DNA from: Blastococcus sp. TBT05-19
GTDB lineage: Bacteria; Actinomycetota; Actinomycetes; Mycobacteriales; Geodermatophilaceae
DNA length: 64,000 nt
NCBI RefSeq assembly: GCF_003319095.1
Contig: NZ_QOHI01000005.1
Span: forward strand, 248,001-312,000
Direction of reading: 5' to 3'
In this document: positions 1 to 64,000 of the stretch, one piece after another
Position numbering within the stretch: position 1 is the first letter of the stretch
Layout of the letters: each line of letters opens with the position of its first letter
Notes under the pieces: generated by a model
Databases searched by the model: none
Seen by the model: only the letters and a program-made list of their open reading frames with translations
Told to the model about the DNA's origin: nothing
Position numbers and translations under genes: made by a program

Positions 1-972
1 CTGTTCCTCCTGCTGTTCCGCCGCGAGCAGCCGTTCTCGGTCTTCTTCGACTCGATGGGTGCCGGCGGCGGCGAGGGCTACCTCGGGGTCTTCCTGGCCG
101 CGTCGTTGTCCGGGTTGTTCCTCTTCTACGGCTTCGAGGCCTGCGGGGACGTGGCGGAGGAGGTCGCCGACCCCGCCCGGCAGATCCCGCGCGCGATGAT
201 CCTCACCATCCTCGTCGGCGGCGTCTCCGGCTTCCTCTCCTACGCCGGCTACGTGCTGGCCGCCCCCGACCTGCCGGCGATCATCGCCGGGGAGGACGCC
301 GACCCGATCCCCTCGATCCTGCAGAGCTCGCTCGGGACGGCGGGGTCGAAGGTGTTCCTGGTCGTCATCGTCATCGCGTTCCTCTCCTGCGTGCTGTCCC
401 TCCAGGCGGCCGGCAGCCGGCTGCTCTACGCCTTCGCCCGCGACCGCATGCTCCCGGCCAGCGGCTGGCTGTCCCACGTCTCGTCGCGGCACGCGGTCCC
501 GACCAACGCGCTGCTCGTCGTGTGCGTCGTCCCGGTGCTCATCGCGCTGTTCGTCTACTTCCAGGAGGGCGTCCTGGCCCGGGTGACCGCCTTCGCGGTG
601 CTCGGCATCTACGTGTCGTTCCAGGCCGTGGTGCTGGCGGCGCTGCGGCAGCGGCTCAAGGGCTGGCGGCCCGCCGGCCTGTGGAACCTCGGCAACGCGG
701 GCCTGGTCGTCAACGTCCTGGCCCTGGCGTACGGCGTCTTCGCCATCATCCTGCTGCTCAAGCCCGCGCCCGGTACCGAGACCTTCGTCGACCGGTGGAT
801 CGTCGCGATCGGGCTGGCCGTCGTCGCGGGGACCGGGCTGCTGTACCTGGTCATCGCCCGCCCGGACCGGCATTCTGCCGACATCCCCGAGGGCGACGCC
901 CGCGAGGTGGCCCACCAGTTGCAGCAGATCCGCCGCGGCACCGGCGTCGCGGCCCGGGAGGAGATCCGATGA
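1..972 (+). CDS. APC-family amino acid permease, C-terminal part (5' end outside window)
   Basis: An open frame runs in from base 1, so the start lies upstream and about 323 C-terminal residues are seen. The protein is mostly hydrophobic helices with short loops. An early segment contains FYGFEACGDVAEEV, which resembles the G-x-E stretch of TM6 in APC transporters, and ends of later helices carry the usual GSRLLYAFARD loop. The last about 40 residues form a hydrophilic cytoplasmic tail. It should import an amino acid or amine across the membrane. The stop overlaps the ATG of the next gene (ATGA), so the two are probably cotranscribed. The neighbouring catabolic genes make arginine, GABA or a related compound a reasonable substrate, but this is inference. 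Confidence 0.85.
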   Translation: MFLLLFRREQPFSVFFDSMGAGGGEGYLGVFLAASLSGLFLFYGFEACGDVAEEVADPARQIPRAMILTILVGGVSGFLSYAGYVLAAPDLPAIIAGEDADPIPSILQSSLGTAGSKVFLVVIVIAFLSCVLSLQAAGSRLLYAFARDRMLPASGWLSHVSSRHAVPTNALLVVCVVPVLIALFVYFQEGVLARVTAFAVLGIYVSFQAVVLAALRQRLKGWRPAGLWNLGNAGLVVNVLALAYGVFAIILLLKPAPGTETFVDRWIVAIGLAVVAGTGLLYLVIARPDRHSADIPEGDAREVAHQLQQIRRGTGVAAREEIR

Positions 973-2015
973 GGTTCAGCTACGCGATGTTGCCCGACTA
1001 CTCGCTCGAGGAGTCGCTGGCCGCCATCCAGCTGGCCGACGAGCTGGGCTTCTACGCGGTGTACGCCGCCGACGAGACCTGGCACAAGGACCTGTGGCTG
1101 CTCTTCGCCGCGGCCGCGGCGAGGACCTCGCGCGTCCGCATGGGGCCCAGCGTCTCGCCGGTGACCCTGCGGGAGCCGACGCTCATCGCCCAGGCCGCGG
1201 CCACCCTCGACGAGCTCACCGGCGGCCGCGCCGAGGTGGTCCTCTCCAGCGGCAACTTCGGGCTGCTCGCCCAGTACAAGATGGACTGGACGAAGACCAA
1301 GCCGCTGTCCCGGGTGATCGAGGCGGTGGGCGTGGTCCGCACCTTCCTCGACGAGGGGGCGATCACCCGCGACGGGGAGTTCTTCTCCTACGACGGGCTG
1401 TTCACCTTCGCCCGGCCGGTCCAGGAGCGGCTGCCGGTGAAGATGGGCGCGATGCGCGGGCCGAAGTCGTTCGAGGCGGCGGCCGAGCACTCCGACGGCT
1501 GCCACCACGCGCTCAGCTACACCCGCGAGGCCTACGACTACGCCGCCGAGCACCTGCGGATCGGCGCCGAGCGGGCCGGCAAGGACTGGACGACGCTGGA
1601 CTTCGGCGCCTGGGTGGTCCTCGCGGTCGGGCGCGACTCCGCCGCCGCGAAGGACGCGGCGCGCAGCATGGTCGGCATCTACGCCTCCTCCATGCCGGCC
1701 GAGCAGCTGGAGCGCAACGGGGTCGACCCGGCGGAGCTCAAGCCGATCATCGACGCGATCGGCGGCGGGGACCTGGCCCGGGGCATCGAGCTGACCAGCC
1801 CGGAGCTCGCGGACAAGCTCTCCTTCGCCGGCACCCCGGAGGAGGTCACCGCGAAGATCAAGGAGATCGAGCCGGCCGGGGTCAACCACGTCGTGGCCGC
1901 CATCACCGACGCCTCGATCGTCAAGACCTTCACGGGTCGGGAGATCCCCGGTGTCGCGACGGTGGAGGAGCAGCTGCGGCTGCTGCACGACGAGGTGATG
2001 CCCGCCTTCGCCTGA
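969..2015 (+). CDS. LLM-class flavin/F420-dependent oxidoreductase
   Basis: This 348-residue protein has the luciferase-like monooxygenase TIM-barrel pattern: ADELGFYAVYAADETW near residue 25, then RTSRVRMGPSVSPVTLREP, then the SSGNFGLLAQYK region. The family reduces or oxidises small substrates with FMN or deazaflavin F420, and the sequence resembles the methylenetetrahydromethanopterin reductase-like branch more than true luciferases. The start is the ATG in the ATGA overlap with the permease stop; an in-frame extension upstream reads through the permease in another frame and is a shadow. The substrate is not predictable. The tight coupling suggests it acts on a compound brought in by the permease. 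Confidence 0.85.
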   Translation: MRFSYAMLPDYSLEESLAAIQLADELGFYAVYAADETWHKDLWLLFAAAAARTSRVRMGPSVSPVTLREPTLIAQAAATLDELTGGRAEVVLSSGNFGLLAQYKMDWTKTKPLSRVIEAVGVVRTFLDEGAITRDGEFFSYDGLFTFARPVQERLPVKMGAMRGPKSFEAAAEHSDGCHHALSYTREAYDYAAEHLRIGAERAGKDWTTLDFGAWVVLAVGRDSAAAKDAARSMVGIYASSMPAEQLERNGVDPAELKPIIDAIGGGDLARGIELTSPELADKLSFAGTPEEVTAKIKEIEPAGVNHVVAAITDASIVKTFTGREIPGVATVEEQLRLLHDEVMPAFA

Positions 2016-2029
2016 GGCGGCGGAGCGCA

Positions 2030-2065
2030 ACCGGCCCGGCCCACCGCACGGTGGACCGGGCCGGT
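2030..2065. terminator. Bidirectional hairpin terminator between convergent genes
   Basis: The arms ACCGGCCCGG and CCGGGCCGGT, followed inward by CCACC and GGTGG, form a 15-pair stem with one C/A mismatch and a GCAC loop. It lies in the 57-base gap between the convergent oxidoreductase and PucR genes. There is no clear U-tract, as is common in high-GC actinobacteria. Confidence 0.75.
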
Positions 2066-2072
2066 CGCGTCG

Positions 2073-3581
2073 TCAGCCGGTCGGCGAGTGCAGCGCCAGC
2101 CACAGCTCGGCGCGGGCGCCGGGGGAGTCCAGGTCGCGGCCGAGCAGCTCCTCGGCCCGCCGGATCCGCTTGCGCAGCGTGTGCCGGTGCACGCCCAGGC
2201 GCGCCGCGGCCGGCTCCCACTGGCCGTGCGCGGCCAGCCAGATGCGCAGCGACTCGACCAGGTCGCCCGGGCCGGCGCGGTCGGCGGCCACCAGCGGGGC
2301 CAGCGCCGCCTCGGCGAAGGCGGCCGTCGCCTGCGGGTCCAGCAGCGCCGACAGCCCCTGCCCGGCGAGGTCGGTGAACGCGGTGGCCGGCCGGCCCGCG
2401 GCCCGCGCGTGCTCGGCCGCCTGCCGGGCCTGCCGGACCCCGTCGCGCAGGCGGGCCCACGGCACCGGCGGTGCGCTGCCGACGACGACGCCGGGCACGC
2501 GGTCTGGCAGCACGGTCAGCCGCGCGGCGAGCGGCCCGTCGGCCGGGACCAGGACGACGAGGGCGTCGTCGAGCTCGGCGGCGAGCGCGGGCCGCCGGAC
2601 GTCGGCGGCCGCGTCGGACACCACGTCGACCGCCGTCGCCCGCTGCTCCGGGCTGCCGAGCACGGTGAGGGTCAGCACCGGCTCGTCCGGGAGCTCCTCG
2701 CCCAGCGCCGCCACGACCGGGGCGGCCGCGCCGATCTGCCCGGCGAGCAGCAGCTGGAGGATGGCCGCCCGCAGCGCCGCGGTGCCGTTGTCCAGCGCGC
2801 GTGACTGCTCCAGGCGCAGGGTGAGCAGGAGGGCGGCCGCGTTGACCACGTGCCGGTCACCCGCGGGGAAGGGGCCGGGGCGCCCGACGGCCAGGAACCC
2901 GCGCACCCGGGACCCGGTGCCCAGCGACTGCAGCAGCACGGTCTCGCCGGGCTGGGTGAGGGCCGCGCCGGCGGGGGGCCGGGCGGTGCGGAGGCGGTCG
3001 ACGGCGGCGGTCAGGGCGCCGGCGCGTCCCCGGGCCGAGGCGGGCGCGGACTCCAGCGGCGTCCCGGCGGCGTCGAGCAGCAGCGCCCAGCCGCCGAGGT
3101 GCCGGGCCAGCCGGTCGACGACCGTGCCGGGGGCGCCGGGGGCCACCGCGGCGCGGGTCAGCTCGCGCTGCACGGTCGAGGTGCGGCTGACCGCCGCGTA
3201 CTCCTCGGCCGCGAGCGCGCTGGACACGGTGCGGGTCAGGGCGATGAACGGTGTCTGCCGCGGCACCTCGAGGACGGCCAGGCCGTGCTCGTCGGCCGCG
3301 GCGACCAGGTCGGCGGGGACCTCGGCGTGGCTGAGGCCGGTGCCCAGGCCCAGGCCGACGACCCCGGCCGCGGCGAGCCGGCGCACGTAGCCGGCGGTGT
3401 CCTCCGGGGCGAGCGCGAGGCCGGTGGTCAGCAGCAGCTCGCCGCCCTCGAGGAAGGGGGCGGGATCGGGCAGCTCGCTCACGTGCACCCAGGACACGGG
3501 GCGGTCGACCGGCGCCCGGCGCGTGTGCAGGACCAGGCCGAGGGAGGTGGTGTCCAGCAGGGTGGCGACGCTGACCGGCAC
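2073..3581 (-). CDS. PucR-family transcriptional regulator
   Basis: A 502-residue regulator. The N-terminal PucR domain (about residues 3-120) begins PVSVATLLD and includes WVHVSELPDPAPFLEGGELLLTTG, which is typical of the family. The middle is a GGDEF-like or unassigned region. The C-terminus (about 440-495) is the PucR helix-turn-helix, with GQWEPAAARLGVHRHTLRKR. The chosen start is a GTG at 3581, preceded by GGAGGAGGG at good spacing; an upstream ATG at 3665 would add an Arg-rich tail with no family counterpart. It is divergent from gabT, so it probably controls the aminotransferase and dehydrogenase pair. Family members respond to purines, proline, GABA or related nitrogen compounds. Confidence 0.9.
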   Translation of the reverse strand: MPVSVATLLDTTSLGLVLHTRRAPVDRPVSWVHVSELPDPAPFLEGGELLLTTGLALAPEDTAGYVRRLAAAGVVGLGLGTGLSHAEVPADLVAAADEHGLAVLEVPRQTPFIALTRTVSSALAAEEYAAVSRTSTVQRELTRAAVAPGAPGTVVDRLARHLGGWALLLDAAGTPLESAPASARGRAGALTAAVDRLRTARPPAGAALTQPGETVLLQSLGTGSRVRGFLAVGRPGPFPAGDRHVVNAAALLLTLRLEQSRALDNGTAALRAAILQLLLAGQIGAAAPVVAALGEELPDEPVLTLTVLGSPEQRATAVDVVSDAAADVRRPALAAELDDALVVLVPADGPLAARLTVLPDRVPGVVVGSAPPVPWARLRDGVRQARQAAEHARAAGRPATAFTDLAGQGLSALLDPQATAAFAEAALAPLVAADRAGPGDLVESLRIWLAAHGQWEPAAARLGVHRHTLRKRIRRAEELLGRDLDSPGARAELWLALHSPTG

Positions 3582-3724
3582 GCGGGCCCTCCTCCGACGA
3601 CGATCTGGACACCCGGCCGACCCGGGAGTGCCACTCCGGAAGGTACCGGTGGAGACCTGCGCCACGGATCCTTGGGGACGCGGACATCCCCCGTCGGGGG
3701 AGGCGGCCCCACGAGGAGACAGCG

Positions 3725-5080
3725 ATGACCGACCTGCTCACCGGCACCGAGACCGTCGCCCAGGAGCGGCGACTGGTCACCGAGCTGCCCGGCCCCCGTT
3801 CACGCGAGCTCGCCGCCCGGCGGTCCGCCGCCGTCACCTCGGCCGTGGGCAGCACCCTCCCGGTCTACGTCGAGCGGGCGGCCGGCGGGGTGATCGTCGA
3901 CGTCGACGGCAACTCCCTCATCGACCTGGGCTCGGGCATCGCCGTCACCAACGTCGGGCACGCGCAGCCCGAGGTCGTCGCGGCCATCCAGGCGCAGGCC
4001 GCCTCCTTCCTGCACACCTGCTTCATGGTCGGTCCCTACGAGGGCTACGTCGCCGTCGCCGAGGAGCTCGACCGGCTCACCCCGGGCGACCACGAGAAGC
4101 GCTCGGCGCTGTTCAACACCGGCGCGGAGGCCGTGGAGAACGCCGTCAAGGTCGCGCGGGTCGCCACCGGCCGCTCGGCCGTCGTCGTCTTCGACCACGC
4201 CTACCACGGGCGCACCAACCTGACGATGGCGCTGACGGCGAAGAACATGCCCTACAAGCACGGTTTCGGGCCGTTCGCCGGCGAGGTCTACCGGGTGCCG
4301 ATGTCCTACCCGTTCCGGGACGAGCCGGGCCTCACCGGCGAGCAGGCCGCCGAGCGCGCCTTCTCGATGATCGAGACGCAGATCGGCGCGCAGAACGTCG
4401 CCGCCGTGCTCATCGAGCCCATCCAGGGCGAGGGCGGCTTCGTCGTCCCGGCGCCGGGCTTCCTGCCGGCGCTGGCCGAGTGGTGCCGCCGGTCGGGCGC
4501 GGTGTTCATCGCCGACGAGGTGCAGACCGGCTTCTGCCGCACCGGCGCGTGGTTCGCCTCCGAGCACGAGCAGGTCGTCCCCGACCTGATCACCACGGCC
4601 AAGGGCATCGCCGCCGGCATGCCGCTGGCCGGGCTCACCGGTCGCGCCGAGCTGATGGACGCCGTCCACACCGGAGGCCTCGGCGGCACCTACGGCGGCA
4701 ACCCCGTCTCCTGCGCCGCCGCGCTGGCCAGCATCCGCGTCATGCGCGAGCAGGACCTGGCCGGCGCCGCCCGGGCCATCGAGGCCACCATGCTGCCACG
4801 GCTGCACGCGCTCGCGGAGCGCACCGGCGTGATCGGCGACGTCCGCGGTCGCGGCGCCATGCTCGCCGTCGAGGTGGTGAAGCCCGGGACGACCGAGCCC
4901 GACGCCGCGCTGACCGCCGCGGTCAACAAGGCCTGCCACGCCGAGGGCGTCATCACCCTCACCGCCGGCACGTTCGGCAACGTGCTGCGCTTCCTGCCCC
5001 CGCTCGTCATCGGGCAGGAGCTGCTCCTCGAGGGGCTCGACGTCCTCGACGCCGCGTTCGACGCGCACGTCGCGCGGTGA
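3725..5080 (+). CDS. gabT: 4-aminobutyrate-type aminotransferase (class III, PLP)
   Basis: A 451-residue class III aminotransferase of normal length. The PLP site is complete: an NTGAEAVENAVK phosphate-binding stretch near residue 133, DEVQTG at about 264 and the Schiff-base lysine at about 293 (TTAKGIAAGMPLAG). It should move the amino group of GABA (or 5-aminovalerate) to 2-oxoglutarate, giving succinate semialdehyde and glutamate in the cytoplasm. The start has GAGGAGA upstream. Its TGA overlaps the GTG of the glutamate dehydrogenase, an operon that would recycle the glutamate made here. It is divergent from the PucR regulator. Substrate preference between GABA and its homologues cannot be read from sequence. 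Confidence 0.92.
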   Translation: MTDLLTGTETVAQERRLVTELPGPRSRELAARRSAAVTSAVGSTLPVYVERAAGGVIVDVDGNSLIDLGSGIAVTNVGHAQPEVVAAIQAQAASFLHTCFMVGPYEGYVAVAEELDRLTPGDHEKRSALFNTGAEAVENAVKVARVATGRSAVVVFDHAYHGRTNLTMALTAKNMPYKHGFGPFAGEVYRVPMSYPFRDEPGLTGEQAAERAFSMIETQIGAQNVAAVLIEPIQGEGGFVVPAPGFLPALAEWCRRSGAVFIADEVQTGFCRTGAWFASEHEQVVPDLITTAKGIAAGMPLAGLTGRAELMDAVHTGGLGGTYGGNPVSCAAALASIRVMREQDLAGAARAIEATMLPRLHALAERTGVIGDVRGRGAMLAVEVVKPGTTEPDAALTAAVNKACHAEGVITLTAGTFGNVLRFLPPLVIGQELLLEGLDVLDAAFDAHVAR

Positions 5081-8000
5081 GCGCCCCGACCGCCCGCCGC
5101 CGGCTGACCCTGCGCCCCGGGGCAGCGGCCGGCGAGGGCCGGGTGGGCGGTCTGGTCACCTGGCCCGCCGAGCGTCCGCTGCTGGCCGACGTCGTGCCCG
5201 TGTTCGACCGGCTCGGCGTGCGCGTGGCCGACGCCGTCGCCGTCCCGGGGGACGAGGGCGCGCCTGCCACCCGGCTGGAGCTGCTCCTCCCGGCCGGCAC
5301 GGCGGCGGCCACCGCGCTGCCCCGCCTGGAGCAGGCGCTCGCCGCGGCGTGGGCGGGGGAGACCGAGCTCGACGGGCTCTCCCGGCTGACCGTCGGGGCG
5401 GGCCTGCCGGTGGGCGACGTCGCCGTGCTCCGCGCCGCCTGCCGCTACCTCGCGCAGGTCGGCCTGGGCCTGTCCCGGGGCTACGTCGAGCAGACCGTCC
5501 TCGCCGCCCCGGAGTTCGCCCGGGCGCTGCTGGCCTCCTTCGCGGCCCGGCACGACCCCGACGCCGCCGACCCGGCGGTGGCGGCCTCCGCGGCCGACCA
5601 CCTGGCCGAGCTGCTCGGCCGCACCACCAGCCTGGACGAGGACCGCATCCTCCGCGGTCTGCGCGACGTGCTCGCCGCCGTCGTGCGCACCAACCGGTAC
5701 CAGGTGGACGAGCACGGGGCGCCGCGGCCGGCCCTCGCCCTGAAGATCGCCTCCGCCGGGCTCGACCTGCTGCCGGCACCGCGGCCGGAGGTGGAGACCT
5801 TCGTCTGCTCGCCGCGGATGGAGGGGCTGCACCTGCGGGGTGCCCGCGTCGCCCGGGGCGGGCTGCGCTGGTCCGAGCGCCCGGAGGACTTCCGCACCGA
5901 GGTGCTCGGCCTGGTCAAGGCGCAGATGGTCAAGAACGCGGTGATCGTGCCGGCCGGGGCCAAGGGCGCCTTCGTCGTCCGCGGCGACCTGCGCGAGCTC
6001 GACCGCGCGACCGTGCAGGCCCGGGTGGCCGACGCCTACCGCACCTTCGTCGGCGCCCTGCTCGACGTCACCGACGACCGCGACGGCGACGCCGTGGTCC
6101 ACCCCGCCCGCACGGTGGTGCACGACGGCCCGGACCCGTACCTGGTGGTGGCCGCGGACAAGGGGACGGCGACCTTCTCCGACCTGGCCAACGAGGTGTC
6201 CGAGCGGCGCGGTTTCTGGCTGGGCGACGCCTTCGCCTCCGGGGGCTCGAGCGGCTACGACCACAAGGCCATGGGCATCACCGCGCGCGGCGCGTGGGTG
6301 TCGGTGCGCCGGCACCTGCGCGAGCTGGGCACCGACCCCGACGGACCGCTGACCGCCGTGGGCATCGGCGACATGTCCGGCGACGTGTTCGGCAACGGGA
6401 TGCTGCTCTCCGACGAGCTGCGGCTCGTGGCCGCCTTCGACCACCGGCACGTGTTCCTCGACCCCGATCCGGACCCGGTGCGCTCCGCGGCCGAGCGGCG
6501 GCGGCTGTTCGCCGCGCCGGGCTCGTCGTGGGACGACTACGACCGCGCGGCGTTGTCGCCCGGGGGTGGCGTGCACCGGCGGGACGCCAAGAGCGTGCCG
6601 CTCTCGCCGCAGGTGCGTGCCCGGCTGGGCGTGGACGCCGAGGAGCTGTCGCCGGCCGAGCTGGTGCGGGCGGTGCTGCGGGCGCCGGTCGACCTGCTGT
6701 GGAACGGCGGCATCGGCACCTACGTCCGGGCGGCGGCGGAGACCGACGCGCAGGTGGGCGACCGGGCCAACGACGCGGTCCGCGTGACCGCCGAGGAGCT
6801 GCGCTGCCGGGTGGTGGGGGAGGGCGGCAACCTGGGCCTGACCCAGCGCGCCCGCATCGCCGCGGCCCGGGCCGGGGTCGCGCTCAACACCGACTTCATC
6901 GACAACTCCGCTGGCGTCGACACCTCCGACCGCGAGGTCAACCTCAAGATCCTGCTGTCCGGCGTGCCCCGCGCCGACCGCGACGCCGTGCTGCGCGCGG
7001 TCGAGGACGAGGTGGCCGAGGCGGTGCTGGCCGACAACGCGCTGCAGGCCCGGGCGCTGTCGGTGTGCGCGGCCCAGGCGCCGTTCCTGCTCGACCGGCA
7101 CGCCCAGCTGATCGGCGACCTCGAGCGGCGCGGGCTGGACCGCGACCTCGAGGTGCTGCCCTCGGAGGCCGAGGTGGAGCGGCTGCGCCAGGCCGGTGCC
7201 GGTCTGACCCGCCCGGAGGCCGCCGTGCTGCTCGCGCACTCCAAGAACCTGGTGCGCGAGGAGCTTCTGGCGAGCGACCTGCCCGAGGACCCGTCGGTGG
7301 CCGGTGTGCTCGCCGCGTACTTCCCCCGCGCGGTGCGGCAGCGCTGGCCCGACCGGGTGGCCGCCCATCCGCTGGCCCGGGAGATCACCGCCACCCAGCT
7401 GGCCAACGACCTGGTCAACCGGGTGGGTCCGGGCTTCTTGCTCCGGCTGGAGGAGCGGCACGGCGTCCCCACGTCCGTGGCGGTGCGCGCGTACACCGTC
7501 GCCACCCGGGTGCTGGACCTGGACCCGGTGTGGGCCCTGGTCGGCGCGGAGGTGCCCCTGGCCGTGGAGCGGCTGGCGCTGCCGGAGCTGCAGGCGGTGA
7601 CCGAGCGGGTGGCCGACCGGCTGCTGCACGACCACCCCGAGCCCGCGGCGCTCTCCGCGGCAGCGGCCGCGCTGGCCGCCGTCGGCGACGAGCTGGACCC
7701 GGCGGGCTGGCTGGCCCGCCCGGGAGCCGCCGGGAACCGCGCCCGCACGCTGCGGGCCGAGCTGACTGCCGCCGGAGCAGGCGCCGAGCTGGCGGAGCGG
7801 CTGGCGCTCGCCGCCGTCCGGGCCGACCTGGTCGACCTGGCCGGGGTCGTCCGGGCCACCGGGGCGCCGGTCAGCCGGGTCGTCGAGGCCGACGCCGCGG
7901 TGGAGGAGCTGCTGGGCATGGCGCGGGTCCGGACGTGGACCGTGGAGCAGGCCGGCATCTCGCACTGGTCGGTTGCGGCCCGTGCGGCGCTGCGCGACGA

Positions 8001-8205
8001 GGCCGACCGGCTGCGGTGGGCGCTCGTGGGCGCACTGATCCGGGACGCCGGCGGGGACGCGGTCGCCTTCACCGAGCGGCACGCGGCGGCGCTGAGCCGC
8101 TTCACCGCCGTGCGGGAGCAGGCCCTATCCGCCTCCGACGACGTCCTGGGCCGGGCCTGCGTGGTGACGGCCGAGCTGCGCCGCCTCGTGGCGGGTCTCG
8201 GCTGA
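5077..8205 (+). CDS. gdh: NAD-dependent glutamate dehydrogenase, short form (1042 residues)
   Basis: Large-type NAD glutamate dehydrogenase that oxidatively deaminates glutamate to 2-oxoglutarate and ammonia. The catalytic region is clear: RGGLRWSERPEDFRTEV at about 260, the lysine of LVKAQMVKNAVIVPAGAKGAF at about 281, and IGDMSGDVFGNGM at about 430, followed by the long C-terminal helical region. The family in actinobacteria is usually about 1600 residues. Here the gene starts at a GTG in the GTGA overlap with gabT, so about 500-550 N-terminal residues (the first ACT-like regulatory parts) are absent; one ACT-like segment seems to remain before residue 130. The open frame extends upstream only as an Arg-rich shadow of gabT. 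Coupling to gabT suits glutamate recycling. Confidence 0.9.
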   Translation: MSAPTARRRLTLRPGAAAGEGRVGGLVTWPAERPLLADVVPVFDRLGVRVADAVAVPGDEGAPATRLELLLPAGTAAATALPRLEQALAAAWAGETELDGLSRLTVGAGLPVGDVAVLRAACRYLAQVGLGLSRGYVEQTVLAAPEFARALLASFAARHDPDAADPAVAASAADHLAELLGRTTSLDEDRILRGLRDVLAAVVRTNRYQVDEHGAPRPALALKIASAGLDLLPAPRPEVETFVCSPRMEGLHLRGARVARGGLRWSERPEDFRTEVLGLVKAQMVKNAVIVPAGAKGAFVVRGDLRELDRATVQARVADAYRTFVGALLDVTDDRDGDAVVHPARTVVHDGPDPYLVVAADKGTATFSDLANEVSERRGFWLGDAFASGGSSGYDHKAMGITARGAWVSVRRHLRELGTDPDGPLTAVGIGDMSGDVFGNGMLLSDELRLVAAFDHRHVFLDPDPDPVRSAAERRRLFAAPGSSWDDYDRAALSPGGGVHRRDAKSVPLSPQVRARLGVDAEELSPAELVRAVLRAPVDLLWNGGIGTYVRAAAETDAQVGDRANDAVRVTAEELRCRVVGEGGNLGLTQRARIAAARAGVALNTDFIDNSAGVDTSDREVNLKILLSGVPRADRDAVLRAVEDEVAEAVLADNALQARALSVCAAQAPFLLDRHAQLIGDLERRGLDRDLEVLPSEAEVERLRQAGAGLTRPEAAVLLAHSKNLVREELLASDLPEDPSVAGVLAAYFPRAVRQRWPDRVAAHPLAREITATQLANDLVNRVGPGFLLRLEERHGVPTSVAVRAYTVATRVLDLDPVWALVGAEVPLAVERLALPELQAVTERVADRLLHDHPEPAALSAAAAALAAVGDELDPAGWLARPGAAGNRARTLRAELTAAGAGAELAERLALAAVRADLVDLAGVVRATGAPVSRVVEADAAVEELLGMARVRTWTVEQAGISHWSVAARAALRDEADRLRWALVGALIRDAGGDAVAFTERHAAALSRFTAVREQALSASDDVLGRACVVTAELRRLVAGLG

Positions 8206-8302
8206 GGCTCCCCCGGAAGGAGGGCGCCCCGGGCCCGGGCCGGTCGTTACGATGCCTGGGCCCGGAGCCGCCGGGACCACGAGATCGAGGCGGGAGGCCC
8301 GG

Positions 8303-8800
8303 GTGACGATGCGCCGGCAGTTCGTGCTGGACGACGTCTCGCGGGCGATCATCGAGCAGCTGCAGGAGGACGGGCGCCGCCCCTACGCCCGGATCGCCGC
8401 GGCCGTCGGCCTGTCGGAGGCCGCCGTCCGCCAGCGCGTGCAGCGGCTGCTCGACGCCGGCGTCATGCAGATCGTCGGCGTCACCGATCCGCTGCAGGTC
8501 GGCTTCTCGCGCCAGGCGATGGTCGGCGTCCGCACCAGCCAGGACGCCCGGATCGCGGCCGAGAAGATCGCCGCCTTCTCCGAGGTCGACTACGTCGTCA
8601 TCACCGCGGGCTCGGTCGACCTGCTGGTCGAGGTGGTCTGCGAGGACGACGACCAGCTGCTCGACGTCGTCGCCCGCATCCGTGCGGTCGACGGCGTCGA
8701 GTCCACCGAGACCCACCTCTACCTGGGTCTGGCCAAGCAGACCTACGCCTGGGGCACCCGCGGTCCGCAGGGGTCCACGCAGGCCGACGCCGGGCTCTGA
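8303..8800 (+). CDS. Lrp/AsnC-family transcriptional regulator
   Basis: A 165-residue protein of normal Lrp/AsnC size: an N-terminal winged helix-turn-helix (about 8-60, IIEQLQEDGRRPYARIAAAV then AAVRQRVQRLLDAGV) and a C-terminal RAM/AsnC ligand domain (about 70-150). GTG at 8303 is preferred because GGGAGG ends 5 bases before it; an ATG two codons later is possible. A -10-like TACGAT sits at 8248-8253. Its end faces the ureohydrolase gene with a 9-base gap. It probably senses an amino acid and controls nearby nitrogen genes, possibly the glutamate dehydrogenase, but the target is inference. Confidence 0.88.
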   Translation: MTMRRQFVLDDVSRAIIEQLQEDGRRPYARIAAAVGLSEAAVRQRVQRLLDAGVMQIVGVTDPLQVGFSRQAMVGVRTSQDARIAAEKIAAFSEVDYVVITAGSVDLLVEVVCEDDDQLLDVVARIRAVDGVESTETHLYLGLAKQTYAWGTRGPQGSTQADAGL

Positions 8801-8809
8801 CGCCCGGGT

Positions 8810-9760
8810 TCAGGCCCGGTTGAGGGCCAGGACCGACAGCAGCTCGTAGCCGACGTGCGCCGCGGCGATGCCGGTCAGCTCGGCGTGGTCGTAGGCCGGG
8901 GCCACCTCGACGATGTCGGCGCCGACGATGTCCAGGCCGACCAGCCCGCGCAGGGTGTTGAGCAGCTCGCGGCTGGTGAGGCCACCGGCCTCCGGGGTGC
9001 CGGTGCCCGGGGCGTGCGCGGGGTCGAGGACGTCGATGTCGACCGACACGTAGACCGGCCCGCCGGCGAGCCGGGCCCGCATGCGCTCGACGATGCTGCG
9101 CACGCCGTCGACCTCGTAGTCGTCGGAGCGGATCACCTGGAAGCCCAGGACGGCGTCGTCCTCGAGGTCCTGCTTGCTGTACAGCGGGCCGCGGATGCCC
9201 ATGTGCAGCGAGCGCTCCATGTCGATGAGCCCCTCCTCGCTGGCGCGGCGGAACGGGGTGCCGTGCGTGTACGGCGCGCCGAAGTAGGTGTCCCAGGTGT
9301 CGAGGTGGGCGTCGAAGTGCAGGACCGCCACCGGGCCGTGGTCGCGGGCGAGCGACCGCAGGATGGGCAGGGCGATGGTGTGGTCGCCGCCGAGGGTGAG
9401 CAGCTGGGCACCGTCGGAGCGCAGCGCGGTCACCTCGCGGTCGATGGTCTCGATCGCCTCGCCGATGTCGAACGGGTTGACGCCGATGTCGCCGGCGTCG
9501 GCCACCTGCTGGGTGCCGAAGGGCGTGGCGTCGAGCGCCGGGTTGTAGGGGCGAAGCAGCTTGGAGCCGGCCCGCACGTGACCGGGGCCGAACCGGGCGC
9601 CCGGCCGGTAGCTGACGCCGGTGTCGAACGGGACGCCGAGGACGGCGACGTCGGCACGGGACACCTCGTCCAGGCGCGGCAGCCGCGCGAAGGTGGCCGG
9701 GCCGGCGTAGCGGGGGACCCGCGTGGCGTCGACGGGGCCGATCGGCGGCTGCTCCTGCAC
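8810..9760 (-). CDS. Ureohydrolase of the agmatinase/guanidinobutyrase family
   Basis: A 316-residue arginase-superfamily enzyme with both manganese sites intact: GGDHT at 124-128, DAHLDTWD from 150 and [16 protein letters not shown] from 239. It hydrolyses a guanidino group to urea plus an amine. Database-style naming would be SpeB/agmatinase. The neighbours (a DavA-like amidase and a DavB-like 2-monooxygenase in the divergent operon, plus gabT nearby) make 4-guanidinobutanoate, giving GABA, the more attractive substrate; that is inference. The start is a GTG with AGGAGA upstream. It shares its promoter region with the XRE-cupin regulator and converges with the Lrp-type gene. Confidence 0.88.
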
Positions 9761-9810
9761 GGGCGTCTCCTGGCTTCGGGCGGTGCGAGGGCGGGGGATG
9801 CCCCGTCCGG

Positions 9811-9870
9811 GTCGATCGTCACTGTCAACTCGTGTTTCCCATTTGTCAACGACCCGTCGGCAACTACTGT
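9811..9870. promoter_or_regulatory. Divergent promoter/operator between ureohydrolase and XRE-cupin regulator
   Basis: Two GTCAAC boxes (9824-9829 and 9845-9850) lie exactly 21 bases apart, two helical turns, with a weaker GGCAAC at 9859-9864. Read on the minus strand each is GTTGAC, and the first is followed by a near-inverted TCGAC. For the regulator, TTGTCA (9843-9848) and TACTGT (9865-9870) with a 16-base spacer make a plausible -35/-10. The boxes overlap these elements, as expected for repression. Confidence 0.5.
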
Positions 9871-9894
9871 CCGCAGGAGACCGGGGAGGTGGCG

Positions 9895-10482
9895 ATGGAG
9901 GCAGTGCCCGAGGCGGGGACGCCGCAGATCGGCGGCCGGCTCAAGGCCGTCCGCCAGGCGCGCCGGCTCACCCTCACCGACGTGGCCGACGCCAGCGGCC
10001 TGACCAAGGGGTTCCTCAGCAAGCTCGAGCGCGACCAGACCAGCGCCTCGGTCGCGGCCCTCGTGCGGGTCTGCGCCGCGCTCGGCATCTCGCCGGCGAG
10101 CCTGTTCGAGGCGCCGTCCGGCGGTGAGGCGGTGCGGACCGGGAGCTATCCCCCCATCGCCTTCGGTGGGCGCGGGCTCGCGGAGTACCTGCTCACGCCC
10201 TCGGGCGAGCGGCGGGTGCAGGCGATCCTGTCCGAGATCGCACCGGGTGGCGGCAGCGGGGAGGAGTCCTACGCCCTCGAGGCGGAGGTCGAGTTCGTCT
10301 TCGTCGTGGAGGGCGATCTCGAGGTGACCGTGGGCGGAGCGGCGACGGTGCTCGGCACCGGGGACGCCTTCACCTTCTCGCCGGGCCTCGAGCACGGCTT
10401 CCGCTCGCTGCGCACGACCGGCACCACGCGGGTGCTCTGGGTCTTCGCCCCCGCCCTCGCGGCCGGTCGCGCACCCGTCTAG
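9895..10482 (+). CDS. XRE-type HTH plus cupin transcriptional regulator (PuuR-like architecture)
   Basis: A 195-residue protein with an N-terminal XRE helix-turn-helix (about 12-68, [20 protein letters not shown] then [15 protein letters not shown]) and a C-terminal cupin domain (about 110-180, ending [12 protein letters not shown]). This architecture includes PuuR and other regulators of amine and amino-acid breakdown, where the cupin binds a small ligand. ATG at 9895 is chosen because GGGGAGG lies just upstream and the fold starts there; an in-frame ATG at 9832 would read through the promoter boxes. It is followed by the amidase and monooxygenase genes on the same strand and is the likely local repressor. 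Confidence 0.88.
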
Positions 10483-10490
10483 GAAACGGT

Positions 10491-10509
10491 GGTTGACAAG
10501 GGATCAACC
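10491..10509. promoter_or_regulatory. Palindromic operator candidate before the amidase gene
   Basis: GGTTGA and TCAACC form perfect 6-base arms around a 7-base centre. The left arm is the same GTTGACA word seen upstream of the ureohydrolase and regulator. It lies in the 63-base gap after the XRE-cupin stop, so it could control the amidase-monooxygenase pair separately. Confidence 0.5.
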
Positions 10510-10545
10510 CCGCGGTGAAGCTGCCTGCGACCCCAGGAGGAGACC

Positions 10546-11343
10546 GTGCGCATCGCACTGCTGCAGGGCCCCGCGCTCACGCCGGACCCCGAGGCCGCAC
10601 TGGCCGCTGTCGCGGACGCGGCCGGTCGGGCGGCCGCCGCCGGGGCACGGCTGCTCGTCACGCCCGAGATGTCGCTGACCGGCTACGCGATCGGCGCCGA
10701 CCGGGTGGCGGAGCTGGCGGAGCCCGAGCACGGTCCGCTGACCGACCGGGTCGCCGCGATCGCCGCCGAGCACGGCCTCGCGATCGCGGCCGGGCTCCCG
10801 GTGCGGGGTGCGGCCGGCATCGCCAACACCGTCGTGGTGATCGACCGCGACGGGACCCGGTTGGCCTCCTACGCCAAGGCCCACCTGTACGGCGACGTCG
10901 ACCACGACGCCTTCGTCCCCGGTGACGTGGGCGTGGTGCAGTTCGAGCTCGACGGCCTCGTCGTGGGGGTGCTGATCTGCTACGACGTCGAGTTCCCCGA
11001 GGCGGTGCGGGCGCACGCGCTGGCCGGCACGGAGCTGCTCGTCGTCCCCACCGGGCTGATGGATCCCTACGGCCACGTCGGCACCGTGCTGGTATCCGCC
11101 CGGGCCTACGAGAGCCAGCTCTTCGTGGCCTACGCCAACCGCACCGGGAGCGAGGGCGAGTTCGTCTACTGCGGCGCCAGCTGCGTCATCGCCCCCGACG
11201 GCACCGAGCTCGCCCGGGCCGGGCGGGGCGAGGAGCTGGTCGTGGCCGACGTCGACCCCGCCGTCCTCACCGCCTCCCGCCGGGTGAACACCCACCTGGC
11301 CGACCGCCGTCCCGAGCTCTACCTCCCGGAGAACCGCGCATGA
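10546..11343 (+). CDS. Carbon-nitrogen hydrolase (DavA-like omega-amidase; 4-guanidinobutyramidase candidate)
   Basis: A 265-residue nitrilase-superfamily hydrolase with the full Glu-Lys-Cys triad: E41 (TPEMSLTGY), K111 (YAKAHLYGD) and C145 (GVLICYDVEFPE). Length and sequence pattern match 5-aminopentanamidase (DavA), which hydrolyses the amide made by a lysine 2-monooxygenase. The GTG start has AGGAGGAG upstream. Its stop overlaps the ATG of the DavB-like monooxygenase, so the two should act in sequence: the oxygenase makes an amide and this enzyme releases ammonia from it. Because a ureohydrolase is next door, 4-guanidinobutanamide from arginine is a better guess than 5-aminopentanamide from lysine. 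Confidence 0.85.
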   Translation: MRIALLQGPALTPDPEAALAAVADAAGRAAAAGARLLVTPEMSLTGYAIGADRVAELAEPEHGPLTDRVAAIAAEHGLAIAAGLPVRGAAGIANTVVVIDRDGTRLASYAKAHLYGDVDHDAFVPGDVGVVQFELDGLVVGVLICYDVEFPEAVRAHALAGTELLVVPTGLMDPYGHVGTVLVSARAYESQLFVAYANRTGSEGEFVYCGASCVIAPDGTELARAGRGEELVVADVDPAVLTASRRVNTHLADRRPELYLPENRA

Positions 11344-13040
11344 CCTCCGCCATCCCGGTCAACGCCCACGAGCCGGGCCAGGCGCGGCCGGCCCGCCCGC
11401 TGACGATGTTCGGCCCCGACTTCCCCTTCGCCTACGACGACTGGCTGGCCCACCCCGCCGGGCTGGGCGAGGTCCCCGAGGCGGAGCACGGCACCGAGGT
11501 GGCGGTCATCGGTGGTGGCCTGTCGGGCATCGTGACCGCGCACGAGCTGATGAAGCTGGGACTGCGGCCGGTCGTCTACGAGGCGCACGAGATCGGTGGG
11601 CGGCTGCGCTCGCTGGAGTTCGAAGGGCACCCCGGCGTGGTGGCCGAGATGGGCGCGATGCGCTTCCCGCCGTCGTCGACCAGCTTCTTCCACTACGTGC
11701 GCGGGCTGGGGCTGTCGACGACGCGCTTCCCGAACCCGCTCGACGTGGACACCCCCAGCACCGTCGTCGACCTCAAGGGCGAGACGCACTACGCGCGCAC
11801 CCTCGACGACCTGCCGCCGCTCTACCGCGAGGTGGCCGACGCCTGGCACGAGACGCTGGTGAGCAGCGCGCGCCTGGAGGAGATGCAGGCCGCTATCCGC
11901 GACCGCGACGTCACGGCCATCAAGGCGATCTGGGACGACCTGGTCGAGCGGCTCGACGACACCACCTTCTACGGGTTCCTCGCCGCGTCGCCGGCGTTCG
12001 CCTCGTTCCGGCACCGCGAGGTGTTCGGCCAGGTCGGGTTCGGCACCGGGGGCTGGGACACCGACTACCCGAACTCGATGCTGGAGATCCTGCGGGTGGT
12101 CTTCACCGCGGCCGACGACGACCACCTGTCCATCGAAGGCGGCTGCCAGCAGGTGCCGGTGCGGCTGTGGGAGAGCGGGGCCGCGGCACCGGCGCACTGG
12201 CCGGCGGGCACCAGCCTCGCCTCGCTGCACCCCGGCGGCCGGCCGCTGCCCGCGGTGACCCGGCTGCACCGCACCGAGCCGAACCACCTCACGGTCACCG
12301 ATGCCGACGGCGGCATCCGCACCTTCCGGGCCGCGGTGTTCACCGCGCAGAGCTGGAACCTGCTCTCGCGGATCGCCTGCGACGAGGCGCTGTTCCCGAT
12401 CGACCACTGGACCGCGATCGAGCGCACCCACTACATGGGCTCGACGAAGCTGTTCTGCCTGGTCGACCGGCCGTTCTGGAAGGACGTCGACCCCGCGACC
12501 GGGCGGCACCGGATGAGCATGACGCTGACCGACCGGATGACCCGCGGCACCTACCTGCTCGACCAGGGCGAGGGGAAGCCGGGGCTGATCTGCCTCAGCT
12601 ACACGTGGGCCGACGACTCGCTCAAGTGGCTGCCGCTGTCGGCGACCGAGCGCATGGAGGTCATGCTCAGCTCGCTGCGCGAGATCTACCCCGACGTCGA
12701 CCTGCGTCGGCACATCATCGCCTCGCCGGTCACGGTGTCCTGGGAGTCCGAGCGCGACTACATGGGCGCCTTCAAGGCCAACCTGCCCGGCCACTACCGG
12801 TACCAGCGGCGGCTGTTCACCCACTTCGTGCAGGACGACCTGCCGGAGCGCTACCGCGGCCTGTTCCTCGCCGGCGACGACATCTCCTGGACCGCCGGCT
12901 GGGCGGAGGGTGCGGTGCAGACGGCGCTCAACGCGGTGTGGGGCGTCGTGAACCACCTCGGTGGGCGCACGCATCCGGACAACCCCGGCCCCGGCGACCT
13001 GTTCGACGAGCTCGCGCCGGTGCGGCTGCCCGAGGACTGA
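11340..13040 (+). CDS. Flavin-dependent amino acid 2-monooxygenase (arginine or lysine 2-monooxygenase family)
   Basis: A 566-residue FAD enzyme of the L-amino-acid 2-monooxygenase branch of the amine oxidase superfamily. Visible features are a Rossmann motif GGGLSG at 58-63 inside VAVIGGGLSGIVTAHEL, a GGRLRS turn near 90, MRFPPSS, a GFGTGGWDTDYPNSMLEI core and a C-terminal flavin motif AGDDISWTAGWAEGAVQTAL. The N-terminal LTMFGPDFPFAYDDWLAHPAG block is as in lysine 2-monooxygenase (DavB). The reaction is oxidative decarboxylation of an amino acid to an amide. Context (amidase in the same operon, divergent ureohydrolase, gabT nearby) favours arginine; the sequence alone does not exclude lysine. 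The 3' end faces the HNH gene with 18 bases between. Confidence 0.85.
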   Translation: MTSAIPVNAHEPGQARPARPLTMFGPDFPFAYDDWLAHPAGLGEVPEAEHGTEVAVIGGGLSGIVTAHELMKLGLRPVVYEAHEIGGRLRSLEFEGHPGVVAEMGAMRFPPSSTSFFHYVRGLGLSTTRFPNPLDVDTPSTVVDLKGETHYARTLDDLPPLYREVADAWHETLVSSARLEEMQAAIRDRDVTAIKAIWDDLVERLDDTTFYGFLAASPAFASFRHREVFGQVGFGTGGWDTDYPNSMLEILRVVFTAADDDHLSIEGGCQQVPVRLWESGAAAPAHWPAGTSLASLHPGGRPLPAVTRLHRTEPNHLTVTDADGGIRTFRAAVFTAQSWNLLSRIACDEALFPIDHWTAIERTHYMGSTKLFCLVDRPFWKDVDPATGRHRMSMTLTDRMTRGTYLLDQGEGKPGLICLSYTWADDSLKWLPLSATERMEVMLSSLREIYPDVDLRRHIIASPVTVSWESERDYMGAFKANLPGHYRYQRRLFTHFVQDDLPERYRGLFLAGDDISWTAGWAEGAVQTALNAVWGVVNHLGGRTHPDNPGPGDLFDELAPVRLPED

Positions 13041-13058
13041 CTTCTCGGCGCTGGTGCG

Positions 13059-14543
13059 TCAGAAGGGCGGCGGGTCCGGATCCGCGGTGTCGGTCGGCGT
13101 CTCCTTCGCCTCCGGCTCCGGTGCAGGGCTGCGCATCCCCGGTGGGCGCGTGGTGCGGGTAACGCCGGACGGGGTGGTGACGTGGAGCACGCCGTCGGCG
13201 GTCATCTCGAACCGCCAGCCGCGGGCGAAGGTCTTCAGCCGGTGGTGGCTGCGGCACAGGCAGCACAGGTTGGCGCAGTCGGTGGCACCACCGCAGCCGT
13301 GGGGGACGACGTGGTCGAGGTCCGCCCAGGCCGCTCGCTGCCCGCAGTTCGGGAAGCGGCAGGTCCGGTCGCGGGTGGTGACGAACGCTTCCTGCGTTCT
13401 GGTGGGGGAGTAGCCGCTGCTCGCCTCCGGCCGGCCCAGGACGGCGCACCCGCAGTCGTCCTCGTGGGTGGCGCAGTCCCTGCGGGCCAGCCGCTCCAGC
13501 TGCTCCGGCGTCGCGGTGGCGAGCAGCCGCCCGTCGGCATCGGTGATCGCGAAGCGCAGGGAGCCGCCCTCGGGGGTGTGCTGGCCCAGCGCCCCGATCC
13601 GCTGCAGCAGCGCGCGGACGTGCGCCGCGGTGATGGGCAGGCCGTCGACCGATCCCGGCGTGGCGGAGGTGCCCTCGAGCGCGTCCAAGGCCGCAGTGAC
13701 CGTCACGTTCGCCGTGACGCCCGGGAGCAGGCGGTCGGCCGGCCGGCGGATCAGCAGGGAGAAGACCTCGCTGCGGATCTGGCCGATGGGCCGCGGGTCA
13801 CCGTCGGCCTTGGCCATCCGGGCCAGCTGGTCGATCAGGTCCATGCCTTCGGCGGCCTCGTCGGCGGGCAGCTCGGCGGCCAGGGTCGCCATGCCCTCCA
13901 GGTGCGAGGGGTAGCTGCGCACGTCGGCCTGCCGCCGGGCCTCCTTGCGGCGGGTGTCGACGGCGTCGGCGTCCAGCTCCAGCAGGAGTTCCAGCGCGCG
14001 GGCGCGGAGCCGCCCGCGGGACAGGCCCGTCGCTCCGGGCAGCAGTCGCGCCTCGACCTGCCGCGCCAGGGCCGGTGAGGTGTGCTGCAGGACGTCGGCG
14101 AGCGTCCTGGCGCGGGGCTCGTCCAGCCTGCCTTCGGCCAGTGCCGCCCAGGTGGCGGGCAGGTTCTCTCTGTAGGTCCAGGCCCGGTGCGCCAGGTGCG
14201 AGGCGGCGCCGCGGCCGCAGTTGAGCACCGTCGCCAGTTCGCTGGTGAAGAACTGCGAGACCCCGGGGAGCTCGGTGTCCGGTGCCCACGAGCCCTTGCG
14301 GGCGCCGGGCTGGTCCGGCGCCGGATCGAGGGTGTCGGGGGTGTCGTCCGCCAGACCCAGCACGAGCTCGGCCTCGTAGGCGGCGTCCATGGCCTTGCGG
14401 GCCTGCAGCCGCTGCAGCTCGGCGGCCTTCTCCGCCTTTGTCAGCACTCCCAGGGGCAACCTGGCACTGGTCGGCGCCTGCTCCAGCAGCCAGCCGACCA
14501 GCGCACCTTCGAGGGACGAGCGCTCGGCCACCGCTGCTGACAT
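13059..14543 (-). CDS. DUF222 / HNH endonuclease-like protein (13E12-type family)
   Basis: A 494-residue protein. The central DUF222 region spans roughly 30-330, and a C-terminal HNH domain (about 392-435) has CRFPNCGQ, DLDHVVPH, then CANLCCLCRSHHRLKT: the paired cysteines, the DH and the HH of a zinc-bearing HNH nuclease. A proline/acid-rich tail follows. The family is scattered in multiple copies through actinobacterial genomes, and mycobacterial REP13E12 members are known LexA targets. An SOS box and a -10 lie directly before the ATG here. Its cellular role is not established; a DNA-damage-linked nuclease is a reasonable inference. It converges with the monooxygenase gene. Confidence 0.85.
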   Translation of the reverse strand: MSAAVAERSSLEGALVGWLLEQAPTSARLPLGVLTKAEKAAELQRLQARKAMDAAYEAELVLGLADDTPDTLDPAPDQPGARKGSWAPDTELPGVSQFFTSELATVLNCGRGAASHLAHRAWTYRENLPATWAALAEGRLDEPRARTLADVLQHTSPALARQVEARLLPGATGLSRGRLRARALELLLELDADAVDTRRKEARRQADVRSYPSHLEGMATLAAELPADEAAEGMDLIDQLARMAKADGDPRPIGQIRSEVFSLLIRRPADRLLPGVTANVTVTAALDALEGTSATPGSVDGLPITAAHVRALLQRIGALGQHTPEGGSLRFAITDADGRLLATATPEQLERLARRDCATHEDDCGCAVLGRPEASSGYSPTRTQEAFVTTRDRTCRFPNCGQRAAWADLDHVVPHGCGGATDCANLCCLCRSHHRLKTFARGWRFEMTADGVLHVTTPSGVTRTTRPPGMRSPAPEPEAKETPTDTADPDPPPF

Positions 14544-14547
14544 GGGA

Positions 14548-14561
14548 CGAACATACGTTCG
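14548..14561 (-). promoter_or_regulatory. SOS (LexA) box overlapping the promoter of the DUF222/HNH gene
   Basis: CGAACATACGTTCG matches the Gram-positive SOS consensus CGAAC-R-N-R-Y-GTTCG at every position. It ends 4 bases before the ATG. On the minus strand the box contains TATGTT (plus 14550-14555), a -10-like hexamer placed so that transcription would begin at about the start codon, giving a leaderless mRNA. LexA bound here would block RNA polymerase directly. Confidence 0.85.
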
Positions 14562-14648
14562 AGGTACGACAGTTTCTGTGCTCGAACTCGTGTCGACACT
14601 CGCGCCCCGGGGCGGCCCCCTCGGGGCTACCTCCGCACCGTCGCTCGT

Positions 14649-15032
14649 TCAGCGCGGGGCAGGTCGGTGCACCGGCTCGGAGTAACGCCCAGCGCTCAGT
14701 TCTCGAACGGTCGACGTACGCCGCAACTCCTCGAGCGCGGCTTCGTCCCGCCATTCCGTTCCCTCACCGAGTTCGCGCCAGAAGGCGCGACCTGGCTCGG
14801 CGGCGGCGACGGCGAAGCACGGATCGCTTCCCTTGACCGTGCCCGCCTTCTTCCAGTCGGGCAGGCGCATCCGGAGGACCGTCTCTCGCCAGTCATGCCG
14901 TGAGCTGGCGGCCACGAGGTACTCGAGGTCGTGGAGCGAGACCCGGTCGCGGCCGAACCAGCGCCAGACTGACAGCTTGCCGACCTCTCGCTCAACCATG
15001 GCGTCAGGGTAGGGGCGCGCTTCCAGCTCCAT
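14649..15032 (-). CDS. Hypothetical protein, 127 residues
   Basis: Not recognised. The protein is soluble, without signal peptide or membrane helix, and rich in charged and aromatic residues (SVWRWFGRDRVSLHDLEYL, then MRLPDWKKAGTVKG). Its natural-looking composition and the lower G/C than its neighbours suggest a real, perhaps acquired, gene. The start is uncertain: ATG at 15032 is the longest, and an internal ATG at 14999 (MVEREVGKLS) fits the start of the ordered part equally well; neither has a good ribosome binding site. It lies upstream of the SOS-controlled HNH gene on the same strand but is separated by 105 bases that hold that gene's own promoter. Confidence 0.55.
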   Translation of the reverse strand: MELEARPYPDAMVEREVGKLSVWRWFGRDRVSLHDLEYLVAASSRHDWRETVLRMRLPDWKKAGTVKGSDPCFAVAAAEPGRAFWRELGEGTEWRDEAALEELRRTSTVRELSAGRYSEPVHRPAPR

Positions 15033-15118
15033 AGGCCGTAGACCCGCTCTTCCTCAGGCCGCCCGCGGTGCGGACGGGAAGCGGTGGTGACCCTCCGCAG
15101 CGGCCAGGGCGTCGGCGT

Positions 15119-15499
15119 TCAGGCCGGAACGGGTCCGCGCAGGGCGCCGAGAGCGCGCACGGCAGCCAGCAGCAGGGCGGCCACGGCCAGCACCCCGGCC
15201 ACCGGCCCCGCCCATGCCGACAGGCCGGACGCCGCGTGGTGAGCGGTCGCCAGCGGGGGGTGGGCGGCCAGCATCGCCGTCGTCAGGAAGACGTGCAGCG
15301 CCCACGCCGCCGGCGACGGAAGCCGGAACAGGTGCACCGCGCAGAGCAGGCAGGCCGCCACCAGCAGCAGGGTCGCTGCCGCACCCGGGTGCGGTGCCGC
15401 CGCGAGCGCCAGCCCGTGCACGGCGGCGCACCCCGCCGCGGCCCCCGCCGCGCTGCGCGACAGGAACCGCGGCAGGGCCGCCGCCCCCAGGGGCTCCAT
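15119..15499 (-). CDS. Small membrane protein coupled to the amine oxidase
   Basis: A 126-residue protein with about four hydrophobic helices and almost no hydrophilic loops (for example GAAATLLLVAACLLCAVHLF and GPVAGVLAVAALLLAAVRAL). No family recognised. Its ATG overlaps the TGA of the copper amine oxidase as TGATG, so the two are probably translationally coupled and cotranscribed. A role in anchoring, export or substrate movement for the amine oxidase is possible but only guessed from position. Confidence 0.7.
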   Translation of the reverse strand: MEPLGAAALPRFLSRSAAGAAAGCAAVHGLALAAAPHPGAAATLLLVAACLLCAVHLFRLPSPAAWALHVFLTTAMLAAHPPLATAHHAASGLSAWAGPVAGVLAVAALLLAAVRALGALRGPVPA

Positions 15500-17442
15500 C
15501 AGTGGCAGCGGCCCGGGGCCGGCGGCACGTCGAGCGCGGGGTTCCGGTCGAAGAACCCGACCGGCTTGAGCTCGAAGGAGAAGACGTCGACCGGCATGAC
15601 CGGCCAGTCCTCGGGCCGGGGCACGTGGTGGATGCCGAACACGTGCCACAGCACGATGTCGGTGTCGACCAGCGGGCGGTCGGCCTTCTGCCACTCCGGC
15701 AGGCCGAGGTCCTCGCGGCTCTGGTTGCAGAACTCGCCGGAGGGCCAGCGCTCCTCCTCGTCGAAGCGGCTGACCCAGACCGGGTGGTCGATGACCTGCG
15801 CCCGCTGCCGGAACGGCGCGCTCGGGTCGGCCAGGGAGGGGATGGCCGAGGTCGGGTACAGCTTGTAGCCCGGCGCCGTCCCGAGGCGGTTCGGCTTGGT
15901 CCGGTTGACCACCTTGAACGAGCGCTGGGTGGCGAAGTCGACGTCGAGCCGCCCCTCGGACTCGCTCTCCACCGGGCGGCTGCGGGTGACGACGGCGAGG
16001 CCGTAGGGGTTCTCCTCCGAGACCGGCAGCGCCTCGCTCTCGGTGACGACGAGCGTGTTCTCCGGGCCGTCGACCTCCATGTCGAGCCGGGCGACGACGA
16101 AGTGCTGGTGGACCGGCGCGTAGGTGCGGTCGTCGACGACGGTGCCGTACGCCGGCGGCGTCTCGTCGTAGGCGCTGGTCACCATGATCCCGGTGGCGCG
16201 CACCTCGCACTCGATCGTGCCGTCCTGGTAGAAGCGCCAGTACGTCAGGTACTCGTAGTTGGACACCGTCGCGTGGAACGAGACGACCATGCGGCGCGAC
16301 CGGCGGACCTCCGCCCCGGCGTTGTCGTCGACGTGCTTCCAGAGCACCCCGTCGTCCTCCTCGTGGAGGCAGATGGCGTTCTCGATGGTGTACGGCTCGG
16401 CGCGGGTGTCGTGCAGGACGGCGTCGACGTAGGTGATGTCGCCGAGGCAGTCGCAGCCGAGCTTGAGCGACGTCGTCATGAAGCCGAGGCCCCACTCGCC
16501 GATGTCGAAGGCGGTCCGCCGGTGGTGGTCGGGGCTGGGGTCGCGGTAGGGGACGACCATCTCGGCGAAGGACATGCGGTGGGCGATCGGGCGGCCGTCG
16601 TACTCCACCCGGTGGATGACCAGGCCCTCGCGGTAGTTGAAGCCCAGCCGCATCGTCCACTTCTGCCAGCGCAGCTCGTGGCCGTCGAGGGTGAACGACG
16701 GGCCCTCGGGCTGGGTGATCTCCAGCGGCTTGACGTCGGTGCGCAGCTGCTGCCCGGGAACCAGGGCGGGCACGTACTCGCCCATCACGTCACCGGGCGG
16801 CGTCGGGTCGTTGTCCTCGATCTGCAGCAGCTCCATCGAGTTCAGGTCGATGATGAAGTGCAGCCCGGCGACGTGGTTGGTGAACGGGTTGCCGTTCGGG
16901 TGGGAGCGGCGCCAGACGTCGGTCCAGCCGACCCGCCGGTCCTGGAACTCCTGCGGGATCAGCGAGTGCCCGTAGGCCCAGGTGTCGATCAGGACCAGGT
17001 CCAGGTCGGTGATCCCGCGCTTGCTCAGGGCGGCGATGACGTCGGGGTGCCGGATGAGGACCTCGTGCGCCTCGTGGAACTCGTCCACCGTCATGTTCGC
17101 CTGCTGGCCGGGCACGGACTCCCAGGAGAGCACGGTGTCGTCGGTGAGGGAGACGACCGCCTTGTAGGTGAGACCGTCGTCGCGGCTCCACAGGGTGACC
17201 CGGGCGTCGCGGCGGATGGGGTCACCGGTCCGGAAGGAGCGGACGACGTCCTTGGCCGGCTCGCGCAGCTCGATGGCGGCGAACCGCCAGCGCTCGTCGA
17301 CGGCCTTGTCGCGGCGCAGGATCGCGGCGGCGGCGCGGAACTCGTCGGCGGTCAGCGGGTCCAGCGGGTGCGGGGTGCCGGCGGTCGCGGACCTGCCGGC
17401 GGAGCTGCCGGCGCTGTGGCACGAGGGCGCGGACTCGGTCAT
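15499..17442 (-). CDS. Copper-containing primary-amine oxidase
   Basis: A 647-residue copper/topaquinone amine oxidase of normal length, with N2/N3-type domains first and a C-terminal catalytic domain. The topaquinone precursor is Tyr396 in SNYEYLTYW, the general-base Asp is in TAFDIGEWG (about 310), and the copper histidines are in HQHF and further on in FGIHHVPRPEDW. It oxidises a primary amine (tyramine, phenethylamine, histamine or putrescine type) to an aldehyde with hydrogen peroxide and ammonia. The start at 17442 is fixed by GGAGAA just upstream; longer frames run into the divergent promoter region. No signal peptide is visible. The divergent permease probably imports the amine. Confidence 0.92.
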   Translation of the reverse strand: MTESAPSCHSAGSSAGRSATAGTPHPLDPLTADEFRAAAAILRRDKAVDERWRFAAIELREPAKDVVRSFRTGDPIRRDARVTLWSRDDGLTYKAVVSLTDDTVLSWESVPGQQANMTVDEFHEAHEVLIRHPDVIAALSKRGITDLDLVLIDTWAYGHSLIPQEFQDRRVGWTDVWRRSHPNGNPFTNHVAGLHFIIDLNSMELLQIEDNDPTPPGDVMGEYVPALVPGQQLRTDVKPLEITQPEGPSFTLDGHELRWQKWTMRLGFNYREGLVIHRVEYDGRPIAHRMSFAEMVVPYRDPSPDHHRRTAFDIGEWGLGFMTTSLKLGCDCLGDITYVDAVLHDTRAEPYTIENAICLHEEDDGVLWKHVDDNAGAEVRRSRRMVVSFHATVSNYEYLTYWRFYQDGTIECEVRATGIMVTSAYDETPPAYGTVVDDRTYAPVHQHFVVARLDMEVDGPENTLVVTESEALPVSEENPYGLAVVTRSRPVESESEGRLDVDFATQRSFKVVNRTKPNRLGTAPGYKLYPTSAIPSLADPSAPFRQRAQVIDHPVWVSRFDEEERWPSGEFCNQSREDLGLPEWQKADRPLVDTDIVLWHVFGIHHVPRPEDWPVMPVDVFSFELKPVGFFDRNPALDVPPAPGRCH

Positions 17443-17893
17443 GAGGAGTTCTCCGGGGTGGTGTCGTACAGCGATCTCCGCCGTGCGGGTCCAGCCTGAG
17501 CGCTCGGCCCGTCTGGACTGCAACGGAATCAGTGGTTCGGAGCACCATATGCCACGGAAACCTTCGACACCAGGGTCGACATCCCCGGTTCCGGGGCCGT
17601 TGCGCCGTCGACGACGGCAGCAGCGAGCCGCTCGCGCTCGCGCCGCACCCCGGTTGCAGGTATCCGACGGATAACGATCTTCCCGACGCGATACGCGCAG
17701 GAAACAGTTGTCGTGCATCCTCCCAGCGCCGGGATCCGCGATCCGACCTCCGTGCCGAACTGTCGACGCCGTCGACGGGCGGTGTACGGGGCGGCGTCTT
17801 CCCCCACGGGCGGGCGACTGGCTGGCTTCATTGTGACCCGGCGCACACGCCGGCACCGGACGCGCGCCGCACCGGCGCGACGAGGAGGACTGC
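17443..17893. promoter_or_regulatory. 451-base divergent intergenic region of amine oxidase and permease
   Basis: No convincing gene. It is less G/C-rich than its surroundings and holds several dyads: TATCCG-A-CGGATA at 17661-17673, CGCG-ATA-CGCG at 17687-17697, and CCGGCG-CACA-CGCCGG at 17838-17853 in the permease leader. The first two are spaced about 25 bases centre to centre and are candidate operators shared by both genes. The permease has GAGGAGG just before its ATG. No regulator gene for this pair is adjacent, so control would be by a distant regulator. Confidence 0.5.
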
Positions 17894-19423
17894 ATGACCC
17901 TGGACCAGGGCGCCACCACGGGGCGCACCGACCTGCGGGCGAAGGGCCTGTCGAAGAACTCGGTGGGTCTGACCGCCAGCGTCGTCCTCGGCATCTCGAG
18001 CATCGCGCCGGTCTACGCGCTGACCGTCACTCTCGGTCCCACCGTCACCGAGGTCGGCCTGCAGATGCCGGCGATCTTCCTGGCCGGCTTCCTGCCGATG
18101 CTGCTGGTCGCCTACGGCTACCGGGAGCTGAACCGCGTCGCTCCCGACTGCGGCACGTCCTTCACCTGGGCGACCAAGGCCTTCAACCCCTACGTCGGCT
18201 GGATGGCCGGCTGGGGAGCCCTGCTGGCGACGATCATCGTGCTCTCCAGCCTGGCGGGTGTCGCCGTCTCCTTCTTCTACCTGCTGCTCGGGGAGCTCAC
18301 CGGCTCCGTGGCGGTGGGGGAGCTGGGCGGCAACAAGCTGGTCAACGTCCTCACCTGCGTCGCGTTCGTCGCGCTCGCCACCTGGATCGCCTACCGCGGC
18401 GTGCAGACCACCAAGCGCGTCCAGTACGTGCTGGTCGGCTTCCAGCTGGCGGTCCTCGCGCTCTTCGTGGTCCTCGCCTTCACCAAGATGGACTCCGCGC
18501 CCGCCAGCATCCCCTTCGAGCTGTCGTGGCTGGACCCCACCGCCATCGACTCGTTCAGCGCGTTCACCGCGGGGCTCTCCCTCTCCCTGTTCATCTACTG
18601 GGGCTGGGACACCTGCCTCACGGTGAACGAGGAGACCGCCGGCAGCGCCCGCACCCCCGGCCGCGCGGCGCTGCTGTGCATGGCGGTCATCGTGATGACC
18701 TACCTGATCGTGGCCATCGCGGTGCAGATGTACGCCGGTATCGGCGAGGAGGGCACGGGCCTGGGCAACGAGGAGACCGGGGCCGACGTCTTCGCGGCGC
18801 TGGCCGACCCGGTGATGGGCGCCGGTCTGGCGTTCCTGCTCTTCCTGGCCGTCGTGGCCAGCTCCGCGTCCTCCCTGCAGACGACGTTCCTGCCGCCGGC
18901 CCGCACGATGCTGGCGATGGGGACCTACGGCGCGATCCCGAGCCGGTTCGGGAACGTGCACCCGCGCTTCCTGACGCCGTCGACGGCGACCCTGACCGCC
19001 GGTGCGGGGACCGCGATCTTCTACGTCGGGATGACCCTCATCAGCGAGAACGTCCTCATCGACACCATCTACGCGCTCGGCCTGATGATCTGCTTCTACT
19101 ACGGCCTGACCGCCTACGCCTGCGTCTGGTACTTCCGGCGGGAGCTCACCCGCAGCGCTCGGGACCTGGTGTTCAAGGGCATCCTCCCGCTGCTGGGCGC
19201 CCTCATGCTCACCGCGGTATTCGTGCAGACGGCGATCGACACCCTCGACCCGGCGTACGGCACCGGCTCGTCGGTGTTCGGCCTGGGCAGCGTGTTCGTC
19301 ATCGGCATCGGGCTGCTGCTGCTCGGCGTCGTCCTGATGTTCGTCTGGCGGGCCAAGCACCCGGCGTTCTTCCGGGGCGAGACGCTCCGCCAGGACACCC
19401 CGTCGCTCGTCTTCGACGAGTAG
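17894..19423 (+). CDS. APC-family amino acid/amine permease
   Basis: A 509-residue transporter with about 12-13 membrane helices. The first carries the APC unwound-helix motif region VVLGISSIAPVYALTVTLG, and GTSFTWATKAF after helix 2 is typical of the family. The C-terminus is a short hydrophilic tail. The ATG follows GAGGAGGACTGC. It is divergent from the copper amine oxidase across a 451-base control region, which suggests it imports the amine oxidised by that enzyme. It is not a close copy of the permease fragment at the left edge of the window. Confidence 0.88.
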   Translation: MTLDQGATTGRTDLRAKGLSKNSVGLTASVVLGISSIAPVYALTVTLGPTVTEVGLQMPAIFLAGFLPMLLVAYGYRELNRVAPDCGTSFTWATKAFNPYVGWMAGWGALLATIIVLSSLAGVAVSFFYLLLGELTGSVAVGELGGNKLVNVLTCVAFVALATWIAYRGVQTTKRVQYVLVGFQLAVLALFVVLAFTKMDSAPASIPFELSWLDPTAIDSFSAFTAGLSLSLFIYWGWDTCLTVNEETAGSARTPGRAALLCMAVIVMTYLIVAIAVQMYAGIGEEGTGLGNEETGADVFAALADPVMGAGLAFLLFLAVVASSASSLQTTFLPPARTMLAMGTYGAIPSRFGNVHPRFLTPSTATLTAGAGTAIFYVGMTLISENVLIDTIYALGLMICFYYGLTAYACVWYFRRELTRSARDLVFKGILPLLGALMLTAVFVQTAIDTLDPAYGTGSSVFGLGSVFVIGIGLLLLGVVLMFVWRAKHPAFFRGETLRQDTPSLVFDE

Positions 19424-19431
19424 GGCTCCCA

Positions 19432-19471
19432 CTGCTCAGCCGCGGGGTTCGCGCCACCCGCGGCTGAGCAG
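19432..19471. terminator. Perfect 15-bp hairpin, bidirectional terminator
   Basis: CTGCTCAGCCGCGGG and its exact complement CCCGCGGCTGAGCAG enclose a 10-base loop. It sits just after the permease stop (19423) and includes the stop codon and last codons of the convergent DUF559 gene, so one stem serves both genes and is partly coding. Confidence 0.8.
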
Positions 19472-20305
19472 CGCCCGTCGGGTCCGCTCGACGACGGCCC
19501 GCCGACCGTGACGGGCGGCGAACCTCAGCACGAGCCAGCCGTCTGCGGCCATCAGGGAGTAGCGGTCGACGTCGCGGCCGAACTGCTCGATGTCGGCGTG
19601 CTGGCGGCCTTCGTACTCCAGCGCCACCTTCCACCGCGGGTACCCCAGGTCGGCGTGCGCGACCTCGCGCCCGCGTCGGTCCCACAGCGGCACCTGGACC
19701 TCGGGCTCCGGCAGGTCGCTGGTCAGGAGCCAGTACCGGACGAGACTCTCGCGCGGTGAGCCCGCGTGCTCCGTGAGCCTCGGTGCCCACTCGCGTGCTC
19801 GTGCCACGCCGCGCACCCGGTCGGCGCGGGCCAGCCGCCGGATCAGGTCGTCGGCACGCAGCCGCCCGGTGCGCATCAGCCCGTCCCCGAGGACCAGCAG
19901 ATCGGCCGGGTGCAGCAGCCCGGCCATGTCGAGGAACGTCTGCGCCCCGGACGTGACCGGCACGCCGCCGAGGTCCACGCGGTCCTCCGTCTGCAGTGCG
20001 CGGGAGTGCGCGACGAGTCCTGCGCGCTGCGGCAGGACCCGCCGGGGGGTGAGGACGACGTGCGTCTCCGAGGGCTCGCCGCGCAGGCCGTACAGGGCAG
20101 CGGCGGTGCCCAGACCGAAGACCGCGTCAGGTGGGAGGACCCGGGCCCAGGCCGCGCACCGCAGCGGCAGGCTGCTCTCGACGGCGCTGCTGATGTAGAG
20201 CCCCCGGCTCAGCCGGACGCCGTCCTCGGCGATCTGCCGCCGGGTGACGCCGGCGGCCCGCGCCTGCGACCAGGTGTACGAGCTGCCGAGCGGGATCTCC
20301 TCCAT
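19436..20305 (-). CDS. DUF559 protein with AbiEi-like N-terminal helix-turn-helix
   Basis: A 289-residue protein. The N-terminus (about 10-60, SQARAAGVTRRQIAEDGVRLSRGLY) resembles the winged-helix start of AbiEi-type antitoxins. The C-terminus (about 200-285) is a DUF559/Vsr-like nuclease-fold segment with ADLGYPRWKVALEYEGRQH and the later WLVLRFAARH. Such fusions are common and usually multicopy in high-GC actinobacteria, and their role is unknown. No partner toxin gene is adjacent, so a toxin-antitoxin pair is not supported. No clear ribosome binding site precedes the ATG. Its last codons lie inside the terminator hairpin. Confidence 0.8.
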   Translation of the reverse strand: MEEIPLGSSYTWSQARAAGVTRRQIAEDGVRLSRGLYISSAVESSLPLRCAAWARVLPPDAVFGLGTAAALYGLRGEPSETHVVLTPRRVLPQRAGLVAHSRALQTEDRVDLGGVPVTSGAQTFLDMAGLLHPADLLVLGDGLMRTGRLRADDLIRRLARADRVRGVARAREWAPRLTEHAGSPRESLVRYWLLTSDLPEPEVQVPLWDRRGREVAHADLGYPRWKVALEYEGRQHADIEQFGRDVDRYSLMAADGWLVLRFAARHGRRAVVERTRRALLSRGWREPRG

Positions 20306-20398
20306 CTGGTGAGGCTGCGGGGTGGGCGGGGGCGTCGGCGCGCGCCGCCGTCACTTGTGGATGCGGCTACCGCATGTGGATGGCGTCCTCTCCCCGTC

Positions 20399-20474
20399 GA
20401 TCATCGGATGCGTGCACGGGCGGCCGGCGCGTCGCACCCGCGCCACGCGGACATCGTGCGTACACCCGATGATC
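20399..20474. repeat. Long imperfect inverted repeat in intergenic DNA
   Basis: Twenty-base arms (20399-20418 and 20455-20474) begin and end with a perfect GATCATCGG / CCGATGATC pair and differ at only a few inner positions; 36 bases separate them. It lies in the 184-base gap between the start of the DUF559 gene and the end of the aldo/keto reductase, both on the minus strand. It could act as a terminator for the reductase or as a regulator site. A nearby direct repeat TGTGGATG occurs at about 20356 and 20375. Confidence 0.55.
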
Positions 20475-20489
20475 AATCCCGAGGGAGCG

Positions 20490-21344
20490 TCAGACCGGGT
20501 CGAGGCGGGCGAGCTGCTCGGGGGAGAGGCGCAGGTCGGCCGCGGCGGCGGAATCGACGATCGAGGCCGGCCGCGAGGCGCCCGGGATGGGGACGACGGT
20601 GTCGCTCTGCGCGAGGTGCCAGGCCAGCGTCACCTGGTAGACCGACACCCCGAGCTCCTCGGCCACCTCCGCGAACGCCGGGGCGGTGGAGTCCAGCGAG
20701 CCGGCCGCGCCCACCCCGCCGAAGGGGCTCCACGGCAGGAAGGCCAGCCCGGTCGCGGCGCAGTGCGCGAGCTCGTCGGCGGAGGACCGCCAGCCGGGGG
20801 AGAACTGGTTCTGCACGCTGACCAGGGCGTCGCCCACGATGGCCCGCGCGGCGTCGATCTGGGCGATGTCGGCGTTGGAGATCCCGACCATCCGCACCAG
20901 CCCGTCGTCGGCCAGCTCCCGCAGCGCGCCCATCGAGTCCTCCCACGGCGTCGACGGGTCGGGCCGGTGGAACTGGTACAGCCCGATGGCGTCCACGCCG
21001 AGCCGGCGCAGCGACGCCTCGCAGGCCGCGCGCAGGTAGGCAGGCGACCCGTCGAGGTCCCAGTCGGTGCCGCGCCGGGTGTGCCCGCCCTTCGTCGCCA
21101 CCAGGACGTCGGGCGACCCGGCCGACGCCAGCGCCCGGGCCACCAGCGACTCGTTGTGCCCGAACTCGGCCTCGTCGCGGGAGTAGGCGTCGGCGGTGTC
21201 GATCAGGGTCACGCCGGCGTCGAGCGCCGCGTGCACCACCGCGACGGCGTCGTCGTCGGCGGGGCGGGGATCCTTCGTGGACAGGGGCATCGCGCCCAGC
21301 CCGATGGAGCTCACGGTCACGTCCCCGATGCGTCGCTGCTGCAT
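20490..21344 (-). CDS. Aldo/keto reductase
   Basis: A 284-residue TIM-barrel oxidoreductase. Visible family features are GLGAMPLS at the first strand, TLIDTADAYSRDEAEF carrying the catalytic Asp and Tyr, VATKGGHTRR with the catalytic Lys, YQFHRPDPSTPWEDS with a His and VVPIPGASRP near the C-terminal NADPH site. It reduces carbonyl compounds with NADPH; the substrate is not predictable. It is divergent from rarA with only 36 bases between the start codons, so their promoters overlap. Confidence 0.88.
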   Translation of the reverse strand: MQQRRIGDVTVSSIGLGAMPLSTKDPRPADDDAVAVVHAALDAGVTLIDTADAYSRDEAEFGHNESLVARALASAGSPDVLVATKGGHTRRGTDWDLDGSPAYLRAACEASLRRLGVDAIGLYQFHRPDPSTPWEDSMGALRELADDGLVRMVGISNADIAQIDAARAIVGDALVSVQNQFSPGWRSSADELAHCAATGLAFLPWSPFGGVGAAGSLDSTAPAFAEVAEELGVSVYQVTLAWHLAQSDTVVPIPGASRPASIVDSAAAADLRLSPEQLARLDPV

Positions 21345-21366
21345 GGGTGACGTCGTGCCCCGCAGG

Positions 21367-21372
21367 TAGCGT
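21367..21372 (+). promoter_or_regulatory. -10 element for a leaderless rarA transcript
   Basis: TAGCGT lies 8 bases before the GTG at 21381, and no ribosome binding site separates them. The same arrangement (TAnnnT, 6-8 bases, GTG) precedes priA, def and rpe in this window. Confidence 0.5.
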
Positions 21373-21380
21373 CAGGAACC

Positions 21381-22721
21381 GTGACCTCCCTGTTCGACGC
21401 CCCGGACGACGGGCCCGCCGCCGTCGACCCGGGGGCGCCGCTGGCCGTGCGCATGCGGCCCCGCTCGCTGGAGGAGGTCGTCGGGCAGCAGCACCTGCTG
21501 GGCGACCGCGCCCCGCTGCGCCGGCTGGTCGAGTCCGACGAGCCGATGTCGCTGGTGCTCTACGGCCCGCCCGGCACCGGCAAGACCACGCTCGCCCACG
21601 TCATCTCGCTGGCCACCAAGCGCCAGTTCGTGCAGCTCTCCGCCCTGGACTCCGGCGTCAAGGAGGTCCGGGCGGTCATCTCCAGCGCCAAGCAGGAGCT
21701 GACGTACGCCGGCCGGCGCACCGTGCTGTTCATCGACGAGGTGCACCGCTTCTCCAAGACCCAGCAGGACAGCCTGCTGTCCGCGGTCGAGGACCGGATC
21801 GTGAGCCTCATCGCGGCGACCACCGAGAACCCGTTCTTCTCCGTGGTCAGCCCGCTGCTCTCCCGCAGCCTGGTGCTCGCGCTGCAGCCGCTCACCGACG
21901 ACGACGTCCGTACGCTGCTGCGCCGCGCCCTGGCCAGCGAGCGCGGGCTGGACGGCGAGTTCACGCTCACCGACGAGGCGGAGGAGCACCTCATCCGCAT
22001 CGCCGGCGGCGACGGGCGCAAGTCGCTGACCGCGCTGGAGTCCGGCGCGGGGGCGGCCAAGGCCGTCGGCGCGACCGAGATCGACCTCGCGACCCTGGAG
22101 ACGGCGGTGGCGCAGGCGGCCGTCCGCTACGACCGCCAGGGCGACATGCACTACGACGTCGCCAGCGCGCTGATCAAGTCGATCCGGGGCAGCGACGTCG
22201 ACGCCGCCCTCCACTACCTGGCCCGCATGGTGGAGGCGGGGGAGGACCCGCGCTTCATCGCCCGGCGGCTGGTCATCTCCGCCAGCGAGGACATCGGCAT
22301 GGCCGACCCCACCGCGCTGCTCACCGCCGTCGCCGTCGCCGACGCGGTCGCCTTCATCGGCATGCCCGAGGGCCACTTCCCGCTGGCGCAGGCCGTCGTC
22401 CACCTGGCGACCGCGCCCAAGTCGAACGCGGTCACCGCGGCGATGGGGGAGTCGGTCGCCGACGTCCGGGCGGGGCTCGCCGGCCCGGTGCCGCCCGGCC
22501 TGCGCGACGCCCACTACGGCGGGGCGAAGAAGCTCGGGCACGGGAAGACCTACGTCTACCCGCACTCCCACCCCGACGGCGTCGTGCCGCAGCAGTACCT
22601 GCCGGACGCCCTCGTCGGCAAGGACTACTACCGGCCGACCAACCGCGGGGCGGAGGCCCGGCTGGGGGAGCGGCTGGCCAAGCTGCGGGCGATCATCCGG
22701 CGCACGCGCACCCGCGACTAG
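21381..22721 (+). CDS. rarA: Replication-associated recombination protein A (AAA+ ATPase)
   Basis: A 446-residue MgsA/RarA/WRNIP1-family clamp-loader-like ATPase acting at stalled forks. Walker A is GPPGTGKT at 62-69, Walker B is [10 protein letters not shown] near 115, and sensor 1 is AATTENPFF. The C-terminal tetramerisation region includes [25 protein letters not shown] and the [12 protein letters not shown] block. Length is normal. The GTG start is probably leaderless. It heads the conserved actinobacterial run toward alaS; the usual neighbouring rpsD is not present here. Confidence 0.95.
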
Positions 22722-22778
22722 GGTGACGAGGCCGGAAAGCCGCTCCCGGCGCTGAACCCCCTGAGAACAGGAGCACGC

Positions 22779-23204
22779 GTGTCCGTAGGAGAGATCGCCG
22801 GGCTGGTCGCAGCCGGGGCCCTGGTGCTGCTGGTGGTGCTGGTCGCCGTCCCGCTGCTCAAGCTCGGCCGGACGCTCGACGAGACCACCCTGACCATCCG
22901 CCAGGTCCGTGAGCAGAGCGCGCCGATCCTGAGCCAGGCCGGCACGACCGTCGCGCACGTGAACAGCAACCTGGAGCGGGTCGACGACATCACCGGCAAC
23001 GCCGCCAACGTCTCGAGCAACGTCGCCGCCCTCACCAGCGTCGTCGCCGCCACCCTGGGCAGCCCGCTGATCAAGGTGGCCGCCTTCAGCTACGGCGTGC
23101 GCAGCGCGACCCGCAAGAAGCGCGAGGGGCAGGCCCTCGCCGACGCCGCGGCCCGCGACAAGGCCGAGCGCCGCGCCCGCCGTTCCGCCCGGCGGGCCGC
23201 CTGA
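22779..23204 (+). CDS. DUF948 membrane-anchored protein
   Basis: A 141-residue protein with one N-terminal membrane helix (about 5-27, AGLVAAGALVLLVVLVAVPL), then an amphipathic coiled-coil region (VREQSAPILSQAGTTVAHVNSNLERVDDI) and a basic tail. DUF948 proteins are conserved between rarA and alaS in actinobacteria, and their function is unknown. The GTG has AGGAG upstream. Its TGA overlaps the ATG of the next small gene as TGATG. Confidence 0.85.
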   Translation: MSVGEIAGLVAAGALVLLVVLVAVPLLKLGRTLDETTLTIRQVREQSAPILSQAGTTVAHVNSNLERVDDITGNAANVSSNVAALTSVVAATLGSPLIKVAAFSYGVRSATRKKREGQALADAAARDKAERRARRSARRAA

Positions 23205-23488
23205 TGCGCCGGCTCTTCTGGCTGGCCATGGGCATCACCATCGGCGCGCTCGTCGTCCGCAAGCTGTCCGCCGCGGCCGAGAAGATGACCCCCGCCGGCA
23301 TCGGCGCCTCCATCGCCGCCGGGCTGCGCGACGTCGCCGACGCGATCGGTGACTTCGGCGCCGACGTCCGCGACGCCATGTCCGAGCGGGAGCTCGAGCT
23401 GCGCGCGGGCACCGGCCTGGACGCGCCGCTGCCCGAGGCGGGCGACGCCGCCGCCCTGCGCCGCGGCGCGCACGCCGCCGACTCCTGA
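23204..23488 (+). CDS. DUF6167-like small protein
   Basis: A 94-residue protein with an N-terminal hydrophobic stretch (LFWLAMGITIGALVV) and a helical remainder (SAAAEKMTPAGIGASIAAGLRDVADAIGDF). It is the usual companion of the DUF948 gene immediately before alaS in actinobacteria, and its function is unknown. Translational coupling to DUF948 suggests the two act together at the membrane. Confidence 0.8.
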   Translation: MRRLFWLAMGITIGALVVRKLSAAAEKMTPAGIGASIAAGLRDVADAIGDFGADVRDAMSERELELRAGTGLDAPLPEAGDAAALRRGAHAADS

Positions 23489-23497
23489 TCCCCCCGG

Positions 23498-23520
23498 CCG
23501 GGGGCGCCCACCGCCCCCGG
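23498..23520 (+). terminator. Hairpin between the DUF6167 gene and alaS
   Basis: CCGGGGGCG and CGCCCCCGG form a perfect 9-bp stem with a CCCAC loop, 9 bases after the DUF6167 stop. It may terminate the upstream operon. The 26 bases that remain before the alaS ATG are too few for a T-box or other riboswitch. Confidence 0.55.
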
Positions 23521-23545
23521 TCCCGTAGAACCGAGTAGATCGCCG

Positions 23546-26236
23546 ATGCAGACCGCCGAGATCCGCCGCCGCTTCCTGCAGCACTTCGAGCAGCGCGGCC
23601 ACACCGTCGTCCCCAGCGCCTCGCTGGTCTCCCCGGACCCGTCGCTGCTGTTCACCGTGGCCGGCATGGTGCCGTTCATCCCGTACCTGACCGGCCGCGA
23701 GCCCGCGCCGTTCCCGCGGGCCACGAGCGTGCAGAAGTGCGTGCGCACCCTCGACATCGAGGAGGTGGGCAAGACCACCCGCCACGGCACGTTCTTCCAG
23801 ATGAACGGCAACTTCTCCTTCGGCGACTACTTCAAGGAAGGCGCGATCCAGAACGCCTGGGAGCTGCTCACCGGGTCCGTCGAGGGCGGGGGGCTCGGGT
23901 TCGACCCGGAGCGCCTCTGGGTCACCGTCTACCTGGACGACGACGAGGCCGCCGAGGCCTGGCAGCGCATCGCCGGCCTCCCGGCCGAGCGCATCCAGCG
24001 GCTGGGCAAGAAGGACAACTACTGGCACACCGGGGCGCCCGGCCCCGGTGGTCCGTGCTCGGAGATCTACTTCGACCGCGGTCCGCAGTTCGGCCCCGAC
24101 GGCGGCCCGCTGGTCGACACCGCCGGTGACCGGTTCCTGGAGATCTGGAACCTCGTCTTCATGCAGTACGAGCTCACCGACGTCCGCAGCAAGGAGGAGT
24201 TCACGGTCGTCGGCGAGCTGCCCAACAAGAACATCGACACTGGCATGGGCCTCGAGCGCGTGGCCTACCTGCTGCAGGGCGTCGACAACATGTACGAGAT
24301 CGACGAGGTCGCGCCGGTGCTGCGCCGGGCCGCCGAGCTCGCCGGGGTCACGTACGGCTCGGGTGGGCGGGAAGGACACACGAACGACGTGCGGCTGCGC
24401 GTGGTCGCCGACCACGTGCGCAGCGGGCTGATGCTCATCGGCGACGGCGTCACCCCCGGCAACGAGGGCCGCGGCTACATCCTCCGCCGGCTGCTGCGCC
24501 GCGCCGTCCGCTCGATGAAGCTGCTCGGTGTCGACGACGCCACGCTGCCCGAGCTCCTGCCGGTCTCCAAGGAGGCCATGAAGGCCAGCTACCCCGAGCT
24601 GGAGACCGACTTCGCCCGGATCTCGAGCGTCGCCTACGCCGAGGAGGAGGCCTTCCGCCGCACCCTCACCTCCGGCACGGCGCTGTTCGACACCGCGGTG
24701 GCCACGGCCAAGCAGGCCGGCACCCCCACGCTGAGCGGCGCGCAGGCCTTCTCCCTGCACGACACCTACGGCTTCCCGATCGACGTGACCTTGGAGATGG
24801 CCGCCGAGCAGGGCGTGACCGTCGACGAGGACGGCTTCCGCGCCCTCATGAAGGAGCAGCGCGACCGCGCCCGGGCCGACGCCCGGGCCAAGCGCACCGG
24901 GTCGGTCGACGTCCTGGCCTACCGCCGGCTGCTGGCCGAGCACGGCCCCACCGACTGGCGGGCCTACGACACCCTGCGCACCGATTCCCGGGTGCTGGCG
25001 CTGGTCGCCGACGAGGAGGGGCCGGAGGTTGCGGCGCAGGGCGACATCGTCCGCGTGGTCCTCGACCGCACCCCGTTCTACGCGGAGTCCGGTGGCCAGG
25101 TGGCCGACGCCGGGATCCTCACCTGGGACGGCGGCCGCGCCGAGGTCATCGACGTGCAGCGCCCGGTCAAGGGCCTCGTGGCCCACCAGATCCGCGTGCT
25201 CGAGGGCGAGCTCCGCCAGGACGTGGAGCTCACCGCCGAGGTGGACTACGAGTGGCGGCTGTCGGCCTGCCAGGCGCACTCGGGCACCCACGTGGTGCAC
25301 GCCGCGCTGCGCGAGGTCCTCGGCCCGCAGGCCCTGCAGTCCGGGTCCTACAACCGGCCCGGCTACCTGCGCCTGGACTTCGCCTGGCAGGGCGCGCTCA
25401 CCGCCCAGCAGCGCACCGACATCGAGGACGTCGCCAACGCCGCCGTCCGGGCCGACCACAAGGTGACCGCCTCGTACATGACGCTGCCCGAGGCGAAGGC
25501 GTTCGGCGCGATCGCGCTCTTCGGCGAGACCTACGGCGAGCAGGTGCGCGTCGTCGAGATCGGCGGCCCCTGGTCGCGCGAGCTCTGCGGTGGCACGCAC
25601 GTGCGCGGCAGCTCCCAGATCGGCACGCTGGCGCTGACCGGTGAGTCCTCGGTGGGCTCGGGGTCCCGGCGCGTCGAGGCGGTCGTGGGCCTGGAGGGCT
25701 TCCGCTACCTGGCCCGCGAGCGCGACCTGGTGCGCCAGCTGGCCGAGCTGCTCAAGGCGCCCCAGGACGGGCTGGTCGAGCGGGTGAGCGGCATGGTCGC
25801 CCGGCTCCGGGACCTGGACCGCGAGCTCGCGGACCTGCGCGGTCAGCAGACGCTGGCCGCCGCGGGCCAGCTCGCCGGCTCCGCGAAGGACGTGGGCGGC
25901 GTCGCCGTCGTCACCGGCTCCCCGGCGGGCCTGGGGGGCGGCGACCTCCGCACGCTCGCCCTCGACGTCCGCGGCCGTCTGGCCGCAGACAAGCCGTCGG
26001 TCGTGCTGCTGGCATCGGAGTCCGGTGGCAAGGTGGCACTGGTGGCGGCGCTCAACCCGGCCGCGGTCGCTCAGGGGCTGTCGGCCAACGACGTCCTCAA
26101 GGCGGCTTCGGCCCCTGTCGGTGGCCGTGGAGGCGGCAAGTCCGACGTCGCCCAGGGGGGCGGCACCGATCCCGCGGGGATCCCCGCGGGACTGCAGGCC
26201 GGCGAACAGGCGGTTGCGGCCGCCAGTGGGAGGTGA
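23546..26236 (+). CDS. alaS: Alanyl-tRNA synthetase
   Basis: An 896-residue class II synthetase that charges tRNA-Ala. The aminoacylation domain opens with RRRFLQHFEQRGHTVVPSAS and includes GMGLERVAYLLQG; the editing domain has AHSGTHVVHAAL (HxxxH) and CGGTHV with the metal-binding Cys and His; a coiled-coil and a DHHA1-type C-terminus follow, with a Gly-rich GGRGGGKSDVAQGGG near the end. Length is normal. The stop overlaps upstream sequence of ruvX and the genes are probably one operon. Confidence 0.97.
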   Translation: MQTAEIRRRFLQHFEQRGHTVVPSASLVSPDPSLLFTVAGMVPFIPYLTGREPAPFPRATSVQKCVRTLDIEEVGKTTRHGTFFQMNGNFSFGDYFKEGAIQNAWELLTGSVEGGGLGFDPERLWVTVYLDDDEAAEAWQRIAGLPAERIQRLGKKDNYWHTGAPGPGGPCSEIYFDRGPQFGPDGGPLVDTAGDRFLEIWNLVFMQYELTDVRSKEEFTVVGELPNKNIDTGMGLERVAYLLQGVDNMYEIDEVAPVLRRAAELAGVTYGSGGREGHTNDVRLRVVADHVRSGLMLIGDGVTPGNEGRGYILRRLLRRAVRSMKLLGVDDATLPELLPVSKEAMKASYPELETDFARISSVAYAEEEAFRRTLTSGTALFDTAVATAKQAGTPTLSGAQAFSLHDTYGFPIDVTLEMAAEQGVTVDEDGFRALMKEQRDRARADARAKRTGSVDVLAYRRLLAEHGPTDWRAYDTLRTDSRVLALVADEEGPEVAAQGDIVRVVLDRTPFYAESGGQVADAGILTWDGGRAEVIDVQRPVKGLVAHQIRVLEGELRQDVELTAEVDYEWRLSACQAHSGTHVVHAALREVLGPQALQSGSYNRPGYLRLDFAWQGALTAQQRTDIEDVANAAVRADHKVTASYMTLPEAKAFGAIALFGETYGEQVRVVEIGGPWSRELCGGTHVRGSSQIGTLALTGESSVGSGSRRVEAVVGLEGFRYLARERDLVRQLAELLKAPQDGLVERVSGMVARLRDLDRELADLRGQQTLAAAGQLAGSAKDVGGVAVVTGSPAGLGGGDLRTLALDVRGRLAADKPSVVLLASESGGKVALVAALNPAAVAQGLSANDVLKAASAPVGGRGGGKSDVAQGGGTDPAGIPAGLQAGEQAVAAASGR

Positions 26237-26241
26237 GCACC

Positions 26242-26943
26242 GTGGGGAGCTCCGACGAGCGCGGTACCGAGTCCGACTTCGGGCAGAACCCGGGGGACAC
26301 CGGTCCCGTCGGGAGGAAGCGCCGGTCGCTGCCGGCCGTGCCCCCGGCGCGGCCTCGGCCGTCCACCGGCGAGCAGCCGACCTACCACCCGACCACCGAG
26401 ATCGATCTCCGCCAGGGCTTCCCCCCGGTGAAGCACGAGACGACGGAGATCGACCTGTCCGGCGGCTGGCCGCAGCACCTCAAGGTGCCGCCGCGCCGGT
26501 CCGGGGCGGGCGCGCCACCCGGCCGGGTGCTCGGCATCGACGTCGGCACGGTGCGCGTGGGCGTGGCGCTGTCGGACCCGACCGGCACCCTGGCCAGCCC
26601 GCTGGAGACGCTCAACCGGGCCAAGAGCGGCGCGGATCTGGACCGTCTCGTGGCCCTGGTCGTGGAACACGAGGTGACCGAGGTGGTGGTGGGAGAGCCG
26701 AGGCATCTGTCAGGTGCGTCGAGCGCGTCGGCCGTCGATGCGGGCAACTACGCTCAGGAACTGGCCGACCGCATAGCGGATGTGCCGGTCCAGATGATCG
26801 ACGAGAGGCTCTCCACCGTGACCGCAGCCAGTCACCTCCGCGAGGGTGGCATCGACAGCCGCCGCTCGCGCCCGGTGATCGACCAGGCGGCCGCCGTGGT
26901 CATCCTGCAGCAGTACCTCGACAGCCGACGGTCGCCCGCGTGA
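26242..26943 (+). CDS. ruvX: Putative Holliday junction resolvase RuvX/YqgF with an N-terminal extension
   Basis: A 233-residue protein. The C-terminal about 145 residues are a normal RuvX/YqgF RNase H fold: LGIDVGTVRVGVALSDP with the first catalytic Asp, EVVVGEPRHLSG and QMIDERLSTVTA. The first about 90 residues are low-complexity, charged and proline-rich and contain two copies of TTEIDL (about 45 and 64); typical RuvX proteins lack this. GTG at 26242 is chosen because GGGAGG lies 8 bases before it; the GTG at 26233 overlapping the alaS stop sits directly on that site. The family processes Holliday junctions or pre-16S rRNA ends. Confidence 0.88.
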   Translation: MGSSDERGTESDFGQNPGDTGPVGRKRRSLPAVPPARPRPSTGEQPTYHPTTEIDLRQGFPPVKHETTEIDLSGGWPQHLKVPPRRSGAGAPPGRVLGIDVGTVRVGVALSDPTGTLASPLETLNRAKSGADLDRLVALVVEHEVTEVVVGEPRHLSGASSASAVDAGNYAQELADRIADVPVQMIDERLSTVTAASHLREGGIDSRRSRPVIDQAAAVVILQQYLDSRRSPA

Positions 26944-28730
26944 GCGCGCCCGGCGGGCCGCCGCGTCGGGGGAGGCACTCCTCCGACGACTCGACCGGTG
27001 GGGTCCCCGCGTCCATGTGGACCGGTCCCGGCACCCCCACCGGCGGCAGCTACCCGCCGGGCTCACCCGTCCGTCCGCCGCGCCCCGCCGACCGGGGTGG
27101 GGTCCGTCCCGGATCCGGCCTGATCGACCGCGGCGCGGACGCGACCGGACCGCTCGTGGAGCCGGACTGGTGGGCCTACGGGTCCACCGACCACCCGGAC
27201 CACCCGCAGACCGGCCGCCCCGACCCGCACGGCTTCGGCCGGCAGCACCCCTCGGGCCCGCTGCCCCCGATGCCGACCGGCATCTGGGACCGCATGGCCC
27301 AGGGCTCCGCCGGATCCGGCGACGACCCGACCGTGGCCACGCCGCGGGTCGGGGGCCGACCCGGCGACGCCGCCCCCGACGACCTCCCGGACGCGCACCC
27401 CGCGTCGTGGGAGGAGGAGACCGGCGCCCTCGACGTGATCGGGGCGAACGTCGACGAGGAGTCCCCCCGGCGCCGCGGTCTCCGTCGGTCCCGGCGCACC
27501 GGGCCCGCCGTCGAGCACCCGGCCACCGTGGCGCTGCCCGAGCAGCAGCCCGAGGCCCAGCAGGATCACGACCGGCACGAGGACCTCTTCCCCGGCGAGG
27601 ACGAGCTGGCGGGGGAGACCGACGGTCCGCTGACCGACGACGAGATCCCGGTCGCCCCGTACGACCCGCGCACCGACCGGGCACGCCGTCGCCGTCGCCG
27701 TCGTCCGTTCGCGGTGCTGCTCGCCCTCCTGGTGCTCGGCGCCATCGTCGCGGGCATCGTGCTGGGCGGCCAGCGGCTGCTCGGCCTGCTGGACCCGACC
27801 GCCCAGGACTACTCCGGCGCGGGGACCGGCAGCGTCGACATCCGGGTCAACTCCGGCGACACGCTCAGCGACATCGCCCGGACCCTCGACGAGGCCGACG
27901 TCGTCGCCTCCACCGGCCCGTTCGTCAGCGCAGCCAAGGACAACCCCGACGCCACCGGCATCCAGCCCGGTGTCTACACGCTCCGGCTGCAGATGAGCGG
28001 CGCGTCGGCCCTGGACCTGCTGCTGGACCCCGCGTCCCGCCAGGTCTCGCGCGTCACGCTGCGCGAGGGTCTCACCGTCGTGCAGGTGCTGGCCCGCCTC
28101 GCGGGGGACACCGGCACCCCGCTCGAGGAGCTCCAGGCCGCGGCCGGCGACCCGGCCGCGATCGGCCTGCCGCCCTACGCCGACGGCAAGCTCGAGGGCT
28201 TCCTCTTCCCGGCGACCTACGACTTCGAGCCCGGTGACACCGCCGTCGACATGCTGAGCGCGATGGTGGCGCGGGCCGAGCAGGCCTTCGACGGCCTCGG
28301 CGTCCCGGAGGCCGAGCGCCTCACCTGGATCACCAAGGCCAGCATCGTGCAGGCCGAGGCCGCCGGCGCCGAGGACATGGCGAAGGTCGCCCGGGTGCTG
28401 GAGAACCGGCTCGCCGACGGCATGCCGCTGCAGCTGGACACAACGGTCAACTACGCCAACGGCAAGGGCGGCATCACGACGACGGCCGCCGACCGGGCCA
28501 ACCCGTCGGAGTACAACACCTACGTCCACACCGGCCTCCCCCCGGGCGCCATCAGCAACCCGGGCGAGGACGCCCTGCGCGCGGTGCTCGCCCCGGCCGA
28601 GGGTGACTGGCGCTTCTTCGTGGTCGTCGACCCCGACACCGGCGACACGCGGTTCGCGGCGACCAAGGCGGAGCACGACCGGAACGTGCTGCTGTTCCGG
28701 CAGTGGCTGGCGGAGAACCCCGAGGGATGA
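26940..28730 (+). CDS. mltG: Endolytic transglycosylase MltG
   Basis: A 596-residue YceG/MltG protein that cleaves nascent glycan strands and sets peptidoglycan chain length. A long proline- and acid-rich cytoplasmic region (1-255) precedes one membrane helix (about 258-280, FAVLLALLVLGAIVAGIVLG), followed by the periplasmic LysM-like part and the YceG catalytic domain with Glu473 in SIVQAEAAG and the LQLDTTVNYANG block. The GTG start overlaps the ruvX stop (GTGA). The long cytoplasmic tail is much bigger than in enteric MltG and usual for actinobacteria. The stop overlaps the aroE ATG. Confidence 0.93.
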   Translation: MSAPGGPPRRGRHSSDDSTGGVPASMWTGPGTPTGGSYPPGSPVRPPRPADRGGVRPGSGLIDRGADATGPLVEPDWWAYGSTDHPDHPQTGRPDPHGFGRQHPSGPLPPMPTGIWDRMAQGSAGSGDDPTVATPRVGGRPGDAAPDDLPDAHPASWEEETGALDVIGANVDEESPRRRGLRRSRRTGPAVEHPATVALPEQQPEAQQDHDRHEDLFPGEDELAGETDGPLTDDEIPVAPYDPRTDRARRRRRRRPFAVLLALLVLGAIVAGIVLGGQRLLGLLDPTAQDYSGAGTGSVDIRVNSGDTLSDIARTLDEADVVASTGPFVSAAKDNPDATGIQPGVYTLRLQMSGASALDLLLDPASRQVSRVTLREGLTVVQVLARLAGDTGTPLEELQAAAGDPAAIGLPPYADGKLEGFLFPATYDFEPGDTAVDMLSAMVARAEQAFDGLGVPEAERLTWITKASIVQAEAAGAEDMAKVARVLENRLADGMPLQLDTTVNYANGKGGITTTAADRANPSEYNTYVHTGLPPGAISNPGEDALRAVLAPAEGDWRFFVVVDPDTGDTRFAATKAEHDRNVLLFRQWLAENPEG

Positions 28731-29530
28731 GGGCCGCCGTCCTCGGGCGGCCGGTGTCCCACTCGCTCTCCCCGCTGCTGCACCGTGCGGCCTACGCCGC
28801 GCTGGGGCTGACGGACTGGACCTACGACGCCCTCGATCTCGGGCCCGAGGACCTGGCCGAGCTGCTGGCCGGGCTCGGCCCCGAGTGGCGGGGCTTCTCG
28901 GTCACCATGCCGAACAAGCAGATGGCCGTGGAGGTCGCCGACCGGGTCGAGCCGCTGCCGGCCCTGCTGGGGGCGGCGAACACCCTGGTCCGCACCGATG
29001 CCGGCTGGCGCGCGCACAACACCGACGTCGCCGGCATCGGCATGGCCCTGCAGCTGGCCGGCGTGGAGTCCGCTCCCCGCGCGGTGATCCTGGGCGCCGG
29101 TGGCACGGCGACCGCGGCCGCGGTCGCGCTGGCCTCCCTCGGCGCGCGCGAGGTGGACGTCGTGGTGCGCGACCCGCGTCGTGCCGGTGACGTCGTCCGG
29201 GTGCTCGAGACCCTGGGGGTGGCGGCCACCGTGCGGTCGCTGGACGGCGCCCGGGTGGCCGCTCCGGTCGTGATCAGCACCGTGCCCGTGGACGGCCAGC
29301 CCGCCGTCGCGGCGCTGGACTGGCAGGCCGGGCAGACCGTGCTCGACGTCCTCTACGCGCCCTGGCCGACGCCGCTGGCGGAGCGCGTCTCGGCGGCCGG
29401 CGGCACCGTGATCGGCGGCCTGGAGGTCCTGTTCTGGCAGGCCACCGAGCAGGTCGAGCTCATGACCGGGATGCAGGCCCCGATCGCCGCGATGCGCGCG
29501 GCCCTGGACGCGGCGCTCCCCGGTCGCTGA
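28727..29530 (+). CDS. aroE: Shikimate dehydrogenase
   Basis: A 267-residue enzyme that reduces 3-dehydroshikimate with NADPH. Motifs: SHSLSPLLH (substrate site), the catalytic K64 in VTMPNKQMA, HNTDVAG with the catalytic Asp and the Rossmann GAGGTATAAA. ATG at 28727 forms ATGA with the mltG stop; an upstream in-frame ATG at 28703 lies inside mltG. It opens an aromatic amino-acid block that is interrupted by the prepilin peptidase gene. Confidence 0.95.
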   Translation: MRAAVLGRPVSHSLSPLLHRAAYAALGLTDWTYDALDLGPEDLAELLAGLGPEWRGFSVTMPNKQMAVEVADRVEPLPALLGAANTLVRTDAGWRAHNTDVAGIGMALQLAGVESAPRAVILGAGGTATAAAVALASLGAREVDVVVRDPRRAGDVVRVLETLGVAATVRSLDGARVAAPVVISTVPVDGQPAVAALDWQAGQTVLDVLYAPWPTPLAERVSAAGGTVIGGLEVLFWQATEQVELMTGMQAPIAAMRAALDAALPGR

Positions 29531-29537
29531 CGCGGGC

Positions 29538-30191
29538 ATGGACGTCTCCCGCCCGGTGCTCGCCGGAGCCGCGGTGCTGCTCGGGCTCGCGCTGGGTCCG
29601 TGGCTGTCCCGGACCGCCGGTCGCCTCGCGGCCCGGGCCGCCGCCGCACCGCGCCGCGACGTGGTGGTCACCGCGCTCACCGCGGGGCTGCTCTGCGCCG
29701 CCGCTCTGTTCGGCGGCGTCCGCCCGATCACCGGCGGGCTGCTCTGGGTGGCCGGCGCGGCCGTCGTCCTGGGCGGGGTCGACCTGGCCGTCCACCGGCT
29801 GCCCGACCGGGTGCTCCTGCCCGCGGCCGGCGTCTTCGTCCTGGCCGCGGTCGTGGACGCCGCCGTGCTCGGCACCTGGGAGGCGCTGGTCCGCGCGGCG
29901 CTCGCTGGGGCCGCCGCCTTCGCGGTCCCGGCCGGCGCGGCCGCGGTCTCACCGGCCGCGCTCGGCTTCGGCGACGTCAAGCTCCTCGGCCTGCTGGGGC
30001 TGGTCCTGGGCTGGTTCGGCTGGGGCGTCCTCCTGGCCGGGATCTTCCTCGGCCTGCTCGTCGGTGCGGCGGTGTCGGTGCTGCTGGTGACGACCGGCCG
30101 GGCGGGCTGGCGCAGCACCGTGCCCTTCGGTCCGCCGCTGCTCGCCGGTGCGGTCCTTGCCCTCGCGATCGGCGCCGTCCCGCCCGGGTGA
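29538..30191 (+). CDS. Prepilin peptidase, type IV (A24) family
   Basis: A 217-residue integral membrane protein of about seven helices. The two catalytic aspartates fit the A24 family: one in GGVDLAVHRLPDRVLLP and one in GFGDVKLLGLLG (GxGD). It cleaves prepilin or Tad-type leader peptides at the inner membrane. It lacks the N-terminal methyltransferase-type cysteine domain of PilD, as is common in actinobacteria. It sits between aroE and aroC, a recurrent actinobacterial arrangement; no pilin gene is in the window. Confidence 0.87.
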   Translation: MDVSRPVLAGAAVLLGLALGPWLSRTAGRLAARAAAAPRRDVVVTALTAGLLCAAALFGGVRPITGGLLWVAGAAVVLGGVDLAVHRLPDRVLLPAAGVFVLAAVVDAAVLGTWEALVRAALAGAAAFAVPAGAAAVSPAALGFGDVKLLGLLGLVLGWFGWGVLLAGIFLGLLVGAAVSVLLVTTGRAGWRSTVPFGPPLLAGAVLALAIGAVPPG

Positions 30192-30236
30192 CCCGTGCTC
30201 CCGGGCCCGGGGGAGCCGTACGGCACAATCGCCCGC

Positions 30237-31415
30237 ATGTTGCGCTGGCTGACCGCCGGTGAGTCGCACGGCCAGCAGCTCACCGCCATCCTCGAAGGAC
30301 TCCCGGCCGGGGTCGAGGTCCAGACCTCCGACCTCGACCTCCAGCTGGCGCGCCGCCGGCTGGGGCACGGCCGGGGTGCCCGCATGTCCTTCGAGCAGGA
30401 CGTCGTCACCCTGACCGGGGGCGTCCGGCACGGCCGCACCCAGGGCGGGCCGATCGCCGTCCAGGTGGGCAACACCGAGTGGCCCAAGTGGCAGACCGTC
30501 ATGGCCGCCGACCCGGTCGACGCCGAGGTGCTCGCCGGTCAGGCCCGCAACGCGCCGCTCACCCGGCCGCGGCCCGGGCACGCCGACCTGGCCGGCATGC
30601 AGAAGTACGGCTTCGACGACGCCCGGCCGGTCCTGGAGCGGGCCAGCGCCCGGGAGACCGCGGCCCGGGTCGCCCTGGGCGCGATCGCCCAGGCGTTCCT
30701 CCGCCAGGCCGTCGGCGCCGCCGTGGTCAGCCACGTGGTCGGCATCGGCCCGGTGGTCGCCCCCGACGGCATCGTGCCCGGCCCGGAGGACAACCCGCGC
30801 CTGGACGAGGACCCGGTGCGCTGCGCCGACCCCGCCACCAGCGAGCGGATGACCGCCGAGATCGACGACGCCCGCAAGACCGGTGACACCCTCGGCGGCG
30901 TCATCGAGGTGGTGGTGCACGGCCTGCCGCCGGGTCTGGGCAGCCACGTGCACTGGGACCGCCGCCTCGACGCGCGGCTGGCCGGAGCGCTCATGGGCGT
31001 CCAGTCGGTGAAGGCCGTCGAGGTCGGCGACGGGCTGGAGACCGCCCGCCGCCGCGGCTCGGTGGCGCACGACGAGATCGTCACCACCGGCGGCCGCATC
31101 CAGCGCCTCACCGACCGCGCGGGCGGCATCGAGGGCGGCATGACCAACGGCGAGGTCGTGCGCGTGCGGGCGGCCATGAAGCCGATCAGCACCGTGCCCC
31201 GCGCCCTGCAGACCGTCGACGTGGCCACCGGCGAGGCCGCGGTCGCGATCAACCAGCGCAGCGACGCGTGCGCGGTGCCCCGCGGCAGCGTCGTCATGGA
31301 GGCGATGGTCGCGCTGGTCCTCGCCGACGCGGTGCTCGAGAAGTTCGGCGGCGACTCCGTCGCCGAGACGCGGCGCAACGTCCAGGCCTACCTCGACGCG
31401 CTGCCCTACCGGTGA
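30237..31415 (+). CDS. aroC: Chorismate synthase
   Basis: A 392-residue enzyme converting EPSP to chorismate with reduced FMN. Signatures include [17 protein letters not shown] at the N-terminus, [28 protein letters not shown] and the C-terminal [21 protein letters not shown] at 30237 matches the family start ([12 protein letters not shown]). CACAAT lies 7 bases before it, a weak -10 that would give a leaderless mRNA. Its stop overlaps the aroK GTG. Confidence 0.96.
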
Positions 31416-31945
31416 GCGGTCCGGCCCTGGTCCTCGTCGGCCCGCCGTCGGCGGGCAAGACGACGGTCGGCACCGCCGTGGCCGAGGCCCACGGGCTGCC
31501 GTTCCGCGACACCGACCGCGACGTCGAGGCCGAGACCAGGACGACGATCGCCGACCTGTTCGTGCAGCAGGGCGAGCCGTACTTCCGCGCGCTCGAGGAG
31601 AAGGCCGTCGCCCGGGCGCTCGGCGAGCACGCCGGCGTGCTGGCGCTCGGCGGGGGCGCGGTGACCAGTCCCGCGACCCGGGAGCTGCTCGTCGCCCACG
31701 GCCGGTCCGGCGGCGCCGTGGTCTGGCTGGACGTCGACGTCGCGTCGGCCGCCCGCCGGGTCGGGCTCTCCCGGGACCGGCCGCTGCTGGCGGTCAACCC
31801 GCGCGCGATGCTGCGCACCATGCTGGAGGAACGCGCCCCCATGTACGCGGAGGTGGCCACCCAGCGGGTGCACACCGCGGGGCGCACACCGGAGGAGGTC
31901 GTCGCCGAGGTGCTCGCCGTCCTGACCCCGGAGGTGGGCCGGTGA
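31412..31945 (+). CDS. aroK: Shikimate kinase
   Basis: A 177-residue P-loop kinase: Walker A GPPSAGKT at 10-17, the shikimate-binding Asp in [11 protein letters not shown] and [11 protein letters not shown]. It phosphorylates shikimate with ATP. The GTG is inside the aroC GTGA overlap, and the stop overlaps the aroB GTG in the same way. Confidence 0.95.
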
Positions 31946-33003
31946 CCCGCCGCGTCCCCGTGGCCGGGGAGCAGCCCTACGAGGTCGTCATCGGCGCCGG
32001 CGCGCAGACCGAGCTCTCGCTCGTGCTGGCCGGCACGCCGAAGGTGGTCGTCGTCCACTCCGCGCCGCTGGCCGCGGCGGCGGGGTCCGCCGTCGAGGTC
32101 CTGCAGACCGCCGGGGTCGCCGCCGAGGCGGTCGTCGTCCCCGACGGCGAGGCGGCGAAGACCGCGCAGGTCGCCGCCGAGGTGTGGGAGGAGTTCGGCC
32201 GGCTCGGGCTGACCCGCTCCGACGCCGTCGTCGGCATCGGCGGGGGAGCGGTCACCGACCTGGCCGGCTTCCTGGCCGCCACCTGGACCCGGGGCATCCG
32301 CGTCGTCCAGGTGCCCACCAGCCTGCTCGGCATGGTCGACGCCGCGGTCGGTGGCAAGACCGGCATCAACACCGCGGCCGGCAAGAACCTCGTCGGCGCC
32401 TTCCACCCACCGGCCGCCGTGCTCGCCGACACCGACCTGCTGGCCGGCCTGCCCGACGCGGAGTTCCGCTCCGGCATGGCCGAGGTCGTCAAGTGCGGCT
32501 TCATCACCGACGGCCGCATCCTCGAGCTGCTCGACGCCGATCCCACCGGTCGCGCCGACACCGAGGAGCTCATCGAGCGCGCGGTGCGGGTCAAGGCCCG
32601 GGCGGTGGGGGAGGACCTGCTCGACACCGGTGTGCGCGAGTTCCTCAACTACGGCCACACCCTCGGCCACGCCATCGAGCGGATCGAGGACTTCGGCTGG
32701 CGGCACGGCGAGGCCGTCGCCGTCGGCCTGGTCTTCGCCGCGTCGCTCGCCGGCGAGGCCGGGCTGCTGACCCCGGACGAGGTGGCCCGGCACCGCGACC
32801 TGGTCGCGGCCATGGGGCTGCCCACGACCTACTCCGGGGACTGGGACCGGCTGCAGCAGGTGATGCGCGTGGACAAGAAGGCCCGCGGCGCGTCGCTGCG
32901 CTTCGTCGTCCTCGACGGGCTCGGCAGCCCCCGGATCCTGACCGACCCCGACCAGGCCTGGCTCGACGCCGCATGGGCCGCCGTATCTGGAGACCACCCA
33001 TGA
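31942..33003 (+). CDS. aroB: 3-dehydroquinate synthase
   Basis: A 353-residue NAD- and zinc-dependent enzyme that makes 3-dehydroquinate from DAHP. Motifs: the NAD site [31 protein letters not shown], the metal and substrate residues in AEVVKCGFI and [12 protein letters not shown] with the ligand histidines. Length is normal. It overlaps aroK and aroQ by 4 bases each. No DAHP synthase gene is present in the window. Confidence 0.96.
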
Positions 33004-33434
33004 CCATCCACGTCCTCAACGGCGCCAACCTCGGACGGCTCGGCACGCGCGAGCCCGAGATCTACGGGACGACGACCTACGCGGAACTGGTGGAGCTGTT
33101 GGAGACCGCCGCCCGCGAGCTCGGCGTCGAGGTGCTGGTGCGCCAGACCGACGACGAGGGCCAGCTGCTCCGCTGGATCCACGAGGCCACCGACTCCGGC
33201 GACCCGGTCGTGGTGAACCCCGGCGGCTGGACGCACACCTCCGTGGTGCTGCACGACGCGATCGCTGCGGTGACAGCGCCCGTCGTCGAGGTGCACATCA
33301 GCAACATCCACCGGCGCGAGGAGTTTCGGCAGCACTCCTACGTCTCCCGTGCGGCCGACGGCGTCATCGCCGGGCTCGGGGTCGGTGGGTACGTGCTGGC
33401 GCTGCAGTGGCTGGTGCTGAAGGGCCTCTCGTGA
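33000..33434 (+). CDS. aroQ: Type II 3-dehydroquinate dehydratase
   Basis: A 144-residue type II dehydroquinase of usual size. It starts [19 protein letters not shown], with the catalytic Tyr in EIYGTTTY, then [10 protein letters not shown] and [15 protein letters not shown] with the catalytic His. The ATG overlaps the aroB stop, and its own stop overlaps the peptidase GTG. Confidence 0.96.
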
Positions 33435-34543
33435 GCAGGGCGCGCCGGGACGCGCTGCGGGCCACGGCCGCCGAGCGCGGGCTGGACGCCGTCCTGGTCA
33501 CCAACCTGGTGAACGTGCGGTACCTGACCGGCTTCACCGGCTCCAACGGGGCGCTTCTCGTGCGCACCGACGGCGGGGACCTGTTCGGCACCGACGGCCG
33601 CTACACGACCCAGGCCGGCACGCAGGTGCCCGACGTGGAGCTGCTCGTCGACCGGGCGACCGTGCCCGCGCTGGCCCGGGAGGCGGTGCGCTCTCGTCCA
33701 GGTAGCCCGCCCGCCCGGCGGATCGGCTATGAGTCCCACGACCTCACGGTCGACGGGCTGCACGGCCTGGAGCGGGTGCTCACCGACGCCGCCGCCGGGG
33801 GCACGGTGCCGGAGCTGGCCTCGGTCCGCCGCGCCGTCGAGGCCCAGCGGGCGATCAAGGACGACGGCGAGATCGAGGCGCTGCGCCGGGCGTGCGCGGT
33901 CGCCGACCAGGCGCTGGCCGAGCTCGCCGCCGAGGGGGCGCTCCGCCCCGGCCGCACCGAGCTGCAGGTGGGCCGTGAGCTCGACGCCCGGATGCTGGCG
34001 CTGGGGGCCGAGGCGCCGTCGTTCGAGACGATCGTCGCCACCGGCGCGAACTCCGCGATCCCGCACCACCGGCCCGACGCGACGGTCCTGGCCGACGGCG
34101 ACTTCCTCAAGCTGGACTTCGGCGCGACCGTCGACGGGTACCACTCCGACATGACCCGCACCCTCGTGCTGGGGCACGCCGCCGACTGGCAGCGCGAGAT
34201 CTACGCCCTCGTCGCCGAGTCGCAGGCAGCCGGCCGGGCGGCCCTCGCGGTCGGCGCGGACGTCGTCGCCGTGGACTCCGCTGCCCGCGACGTCATCGTC
34301 GCCGCCGGCCACGGGGAGCACTTCACGCACGGTCTCGGGCACGGCGTCGGGCTGGAGATCCACGAGGCGCCGGGCATCGGTCAGCTGGGCGCGGGTAGTC
34401 TGGCCGCCGGCATGGCCGTCACCGTCGAGCCGGGGGTGTACCTCCCGGGGCACGGTGGTGTCCGGATCGAGGACACCCTGATCGTCACGGACGACGCGCC
34501 CGAGTTGTTGACCCTCACGAGCAAGGAACTGCTGGTTCTCTAG
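33431..34543 (+). CDS. pepQ: Xaa-Pro aminopeptidase/dipeptidase (M24)
   Basis: A 370-residue metallopeptidase. The N-terminal creatinase-like domain (about 1-125) includes [17 protein letters not shown]. The C-terminal pitta-bread domain carries the five metal ligands in [43 protein letters not shown] and GGVRIEDTL. It removes residues before proline from peptides. Its TAG is followed directly by the efp ATG, a gene order (pepQ-efp-nusB) that is conserved in many bacteria. Confidence 0.92.
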
Positions 34544-35104
34544 ATGGCTACCACCAACGACCTGAAGAACGGCATCGTCCTCAACCTGGACGGCCAGCTC
34601 TGGACCGTCACCGACTTCCAGCACGTGAAGCCCGGCAAGGGCGGCGCCTTCGTGCGCACCACGCTGAAGAACGTGCTCTCGGGCAAGGTCGTGGACAAGA
34701 CCTTCAACGCCGGCACGAAGGTCGAGACCGCCACCGTCGACAAGCGGAACATGACCTACCTGTACAAGGAGGGCACCGACTTCGTCTTCATGGACGGCGA
34801 CACGTTCGACCAGATCTACGTGCCGGCCCAGACCGTCGGCGGCGGCGCGGACTACCTCCTCGACAACACCGAGGTCACCGTCGCGATGCACGACGGCACC
34901 GCGCTCTACGTCGAGCTGCCGGTGACCATGGAGCTCGTCGTCGAGCACACCGACCCGGGCCTGCAGGGCGACCGCTCCACCGGCGGGACCAAGCCCGCCA
35001 CCCTGGAGACCGGCGCGCAGATCCAGGTGCCGCTGTTCATCTCCACCGGCGAGAAGCTCAAGGTCGACACCCGCGACGGCCGGTACCTCGGCCGCGTCAA
35101 CTGA
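34544..35104 (+). CDS. efp: Translation elongation factor P
   Basis: A 186-residue EF-P with three beta-barrel domains. The domain I tip loop KPGKGGAF places Lys32 at the position modified in other bacteria, and the family signature near the C-terminus ends [12 protein letters not shown]. It relieves ribosome stalling at polyproline stretches, such as those in MltG here. The ATG directly follows the pepQ stop with no spacing. Confidence 0.97.
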
Positions 35105-35120
35105 TCGCCCGGACCACTCC

Positions 35121-35528
35121 ATGGCTGCACGCACGAAGGCCCGCAAGCGCGCGGTCGACGTCCTCTACGAGGCCGACGTCCGCGGCCGGGCGCGGCTGGA
35201 GCTGCTCGCCGAGCGGGTCGCCGACGGCAACCCGCCGGTGCCCGAGCACTCCGTCCGGCTGGTCGAGGGTGTCGCGGAGCACGCGGGCCGCATCGACGAG
35301 CTGATCGAGACCCACACCGCGGGCTGGTCCCTGGACCGGCTGCCCGACGTCGACCGCGCGATCCTGCGGATGGCGACCTACGAGCTGCTGTGGGTCGACG
35401 ACGTGCCCGACGCCGTGGTCATCGACGAGGCCGTGGAGCTGGCGAAGGCGCTGTCCACCGACGAGTCGCCGAAGTACGTCAACGGCGTGCTGGGCGCGAT
35501 CCTCGCCGCCGAGGTGCCCACGGCCTAG
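35121..35528 (+). CDS. nusB: Transcription antitermination factor NusB
   Basis: A 135-residue all-helical NusB: ARTKARKRAVDVLYEADVR at the N-terminus, LDRLPDVDRAILRMATYEL in the middle and VVIDEAVELAKALSTDESPKYVNGVL near the end. It binds boxA RNA with NusE for rRNA antitermination. It ends only 4 bases before the end of the convergent ABC permease gene, with no room for a separate terminator. Confidence 0.96.
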   Translation: MAARTKARKRAVDVLYEADVRGRARLELLAERVADGNPPVPEHSVRLVEGVAEHAGRIDELIETHTAGWSLDRLPDVDRAILRMATYELLWVDDVPDAVVIDEAVELAKALSTDESPKYVNGVLGAILAAEVPTA

Positions 35529-35532
35529 CGGC

Positions 35533-36546
35533 TCAGTGCAGGTCGCGGCGGGCGAACAGCCAGGTGCCGATCCCGACGACCACCGCGACGTACAGGCCGA
35601 CGACCAGCCCACCGTGCAGGTTGGTGACCAGGTAGGACGGCGGCTCGGTGGCGAAGTCGGTCGAGTAGTCGTAGATCCGGGTCCCACCCGGGAGCACGAG
35701 GGCGACGGCGTTCACCAGCAGGCTCCAGCGGTCGGCCGACAGCCCCACGAAGCCCCGCAGCGCGCTCTCCAGGATCGCGAAGTAGACGAAGGCGACGCCC
35801 AGCGCCGCGCCGGTGTTCCGGGTGAGGTTGGCCAGCCCGAAGCCGAGCAGGGCGATCAGCACGGTGAGCACGACCGCGCGTCCCTGCGCCGCCAGCAGCT
35901 CGTCCCAGAACCCGTCGGGCAGCTCGCGGCCCGAGCCGGCCGCGGAGTCCAGGATCCAGGCCATCAGCAGCCAGGCAGCCTGGGCCGCGGCACCGATGAC
36001 CGCGGCGGCGAGCGCCAGGACGACGACCTTGGCGCCCATGACCGTGAGCCGGTTCGGCACCCAGAACAGCAGCGCCACGATCGACCGGTTCGACCACTCG
36101 GCGCCGATCCAGGTGGCGCCCACCAGGAAGGCCAGCACCGAGGCCGCGGCGGCGAAGCCCATCGTCCCGGGGGTTGCGTTCGAGGCCAGGTCGAACGGCT
36201 GCACCTGGAGGAAGTCCTCCACCGTCATCGGCGGGCCGCAGAAGTCGTCGACCGCCTGCCCGGCCTCCTCGGCCTGCGCGGCGCACTCCTCCCGCCACTG
36301 CTCGTCGTCCTCGCGCGCCTGCTCGAAGGTCTCCTGCGCGACGGCGTAGTCGGCCTCCGTGGGGTGGTCGAAGGAGGCCAGACCGATGCCGATGGCGCCG
36401 AGCCAGCCGAGGACGGCCAGGCCGAGGAGCACCTGGATGAACCGGCGCGTGGTGAACCGGAGGAGCTCGCTGCGCAGCAGGCTGCCGCCGCGCCGGTCGC
36501 CCTCGGGCCCGGCCGGCGCCTTCGGCTGCTGGGTAGCCGCGCTCAC
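35533..36546 (-). CDS. ABC-2 type transporter permease
   Basis: A 337-residue membrane protein with about six helices: one near residue 37 (FIQVLLGLAVLGWLGAIGI), a long extracytoplasmic acidic loop with a possible cysteine pair (about 80-110), then five more helices ending in WLFARRDLH. The loop is unusual in length for such permeases. The GTG start overlaps the ATPase stop (GTGA), so it forms a transporter with that subunit. The cargo is unknown; drug, lipid or peptide export are all possible. Confidence 0.85.
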   Translation of the reverse strand: MSAATQQPKAPAGPEGDRRGGSLLRSELLRFTTRRFIQVLLGLAVLGWLGAIGIGLASFDHPTEADYAVAQETFEQAREDDEQWREECAAQAEEAGQAVDDFCGPPMTVEDFLQVQPFDLASNATPGTMGFAAAASVLAFLVGATWIGAEWSNRSIVALLFWVPNRLTVMGAKVVVLALAAAVIGAAAQAAWLLMAWILDSAAGSGRELPDGFWDELLAAQGRAVVLTVLIALLGFGLANLTRNTGAALGVAFVYFAILESALRGFVGLSADRWSLLVNAVALVLPGGTRIYDYSTDFATEPPSYLVTNLHGGLVVGLYVAVVVGIGTWLFARRDLH

Positions 36547-37466
36547 GCCTGCGCCCCGGTGATGGCGAGGAACGCGCTCTCCAGGTCGGGGGTCACGCGG
36601 ACCAGCTCCTCGACGTAGTGGCCGTGCTCGGCGAGCACGCGGGTGATGGCGCCGGGAGCGGGCGAGCCGTGCACGAGCACCTGGCCGTCCGGGGCGGGGG
36701 AGACGGAGTAGCCGGCGGCGGCGAGGACCGCGGCCGCAGCCGCGGGATCCGGCACGCCCACGCGGACGTCGCCCGTGCCGGCGCGGGACAGCACCTGGGC
36801 CACCGGGCCGGAGGCGACCTGGCGGCCGCGGGCGAGGATCGTGACCGAGTCGCACATCTGCTGCACCTCGCCGAGCAGGTGCGAGCTGACCAGCACCGTG
36901 GTGCGGCCGTCGTGGCCGAGCCGCCGGACGAGCTCGCGCACGTCCTTGATCCCGGCCGGGTCCAGCCCGTTGCTCGGCTCGTCGAGGATCAGCAGCCGCG
37001 GCGCCTTGAGCAGGGCGGCCGCGATGCCGAGCCGCTGCTTCATGCCGAGCGAGTAGCCCTTGAACCGGTCGCCGGCGCGGTCGCGCAGGTCGACGAGGTC
37101 CAGGCACTCCTCGATCCGGGCACGGGAGACGCCCGCGGCCTCGGCCAGCAGCCGCAGGTTCATCCGGCCGGAGAGCCCCGGGGAGAAGAGCGGGGTCTCG
37201 ACCAGCGCCCCGACGTCGGCGATCACGCCGCCCAGCTCCGCGGGCACGGGGCGGTCGAGCAGCCGCATCTGCCCGGCGCCGGCGTCGGGGCGCACCAGGC
37301 CCAGCAGCACGCGGATCGACGTCGTCTTGCCCGAGCCGTTCGGCCCGAGCAGGCCGTGCACGCCGCCGGACTGCACGGTCATGTGCAGGTCGTCGAGCGC
37401 GCGGAACGGCTGACCGCCCCGTCGGCGGTACGTCTTCGAGACGCCCACCATCTCCACTGCCGGCAT
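36543..37466 (-). CDS. ABC transporter ATP-binding protein
   Basis: A 307-residue ATPase: Walker A GPNGSGKT near 40, Q-loop region, signature YSLGMKQRLGIAAALL and Walker B LLILDEPSNGLDPAG. A C-terminal about 90-residue extension follows, as in BcrA/DrrA-type exporters. The ATG at 37466 follows GAGGAGGAC at good spacing, while the longer frame lacks this. It is coupled to the permease gene and both lie between nusB and bldD on the opposite strand. Confidence 0.9.
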   Translation of the reverse strand: MPAVEMVGVSKTYRRRGGQPFRALDDLHMTVQSGGVHGLLGPNGSGKTTSIRVLLGLVRPDAGAGQMRLLDRPVPAELGGVIADVGALVETPLFSPGLSGRMNLRLLAEAAGVSRARIEECLDLVDLRDRAGDRFKGYSLGMKQRLGIAAALLKAPRLLILDEPSNGLDPAGIKDVRELVRRLGHDGRTTVLVSSHLLGEVQQMCDSVTILARGRQVASGPVAQVLSRAGTGDVRVGVPDPAAAAAVLAAAGYSVSPAPDGQVLVHGSPAPGAITRVLAEHGHYVEELVRVTPDLESAFLAITGAQA

Positions 37467-37578
37467 GCCTGTCCTCCTCAGCAGCGGGCACGCGGCCCGG
37501 AGTGCGAGCACCCTGGCACAACGGCCGAGCCGGGGACAGCGTCCGGCGCGCGTGTCGGAGCGGAGCCGGGAACGAGGA

Positions 37579-37611
37579 AGGGCCCCCGCCGCGTCGTGCG
37601 GCAGGGGCCCT
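37579..37611 (-). terminator. Hairpin terminator downstream of bldD
   Basis: AGGGCCCCCGCCGC and GCGGCAGGGGCCCT pair over 14 positions with one mismatch around a 5-base loop. It lies 12 bases past the bldD stop and before the next minus-strand gene, so it separates bldD from the ABC genes. Confidence 0.75.
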
Positions 37612-37622
37612 CGGTCAGCGGA

Positions 37623-38180
37623 TCAGCGCGGCGAGCGCCGGCGGTCGCCCCAGGAGTCGTCGACGTCCTCCTCGAGGTCGTCGTCGCCACCGGAGCCGAC
37701 GATGCCCTCCATGCCGGGGGACAGGACGCCCCACTCGATCAGCCGCGAGGTGAGCTCGTCGGGGCTCATGTCGTAGATGATCGCCAGCGACTTGAGGTCC
37801 TCGGCGCGGATGGAGAGGACCTTGCCGTTGTAGTCGTGCCGCTGCGCCTGGATGGTCGAGGCGTAGCGCGCGAGCGGGCCGGCCTCGTCGGCGGGCAGCG
37901 ACCCCAGCGACTCGAGGTTCAGCACGATCTTGTTGGTCGAGGTCACCGCGGAGCTGGGCCGCGGGTCGGGCAGCAGCTCGGAGACCGGCACGCCGTAGAA
38001 GACGGCGAGCTCCGACAGGCGCTGCACGGTGACCGCGCGGTCGCCACGTTCGTAGGACCCGACGACGACCGCCTTCCAGCGGCCGTGCGACTTGTCCTCC
38101 ACGCCCTGGAGGGACAGGCCCTGCTGGTTGCGGATCGCGCGGAGCCGGGCGCCGAGGGCCCGTGAGTAGTCGGTGCTCAT
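37623..38180 (-). CDS. bldD: BldD-type global developmental regulator
   Basis: A 185-residue XRE-family protein. The helix-turn-helix (about 8-70) includes GRWKAVVVGSYERGDRAVTVQ. The C-terminal domain (about 95-160) has QRHDYNGKVLSIRAEDL, equivalent to the two c-di-GMP motifs (RGD-x8-RxxD) of Streptomyces BldD, with the central Gly replaced by His but the Arg and Asp residues kept. An acidic tail follows (GGDDDLEEDVDDSWGD). In Streptomyces it represses sporulation genes when bound to c-di-GMP. It is divergent from pyrR, with 244 bases between. Confidence 0.92.
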   Translation of the reverse strand: MSTDYSRALGARLRAIRNQQGLSLQGVEDKSHGRWKAVVVGSYERGDRAVTVQRLSELAVFYGVPVSELLPDPRPSSAVTSTNKIVLNLESLGSLPADEAGPLARYASTIQAQRHDYNGKVLSIRAEDLKSLAIIYDMSPDELTSRLIEWGVLSPGMEGIVGSGGDDDLEEDVDDSWGDRRRSPR

Positions 38181-38359
38181 CTGCGTCTGCTCACTGTCCG
38201 TCGTCTCGGATGGGTGCTGGTCGTCACGCAGCGTACTGGCCGAGCCTGGATCACAACAGGCGGCCTGCTCACCCGCGAGGGGGGTGAGCGCGCCGCCACG
38301 GACCGTGGCCGGACGCGCGTACGCCCTGGCCCGGCGGCGGTCGCGGGGGCCGGGTGCAG

Positions 38360-38365
38360 TACCGT
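38360..38365 (+). promoter_or_regulatory. -10 candidate for the pyr operon
   Basis: TACCGT matches the actinobacterial TAnnnT -10. A start about 7 bases downstream would give a leader of roughly 50 bases that contains the PyrR hairpin. No good -35 is seen. Confidence 0.4.
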
Positions 38366-38394
38366 CGCAGCCGGTCCGACCACTCCTTTAACGA

Positions 38395-39898
<1,504 letters not shown>

Positions 39899-39902
<4 letters not shown>

Positions 39903-41188
39903 CGAACTACCTGATCAAGGGCGCGAAGCCCCTCGGTGGCGACGCCGTCGACATCCTGGTGAAAGACGGCCGGATCGCCGCGATCGGCGACTCGCTGAGC
40001 GCCACCGGCGCCGAGGTCGTCGAGGCGGACGGGCTGATCGCGCTCCCGGGCCTGGTCGACCTGCACACGCACCTGCGCGAGCCCGGCCGCGAGGACGCCG
40101 AGACCGTCGAGACCGGCAGCCGCGCGGCGGCGCTCGGCGGGTTCACCGCGGTGCACGCGATGGCCAACACCGACCCGGTCGCCGACACCGCCGGCGTCGT
40201 CGAGCAGGTGTGGCGGCTGGGCCAGGAGGCGGGCCTGGTCGACGTCGTCCCGGTCGGCGCGGTGACGGTGGGCCTCGCGGGGGAGCGGCTGGCCGAGCTC
40301 GGCGCGATGGCCGACTCCGCCGCCCGCGTGCGGGTGTTCTCCGACGACGGGCACTGCGTCTCCGACCCGGCGCTCATGCGGCGGGCGCTGGAGTACGTGA
40401 AGGCCTTCGACGGCGTCGTCGCCCAGCACGCGGAGGAGCCCCGGCTGACCGTGGGCGCCCAGATGCACGAGGGCGACCGCTCGGCGCGGCTCGGCCTCAC
40501 CGGCTGGCCGGCCGCCGCCGAGGAGGCGATCATCGCCCGCGACGTGCTGCTGGCCGAGCACGTCGGCGCGCGGCTGCACGTCTGCCACGTCTCGACCGCC
40601 GGCTCCGTGGAGATCCTCCGCTGGGCCAAGTCGCGCGGCGTGCAGGTGACCGCCGAGGTCACCCCGCACCACCTGATGCTCACCGACGAGTGCGCCGAGT
40701 CCTACGACCCGGTGTTCAAGGTGAACCCGCCGCTCCGGACGGACGTGGATGTGGTCGCGTTGAGGCTCGGGTTGGCCGACGGCACGATCGACGCCGTCGG
40801 CACCGACCACGCCCCGCACGCGGTGGAGGACAAGGAGAGCGAGTGGGCCTCGGCCCGGCCCGGCATGCTCGGGCTGGAGCAGGCGCTCTCGGTGGTGATC
40901 GAGACGATGGTCGAGCCGGGCCGCCTCGACTGGGCCGGGGTCGCCGACCGGATGTCGGTCCGGCCCGCGGCGATCGGCCGCCTGGACGGGCACGGTCGTC
41001 CCATCGCCCCCGGCGAGCCGGCCAACCTGGTGCTGGTGGACCCCACCACGCGCTCGACGGTCGACCCCGCGGCGCTGGCCAGCCGCAGCCGCAACAGCCC
41101 CTATGCCGGCCGGGAGCTCCCCGGCCGGGTGGTCGCGACGTTCCTCCGGGGGACGCCGACCGTTCTGGACGGAAAGGCAGTCAAGTGA
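39899..41188 (+). CDS. pyrC: Dihydroorotase
   Basis: A 429-residue type I dihydroorotase of the amidohydrolase superfamily. Metal site: [15 protein letters not shown] near 60; also [24 protein letters not shown] and GTDHAPH with the catalytic Asp. It closes carbamoyl aspartate to dihydroorotate. Its stop overlaps the carA GTG. Confidence 0.96.
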
Positions 41189-42350
41189 GTGAGGCTCTGC
41201 TCGTCCTCGAGGACGGGCGCACGTTCCGGGGCGAGTCCTACGGCGCGACCGGGACGACGGTCGGCGAGGCGGTCTTCGCCACCGGCATGACCGGCTACCA
41301 GGAGACGCTGACCGACCCGAGCTACGCCGGGCAGATCGTCGCCATGACCGCACCCCACATCGGCAACACGGGGGTCAACGACGAGGACGACGAGAGCAGC
41401 CGGATGTGGGTCGCGGGCTTCGTCGTGCGCGACCCCGCCCGCCGCCCGGCCAACTGGCGGGCCACCGGCAGCTTGGACGACGAGCTCATCGCCCAGGGCG
41501 TCGTCGGCATCAGCGGCATCGACACCCGCGCGCTCACCCGGCACCTGCGCGACCGGGGCGCGATGCGCGCCGGCATCAGCACCGAGCTCTCCGCCGACGA
41601 GCTGCTGGCCCGGGTCACCGCCGCCGAGGGCATGACGGGCGCGGACCTCGCGCCCACGGTGAGCACGACCGAGGCCTACGTCGTCCCGGCGGTGGGGGAG
41701 AAGCGGTTCACCATCGCCGCGCTCGACCTCGGCATCAAGACCGCCACCCCGCGGCACCTCGCCGAGCTCGGCGTGGAGACGCACGTGCTGCCCTCCACCG
41801 CCACCGCCGAGGAGCTGCTCGCGGCCGGGCCGGACGGCGTGTTCCTCTCCAACGGGCCGGGCGACCCGGCCGCCGCCGACTACGCGGTCGAGGCGGTCAA
41901 GGGCGTGCTCGACGCACGCCGGCCGCTGTTCGGCATCTGCTTCGGCAACCAGATCCTCGGCCGGGCGCTGGGCCTGGGCACCTACAAGCTGCAGTTCGGC
42001 CACCGCGGCCTGAACCAGCCGGTGCTCGACCGGGTCAGCGGCACCGTCCGCGTGACCAGCCACAACCACGGCTTCGCGGTCGACGCGCCGCTGGACCGGC
42101 CCACCGACACCCCCTACGGCCAGGTCGAGGTCAGCCACGTCGGCCTCAACGACGACGTCGTCGAGGGCCTGCGCTGCCTGGAGGTGCCCGCGTTCAGCGT
42201 GCAGTTCCACCCCGAGTCCGCCGCCGGCCCGCACGACGCCGCACCGCTGTTCCAGCGCTTCGTCGACCTGATGGAGGAGGCCCGGTCGCACGAGGTGCAC
42301 GCCGGCGGGCCCGCCCCGGTCGTCGAGCACACCACCGGGGAGAACGCCTG

Positions 42351-42351
<1 letters not shown>
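41185..42351 (+). CDS. carA: Carbamoyl phosphate synthase small subunit
   Basis: A 388-residue glutaminase subunit: the N-terminal domain ([15 protein letters not shown] and [15 protein letters not shown]) and a class I amidotransferase domain with the nucleophile Cys in LFGICFGNQ and the His in [13 protein letters not shown]. It supplies ammonia to CarB through a tunnel. GTG at 41185 overlaps the pyrC stop; upstream frame is shadow. The stop overlaps the carB ATG by one base. Confidence 0.96.
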
Positions 42352-45643
<3,292 letters not shown>

Positions 45644-45647
<4 letters not shown>

Positions 45648-46966
45648 CGGAGGCCGTCCGGACGCTGCGGGACGAGCTCGTCGGCCGCGGGCTGGTCGAC
45701 GGGCTGCCCGCGGCGTTCCTCGCCGGGATCACCCGGTTCGGCCGGCCGCCGCAGGAGGAGCTGGACCGGCTGGCAGCTGACGTCGCCGGTCTCGCCGGGC
45801 GCCTGGCGTCCGGCGAGACGGGGGACGGCGACCTGCCGCTGCTGACCCGGGTGCTGTACGTCGCCGGGCACGCCGACCTGCTCGCCGCCCACGGCGTGCT
45901 CAGCCCGGCCTACGACGTCCTGGGCTCCTTCCGGGACAACCTGGCCCGACCGCTGGGCCCCCGGTTGCCGGAGCGGCCCACCACCCGCCGCCGCTGGCCG
46001 CTGCTCGGCCGCACGGTCGGTTTCCCGATCGGCATCCCGGCCTGCGTGCTCAACGGCAGCGAGGCGTGGGTGCGGCACAACGTCGCCAACGGCTGGAACG
46101 TGCTGACCTACAAGACCGTGCGCGGCCGGGCCCACCCGCCCAACGAGCAGCCCAACTGGGTCGTCGCCGCGCGGGAGACGGCCAGCCTGGCCCCGGGGGC
46201 CGACGCCGACGTCGTCGCGGACCCCTGGGACTGGGCGGCGCCCGGGTCAGCGGCGATCAGCAGCGTCAACTCGTTCGGCGTGCCCTCCCCGGAGCCGGCG
46301 GAGTGGATGGCCGACCTCTCGCGGGCGCTCGCGGCCGTGGGCGACGAGCAGCTCCTGCTGGTCAGCGTCATGGGGGAGGGCGAGGACCTCGCGGCGGACT
46401 TCGCCCGCACCGCGCTGATGGCCCAGGAGGCCGGGGCCACCGTGGTCGAGCTGAACCTCTCCTGCCCGAACACGCTCAGCACGTCGGGGGTGAAGCCGCC
46501 GCTGTGCCTGGACGCCGACGCCACCGTCGCGGTCGTCGAGCACGTCCGCCGGTCGCTGGACGACCGCACCGGCCTGGTCGCGAAGCTCTCCTGGCTCGAC
46601 GAGCAGCGGCTGTCCGCGCTCGTGCCGCGGCTGGCCCCGCTGGTCGACGGCATCGCCGGCATCAACACCGTGCAGAGCCGGGTGCGGCGCAGCGACGGCT
46701 CGGCCACGTTCCCCGGGCGCGAGCTGGCCGGGCTCTCCGGCATCGCCGTGCGCGACCCCGCGCTGGACTTCACCCGCCGGCTGGTCGCCCTGCGGGACGC
46801 GGGCGGCGCGCGGTTCGACGTCCTCGCGATGGGCGGGGTGACCGACCCGACGTCGTTCGAGGCGCTCATCGCCGCCGGTGCCGGTGCGGTCCAGTCCGCC
46901 GCCGGCGCGTTCGCCGATCCGCTCCTCGCGCAGAAGTGCATCACCGAGCTGGGAGAGACCTTGTGA
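45644..46966 (+). CDS. Dihydroorotate dehydrogenase-like protein, class 1-type active site
   Basis: A 440-residue FMN TIM-barrel protein between carB and pyrF. NLSCPN (about 275) carries a cysteine at the base position, as in class 1 enzymes; class 2 enzymes have Ser. [12 protein letters not shown] and LTYKTVRG correspond to the N-A-S and catalytic-loop Lys segments, and [21 protein letters not shown] is the FMN phosphate site. About 115-130 extra residues precede the barrel. Position strongly suggests it oxidises dihydroorotate, but it is not the membrane class 2 PyrD common in actinobacteria, so I leave the symbol blank. GTG overlaps the carB stop. Confidence 0.82.
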
Positions 46967-47799
46967 CCGAGCACCCCTTCGGACGGCGCCTGGCCGAGGC
47001 GGTGGCCGACCGCGGGCCGCTGTGCGTGGGCCTGGACCCGCACCGGGAGCTGCTGGTCGGCTGGGGCGTCGGGGACGACCTCGACGGGCTCCGCCGGTTC
47101 ACCGACGCCGTGGTCGAGGCGCTGGCCGGCTCGGTGTCGGTGGTCAAGCCGCAGATGGCCTTCTACGAGCGCTTCGGGTCCCGCGGTCTCGCCGTCCTGG
47201 AGGAGGCCGTGGTCGCCTTCCGGTCCGCCGGGGCGCTGGTCCTGCTGGACGCCAAGCGCGGCGACATCGGCTCGACCATGGCCGCCTACGCCGACTACCT
47301 GCGCGCCGGGCACCCGATGCAGGTCGACGCGATGACCGTCAGCCCCTACCTCGGGCCGGAGTCGCTGGCGCCGGCGGTGAGCACCGCGGAGCGCTCCGGC
47401 GGCGGCCTGTTCGTGCTGGCCCGAACGTCCAACCCGGACGCGGCGACCTTCCAGCACGCGCGGGTGGGCGACCGCAGCGTCGCGCAGGCCGTCGTCGACA
47501 CGGTGGGCGGCTGGAACCCGGCCGGTGCGGCCGCCGGCTTCGGCCCCTCCCTGGGCTCGTTCGGCATCGTCGTCGGTGCCACGCTGCCCGAGCTGGACGT
47601 GGACCTGACCGCCCTGCGCGGCCCGGTGCTCGCGCCGGGGCTCGGCGCCCAGGGCGGGACCGTCAGCGACCTGCGGCGGCTGTTCGGCGCGGGGACGGCG
47701 GTCGTCCCCACCGTGTCCCGCGACGTGCTCGGCGCCGGGCCCGAACCGGCCGCGCTGCGGACCGCGGCCGAGCGCTGGGCCGAGGCGCTGGCCGCCTGA
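46963..47799 (+). CDS. pyrF: Orotidine 5'-phosphate decarboxylase (type 2)
   Basis: A 278-residue decarboxylase of the longer, mycobacterial-type group, with the catalytic core LLDAKRGDIGSTMAAYADY near 93 and PYLGPESL. It converts OMP to UMP and ends the pyrimidine operon. GTG overlaps the preceding stop. No terminator is obvious in the following 60 bases. Confidence 0.96.
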   Translation: MTEHPFGRRLAEAVADRGPLCVGLDPHRELLVGWGVGDDLDGLRRFTDAVVEALAGSVSVVKPQMAFYERFGSRGLAVLEEAVVAFRSAGALVLLDAKRGDIGSTMAAYADYLRAGHPMQVDAMTVSPYLGPESLAPAVSTAERSGGGLFVLARTSNPDAATFQHARVGDRSVAQAVVDTVGGWNPAGAAAGFGPSLGSFGIVVGATLPELDVDLTALRGPVLAPGLGAQGGTVSDLRRLFGAGTAVVPTVSRDVLGAGPEPAALRTAAERWAEALAA

Positions 47800-48126
47800 G
47801 CTCGGCGTCCCAGGCGGGCTCACGGCGTGTCGGATCCTCGGCGTGTCGGGATGAGGAGCCGGCGCGGCTCGTCGAGCGCGTTCCGATACCGGAACGGCCG
47901 ACTTCGTCCCTGAACAGGGTGAATCACGCTGCGTGACCGATTCTGATGCCTGCGTGCCGACGGCGACACGCCGCAATCGACACCCTGTCGGTCCGCGGGG
48001 CATTGACCTGCGAATTTGCCGGAATCCCAGGTGGCGGACACGCTTCCGGAAGCACGTTGCACGACCTCAGTACCAGCGGAAACACGGTCGGCCTCCTGGC
48101 CGACGTCGACACGATTGGGTTGCACC
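47800..48126. promoter_or_regulatory. 327-base region upstream of mihF with several dyads
   Basis: No supported gene. It contains an 11-base direct repeat CGGCGTGTCGG (47823 and 47839), CGTTCCG-ATAC-CGGAACG at 47879-47896, the palindrome GCTTCCGGAAGC at 48042-48053 and GTCGGCC-TCCT-GGCCGAC at 48087-48104, just 22 bases before the mihF ATG. It is less G/C-rich than flanking genes. TTGACC at 48004 is a possible -35 without a clear partner. The dyads could be protein sites or structured leader RNA. Confidence 0.45.
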
Positions 48127-48453
48127 ATGCCCCTCCCTGACCTGTCCCCGGAACAACGTGCAGCAGCACTGGAGAAGGCCGCCGCCGCCCGGAAGGCGCG
48201 GGCCGAGCTCCGCGAGCGGCTGAAGAGCAAGGGCGCGACGGTCGGTGACGTCCTCAAGCAGGGCGAGACCGACGAGGTGATCGGCAAGATGCGCGTCTCC
48301 GCCGTCCTGGAGTCCCTGCCAGGAGTCGGCAAGGCCCGGGCTGCGAAGATCATGGAACGCCTGGAGATCTCCCCGACGCGTCGCGTGCGGGGTCTGGGCG
48401 CCAACCAGCGCCGTGCGCTGGAGTCCGAGTTCGGCGGCGACCAGGTCGTCTGA
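48127..48453 (+). CDS. mihF: Actinobacterial integration host factor mIHF
   Basis: A 108-residue nucleoid protein. It starts [20 protein letters not shown], as in other actinobacterial IHFs, then has [29 protein letters not shown] (a helix-two-turn-helix DNA-binding fold, not the HU fold) and [14 protein letters not shown]. It bends DNA and supports nucleoid organisation and phage integration. An in-frame ATG at 48016 would add a stretch with no counterpart. The pyrF-mihF-gmk-rpoZ order is typical of actinobacteria. Confidence 0.94.
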
Positions 48454-48494
48454 CCCGGGCCGAGGACGCACGCACGACCGGGCGAGGACGACGA

Positions 48495-49097
48495 GTGGCA
48501 GCAGCGACACCGGCACGACTGACCGTTCTCTCGGGGCCCTCCGGGGTCGGCAAGGGCACGGTCGTCGCCGAGGTCCGGCGCCGGCACCCCGATGTGTGGG
48601 TGTCGGTGTCGGTCACCACTCGTCGTCCCCGGTCCGGTGAGGTGGACGGTGCGCACTACCACTTCGTGAGCGACGAGGAGTTCGACCGGCTGATCGCCAC
48701 CGACGGGCTGCTGGAGTGGGCCGCCTACGCCGGCAACCGGTACGGCACCCCGGTCGAGCCGGTCCGGGTCCAGCTGGCCTCGGGTCGTCCGGCGCTGCTG
48801 GAGATCGAGCTGCAGGGCGCCCGGCAGGTCCGGGCCCGGGCGCCGGAGGCCCAGCTGGTCTTCCTGGCCCCGCCGTCGTGGGCCGATCTGGTCAGCCGGC
48901 TGGCCGGTCGGGGCTCCGAGTCGGCCGACGTCCAGTCCGAGCGGTTGCGCATCGCGCAGGCCGAGCTGGACTCCTCCGGGGAGTTCGACGTGGTGGTCGT
49001 CAACGACGACGTGGCCCGCGCCGCCGACGAGTTGGTAGGATTGCTGACTGCGCCGTCGCCCGACCTGCCAGTGCACGGGCGCGCATCTCGAGATTGA
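48495..49097 (+). CDS. gmk: Guanylate kinase
   Basis: A 200-residue P-loop kinase with GPSGVGKG near 14, [19 protein letters not shown] (GMP site) and [15 protein letters not shown]. It phosphorylates GMP to GDP. The GTG start has GAGGACG upstream. It is followed by rpoZ after 16 bases. Confidence 0.96.
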
Positions 49098-49113
49098 AGG
49101 AGCACGCCCGCCC

Positions 49114-49377
49114 GTGTCCGGAGTCGCACCCGCCCCCGAGGGCATCACCAACCCGCCGATCGACGAGCTGCTCGAGCGCACCACCAGCAAGTACGGCCTG
49201 GTTATCTTCGCCGCCAAGCGCGCGCGCCAGATCAACGCCTACTACAGCCAGCTCTCCGAGGGCCTGCTCGAGTACGTCGGCCCGCTGGTCGACACCGCTC
49301 CGCAGGAGAAGCCCCTGTCGATCGCGCTGCGCGAGATCAACGAGGGCCTGCTGGCCCACACCGCCGGCGAGAACTAA
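49114..49377 (+). CDS. rpoZ: RNA polymerase omega subunit
   Basis: An 87-residue omega subunit: [31 protein letters not shown] is the conserved core that clamps the beta-prime subunit. GTG start with GAAGGAG upstream. It ends before a run of hairpins that includes a terminator. Confidence 0.95.
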
Positions 49378-49464
49378 AGAAGGACCCCGCTGCCCCCCAC
49401 CACTCGCTCCGCTCGCGGTGGGTCCCTGCAGCAGGGCCGTTCCAGCACGTCACTGGAACTGATG

Positions 49465-49498
49465 ACGACGCCCCCGGCCTGTGCTGGGGGCGTCGTCG
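49465..49498 (+). terminator. Terminator after rpoZ
   Basis: GACGACGCCCCC and GGGGGCGTCGTC form a perfect 12-bp stem with a 10-base loop. A smaller hairpin TTCCAG...CTGGAA (49441-49459) precedes it. The stem lies 87 bases after the rpoZ stop and 22 bases before coaBC. Confidence 0.8.
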
Positions 49499-49519
49499 TG
49501 TCTGCGGGATGATGGCGGG

Positions 49520-50746
49520 ATGAGCCGCATCGTGCTGGGCGTCAGCGGTGGCGTCGCCGCCTACAAGGCCGCGCTGCTGCTGCGCGCGTTCACCGAGTCG
49601 GGGCACGACGTGCGCGTCGTCCCCACCCCCAGCGCGCTGCACTTCGTCGGCGCCGCCACCTTCGAGGCGCTGTCGGGCAACCCGGTGAGCACCGACGTCT
49701 GGACCGACGTGCCCGAGGTCGCGCACGTGCGGATCGGCCAGGAGGCCGACCTCGTCGTCGTCGCCCCGGCAACCGCCGACCTGCTCGCCCGCGCGGCGAC
49801 GGGGCGCGCCGACGACCTGCTCACCGCCACGCTGCTCACCGCGCACTGCCCGGTGGTCTTCGTCCCCGCGATGCACACCGAGATGTGGCTGCACCCGGCC
49901 ACGCAGGAGAACGTCGCGACGCTGCGACGCCGCGGTTCGGTCGTCCTGCCCCCGGCGGTCGGCCGGCTGACCGGTCCCGACTCCGGTCCGGGGCGGCTGC
50001 CCGAGCCCGCCGACATCGCGGCCCTCGCCGCGGTCGTGCTCGAGCACGGCGCGGACGCGCTCGCCCAGGACCTGACCGGACGCCGGGTCGTCGTCAGCGC
50101 CGGTGGCACCCGCGAGCCGCTGGACCCGGTGCGCTACCTGGGCAACCGCTCCTCGGGCAAGCAGGGCTGGGCGCTGGCCCGCGTCGCCGCCGCCCGGGGC
50201 GCCGACGTCGTCCTGGTGGCGGCCAACGTCGAGCTCCCGGCGCCGTTCGGCGTCCGCGTCGTGCCCGTAGGCACCGCCGAGGAGCTGCGCGCCGCGATGC
50301 TGGCGGAGTCGGTGGACGCCGACGTGGTCGTGATGAGCGCCGCTGTCGCCGACTTCCGCCCGGCCGAGGTTGCCACCACCAAGATGAAGAAGGGCTCGGC
50401 CAGCGAGCCGGACTCGATCCCGCTGGTGCGCAACCCCGATGTGCTGGCCGAGCTGGTCACGAAGCGGACGCCGGGTCAGCTCGTCGTCGGCTTCGCCGCC
50501 GAGACCGGCGACGCCGACGGCGACGTGCTCGCCCACGCCCGCGCCAAGCTCGCCCGCAAGGGCAGCGACCTGCTCGTGGTCAACGACGTCTCGGGCGGGC
50601 AGGTCTTCGGCCGCGCCGAGAACGCGGTCGTCGTGCTCGCGTCCGACGGGTCCGCCACCGAGGTGCCGCCGGGCGCCAAGGACGCCGTCGCCGCCGGGAT
50701 CTGGACCGCGGTCAGCAGCCGGCTCGGTACGCCCGCCGAGGGCTGA
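49520..50746 (+). CDS. coaBC: Bifunctional phosphopantothenoylcysteine decarboxylase / synthetase
   Basis: A 408-residue CoA biosynthesis enzyme. The N-terminal flavin decarboxylase half (CoaC) has [13 protein letters not shown] and [23 protein letters not shown]; the C-terminal synthetase half (CoaB, from about 188) has [27 protein letters not shown] at 49520 gives the normal [11 protein letters not shown] start; the ATG at 49481 lies in the terminator loop. Confidence 0.95.
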
Positions 50747-50835
50747 GAGCACTCCGGGGCGCCTCCCGTCGCCCCCCGCCGGTAACGTGCGCACCCGCAG
50801 TCCCCGTCAGCGCCGCCGATCCCAGGGAGTACCGA

Positions 50836-52026
<1,191 letters not shown>

Positions 52027-52029
52027 CTC

Positions 52030-52060
52030 TTCAACGGATCGTTGACAACGGTCCGTTGAA
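52030..52060. promoter_or_regulatory. 31-bp near-perfect palindromic operator
   Basis: Outer arms TTCAACGGA (52030-52038) and TCCGTTGAA (52052-52060) and inner arms CGTTG (52040-52044) and CAACG (52046-52050) pair exactly; only positions 52039/52051 and the central base fail. It equals two abutting CAACGG-N2-GTTG-like sites. TTGACA (52042-52047) lies inside it and, 17 bases on, CAGCCT (52065-52070) could be the -10, giving a start at about the ATG of the next gene. Confidence 0.75.
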
Positions 52061-52077
52061 GCAGCAGCCTGGTCGTC

Positions 52078-52458
52078 ATGGCACCCCATGACGACGACCA
52101 GGCCCGTGCCGCGCGCGAGGCCGACGCCCGGGGGAGCCTGCTCGCCGCCGGTGGCGACGCGCTGCCACGGCCACCCTGGTCGCGCGGCGCCCAGCCGCCG
52201 GCGGCCTCCGAGCTCGTCCGGTTCGCCCTGTGGCGGGCCGCCGACGGCTCCCCGGACCGTGACACGGTCCTGGCCGCGCTCGCGCTGCTGCCGGCCGTCC
52301 GGGCGGAGGCCGACGAGCTGGAGGCCGGGGTCCTGCTCACCGCCCGGGCGGCGGGGCTGTCCTGGTCGAGGATCTCCGCAGCGCTCGGGCTGAGCTCGCC
52401 GCAGGCCGCTCAACAGCGCTTCGACCGCGTGAGCGGCCGGCTGGACGGACGCGGGTGA
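52078..52458 (+). CDS. Small HTH-like protein, 126 residues
   Basis: Not assigned to a named family. The N-terminal half is polar; the C-terminal half is helical with AGLSWSRISAALGLSSPQAAQQRFDRV, a pattern typical of a helix-turn-helix (WSRISAALG as the first helix). No ribosome binding site precedes the ATG, and the promoter is placed for a leaderless mRNA. Its stop overlaps the GTG of the winged-helix gene, so the two form a module inserted between metK and priA, behind the 31-bp palindrome. Confidence 0.75.
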   Translation: MAPHDDDQARAAREADARGSLLAAGGDALPRPPWSRGAQPPAASELVRFALWRAADGSPDRDTVLAALALLPAVRAEADELEAGVLLTARAAGLSWSRISAALGLSSPQAAQQRFDRVSGRLDGRG

Positions 52459-53093
52459 GAGCCCACCCGTCGGCGCTCGAGGACCTCGCCCTGCACGGCG
52501 TGCGGGTGCTCGGCTTCCCGACGCCGGGTCGCATCGCCGGGCGGTGGCGCCTGGACCGCGCGGCCGTGGAGGAGGCGCTGCTCGACGCCGAGGCGCGGGG
52601 GTGGGCGCAGCAGACGTCCTTCGGCGGCAGCTCCGGCTGGTCGCTGACCGACGCCGGACGGGCCGAGGGGGAGCGGCGACTGGCCAGTGAGCTCGACCTG
52701 GTGGGCGCCCGGCCGGCGGTCCAGGACGTGCACGCCCGCTTCCGGCCGCTGAACCGGCGGTTCGGGGCGGCCTGCACCGACTGGCAGATCCGCCCCGACC
52801 GGCTGGACCCGATGGCCGCCAACGACCACACCGACTGGCGCTGGGACGAACGCGTGCTCCGCACGCTGAGCTCGGTGGAGCGGAGCTTCGTCGCGCTGTG
52901 CGCGGAGCTGGCCGACCGGCTGGAGCGCTTCGACGGCTACGGGCAGCGCTACTCGGCGGCGCTCCGACGGGTCCAGGCGGGGGAGCGGCGCTGGGTCGAC
53001 GCACCCGAGCAGGACTCGCTGCACCTGCTGTGGATCCAGTTCCACGAGGACCTGCTGGCCAGCCTGGGGATCGAGCGCGGCACGGACGGCTGA
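52455..53093 (+). CDS. Winged-helix transcriptional regulator, 212 residues
   Basis: The N-terminal about 75 residues form a winged helix: TPGRIAGRWRLDRAAVEEALLDAEARGW, then a wing SFGGSSGWSLTDAGRAEGERRL. The remainder (about 90-205) is helical, with paired Trp residues (TDWQIRPDR, HTDWRWDER), probably a ligand or dimer domain. GTG start in the 4-base overlap with the preceding gene. It is a likely binder of the palindrome upstream of the pair, regulating its own operon and perhaps metK distance effects; its ligand is unknown. Confidence 0.78.
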   Translation: MRAHPSALEDLALHGVRVLGFPTPGRIAGRWRLDRAAVEEALLDAEARGWAQQTSFGGSSGWSLTDAGRAEGERRLASELDLVGARPAVQDVHARFRPLNRRFGAACTDWQIRPDRLDPMAANDHTDWRWDERVLRTLSSVERSFVALCAELADRLERFDGYGQRYSAALRRVQAGERRWVDAPEQDSLHLLWIQFHEDLLASLGIERGTDG

Positions 53094-53122
53094 GGTCCGC
53101 GCACTCTGTCGCAGCCCCTGGG

Positions 53123-53128
53123 TAGCGT
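53123..53128 (+). promoter_or_regulatory. -10 element for a leaderless priA transcript
   Basis: TAGCGT is followed by 8 bases and the GTG at 53137, with no ribosome binding site. It is the same hexamer and spacing as at rarA. Confidence 0.5.
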
Positions 53129-53136
53129 TCTCCGAC

Positions 53137-55125
53137 GTGCCAGACGCCCCCGCCGCCCCCGCCCCGGTGGTGGCGCGGGTGGTGGTGGACGTGCCGCTCG
53201 CGCACCTGGACCGGCCCTTCGACTACGCCGTCCCGGAGAAGTTCGCCGACACCGTGCAGGCCGGCTGCCGGGTGCGGGTGCGCTTCCACGGCCGGCTGGT
53301 CGACGGCGTGGTGTGGGAGCTCGCCGACACGACCGACTTCGCCGGCACGCTGCAGCCCCTCTCGCACGTCCCCTCGGGCGAGCCGGTGCTCACCCCGCAG
53401 GTCGCGCGCCTGGTCCGCGCCGTCGCCGACCGGTACGCCGGCACGGCCAGCGACGTCCTGCGACTGGCCCTGCCCCCGCGCCGCGCCGCCGCGGAGAAGC
53501 GGGAGGCGCCCACGCCGGCGGCGCTGCCGGAGGCGCCCGACCCCGCCGGCTTCGCCCGCTACCCGGCCGGCCCGGCGCTGCTCACCGCGCTCGCGGAGGG
53601 CCGCCCCGCCCGGGCGGTGTGGACCGCGCTGCCGGGGGAGGACTGGCCGACCCGGCTGGTGGAGCTGTGCCGGGCCACGCTGTCCGGACGGCGGGGGTCG
53701 CTGGTCGTCGTCCCCGACGGCAGGGACCTCGACCGGCTGACGGCGGCGGCGGAGCAGCTGCTGCCCGAGCACTCGTTCACCGTGCTGCGCGCCGACGACT
53801 CGCCCGAGAAGCGCTACCGCCGCTTCCTCGCCGCCTCCCGCGGTGCCGCCCAGGTGGTCCTCGGCACCCGGGCGGCGATGTTCGCCCCGGTGCGCGACCT
53901 CGGGCTCGTGGTGATCTGGGACGACGGCGACGACCTGCACGCCGACGAGCACGCGCCCTACCCGCACGCCCGCGACGTGCTGGTGCAGCGCGCGTGGCTG
54001 GACTCGTGCGCGGCGGTGGTCGCGGGGACGTCCCGCACCGCTGAGGCCGCCGTCCTGGTCGAGTCCGGCTGGGCTCACGAGCTGGTCGCGGACCGGGCCG
54101 CGCTGCGGGCCGCCGCGCCACGGGTGCAGGCGCTGGGCGACGACTTCGAGCTGGCCCGCGACCCCGCCGCGCGTTCGGCGCGGCTGCCGTCCCTCGCGCA
54201 CACGGCCGCGCGCAAGGCCCTGGCCGACGGCGCCCCGGTGCTGGTGCAGGTGCCGCGGCGGGGCTACGTGCCCTCGCTGTCGTGCGCGCGGTGCCGGGCG
54301 CCGGCCCGCTGCGCGCACTGCTCGGGTCCGCTGGGCATCTCGCCGAGACCGGGTCCCGGGGGCAGCCGCATCCCGGCCTGCCGCTGGTGCGCCCGGCCGG
54401 CGGCGACCTTCGACTGCCCGCACTGCCTCGGCACGAAGCTGCGGGCCGCGGTGATCGGGGAGAGCCGGACCGCCGAGGAGCTGGCGCGCGCCTTCCCGGG
54501 GGCCGTGGTGCGGACCTCCGGCAGCACCACCGGCGTGCTGGACACCGTGCCGGCCGGGCCGGCGCTCGTTGTCGCCACCCCGGGCGCGGAACCCGTGGCC
54601 GACGGCGGGTACGGCGCGGCCCTGCTGCTCGACTCCTGGGCGCTGCTGGGCCGGGCGGACCTGCGCGCGGGGGAGGAGGCGATGCGGCGCTGGATGAACG
54701 CGGCGGCCCTCGTGCGCCCCGCCTCGGCGGGGGGTCAGGTGATCGTGGCCGCCGACGCCGCCCACCCCGTCGTCCAGGCGCTGGTGCGCTGGGACCCGGC
54801 CTGGTTGGCCGAGCGCGAGGTGGCCGACCGGCGCGAGCTGGGGTTCCCGCCGGTGACCCGGATGGCCTCGCTGACCGCGTCGCCCGCGGCGCTGGCCGAG
54901 TTCCTCGCCGCGCTGCGGTTGCCCGAGGACGCCGATTTGCTCGGCCCGGTGCCCGAGCGGCCGCGACCGGGGCAGGAGGGGGAGCGCGAGCGCTACCTGG
55001 TGCGCGTGCCGCGGGCCTCGGGCGCGGCGCTCGCGCACGCGCTCGCCGCGGTCCAGGGGGTGCGCAGCGCGAAGAAGGTGCCGGAGCACGTCCGCGTGCA
55101 GCTGGACCCGCTCGACCTGGTCTAG
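53137..55125 (+). CDS. priA: Primosomal protein N' (PriA), helicase motifs degenerate
   Basis: A 662-residue PriA. The N-terminal DNA-binding domain (VVVDVPLAHLDRPFDYAVPE, 3'-end binding) and the zinc region (CARCRAPARCAHC, then CRWCARPAATFDCPHC, about 383-430) are intact. The helicase Walker A GxGKT is absent and the DEAH-like site reads IWDDGDDLHADEHAPYP. This loss is known for actinobacterial PriA, which probably acts in restart without helicase activity. The GTG is likely leaderless. Confidence 0.92.
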   Translation: MPDAPAAPAPVVARVVVDVPLAHLDRPFDYAVPEKFADTVQAGCRVRVRFHGRLVDGVVWELADTTDFAGTLQPLSHVPSGEPVLTPQVARLVRAVADRYAGTASDVLRLALPPRRAAAEKREAPTPAALPEAPDPAGFARYPAGPALLTALAEGRPARAVWTALPGEDWPTRLVELCRATLSGRRGSLVVVPDGRDLDRLTAAAEQLLPEHSFTVLRADDSPEKRYRRFLAASRGAAQVVLGTRAAMFAPVRDLGLVVIWDDGDDLHADEHAPYPHARDVLVQRAWLDSCAAVVAGTSRTAEAAVLVESGWAHELVADRAALRAAAPRVQALGDDFELARDPAARSARLPSLAHTAARKALADGAPVLVQVPRRGYVPSLSCARCRAPARCAHCSGPLGISPRPGPGGSRIPACRWCARPAATFDCPHCLGTKLRAAVIGESRTAEELARAFPGAVVRTSGSTTGVLDTVPAGPALVVATPGAEPVADGGYGAALLLDSWALLGRADLRAGEEAMRRWMNAAALVRPASAGGQVIVAADAAHPVVQALVRWDPAWLAEREVADRRELGFPPVTRMASLTASPAALAEFLAALRLPEDADLLGPVPERPRPGQEGERERYLVRVPRASGAALAHALAAVQGVRSAKKVPEHVRVQLDPLDLV

Positions 55126-55221
55126 CGCCCGTTTACAACGTAAGTGTGCGCGTCGGGGGCTCGGCTACCGGCTCCCTTCTCCCGAGCGGGAGCGCGCGTA
55201 CACCGACCGAGGAGCACCCGA

Positions 55222-55893
55222 GTGACTGCAGCACGTCCGTCCGAGCCCGCCCGTCCTGTCGGCGCCACCCCCGTCGGCGGCGGGAACCGAGGAGGCGGAC
55301 GGCGCAGGGGCCTGCTCCTCGGGGCAGCCCTGCTGGCGATCCTGCTCCTCGTCGCGCTGCTGCTCAGCCAGTGCGGCTCCGACGACGCTGACCGCGACCC
55401 CGCCTCGTCGACGGGTGGGAGCAGCTCGTCCTCGACCTCCGAGGCCACGGGCGGCGCCACCGGCGGCTCCGCCACCGCGAGCCCGTCGGCGGGCGGCGGC
55501 ACGGCGGCCGGTGCCGGTCAGATCCGGACGGCGGACGGCCGGTCCGTGCTTGAGCTGGCCGCCGGCGCCGACGGCCCGGCCGCGCTCGCGGGGGTGACCG
55601 GGCAGCCGGTGACCGGTACCGCCGTGCAGGTGCTGTCCGTGCCCGCTGACGAGGGCTTCTGGGTCGGCACGTCCGAGACCGAGCGGGTGTGGGTCCAGCT
55701 CACCGGCGAGGCGGGGGAGTCCCCGTACCAGGTCACCGAGGGCGACAGCGTCGACTTCCAGGGCACCGTCGTCGCGCACGCCGGCGGGTTCGCCGCGCAG
55801 GTCGGGGTGGACGACGCGGAGGGGGCCGCGATGCTCGACGGCCAGGGCCAGCACCTCGAGGTCGCGAAGTCGGCAGTCACGCTCTCGGAGTGA
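55222..55893 (+). CDS. Membrane-anchored secreted protein of unknown function
   Basis: A 223-residue protein. A short basic cytoplasmic part is followed by one membrane helix (about 34-50, GLLLGAALLAILLLVALLL), a Ser/Thr/Gly-rich linker (about 58-95), then a folded outer domain (about 98-220) with VLSVPADEGFWVGTSETERVWVQL and VTEGDSVDFQGTVVAH, which resembles a small OB-like beta barrel. GTG at 55222 has GAGGAG 7 bases before it; the longer frame from 55144 lacks one. It is not an obvious member of a named family. Confidence 0.75.
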   Translation: MTAARPSEPARPVGATPVGGGNRGGGRRRGLLLGAALLAILLLVALLLSQCGSDDADRDPASSTGGSSSSSTSEATGGATGGSATASPSAGGGTAAGAGQIRTADGRSVLELAAGADGPAALAGVTGQPVTGTAVQVLSVPADEGFWVGTSETERVWVQLTGEAGESPYQVTEGDSVDFQGTVVAHAGGFAAQVGVDDAEGAAMLDGQGQHLEVAKSAVTLSE

Positions 55894-55947
55894 CCCCCGC
55901 GCCCGGGCGGCCCAACACCGCCCGGGTGCGGTGCCAGGATCACGGCC

Positions 55948-56673
55948 GTGAAGACGATCGGCCTGCTGGGCGGGATGAGCTGGGAGAGCAGCGCTCTCTA
56001 CTACCGGTTGCTGAACGAGTCGGTGCGCGAGCGGCTCGGCGGCCTGCACTCCGCCCGCTGCGTGCTGCTGTCGGTGGACTTCGCGGAGATCGCGCGCCTG
56101 CAGGCCGCCGGCGACTGGGCGCGTGCCGGTGAGCTCCTCGCCGCCGACGCCCGGGCGCTGCAGGCGGCCGGAGCGGACCTCGTCGTCCTGTGCACCAACA
56201 CCATGCACGTGGTCGCCGACGCGGTGACCGCCGGGCTGGACGTGCCGCTGCTGCACATCGGCGACAGCACCGCCGAGGCGATCACCGCCGCCGGGCTCAC
56301 CCGGATCGGCCTGCTCGGCACCCGCTACACGATGGAGCAGCCGTTCCTCGTCGACCGCCTGTCGGGTGCGGGGCTGGAGGTCCTGGTGCCGGACGACGCC
56401 GATCGCGAGCTGGTCCACCGGGTCATCTACGAGGAGCTGGTGCTGGGCGTCGCCCGGGAGGAGTCGCGCACCGCCTACCGCGAGGTGGTCGACCGGCTGG
56501 TCGCGCGCGGGGCGCAGGGCGTGGTGCTCGGGTGCACCGAGATCGAGCTGCTCATCGGGCCGGACGACGTCGACGTCCCGACCTTCCCCACCACGGCGCT
56601 GCACGTGGCCGCAGCCGTGCGCATCGCGCTGGCGGAAGGCGGTGCGGGAGCCCCGCCTACGATCGTGCGGTGA
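55948..56673 (+). CDS. Aspartate/glutamate racemase-family protein
   Basis: A 241-residue cofactor-independent racemase: IGLLGGMSWESSALYYRLLNE at the start, then the first catalytic Cys82 in VLCTNTMH and the second in GVVLGCTEIELLI near 195. This matches the YgeA-type amino acid racemases with both active-site cysteines. Substrate is undefined (Asp, Glu or a broader set). GTG start; its stop overlaps the def GTG. Confidence 0.88.
   Translation: MKTIGLLGGMSWESSALYYRLLNESVRERLGGLHSARCVLLSVDFAEIARLQAAGDWARAGELLAADARALQAAGADLVVLCTNTMHVVADAVTAGLDVPLLHIGDSTAEAITAAGLTRIGLLGTRYTMEQPFLVDRLSGAGLEVLVPDDADRELVHRVIYEELVLGVAREESRTAYREVVDRLVARGAQGVVLGCTEIELLIGPDDVDVPTFPTTALHVAAAVRIALAEGGAGAPPTIVR
56658..56663 (+). 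promoter_or_regulatory. -10 element for a leaderless def transcript
   Basis: TACGAT inside the end of the racemase gene is followed by 6 bases and the def GTG at 56670. It would let def-fmt-rsmB be transcribed apart from the racemase. Confidence 0.5.
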
Positions 56674-57203
56674 GCGTGACCCCCATCCGGCTGTTCGGCG
56701 ACCCGGTGCTGCACCGGCCCGCCGCCCCGGTCGTCGACTTCGACAAGGAGCTGCAGCAGCTCGTCGCGGACCTGACCGACACCATGCACGCCGCCGGCGG
56801 GGCCGGGCTGGCCGCTCCGCAGATAGGCGTGGGTCTCCGGGTCTTCACCTGGTTCGTCGACGGCGAGGTCGGCCACCTGGTCAACCCCGACGTCACGCCG
56901 ATCGGGGACGAGACCGAGGAGGGCCCCGAGGGCTGCCTGTCGATCCCGGACCTGCGCTTCGACTGCCGCCGGCACCTCTACGTCGCCGCGACCGGCTGGA
57001 ACATGCACGGTGAGCCGGTCCGCGTGGAGGGCTCGCACCTGCTGGCCCGCGCGGTGCAGCACGAAACCGACCACCTCGACGGCGTGCTGTTCGTCGACCG
57101 CCTCGACCCGCAGGCGCGCGAGGCCGCGCTGGCCGCGATCGAGGCGACCGAGTGGTCGGGCATGGGTGCCTGGCTCCCGCGCGTGGAGGTGAGCCCCCAC
57201 TGA
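56670..57203 (+). CDS. def: Peptide deformylase
   Basis: A 177-residue metallohydrolase with the three family motifs: [12 protein letters not shown] (near 43), EGCLSIP (near 91) and QHETDHLDG (HExxH, near 133). It removes the formyl group from new proteins. It precedes fmt, which adds that group to initiator tRNA. The GTG overlaps the racemase stop; a second in-frame GTG at 56676 is a less likely start. Confidence 0.95.
57186..57193 (+). promoter_or_regulatory. Strong ribosome binding site deciding a CTG start for fmt
   Basis: GGAGGTGA is complementary to the 16S rRNA tail and lies 6 bases before CTG at 57200. No ATG, GTG or TTG occurs in the fmt frame near this point, and the CTG overlaps the def stop as CTGA. 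Confidence 0.65.
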
Positions 57204-58129
57204 GGCTCCTGTTCGCCGGCACGCCGGCCCCGGCCGTCCCCTCGCTCGACGCGCTGATCGCCTCCGGCCACGAGGTCGTGGCCGTGCTCACCCGGCCCGA
57301 TGCCCGCTCCGGCCGCGGCCGGAAGGTCAGCCGCTCGCCGGTCGCCGAACGCGCCGACGAGGCCGGCATCCCCGTGCTCCAGCCGCGCTCGCCACGAGAG
57401 CCGGAGTTCCTCGAGCAGCTGGCCGACCTCGCCGTCGACTGCGCGCCGGTCGTGGCCTACGGCGCCCTGGTGCCCCGTGCGGCGCTCGACCTGCCGCGGC
57501 ACGGCTGGGTCAACCTGCACTTCTCGCTGCTGCCGGCCTGGCGCGGAGCCGCGCCCGTGCAGCACGCGGTCATGGCCGGCGACGAGGTGACCGGTGCCTC
57601 CACGTTCCTGCTGGAGGCCGGCCTGGACACCGGCCCCGTCTTCGGCACCCTCACCGAGGAGATCCGTCCGCGCGACACCGCCGGCGACCTGCTCGACCGG
57701 CTCGCCGTCAGCGGCGCCGGCCTCCTGGTCGCGACCCTGGACGGCATCGAGGCCGGGGCGTTGGAGCCGCGGCCCCAGCCGGCCGACGGGATCAGCCTGG
57801 CGCCCAAGGTGGAGACGGCGGACGCGCGCATCGACTGGGCGCTCCCCGCGTACGTGGTCGACCGGCGCATCCGCGGGGTGACGCCCGCTCCCGGCGCCTG
57901 GACGACGTGGCGCGGTGAGCGCCTGCGCGTGGGCCCGGTCGAGCTGGTGACCGACGGCCCGTCGTTGACCCCGGGCGAGGTACTGGTCGACGCAGGTTCG
58001 GTGCTCGTGGGCGCGGGCAACGGCGCCGTCCGGCTCACCCAGGTGCAGCCGGCCGGCAAGAAGATGCTCCCCGCCGCCGACTGGGCCCGCGGCGCACGCC
58101 CGGCGGCCGGCGAGAAGGTGGGCGAGTGA
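57200..58129 (+). CDS. fmt: Methionyl-tRNA formyltransferase, probable CTG start
   Basis: A 309-residue enzyme that formylates initiator tRNA. The family start MRLLFAGTP aligns exactly with the codon series beginning at CTG 57200, so CTG is the likely start. Motifs: [13 protein letters not shown] with Asn/His and [10 protein letters not shown] with the catalytic Asp, then a C-terminal OB-type domain from about 205. An upstream ATG at 57152 in frame would read through the end of def and lacks a ribosome binding site. Its stop overlaps rsmB. Confidence 0.93.
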
Positions 58130-59505
58130 CCCGCCCTCCGTCCCGTCGTGGCCCTCGCCGCCACCCGGCCGCCCGCCGTCCGGTGCTCGACGGCGCGCGG
58201 CTGACCGCCTACGACGTGCTCGACGCCGTCTCCTCGCGGGAGGCGTTCGCCAACCTGCTGCTGCCCCAGCTGCTGCGCGAGCGGAAGCTGGACGAGCGCG
58301 ACGCCGCCTTCACCACCCAGCTGGCCTACGGCGCGCTGCGCGCCACGGGCACCCTGGACGCGATCCTCACCGGCCTGGTCTCCCGGCCGCTCGCGGAGCT
58401 CGACCCGCGGGTGCTCGACCTGCTGCGGCTGGGCGCCTACCAGATCATCGACCTGCGGGTGCCGGCGCACGCGGCCGTGGACACCACCGTCGACCTGACC
58501 CGCGCGATCGTCGGTCCCGGCGCCGCGGGCCTGGTCAACGCGGTGCTGCGCAAGGTCGCCGCCGGCGGGGACCGGGCGGCGTGGCTGGAGGCTTTGGGTG
58601 CCGACGGCGACCAGCGGCTGGCACTGACGACCGACCACCCGGAGTGGATTGTTCGGGCCTGGCGGGAGGCCCTCGGGGGTGACGACGAGCTCGAGCCCGC
58701 GCTGCTCGCCGACGACGAGGCGCCCGAGGTGCACCTGGTGGCCCGCCGCACGTCGCGCGAGGAGCTGCTGACCGAGTCCGGTGGGGAGCCCGGCCCGTGG
58801 TCGCCGCACGCCGTGCGCCTCGGTGGGGGAGACCCCGGCCGGCTGGCCTCGGTGCGCACCGGGAAGGCGGCCGTCCAGGACGAGGGCAGCCAGCTCGCCG
58901 CGCTGCTGCTCACCCGGGCCCCGCTCGAGGGGTCGGACACCGCGTGGCTGGACATGTGCGCCGGTCCCGGTGGCAAGTCCGGGTTGCTGGCCGCCACGCG
59001 TCCCGAGGGGGTCCGGCTCACCGCCGCCGACCGCGCGCCGCACCGCGCCGACCTGGTGCGCCAGGCGCTGCGGGACGAGAAGGACACCGAGGTGCTCGCC
59101 GCCGACGGCACCCGGCCGCCGTGGCAGCCGGGCTCGTTCGACCGCGTGCTGCTCGACGCGCCGTGCACCGGGCTGGGCGCGCTGCGCCGTCGGCCCGAGG
59201 TGCGGTGGCGGCGCACCGCCGAGGACGTCGAGCCGCTGGCCGAGCTGCAGGCGCAGCTGCTGGACAGCGCGCTGCGCTCGGTGCGGGTGGGCGGCGTCGT
59301 CGCCTACGTGACCTGCTCGCCGCACACCGCCGAGACCGTCGACGTCGTGGACGCGGCGGCCCGCCGCGACGACGTCGAGGTTCTGCCGGTCGCGCCGCTG
59401 TTCCCGGAGGTGCCCGGCATCGCGCGCGGGGACCACGCGCAGCTGTGGCCGCACCGGCACGGCACCGACGCGATGTTCATGGCGCTTCTCCGCCGCACCC
59501 GCTAG
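58126..59505 (+). CDS. rsmB: 16S rRNA m5C967 methyltransferase
   Basis: A 459-residue protein: an N-terminal NusB-like RNA-binding domain (about 20-165, [15 protein letters not shown] and [14 protein letters not shown]), then a NOL1/NOP2/Sun methyltransferase domain with SAM site [11 protein letters not shown] near 283, [18 protein letters not shown] and the second active-site Cys in [13 protein letters not shown] overlaps the fmt stop, the usual fmt-rsmB coupling. Confidence 0.93.
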
Positions 59506-59534
59506 GACCTGCCGGCCGGGTGGTGATGTGCACC

Positions 59535-59567
59535 GAGGGCGGGTCCCGCGCGCCAGAACCCGCCCTC
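59535..59567. terminator. Bidirectional terminator between rsmB and the aldehyde dehydrogenase
   Basis: GAGGGCGGGT and ACCCGCCCTC make a perfect 10-bp stem with a 13-base loop in the 83-base gap between the convergent genes. Confidence 0.7.
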
Positions 59568-59588
59568 AGCGCACGTTGCTGAGAACCC

Positions 59589-61061
59589 TCAGAAGGGGAA
59601 CTTCCGCTTGGTGTGCTGGACGCTCACCCAGTGGTCGGTGGTGAACTCCTCGATCGCCCACTCGCCACCGAACCGGCCCAGGCCCGACTCCTTCTCGCCG
59701 CCGAACGCGGTGTTGTTCTCGTCGTTGAGCGGTGAGTCGTTGACGTGCGTCATGCCGGCCTCGACCCGTAGCGCGAACTGCACACCTCGCAGCGTGTCCT
59801 CGGTGAAGACGGCGCTCGACAGCCCGTACTCAGTGTCGTTGGCGATCGCGAGGGCGTCGTCCTCGTCGCGCGCTCGGATGATCGTGACCACGGGCCCGAA
59901 CATCTCCTGACGCGCGCTGGCGACCTGGTTGTCCCCGAGCAGCACGTGCGGCGGCAGCACCGAGCCGATCGGGCCGGTGGGGTCGCCGCCGAGCAGCTGC
60001 TGCGCGCCGTCGTCGAGCGCGGCGGAGATCTTCTCCTGGATGCCCTCGAGCTGCTTGGCGTTGATGATCGGCCCGATCACGGTGTCGGACTCCTGCGGGT
60101 TGCCGGCCTTGAGCGAGCGGGCCCGCTCAACGAAGCGCTCCACGAACTCGTCGTGCACCGAGTCGTCTACCACGATCCGGTTGGTGATCATGCAGACCTG
60201 GCCCTGGTGGAAGAACTTCCCGAAGATCGCCGCGTCCACCGCGTAGCCGAGGTCGGCGTCGTCCAGGACGACGAGCGGGCCGTTGCCGCCGAGCTCCAGC
60301 GAGAGCTTCTTCAGCCCGGCCTTCTCCGCGATGCCCTTGCCCACCGGCGTCGACCCGGTGAAGGAGACGACCCGCGGCGTCGGGTGCGACACGATTGCGT
60401 CGCCGATCTCGCTGCCCGAGCCGATGACGACCGACAGCAGCCCCTCGGGCAGGCCGGCCTCCTCGTAGACCTTGGCCAGCAGCAGGCCGCCGGTCACCGG
60501 GGTGTCGCCCGCCGGCTTGAGGACGACGGCGTTGCCCAGCGCCAGCGCCGGGGCGACCGAGCGGTTGGAGAGGTGCATCGGCACGTTCCAGGGGCTGATG
60601 ACGGCGACCACGCCCACCGGACGGCGGTAGACGCGGCTCTCCTTGCCCTCGATGTCGGCGGGCAGGATCCGGCCCTCGACCCGGTAGGGGTAGGACGACG
60701 CCTCGTGGAAGTCGCGCAGCGTGATGGCGTACTCGAACTCGGCGGCCGGTGCGGCGGCCCCGCTCTCCCGGATGTGCCAGTCGACGATCTCGTCCTTGCG
60801 CGCCTCCATGATCCGGGCGGCACGGCGCATCACCTCGGCGCGCTCGCTGGGCAGCCGGCCGGCCCAGTCCCGCTGTGCCTCCTTCGCCTTGGCGTAGGCC
60901 TGGTCGAGGTCGTCGGCGTTCGCGAGCCGGATCTCGGTCAGCGTCTCGCCGGTGTAGGGGTCGGTGTCGGTCGCGGTCTTCTCGGAGCTGCCCGGGCGCC
61001 AAGTGCCGGCGATGGGCATCCGGTCGAAGCCGTCGTAGCGCGAAGGGGTGTCGGAAGCCAT
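59589..61061 (-). CDS. NAD(P)-dependent aldehyde dehydrogenase
   Basis: A 490-residue aldehyde dehydrogenase with the full active site: cofactor loop ISPWNVPM near 157, GSTPVGKGIA, the general base Glu256 in LELGGNG and the nucleophile Cys290 in GQVCMITNR; EMFGPVV follows later. The pattern is closest to the benzaldehyde/vanillin-type branch rather than a clear succinate semialdehyde dehydrogenase. It could still oxidise the aldehydes made by GabT or the amine oxidase in this window, but it is far from both. ATG at 61061 gives the MASDTPSRYD start; the longer frame lacks homology. Confidence 0.9.
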   Translation of the reverse strand: MASDTPSRYDGFDRMPIAGTWRPGSSEKTATDTDPYTGETLTEIRLANADDLDQAYAKAKEAQRDWAGRLPSERAEVMRRAARIMEARKDEIVDWHIRESGAAAPAAEFEYAITLRDFHEASSYPYRVEGRILPADIEGKESRVYRRPVGVVAVISPWNVPMHLSNRSVAPALALGNAVVLKPAGDTPVTGGLLLAKVYEEAGLPEGLLSVVIGSGSEIGDAIVSHPTPRVVSFTGSTPVGKGIAEKAGLKKLSLELGGNGPLVVLDDADLGYAVDAAIFGKFFHQGQVCMITNRIVVDDSVHDEFVERFVERARSLKAGNPQESDTVIGPIINAKQLEGIQEKISAALDDGAQQLLGGDPTGPIGSVLPPHVLLGDNQVASARQEMFGPVVTIIRARDEDDALAIANDTEYGLSSAVFTEDTLRGVQFALRVEAGMTHVNDSPLNDENNTAFGGEKESGLGRFGGEWAIEEFTTDHWVSVQHTKRKFPF

Positions 61062-61108
61062 GGCTGGGGCCCTACCCGGTCGCGCACGACGGACACGCGA
61101 ACCCCTGG

Positions 61109-61663
61109 TCAGTCGCGCGGCGGTCCCGGCGGGTCGGCCAGCCAGCGGCGTCCTGCCCGCCACCGGCGGACTGTGTACGGAACCAGAGAGGCCAGCGTGA
61201 TCCCGAACAGCGCGATGCCGAACCCGGCCGCGACCGGCTGGTCGAAGTCGCCCGAGGCAGCCTGCACCGCCAGGAGGGCCGGCCACATCACCAGGAGCCA
61301 GCCCCCCCGAGCCATGTCTCGCGCACGGTGGTCAGCCGCTGCCCGCCGGCCCGGACCGGGATCGAGGTGGTGGAGGACAGCGTGCTCCACCAGGTACCGA
61401 CGGCGTCGCCCCTCCGTGCCGCTGCCGAGCCGGAGAACGGCGACGATCAGGGTCACTCCGACGAGCACGCCGGCAGCGATGCCGGCCCACCCCACCGCGG
61501 TCCACCGGGCCGGGTCGAAGCGCAGCAGTGCGAAGCCGACGGCGTAGGACGGCAGTGCGACCGCGAGGTGGTGCGTGTCGCGCCGGGCGAGATCGCGGGC
61601 GACGACGTCGACGTCGGCGGCCTCCAGGTCGGCAACCTCGGCGGACCCATCCGTCTCGGTCAT
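61109..61663 (-). CDS. Hypothetical membrane protein, 184 residues
   Basis: Not recognised. Four hydrophobic segments arranged as two pairs (ALPSYAVGFALLRF and VGWAGIAAGVLVGVTLIVAVL; then GWLLVMWPALLAVQAA and VAAGFGIALFGITLASLVPY), separated by a basic cytoplasmic loop RRRRYLVEHAVLHHLDPGPGRR. Lies behind the aldehyde dehydrogenase on the same strand with a 47-base gap. Confidence 0.7.
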   Translation of the reverse strand: MTETDGSAEVADLEAADVDVVARDLARRDTHHLAVALPSYAVGFALLRFDPARWTAVGWAGIAAGVLVGVTLIVAVLRLGSGTEGRRRRYLVEHAVLHHLDPGPGRRAAADHRARDMARGGWLLVMWPALLAVQAASGDFDQPVAAGFGIALFGITLASLVPYTVRRWRAGRRWLADPPGPPRD

Positions 61664-61733
61664 GTGCGCAGGCTAGGGCGCCCGAAGCGTCCGGGCTCCC
61701 GAGCAGCCGTGAATTCTCCGGTCGGGTGACACC

Positions 61734-61739
61734 TAGACT
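61734..61739 (+). promoter_or_regulatory. -10 element for a leaderless rpe transcript
   Basis: TAGACT, then 8 bases, then GTG at 61748. No ribosome binding site lies in this interval. Confidence 0.5.
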
Positions 61740-61747
61740 CGGCGGAC

Positions 61748-62419
61748 GTGCCCCGGGAACCGATGATCGCGCCCAGCCTGCTGTCCGCGGACTTCGCCCG
61801 CCTCGCCGACGAGGTGGCGCGGGTGGCCGACGCCGACTGGCTGCACGTCGACGTCATGGACGCGCACTTCGTGCCGAACCTGACCCTGGGCCTGCCGGTC
61901 GTCGAGGCGATCCAGCGGGTCAGCCCGGTCCCGCTGGACTGCCACCTGATGATCGAGGACCCGGAGCGCTGGGCCCCCGGGTACGCCGAGGCCGGCGCCC
62001 GCAACGTCACCGTGCACGTCGAGGCCTGCCGCGACGCCCGCGCCGTGGCCCGCGACATCCGCGCCGCCGGGGCGCTGGCCGGCCTGGCGATCAAGCCCGG
62101 CACCCCGCTGGAGGACCACCTCGAGCTGCTCCGCGACTTCGACACCCTGCTGGTCATGAGCGTCGAGCCGGGCTTCGGCGGCCAGTCGTTCATCGCCGAC
62201 GTGCTGCCCAAGGTGCGCGAGGCCCGCCGGCTGGTCGACAGCGGCGAGCTCACCCTGCTGGTCGAGATCGACGGCGGCATCAACGCCGACACCATCGAGC
62301 AGGCCGCCGAGGCCGGCGTCGACATGTTCGTCGCGGGCTCCGCCGTCTACGGCGCCGAGGACCCCGCCGCCGCCATCGCCGCGCTCCGGGCGCAGGCGGC
62401 CGCGGCGCGGCCGGCGTGA
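61748..62419 (+). CDS. rpe: Ribulose-phosphate 3-epimerase
   Basis: A 223-residue TIM-barrel epimerase: [12 protein letters not shown] at the N-terminus, [16 protein letters not shown] with the metal and catalytic Asp, [11 protein letters not shown] and [10 protein letters not shown] with the second Asp. It interconverts ribulose- and xylulose-5-phosphate, and so links to the ribulose phosphate used downstream for riboflavin. Its stop overlaps ribD. Confidence 0.95.
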
Positions 62420-63492
62420 CCGCCACCGACGCCGAGCTGCGGGGGATGGCCCGCGCCCGCGAGCTGGGCGAGTCCGCGCTCGGCACGACCAGCCCGAACC
62501 CGGCCGTGGGCGCGGTGGTCCTGGCCGCGGACGGCTCGATCGTCGGCGAGGGGGCCACGAACCCGCCGGGCGGTCCGCACGCCGAGGTGGTCGCCCTGGA
62601 CCAGGCCGGCGAGCGCGCCCGCGGCGGCACCGCCGTCGTCACCCTCGAGCCGTGCGCGCACACCGGCCGCACCGGCCCGTGCGCCGACGCGCTGCTCGCC
62701 GCCGGCGTCGCCCGCGTCGTCGTCGCCGTCCCGGAGCCGACCGAGCTCGCCGGTGGGGGAGCGGACCGCCTGCGCGCCGCCGGGGTCGACGTCGTCGTCG
62801 GGGTCGAGCAGGAAGCGGCGGAGCGCGGCGCCCTCGCCGGCTGGCTGACCGGCGTGCGCGAGCAGCGGCCCTACGTCATCTGGAAGGTGGCGGCCACCCT
62901 CGACGGGCGGGTCGCCGCCGCCGACGGCAGCAGCCGGTGGATCACCGGCCCCGAGGCCCGCGCCGAGGTGCACCGCATCCGGGCCGGCTGCGACGCCGTC
63001 GTCGTCGGCTCGGGCACCGCGCTCACCGACGACCCGCAGCTGACCGTCCGCGACTCCGACGGCCGGGACGCCGACCGGCAGCCGCTGCGGGTGGTCGTCG
63101 ACCGGTCCGGTCGCCTGCCCGCCACCGCGCGGGTGCTCGACGACGCCGCCCCCACCCTGGTCAGCCGCGCCGACGGCGCGGCCGAGCTGCTGGCCGAGCT
63201 GTTCGCACGCGATGTGCGCCGGGTGCTGCTCGAGGGCGGCCCCACGCTGGCCGCGGCCTTCCTCCGCGAGGGGCTGGTGGACGAGGCCGTCGTGCACCTC
63301 GCACCGAAGCTCCTGGGCGCCGGCCCCTCCCTCGTGGGTGACCTGGGAATCAGCGGCATCGGCTCGGCGCTGTCCTTCTCGGTCGTCGCTCTCACCCCCC
63401 TGGGCGGGGACGTGCAGATCCGGCTGCACCCCACCCGGCACACTGGTGGGGGCACCCGCACCAGCGGGGACTCATCGGACGGAGGGAGCTGA
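62416..63492 (+). CDS. ribD: Bifunctional riboflavin deaminase/reductase RibD
   Basis: A 358-residue protein. The N-terminal zinc deaminase (about 1-145) has the ligands H55 with E57 (GGPHAEVVA), C80 and C89 ([13 protein letters not shown]). The C-terminal reductase (about 150-350) has [25 protein letters not shown] and [11 protein letters not shown]. It catalyses two successive steps of riboflavin synthesis. The GTG overlaps the rpe stop; one base separates its stop from riboflavin synthase. Confidence 0.94.
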
Positions 63493-63493
63493 G

Positions 63494-64000
63494 GTGTTCA
63501 CCGGCATCGTCGAAGAGGTGGGCACCCTGGCCGCTCGCGAGGACCAGGGCGACTCCGCCGTCCTCAGCATCCGCGCGAGCACGGTCCTCACCGACGTCTC
63601 GCTCGGCGACTCGATCGCCGTCAACGGCGTCTGCCTGACCGTCACCGGCGTCACGCCCGAGGACGACGGCAGCGGCGTCTGGACCACCGACGTCATGGCC
63701 GAGACCCTGCGCCGCAGCTCGTTGGGCGCGGTCGTCGAGGGCGCGCCGGTCAACCTCGAGCGCGCCGTCAGCCCGCACACCCGGCTCGGCGGCCACCTGA
63801 TGCAGGGCCACGTCGACGGCGTCGGCTCGATCGTGTCCCGCACGCCGGGCGAGCACTGGGAGGTCGTCCGCATCGGCCTGCCCGTCGAGCTCGGCCGCTA
63901 CGTCGTCGAGAAGGGCTCCATCGCCGTCGACGGCGTCTCGCTGACCGTCAGCGCGGTCAGCGCCCTGGACCACCCCGAGCCCTGGTTCGAGGTCAGCCTC
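63494..64000 (+). CDS. ribE: Riboflavin synthase alpha subunit (3' end outside window)
   Basis: 169 codons of a protein usually about 200-220 residues. It begins with the invariant MFTGIVEEVG; the two lumazine-synthase-like barrels are seen as SIAVNGVCLTVT and, in the second repeat, SIAVDGVSLTVS, with GGHLMQGHVDG between. It dismutates two dimethylribityllumazines to riboflavin. GTG start one base past the ribD stop with GGAGGGAGC upstream. Confidence 0.95.
   Translation, partial: MFTGIVEEVGTLAAREDQGDSAVLSIRASTVLTDVSLGDSIAVNGVCLTVTGVTPEDDGSGVWTTDVMAETLRRSSLGAVVEGAPVNLERAVSPHTRLGGHLMQGHVDGVGSIVSRTPGEHWEVVRIGLPVELGRYVVEKGSIAVDGVSLTVSAVSALDHPEPWFEVSL

Follow-up and report, generated by a model that had tools for sequence, protein, structure and literature searches.

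A putative arginine 2-monooxygenase gene set in Blastococcus sp. TBT05-19

The L-arginine monooxygenase pathway consists of arginine 2-monooxygenase (EC 1.13.12.1), guanidinobutyramide hydrolase and guanidinobutyrase. The classical enzymes were defined by activity, and the genes of this route, known mainly as enzyme activities, are easily given wrong labels. In the soil actinobacterium Blastococcus sp. TBT05-19, a window of 64,000 nucleotides (the whole stretch of DNA that was analysed) carries genes for a flavin amino-acid 2-monooxygenase (MO), an amidase, a regulator and a ureohydrolase side by side, which raises the question of which amino acid they degrade. We consider it very likely that arginine is degraded, through the 2-monooxygenase (oxygenase) route. 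A matching gene is found for each step of the known pathway. The set differs from the classical description in that its genes form a single local unit, which also includes a regulator and two copies of a motif.

Gene content and layout

All genes of the original prediction are found in place, each with a match to its family (Table 1). In profile searches the amidase matches CN_hydrolase with 163 bits and the ureohydrolase matches Pfam Arginase with 309 bits. The closest solved relative of the MO is L-AAO/MOG 3WE0 (E 2.3e-226, nearly full length), and its substrate-binding residues R102, D238, Y416, W418, F473 and W516 are kept. The amidase and MO genes overlap by 4 bp (ATGA), and the amidase holds E41, K111 and C145 at the Glu-Lys-Cys motif positions of CN-hydrolases, which we take to be the catalytic triad; the pair had been described as a DavB-like MO overlapping a DavA-like amidase. 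The XRE-cupin regulator expected ahead of this pair is also present, with a possible GTG start and a likelier ATG start behind its GGAGG-like site. The gene set is not a product of chance, since every family match clears its threshold by a wide margin and other genera show the same layout.

The gabT and glutamate dehydrogenase genes were likewise recovered, gabT exceeding the curated GABA-transaminase cut-offs and the dehydrogenase domains lying at about 5365-8181. The gene at 59589 had been put forward as a succinate semialdehyde dehydrogenase. An aldehyde dehydrogenase (ALDH) is present there (59589-61061), but it scores under the curated cut-offs of all 25 families shown. Its best match is HpaE (377 of 638 bits), and the two succinate-semialdehyde models give 360 of 521 and 351 of 646 bits. 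Its sequence thus leaves a role in this step as a possibility.

Table 1. Features of the locus, in window coordinates
Feature	Position	Strand	Remarks
GABA transaminase gabT	3725..5080	+	downstream step, separate unit
NAD-glutamate dehydrogenase	5143..8205	+	start approximate; probably recycles glutamate made by GabT
AsnC/Lrp-type regulator	8309..8800	+	adjoins the set; membership unsure
Ureohydrolase	8810..9760	-	316 aa; GTG start with AGGAGA upstream; most likely 4-guanidinobutyrase
Operator-like motif TGTCAAC-N4-GTTTCC	9823..9839	+	divergent ureohydrolase/regulator intergenic region
XRE-cupin regulator	9895..10482	+	ATG start, GGAGG-like site ahead; longer alternative start 9832
Operator-like motif, copy 2	10482..10498	-	ahead of amidase-MO
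CN-hydrolase amidase	10546..11343	+	most likely 4-guanidinobutanamide hydrolase
Flavin amino-acid 2-monooxygenase (MO)	11340..13040	+	566 aa; predicted arginine-type clade

The monooxygenase and its lysine-type paralogue

Pseudomonas AIU 813 L-AAO/MOG (3WE0) carries out the monooxygenase reaction on Lys, Orn and Arg, with monooxygenase kcat/Km of 24 for Arg vs 74 for Lys and 200 for Orn at differing pH; its balance between oxidase and monooxygenase activity depends chiefly on C254, and A515 lines the pocket, Gly at this position accompanying a wider pocket in TMO/PAO (PMC5832979). Because AIU 813 itself turns over arginine, membership of the MO family alone decides nothing on the substrate. 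The window MO resembles 3WE0 and the DavB lysine 2-monooxygenase in family, D238 and aromatic cage residues. In contrast, C254/Q258/Q349/A515 are replaced by A/H/I/G, so that the C254, Q258 and A515 of a lysine davBA pocket are absent, and the partner genes differ.

A second MO, 60% identical and with its own amidase, is encoded in the same genome; its place in the tree is with 3WE0, the lysine enzyme of solved structure. Rows of this lysine-type paralogue have C254/Q258/A515 as in 3WE0 (10/10, all from one genus), whereas window-type rows have A254/H258/G515 (83/83); D238 is identical in both. In the tree, 3WE0 falls together with the paralogue rows in a single clade (support 100/100), while 25 window-type rows lie on one side of a branch with support 91/88, under the starred level. 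The window MO is thus set apart from the lysine clade by its pocket residues and by this branch. One lysine-type locus is ordered MO-amidase-GabT-ALDH, and an amidase match is found in just 4/10 lysine-type loci, so the label "lysine-type" rests on tree and pocket. To be noted, three loci (L162-L164) carry A254/H258/G515 yet branch with the lysine clade. These residues are therefore probably ancestral, and they serve as a clade marker rather than as substrate proof. Locus L168 carries Leu254.

Published arginine monooxygenases feed polyketide (PKS) clusters; two reports describe an arginine monooxygenase and a 4-guanidinobutyramide hydrolase among the azalomycin/marginolactone starter-unit enzymes (PMC5082578, PMC4737276). 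These share the first two reactions with the proposed set, but their product goes on to a CoA ligase and a PKS, while the acid formed by the window enzymes would be split by the ureohydrolase. Two PKS-adjacent relatives (L161 and L165), compared in place of the published sequence, share A254/G515, L165 having Gln258, and form a tree branch separate from the window type.

Residue 254, the key to the oxidase/monooxygenase balance of AIU 813, is Ala in the window MO, which would suit an enzyme acting mainly as an L-arginine oxidase. Its product 2-ketoarginine would be decarboxylated and oxidised to 4-guanidinobutanoate, and the amidase would clear a side product only. This is also favoured by four loci of other genera (L154, L155, L158 and L164, the four scanned for such a gene), where the ureohydrolase adjoins a 2-ketoarginine-decarboxylase-like enzyme, with 5-guanidino-2-oxopentanoate decarboxylase as its best family (one locus) or second-best (three), below cut-off. 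These neighbours count equally in favour of the arginine route proposed here. However, no such gene adjoins the set among the window neighbours, the amidase gene overlaps that of the MO, and an amidase match lies within the stretch of 79/80 MO loci. Locus L021 is without the amidase gene. We regard a mainly oxidase role as very unlikely.

The ureohydrolase and its co-inheritance

The ureohydrolase is the only Arginase-family protein found in the genome by Pfam search. Its aligned metal-ligand positions are H127, D150, H152, D154, D241 and D243, in agreement with the two metal sites (a binuclear centre) predicted for it. A guanidinobutyrase is its top PDB match. In the Pseudomonas aeruginosa guanidinobutyrase GbuA (3NIO), R72 caps the active site and could contact the substrate carboxylate (PMC9772407). 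The window protein shares with GbuA the metal-ligand residues and the RPYN motif with this carboxylate-facing Arg, which aligns as Arg70. It is present in 46/46 distinct ureohydrolase rows of at least 57% identity, but is not exclusive to them, as Arg is also aligned in GpuA and in second-type ureohydrolases (seven rows, with a gap alongside). Unlike GbuA, the window protein has Trp156 and Tyr159 in place of Asn and Met. Met161 of GbuA has a role in specificity; its counterpart Tyr159 resembles GpuA. For this reason we name the protein a guanidino-acid hydrolase, which from its sequence is probably a guanidinobutyrase by function. Overall identity was of no use for specificity, being 44% to GbuA, 46% to GpuA, 45% to PAH and 44% to an agmatinase, the four solved relatives compared. 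The agmatinase model TIGR01230 is exceeded (222 vs a cut-off of 174 bits), but this score by itself does not settle the substrate. Two Pfam families of arginine decarboxylase were searched in the genome: PF02784 gave only LysA and PF01276 gave none. With no arginine decarboxylase of these families to supply agmatine, the agmatinase reading is weakened and was dropped as the main one.

The original prediction had proposed a survey of co-occurrence. MO and ureohydrolase occurred together in 40/40 genomes tried. In the class sample of 296 genomes, the ureohydrolase is present in 39/39 with a window-type MO vs 46/257 others, and in the family sample in 14/14 vs 15/98; the co-occurrence p-values are uncorrected for phylogeny. 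Among 159 Streptomyces genomes, 151 have both genes, one the MO only, two the ureohydrolase only and five neither. In the genus of the window, the ureohydrolase is found in 3/3 genomes with the window-type MO (at least 70% identity) and in 0/7 with the lysine type only (E<=1e-40). Some genomes carry a ureohydrolase without the MO, and 70-90% ureohydrolase matches without the MO occur at four other loci (L143, L144, L149 and L151). Beyond Geodermatophilaceae and Rhodococcus, the ureohydrolase lies outside the MO stretch in 69/69 fetched loci (up to 8 kb on each side of the MO, some stretches shorter), and also in L028. This rules out that the two genes must adjoin, and the case in those 69 loci rests on co-inheritance.

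An amidase overlap is expected of davBA genes. If the set served lysine breakdown to 5-aminovalerate (DavB-DavA) and an unrelated agmatinase lay beside it by chance, this would account for the overlap, for the homology of the MO to the lysine enzyme and for the TIGR01230 score; AIU 813 also prefers Lys over Arg. Against it stand the lysine-type paralogue with its own amidase, the different pocket, the distribution of the ureohydrolase in the genus, the result for the two decarboxylase families and the motif pair spanning both units (see below). We consider this route very unlikely, and it was dropped because the genome has a lysine-type paralogue of its own, which differs in behaviour from the window MO. 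The original argument that the ureohydrolase speaks for arginine and not lysine is upheld by the paralogue, the four samples, the shared motif and the decarboxylase search.

A paired motif and the proposed route

The window contains exactly two copies of the 17-bp motif: one precedes the divergent ureohydrolase and regulator genes, the other precedes amidase-MO. The two copies are found again in Geodermatophilus and Rhodococcus. A promoter/terminator scan of 9700-13100 gave no sigma-70-like site, and the one terminator-like site lies within the regulator gene. We infer that the XRE-cupin protein probably binds both copies; it would thereby control both units together, acting on the promoters of the ureohydrolase and the regulator and on that of amidase-MO. 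Were ornithine the true substrate, 4-aminobutanamide would be formed and converted straight to GABA; this would fit the nearby gabT and the kinetics of AIU 813, whose kcat/Km is highest on ornithine. Such a route needs no ureohydrolase, yet the ureohydrolase is co-inherited and the motif is common to both units, which makes it highly improbable.

In the arginine route that we infer, the MO would convert L-arginine to 4-guanidinobutanamide by oxidative decarboxylation, the overlapping amidase would hydrolyse this to 4-guanidinobutanoate, and the divergent ureohydrolase would split the acid into urea and GABA. With gabT and glutamate dehydrogenase nearby, GABA would be converted to succinate semialdehyde and glutamate recycled.

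A 2013 paper reportedly concerns an arginine monooxygenase. Both the chemistry and a gene for an arginine monooxygenase have already been published. Among the papers listed in searches of a library with few subscription journals, judged by titles and the openings of abstracts, none announces the ureohydrolase-regulator-amidase-MO locus or its motif. As a tentative and somewhat doubtful extension, this may be a near-core arginine catabolic route of Streptomyces and many other actinobacteria that is concealed by the labels "agmatinase" and "amine oxidase". The amide (amidase) and ketoacid (2-ketoarginine-decarboxylase-like) arms of a leaky flavoenzyme might, in some of these bacteria, meet at one guanidinobutyrase. 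In Geodermatophilaceae and Rhodococcus the genes might form a compact regulon, with the XRE-cupin protein recognising a new operator.

The set offers a testable genetic definition for the arginine route, and its enzymes are candidates for use in the chemistry of 4-guanidinobutanamide and GABA. A254/H258/G515 and the paired motif are leads for separating arginine-type from lysine-type monooxygenases in genomes, and our results suggest that many actinobacterial "agmatinase" labels should be checked.

Gene set and paired motif

All genes of the set lie where the original prediction placed them, and its family assignments and the monooxygenase–amidase overlap (a shared ATGA) were reproduced. The gabT and NAD-glutamate dehydrogenase genes are indeed found upstream of the set. 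The dehydrogenase looks short (about 1020 residues), with only the helical-motif-3, catalytic and C-terminal domains detected, and the DUF222 gene directly downstream of the set is probably unrelated. Of the named genomes scanned, those of Blastococcus and Geodermatophilus come closest (monooxygenase identity 87-92%).

Coordinates of the features in the window and of the second monooxygenase
Feature	Position	Strand	Remark
gabT	3725-5080	+	
NAD-glutamate dehydrogenase	5143-8205		
Ureohydrolase	8810-9760	-	probably 4-guanidinobutyrase
Motif, first site	9823-9839		
XRE-cupin regulator	9895-10482	+	
Motif, second site	10482-10498		
Amidase	10546-11343	+	CN-hydrolase
Flavin monooxygenase	11340-13040	+	
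DUF222 protein	13059-14543	opposite	
Amine oxidase and permease	15499-17442 and 17894-19423		retained
Second monooxygenase	G000:C7:260008-261666 (L101)		lysine-type pocket, own amidase alongside

A TGTCAAC block is conserved in an alignment of the divergent intergenic regions, and the search pattern TGTCAAC-N(3-4)-GTTT[AC]C was derived from it. Two matches are found in the 64 kb window, flanking the regulator gene, against about 0.0006 predicted from base composition. The first site contributed to the pattern definition; the second, situated beyond the stretches that were aligned, is an independent find. When a related pattern was run with one mismatch tolerated, it again returned these two sites, and no match in 100 shuffles. 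In the relatives' loci L022, L023, L024, L025, L027, L043, L071 and L072 the regulator likewise stands between such a pair, and single matches occur in L021, L026 and L167. Across 2.34 Mb of loci, overlapping stretches included, all matches fall in loci arranged in this way; Streptomyces-type and lysine-type loci have none. We infer that the XRE-cupin protein binds this motif. The pair ties the ureohydrolase to the amidase–monooxygenase unit.

Substrate pocket of the two monooxygenases

The second monooxygenase lies on another contig of the same genome, is 60% identical to the window enzyme and serves as a control from within the genome. The adjoining amidase gene shows 47% identity, and leuA and a gene opening like an aspartokinase (recognised by eye) are nearby. 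Four of the 10 paralogue loci contain an amidase match. One of these paralogue loci, L108, has the order monooxygenase-amidase-GabT-aldehyde dehydrogenase, with GabT over its curated cut-offs and the dehydrogenase over none of those shown.

In a 43-row tree, the ten rows of the paralogue, which come from the own genus without exception, form one group with the solved Pseudomonas AIU 813 L-lysine oxidase/monooxygenase (3WE0; support 100/100), and 25 window-type rows lie on one side of an unstarred branch (91/88). The pocket residues compared are those named in the AIU 813 crystal paper (PMC5832979). Asp238 and the cage residues are common to both types. Cys254, Gln258 and Ala515, named there for the AIU 813 enzyme, are present in 10/10 paralogue rows, and Ala254, His258 and Gly515 in all 83 window-type rows. 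In the Trp and Phe enzymes a Gly replaces Ala515, which that paper connects with a wider pocket.

Although the monooxygenases of L162-L164 carry Ala254, His258 and Gly515, they sit next to the lysine clade in the tree (100/99); the lysine-type pocket is therefore probably the derived form and theirs the ancestral one. Those of L160, L161 and L165 branch away from the window clade. The L161 copy has a 49% amidase and a polyketide synthase gene near; the neighbours of the L165 copy include a CoA-ligase-like gene, a partial polyketide synthase gene and a 62% ureohydrolase; no polyketide synthase gene is shown beside the L160 copy. Both L161 and L165 enzymes have Ala254, Gly515 and Phe at 516, with Gln258 in L165. 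The starter acid of azalomycin and related polyketides is made by an arginine monooxygenase and a 4-guanidinobutyramide hydrolase, according to PMC5082578 and PMC4737276; the L161 and L165 copies are compared with these enzymes by their neighbourhood.

Ureohydrolase identity and co-inheritance

The best solved match of the ureohydrolase is P. aeruginosa guanidinobutyrase (GbuA), with identity about equal (44-46%) to four different ureohydrolases. Its metal ligands are intact. Arg70 aligns with GbuA Arg72, which could contact the substrate carboxylate according to PMC9772407, and is present in 46/46 distinct rows with an identity of 57% or more; the aligned residue is Ala in the solved agmatinase 4DZ4 and His in PAH. 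Arg70 is not exclusive, since an Arg next to a gap takes the same position in seven second-type ureohydrolase rows. The window enzyme differs from GbuA at Trp156 and Tyr159. In the own genome LysA is the sole PF02784 protein, PF00491 gives one match and a PF01276 profile search gives none.

Among 80 monooxygenase loci of named genomes, a ureohydrolase of 57% or more lies within the fetched stretch in 7/8 Geodermatophilaceae, 3/3 Rhodococcus and 0/69 other loci. One of 65% identity or more is present somewhere in all 40 genomes searched of these 80. Presence was scored among the matches listed per genome, and the Fisher values ignore kinship. Window-type monooxygenase occurs in 14 of 112 Geodermatophilaceae genomes (broken in one, G144); all 14 have a ureohydrolase of 60% or more, against 15/98 of the others (p = 3e-10). 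At class level, 39 of 296 genomes carry a monooxygenase of 70% or more, and a ureohydrolase at E<=1e-100 is found in 39/39 of these and 46/257 of the remainder (3e-25). In a one-genus sample of 159 genomes, taken as Streptomyces from named relatives in the tree, 151 have both, one the monooxygenase only, two the ureohydrolase only and five neither (2e-7); monooxygenase was counted at E<=1e-100, and the best match is weaker than 1e-240 in three. Within the own genus (23 genomes), ureohydrolase of 70% or more is found in 3/3 window-type carriers (3/3 vs 0/20, 6e-4), and at E<=1e-40 in 0/7 carriers of the lysine-type enzyme only.

Related loci and reading of the set

In the Geodermatophilus locus L022 an APC amino-acid permease, absent from the window set, lies between regulator and amidase. 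No amidase match is found in the fetched L021 locus, and none was called in L167. L028 combines monooxygenase, GabT and amidase, and its genome carries the ureohydrolase at another place. A second ureohydrolase (about 42%) is seen in several Geodermatophilaceae relatives, next to a gene that by eye resembles the primary-amine oxidase (e.g. L022:13301-16281); the own genome has no second arginase-family protein, although the window retains the amine oxidase and a permease. In L143, L144, L147, L149 and L151 the ureohydrolase (70-90%) clusters with a permease, a small protein, an XRE-cupin regulator and another enzyme, with no monooxygenase near; a scan of L143 gave an NCS1-like permease and an arylformamidase-like enzyme, neither reaching its cut-off. 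At L146:7998-9925, in one genome of the Geodermatophilaceae, the ureohydrolase adjoins what is left of a monooxygenase gene, broken and carrying two stops.

L164 holds, within 16 kb, amidase (38%), monooxygenase (61%), an XRE-cupin gene, ureohydrolase (64%) and a decarboxylase-like enzyme, along with two SSADH-like dehydrogenases, neither reaching its cut-off, and a GabT (64%) truncated where the stretch ends. L154, L155, L158 and L164 were picked for a gene of fitting size adjoining the ureohydrolase. In all four it encodes a thiamine-diphosphate-type enzyme, for which 5-guanidino-2-oxopentanoate decarboxylase is the best family in L164 and second-best in the others (301-357 bits vs the 500 cut-off). 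A sodium-solute-symporter-like gene is seen in L155, below cut-off; by eye, L154 and L158 have genes resembling it. If the decarboxylase name is right, 4-guanidinobutanoate would be a natural meeting point.

The arginine route is the best reading of the gene set, and a likely one. The chemistry has long been known, and a gene for an arginine monooxygenase is already published; what deserves following here is how compact the regulon is, together with the signature of the pocket and the co-inheritance seen in Streptomyces.
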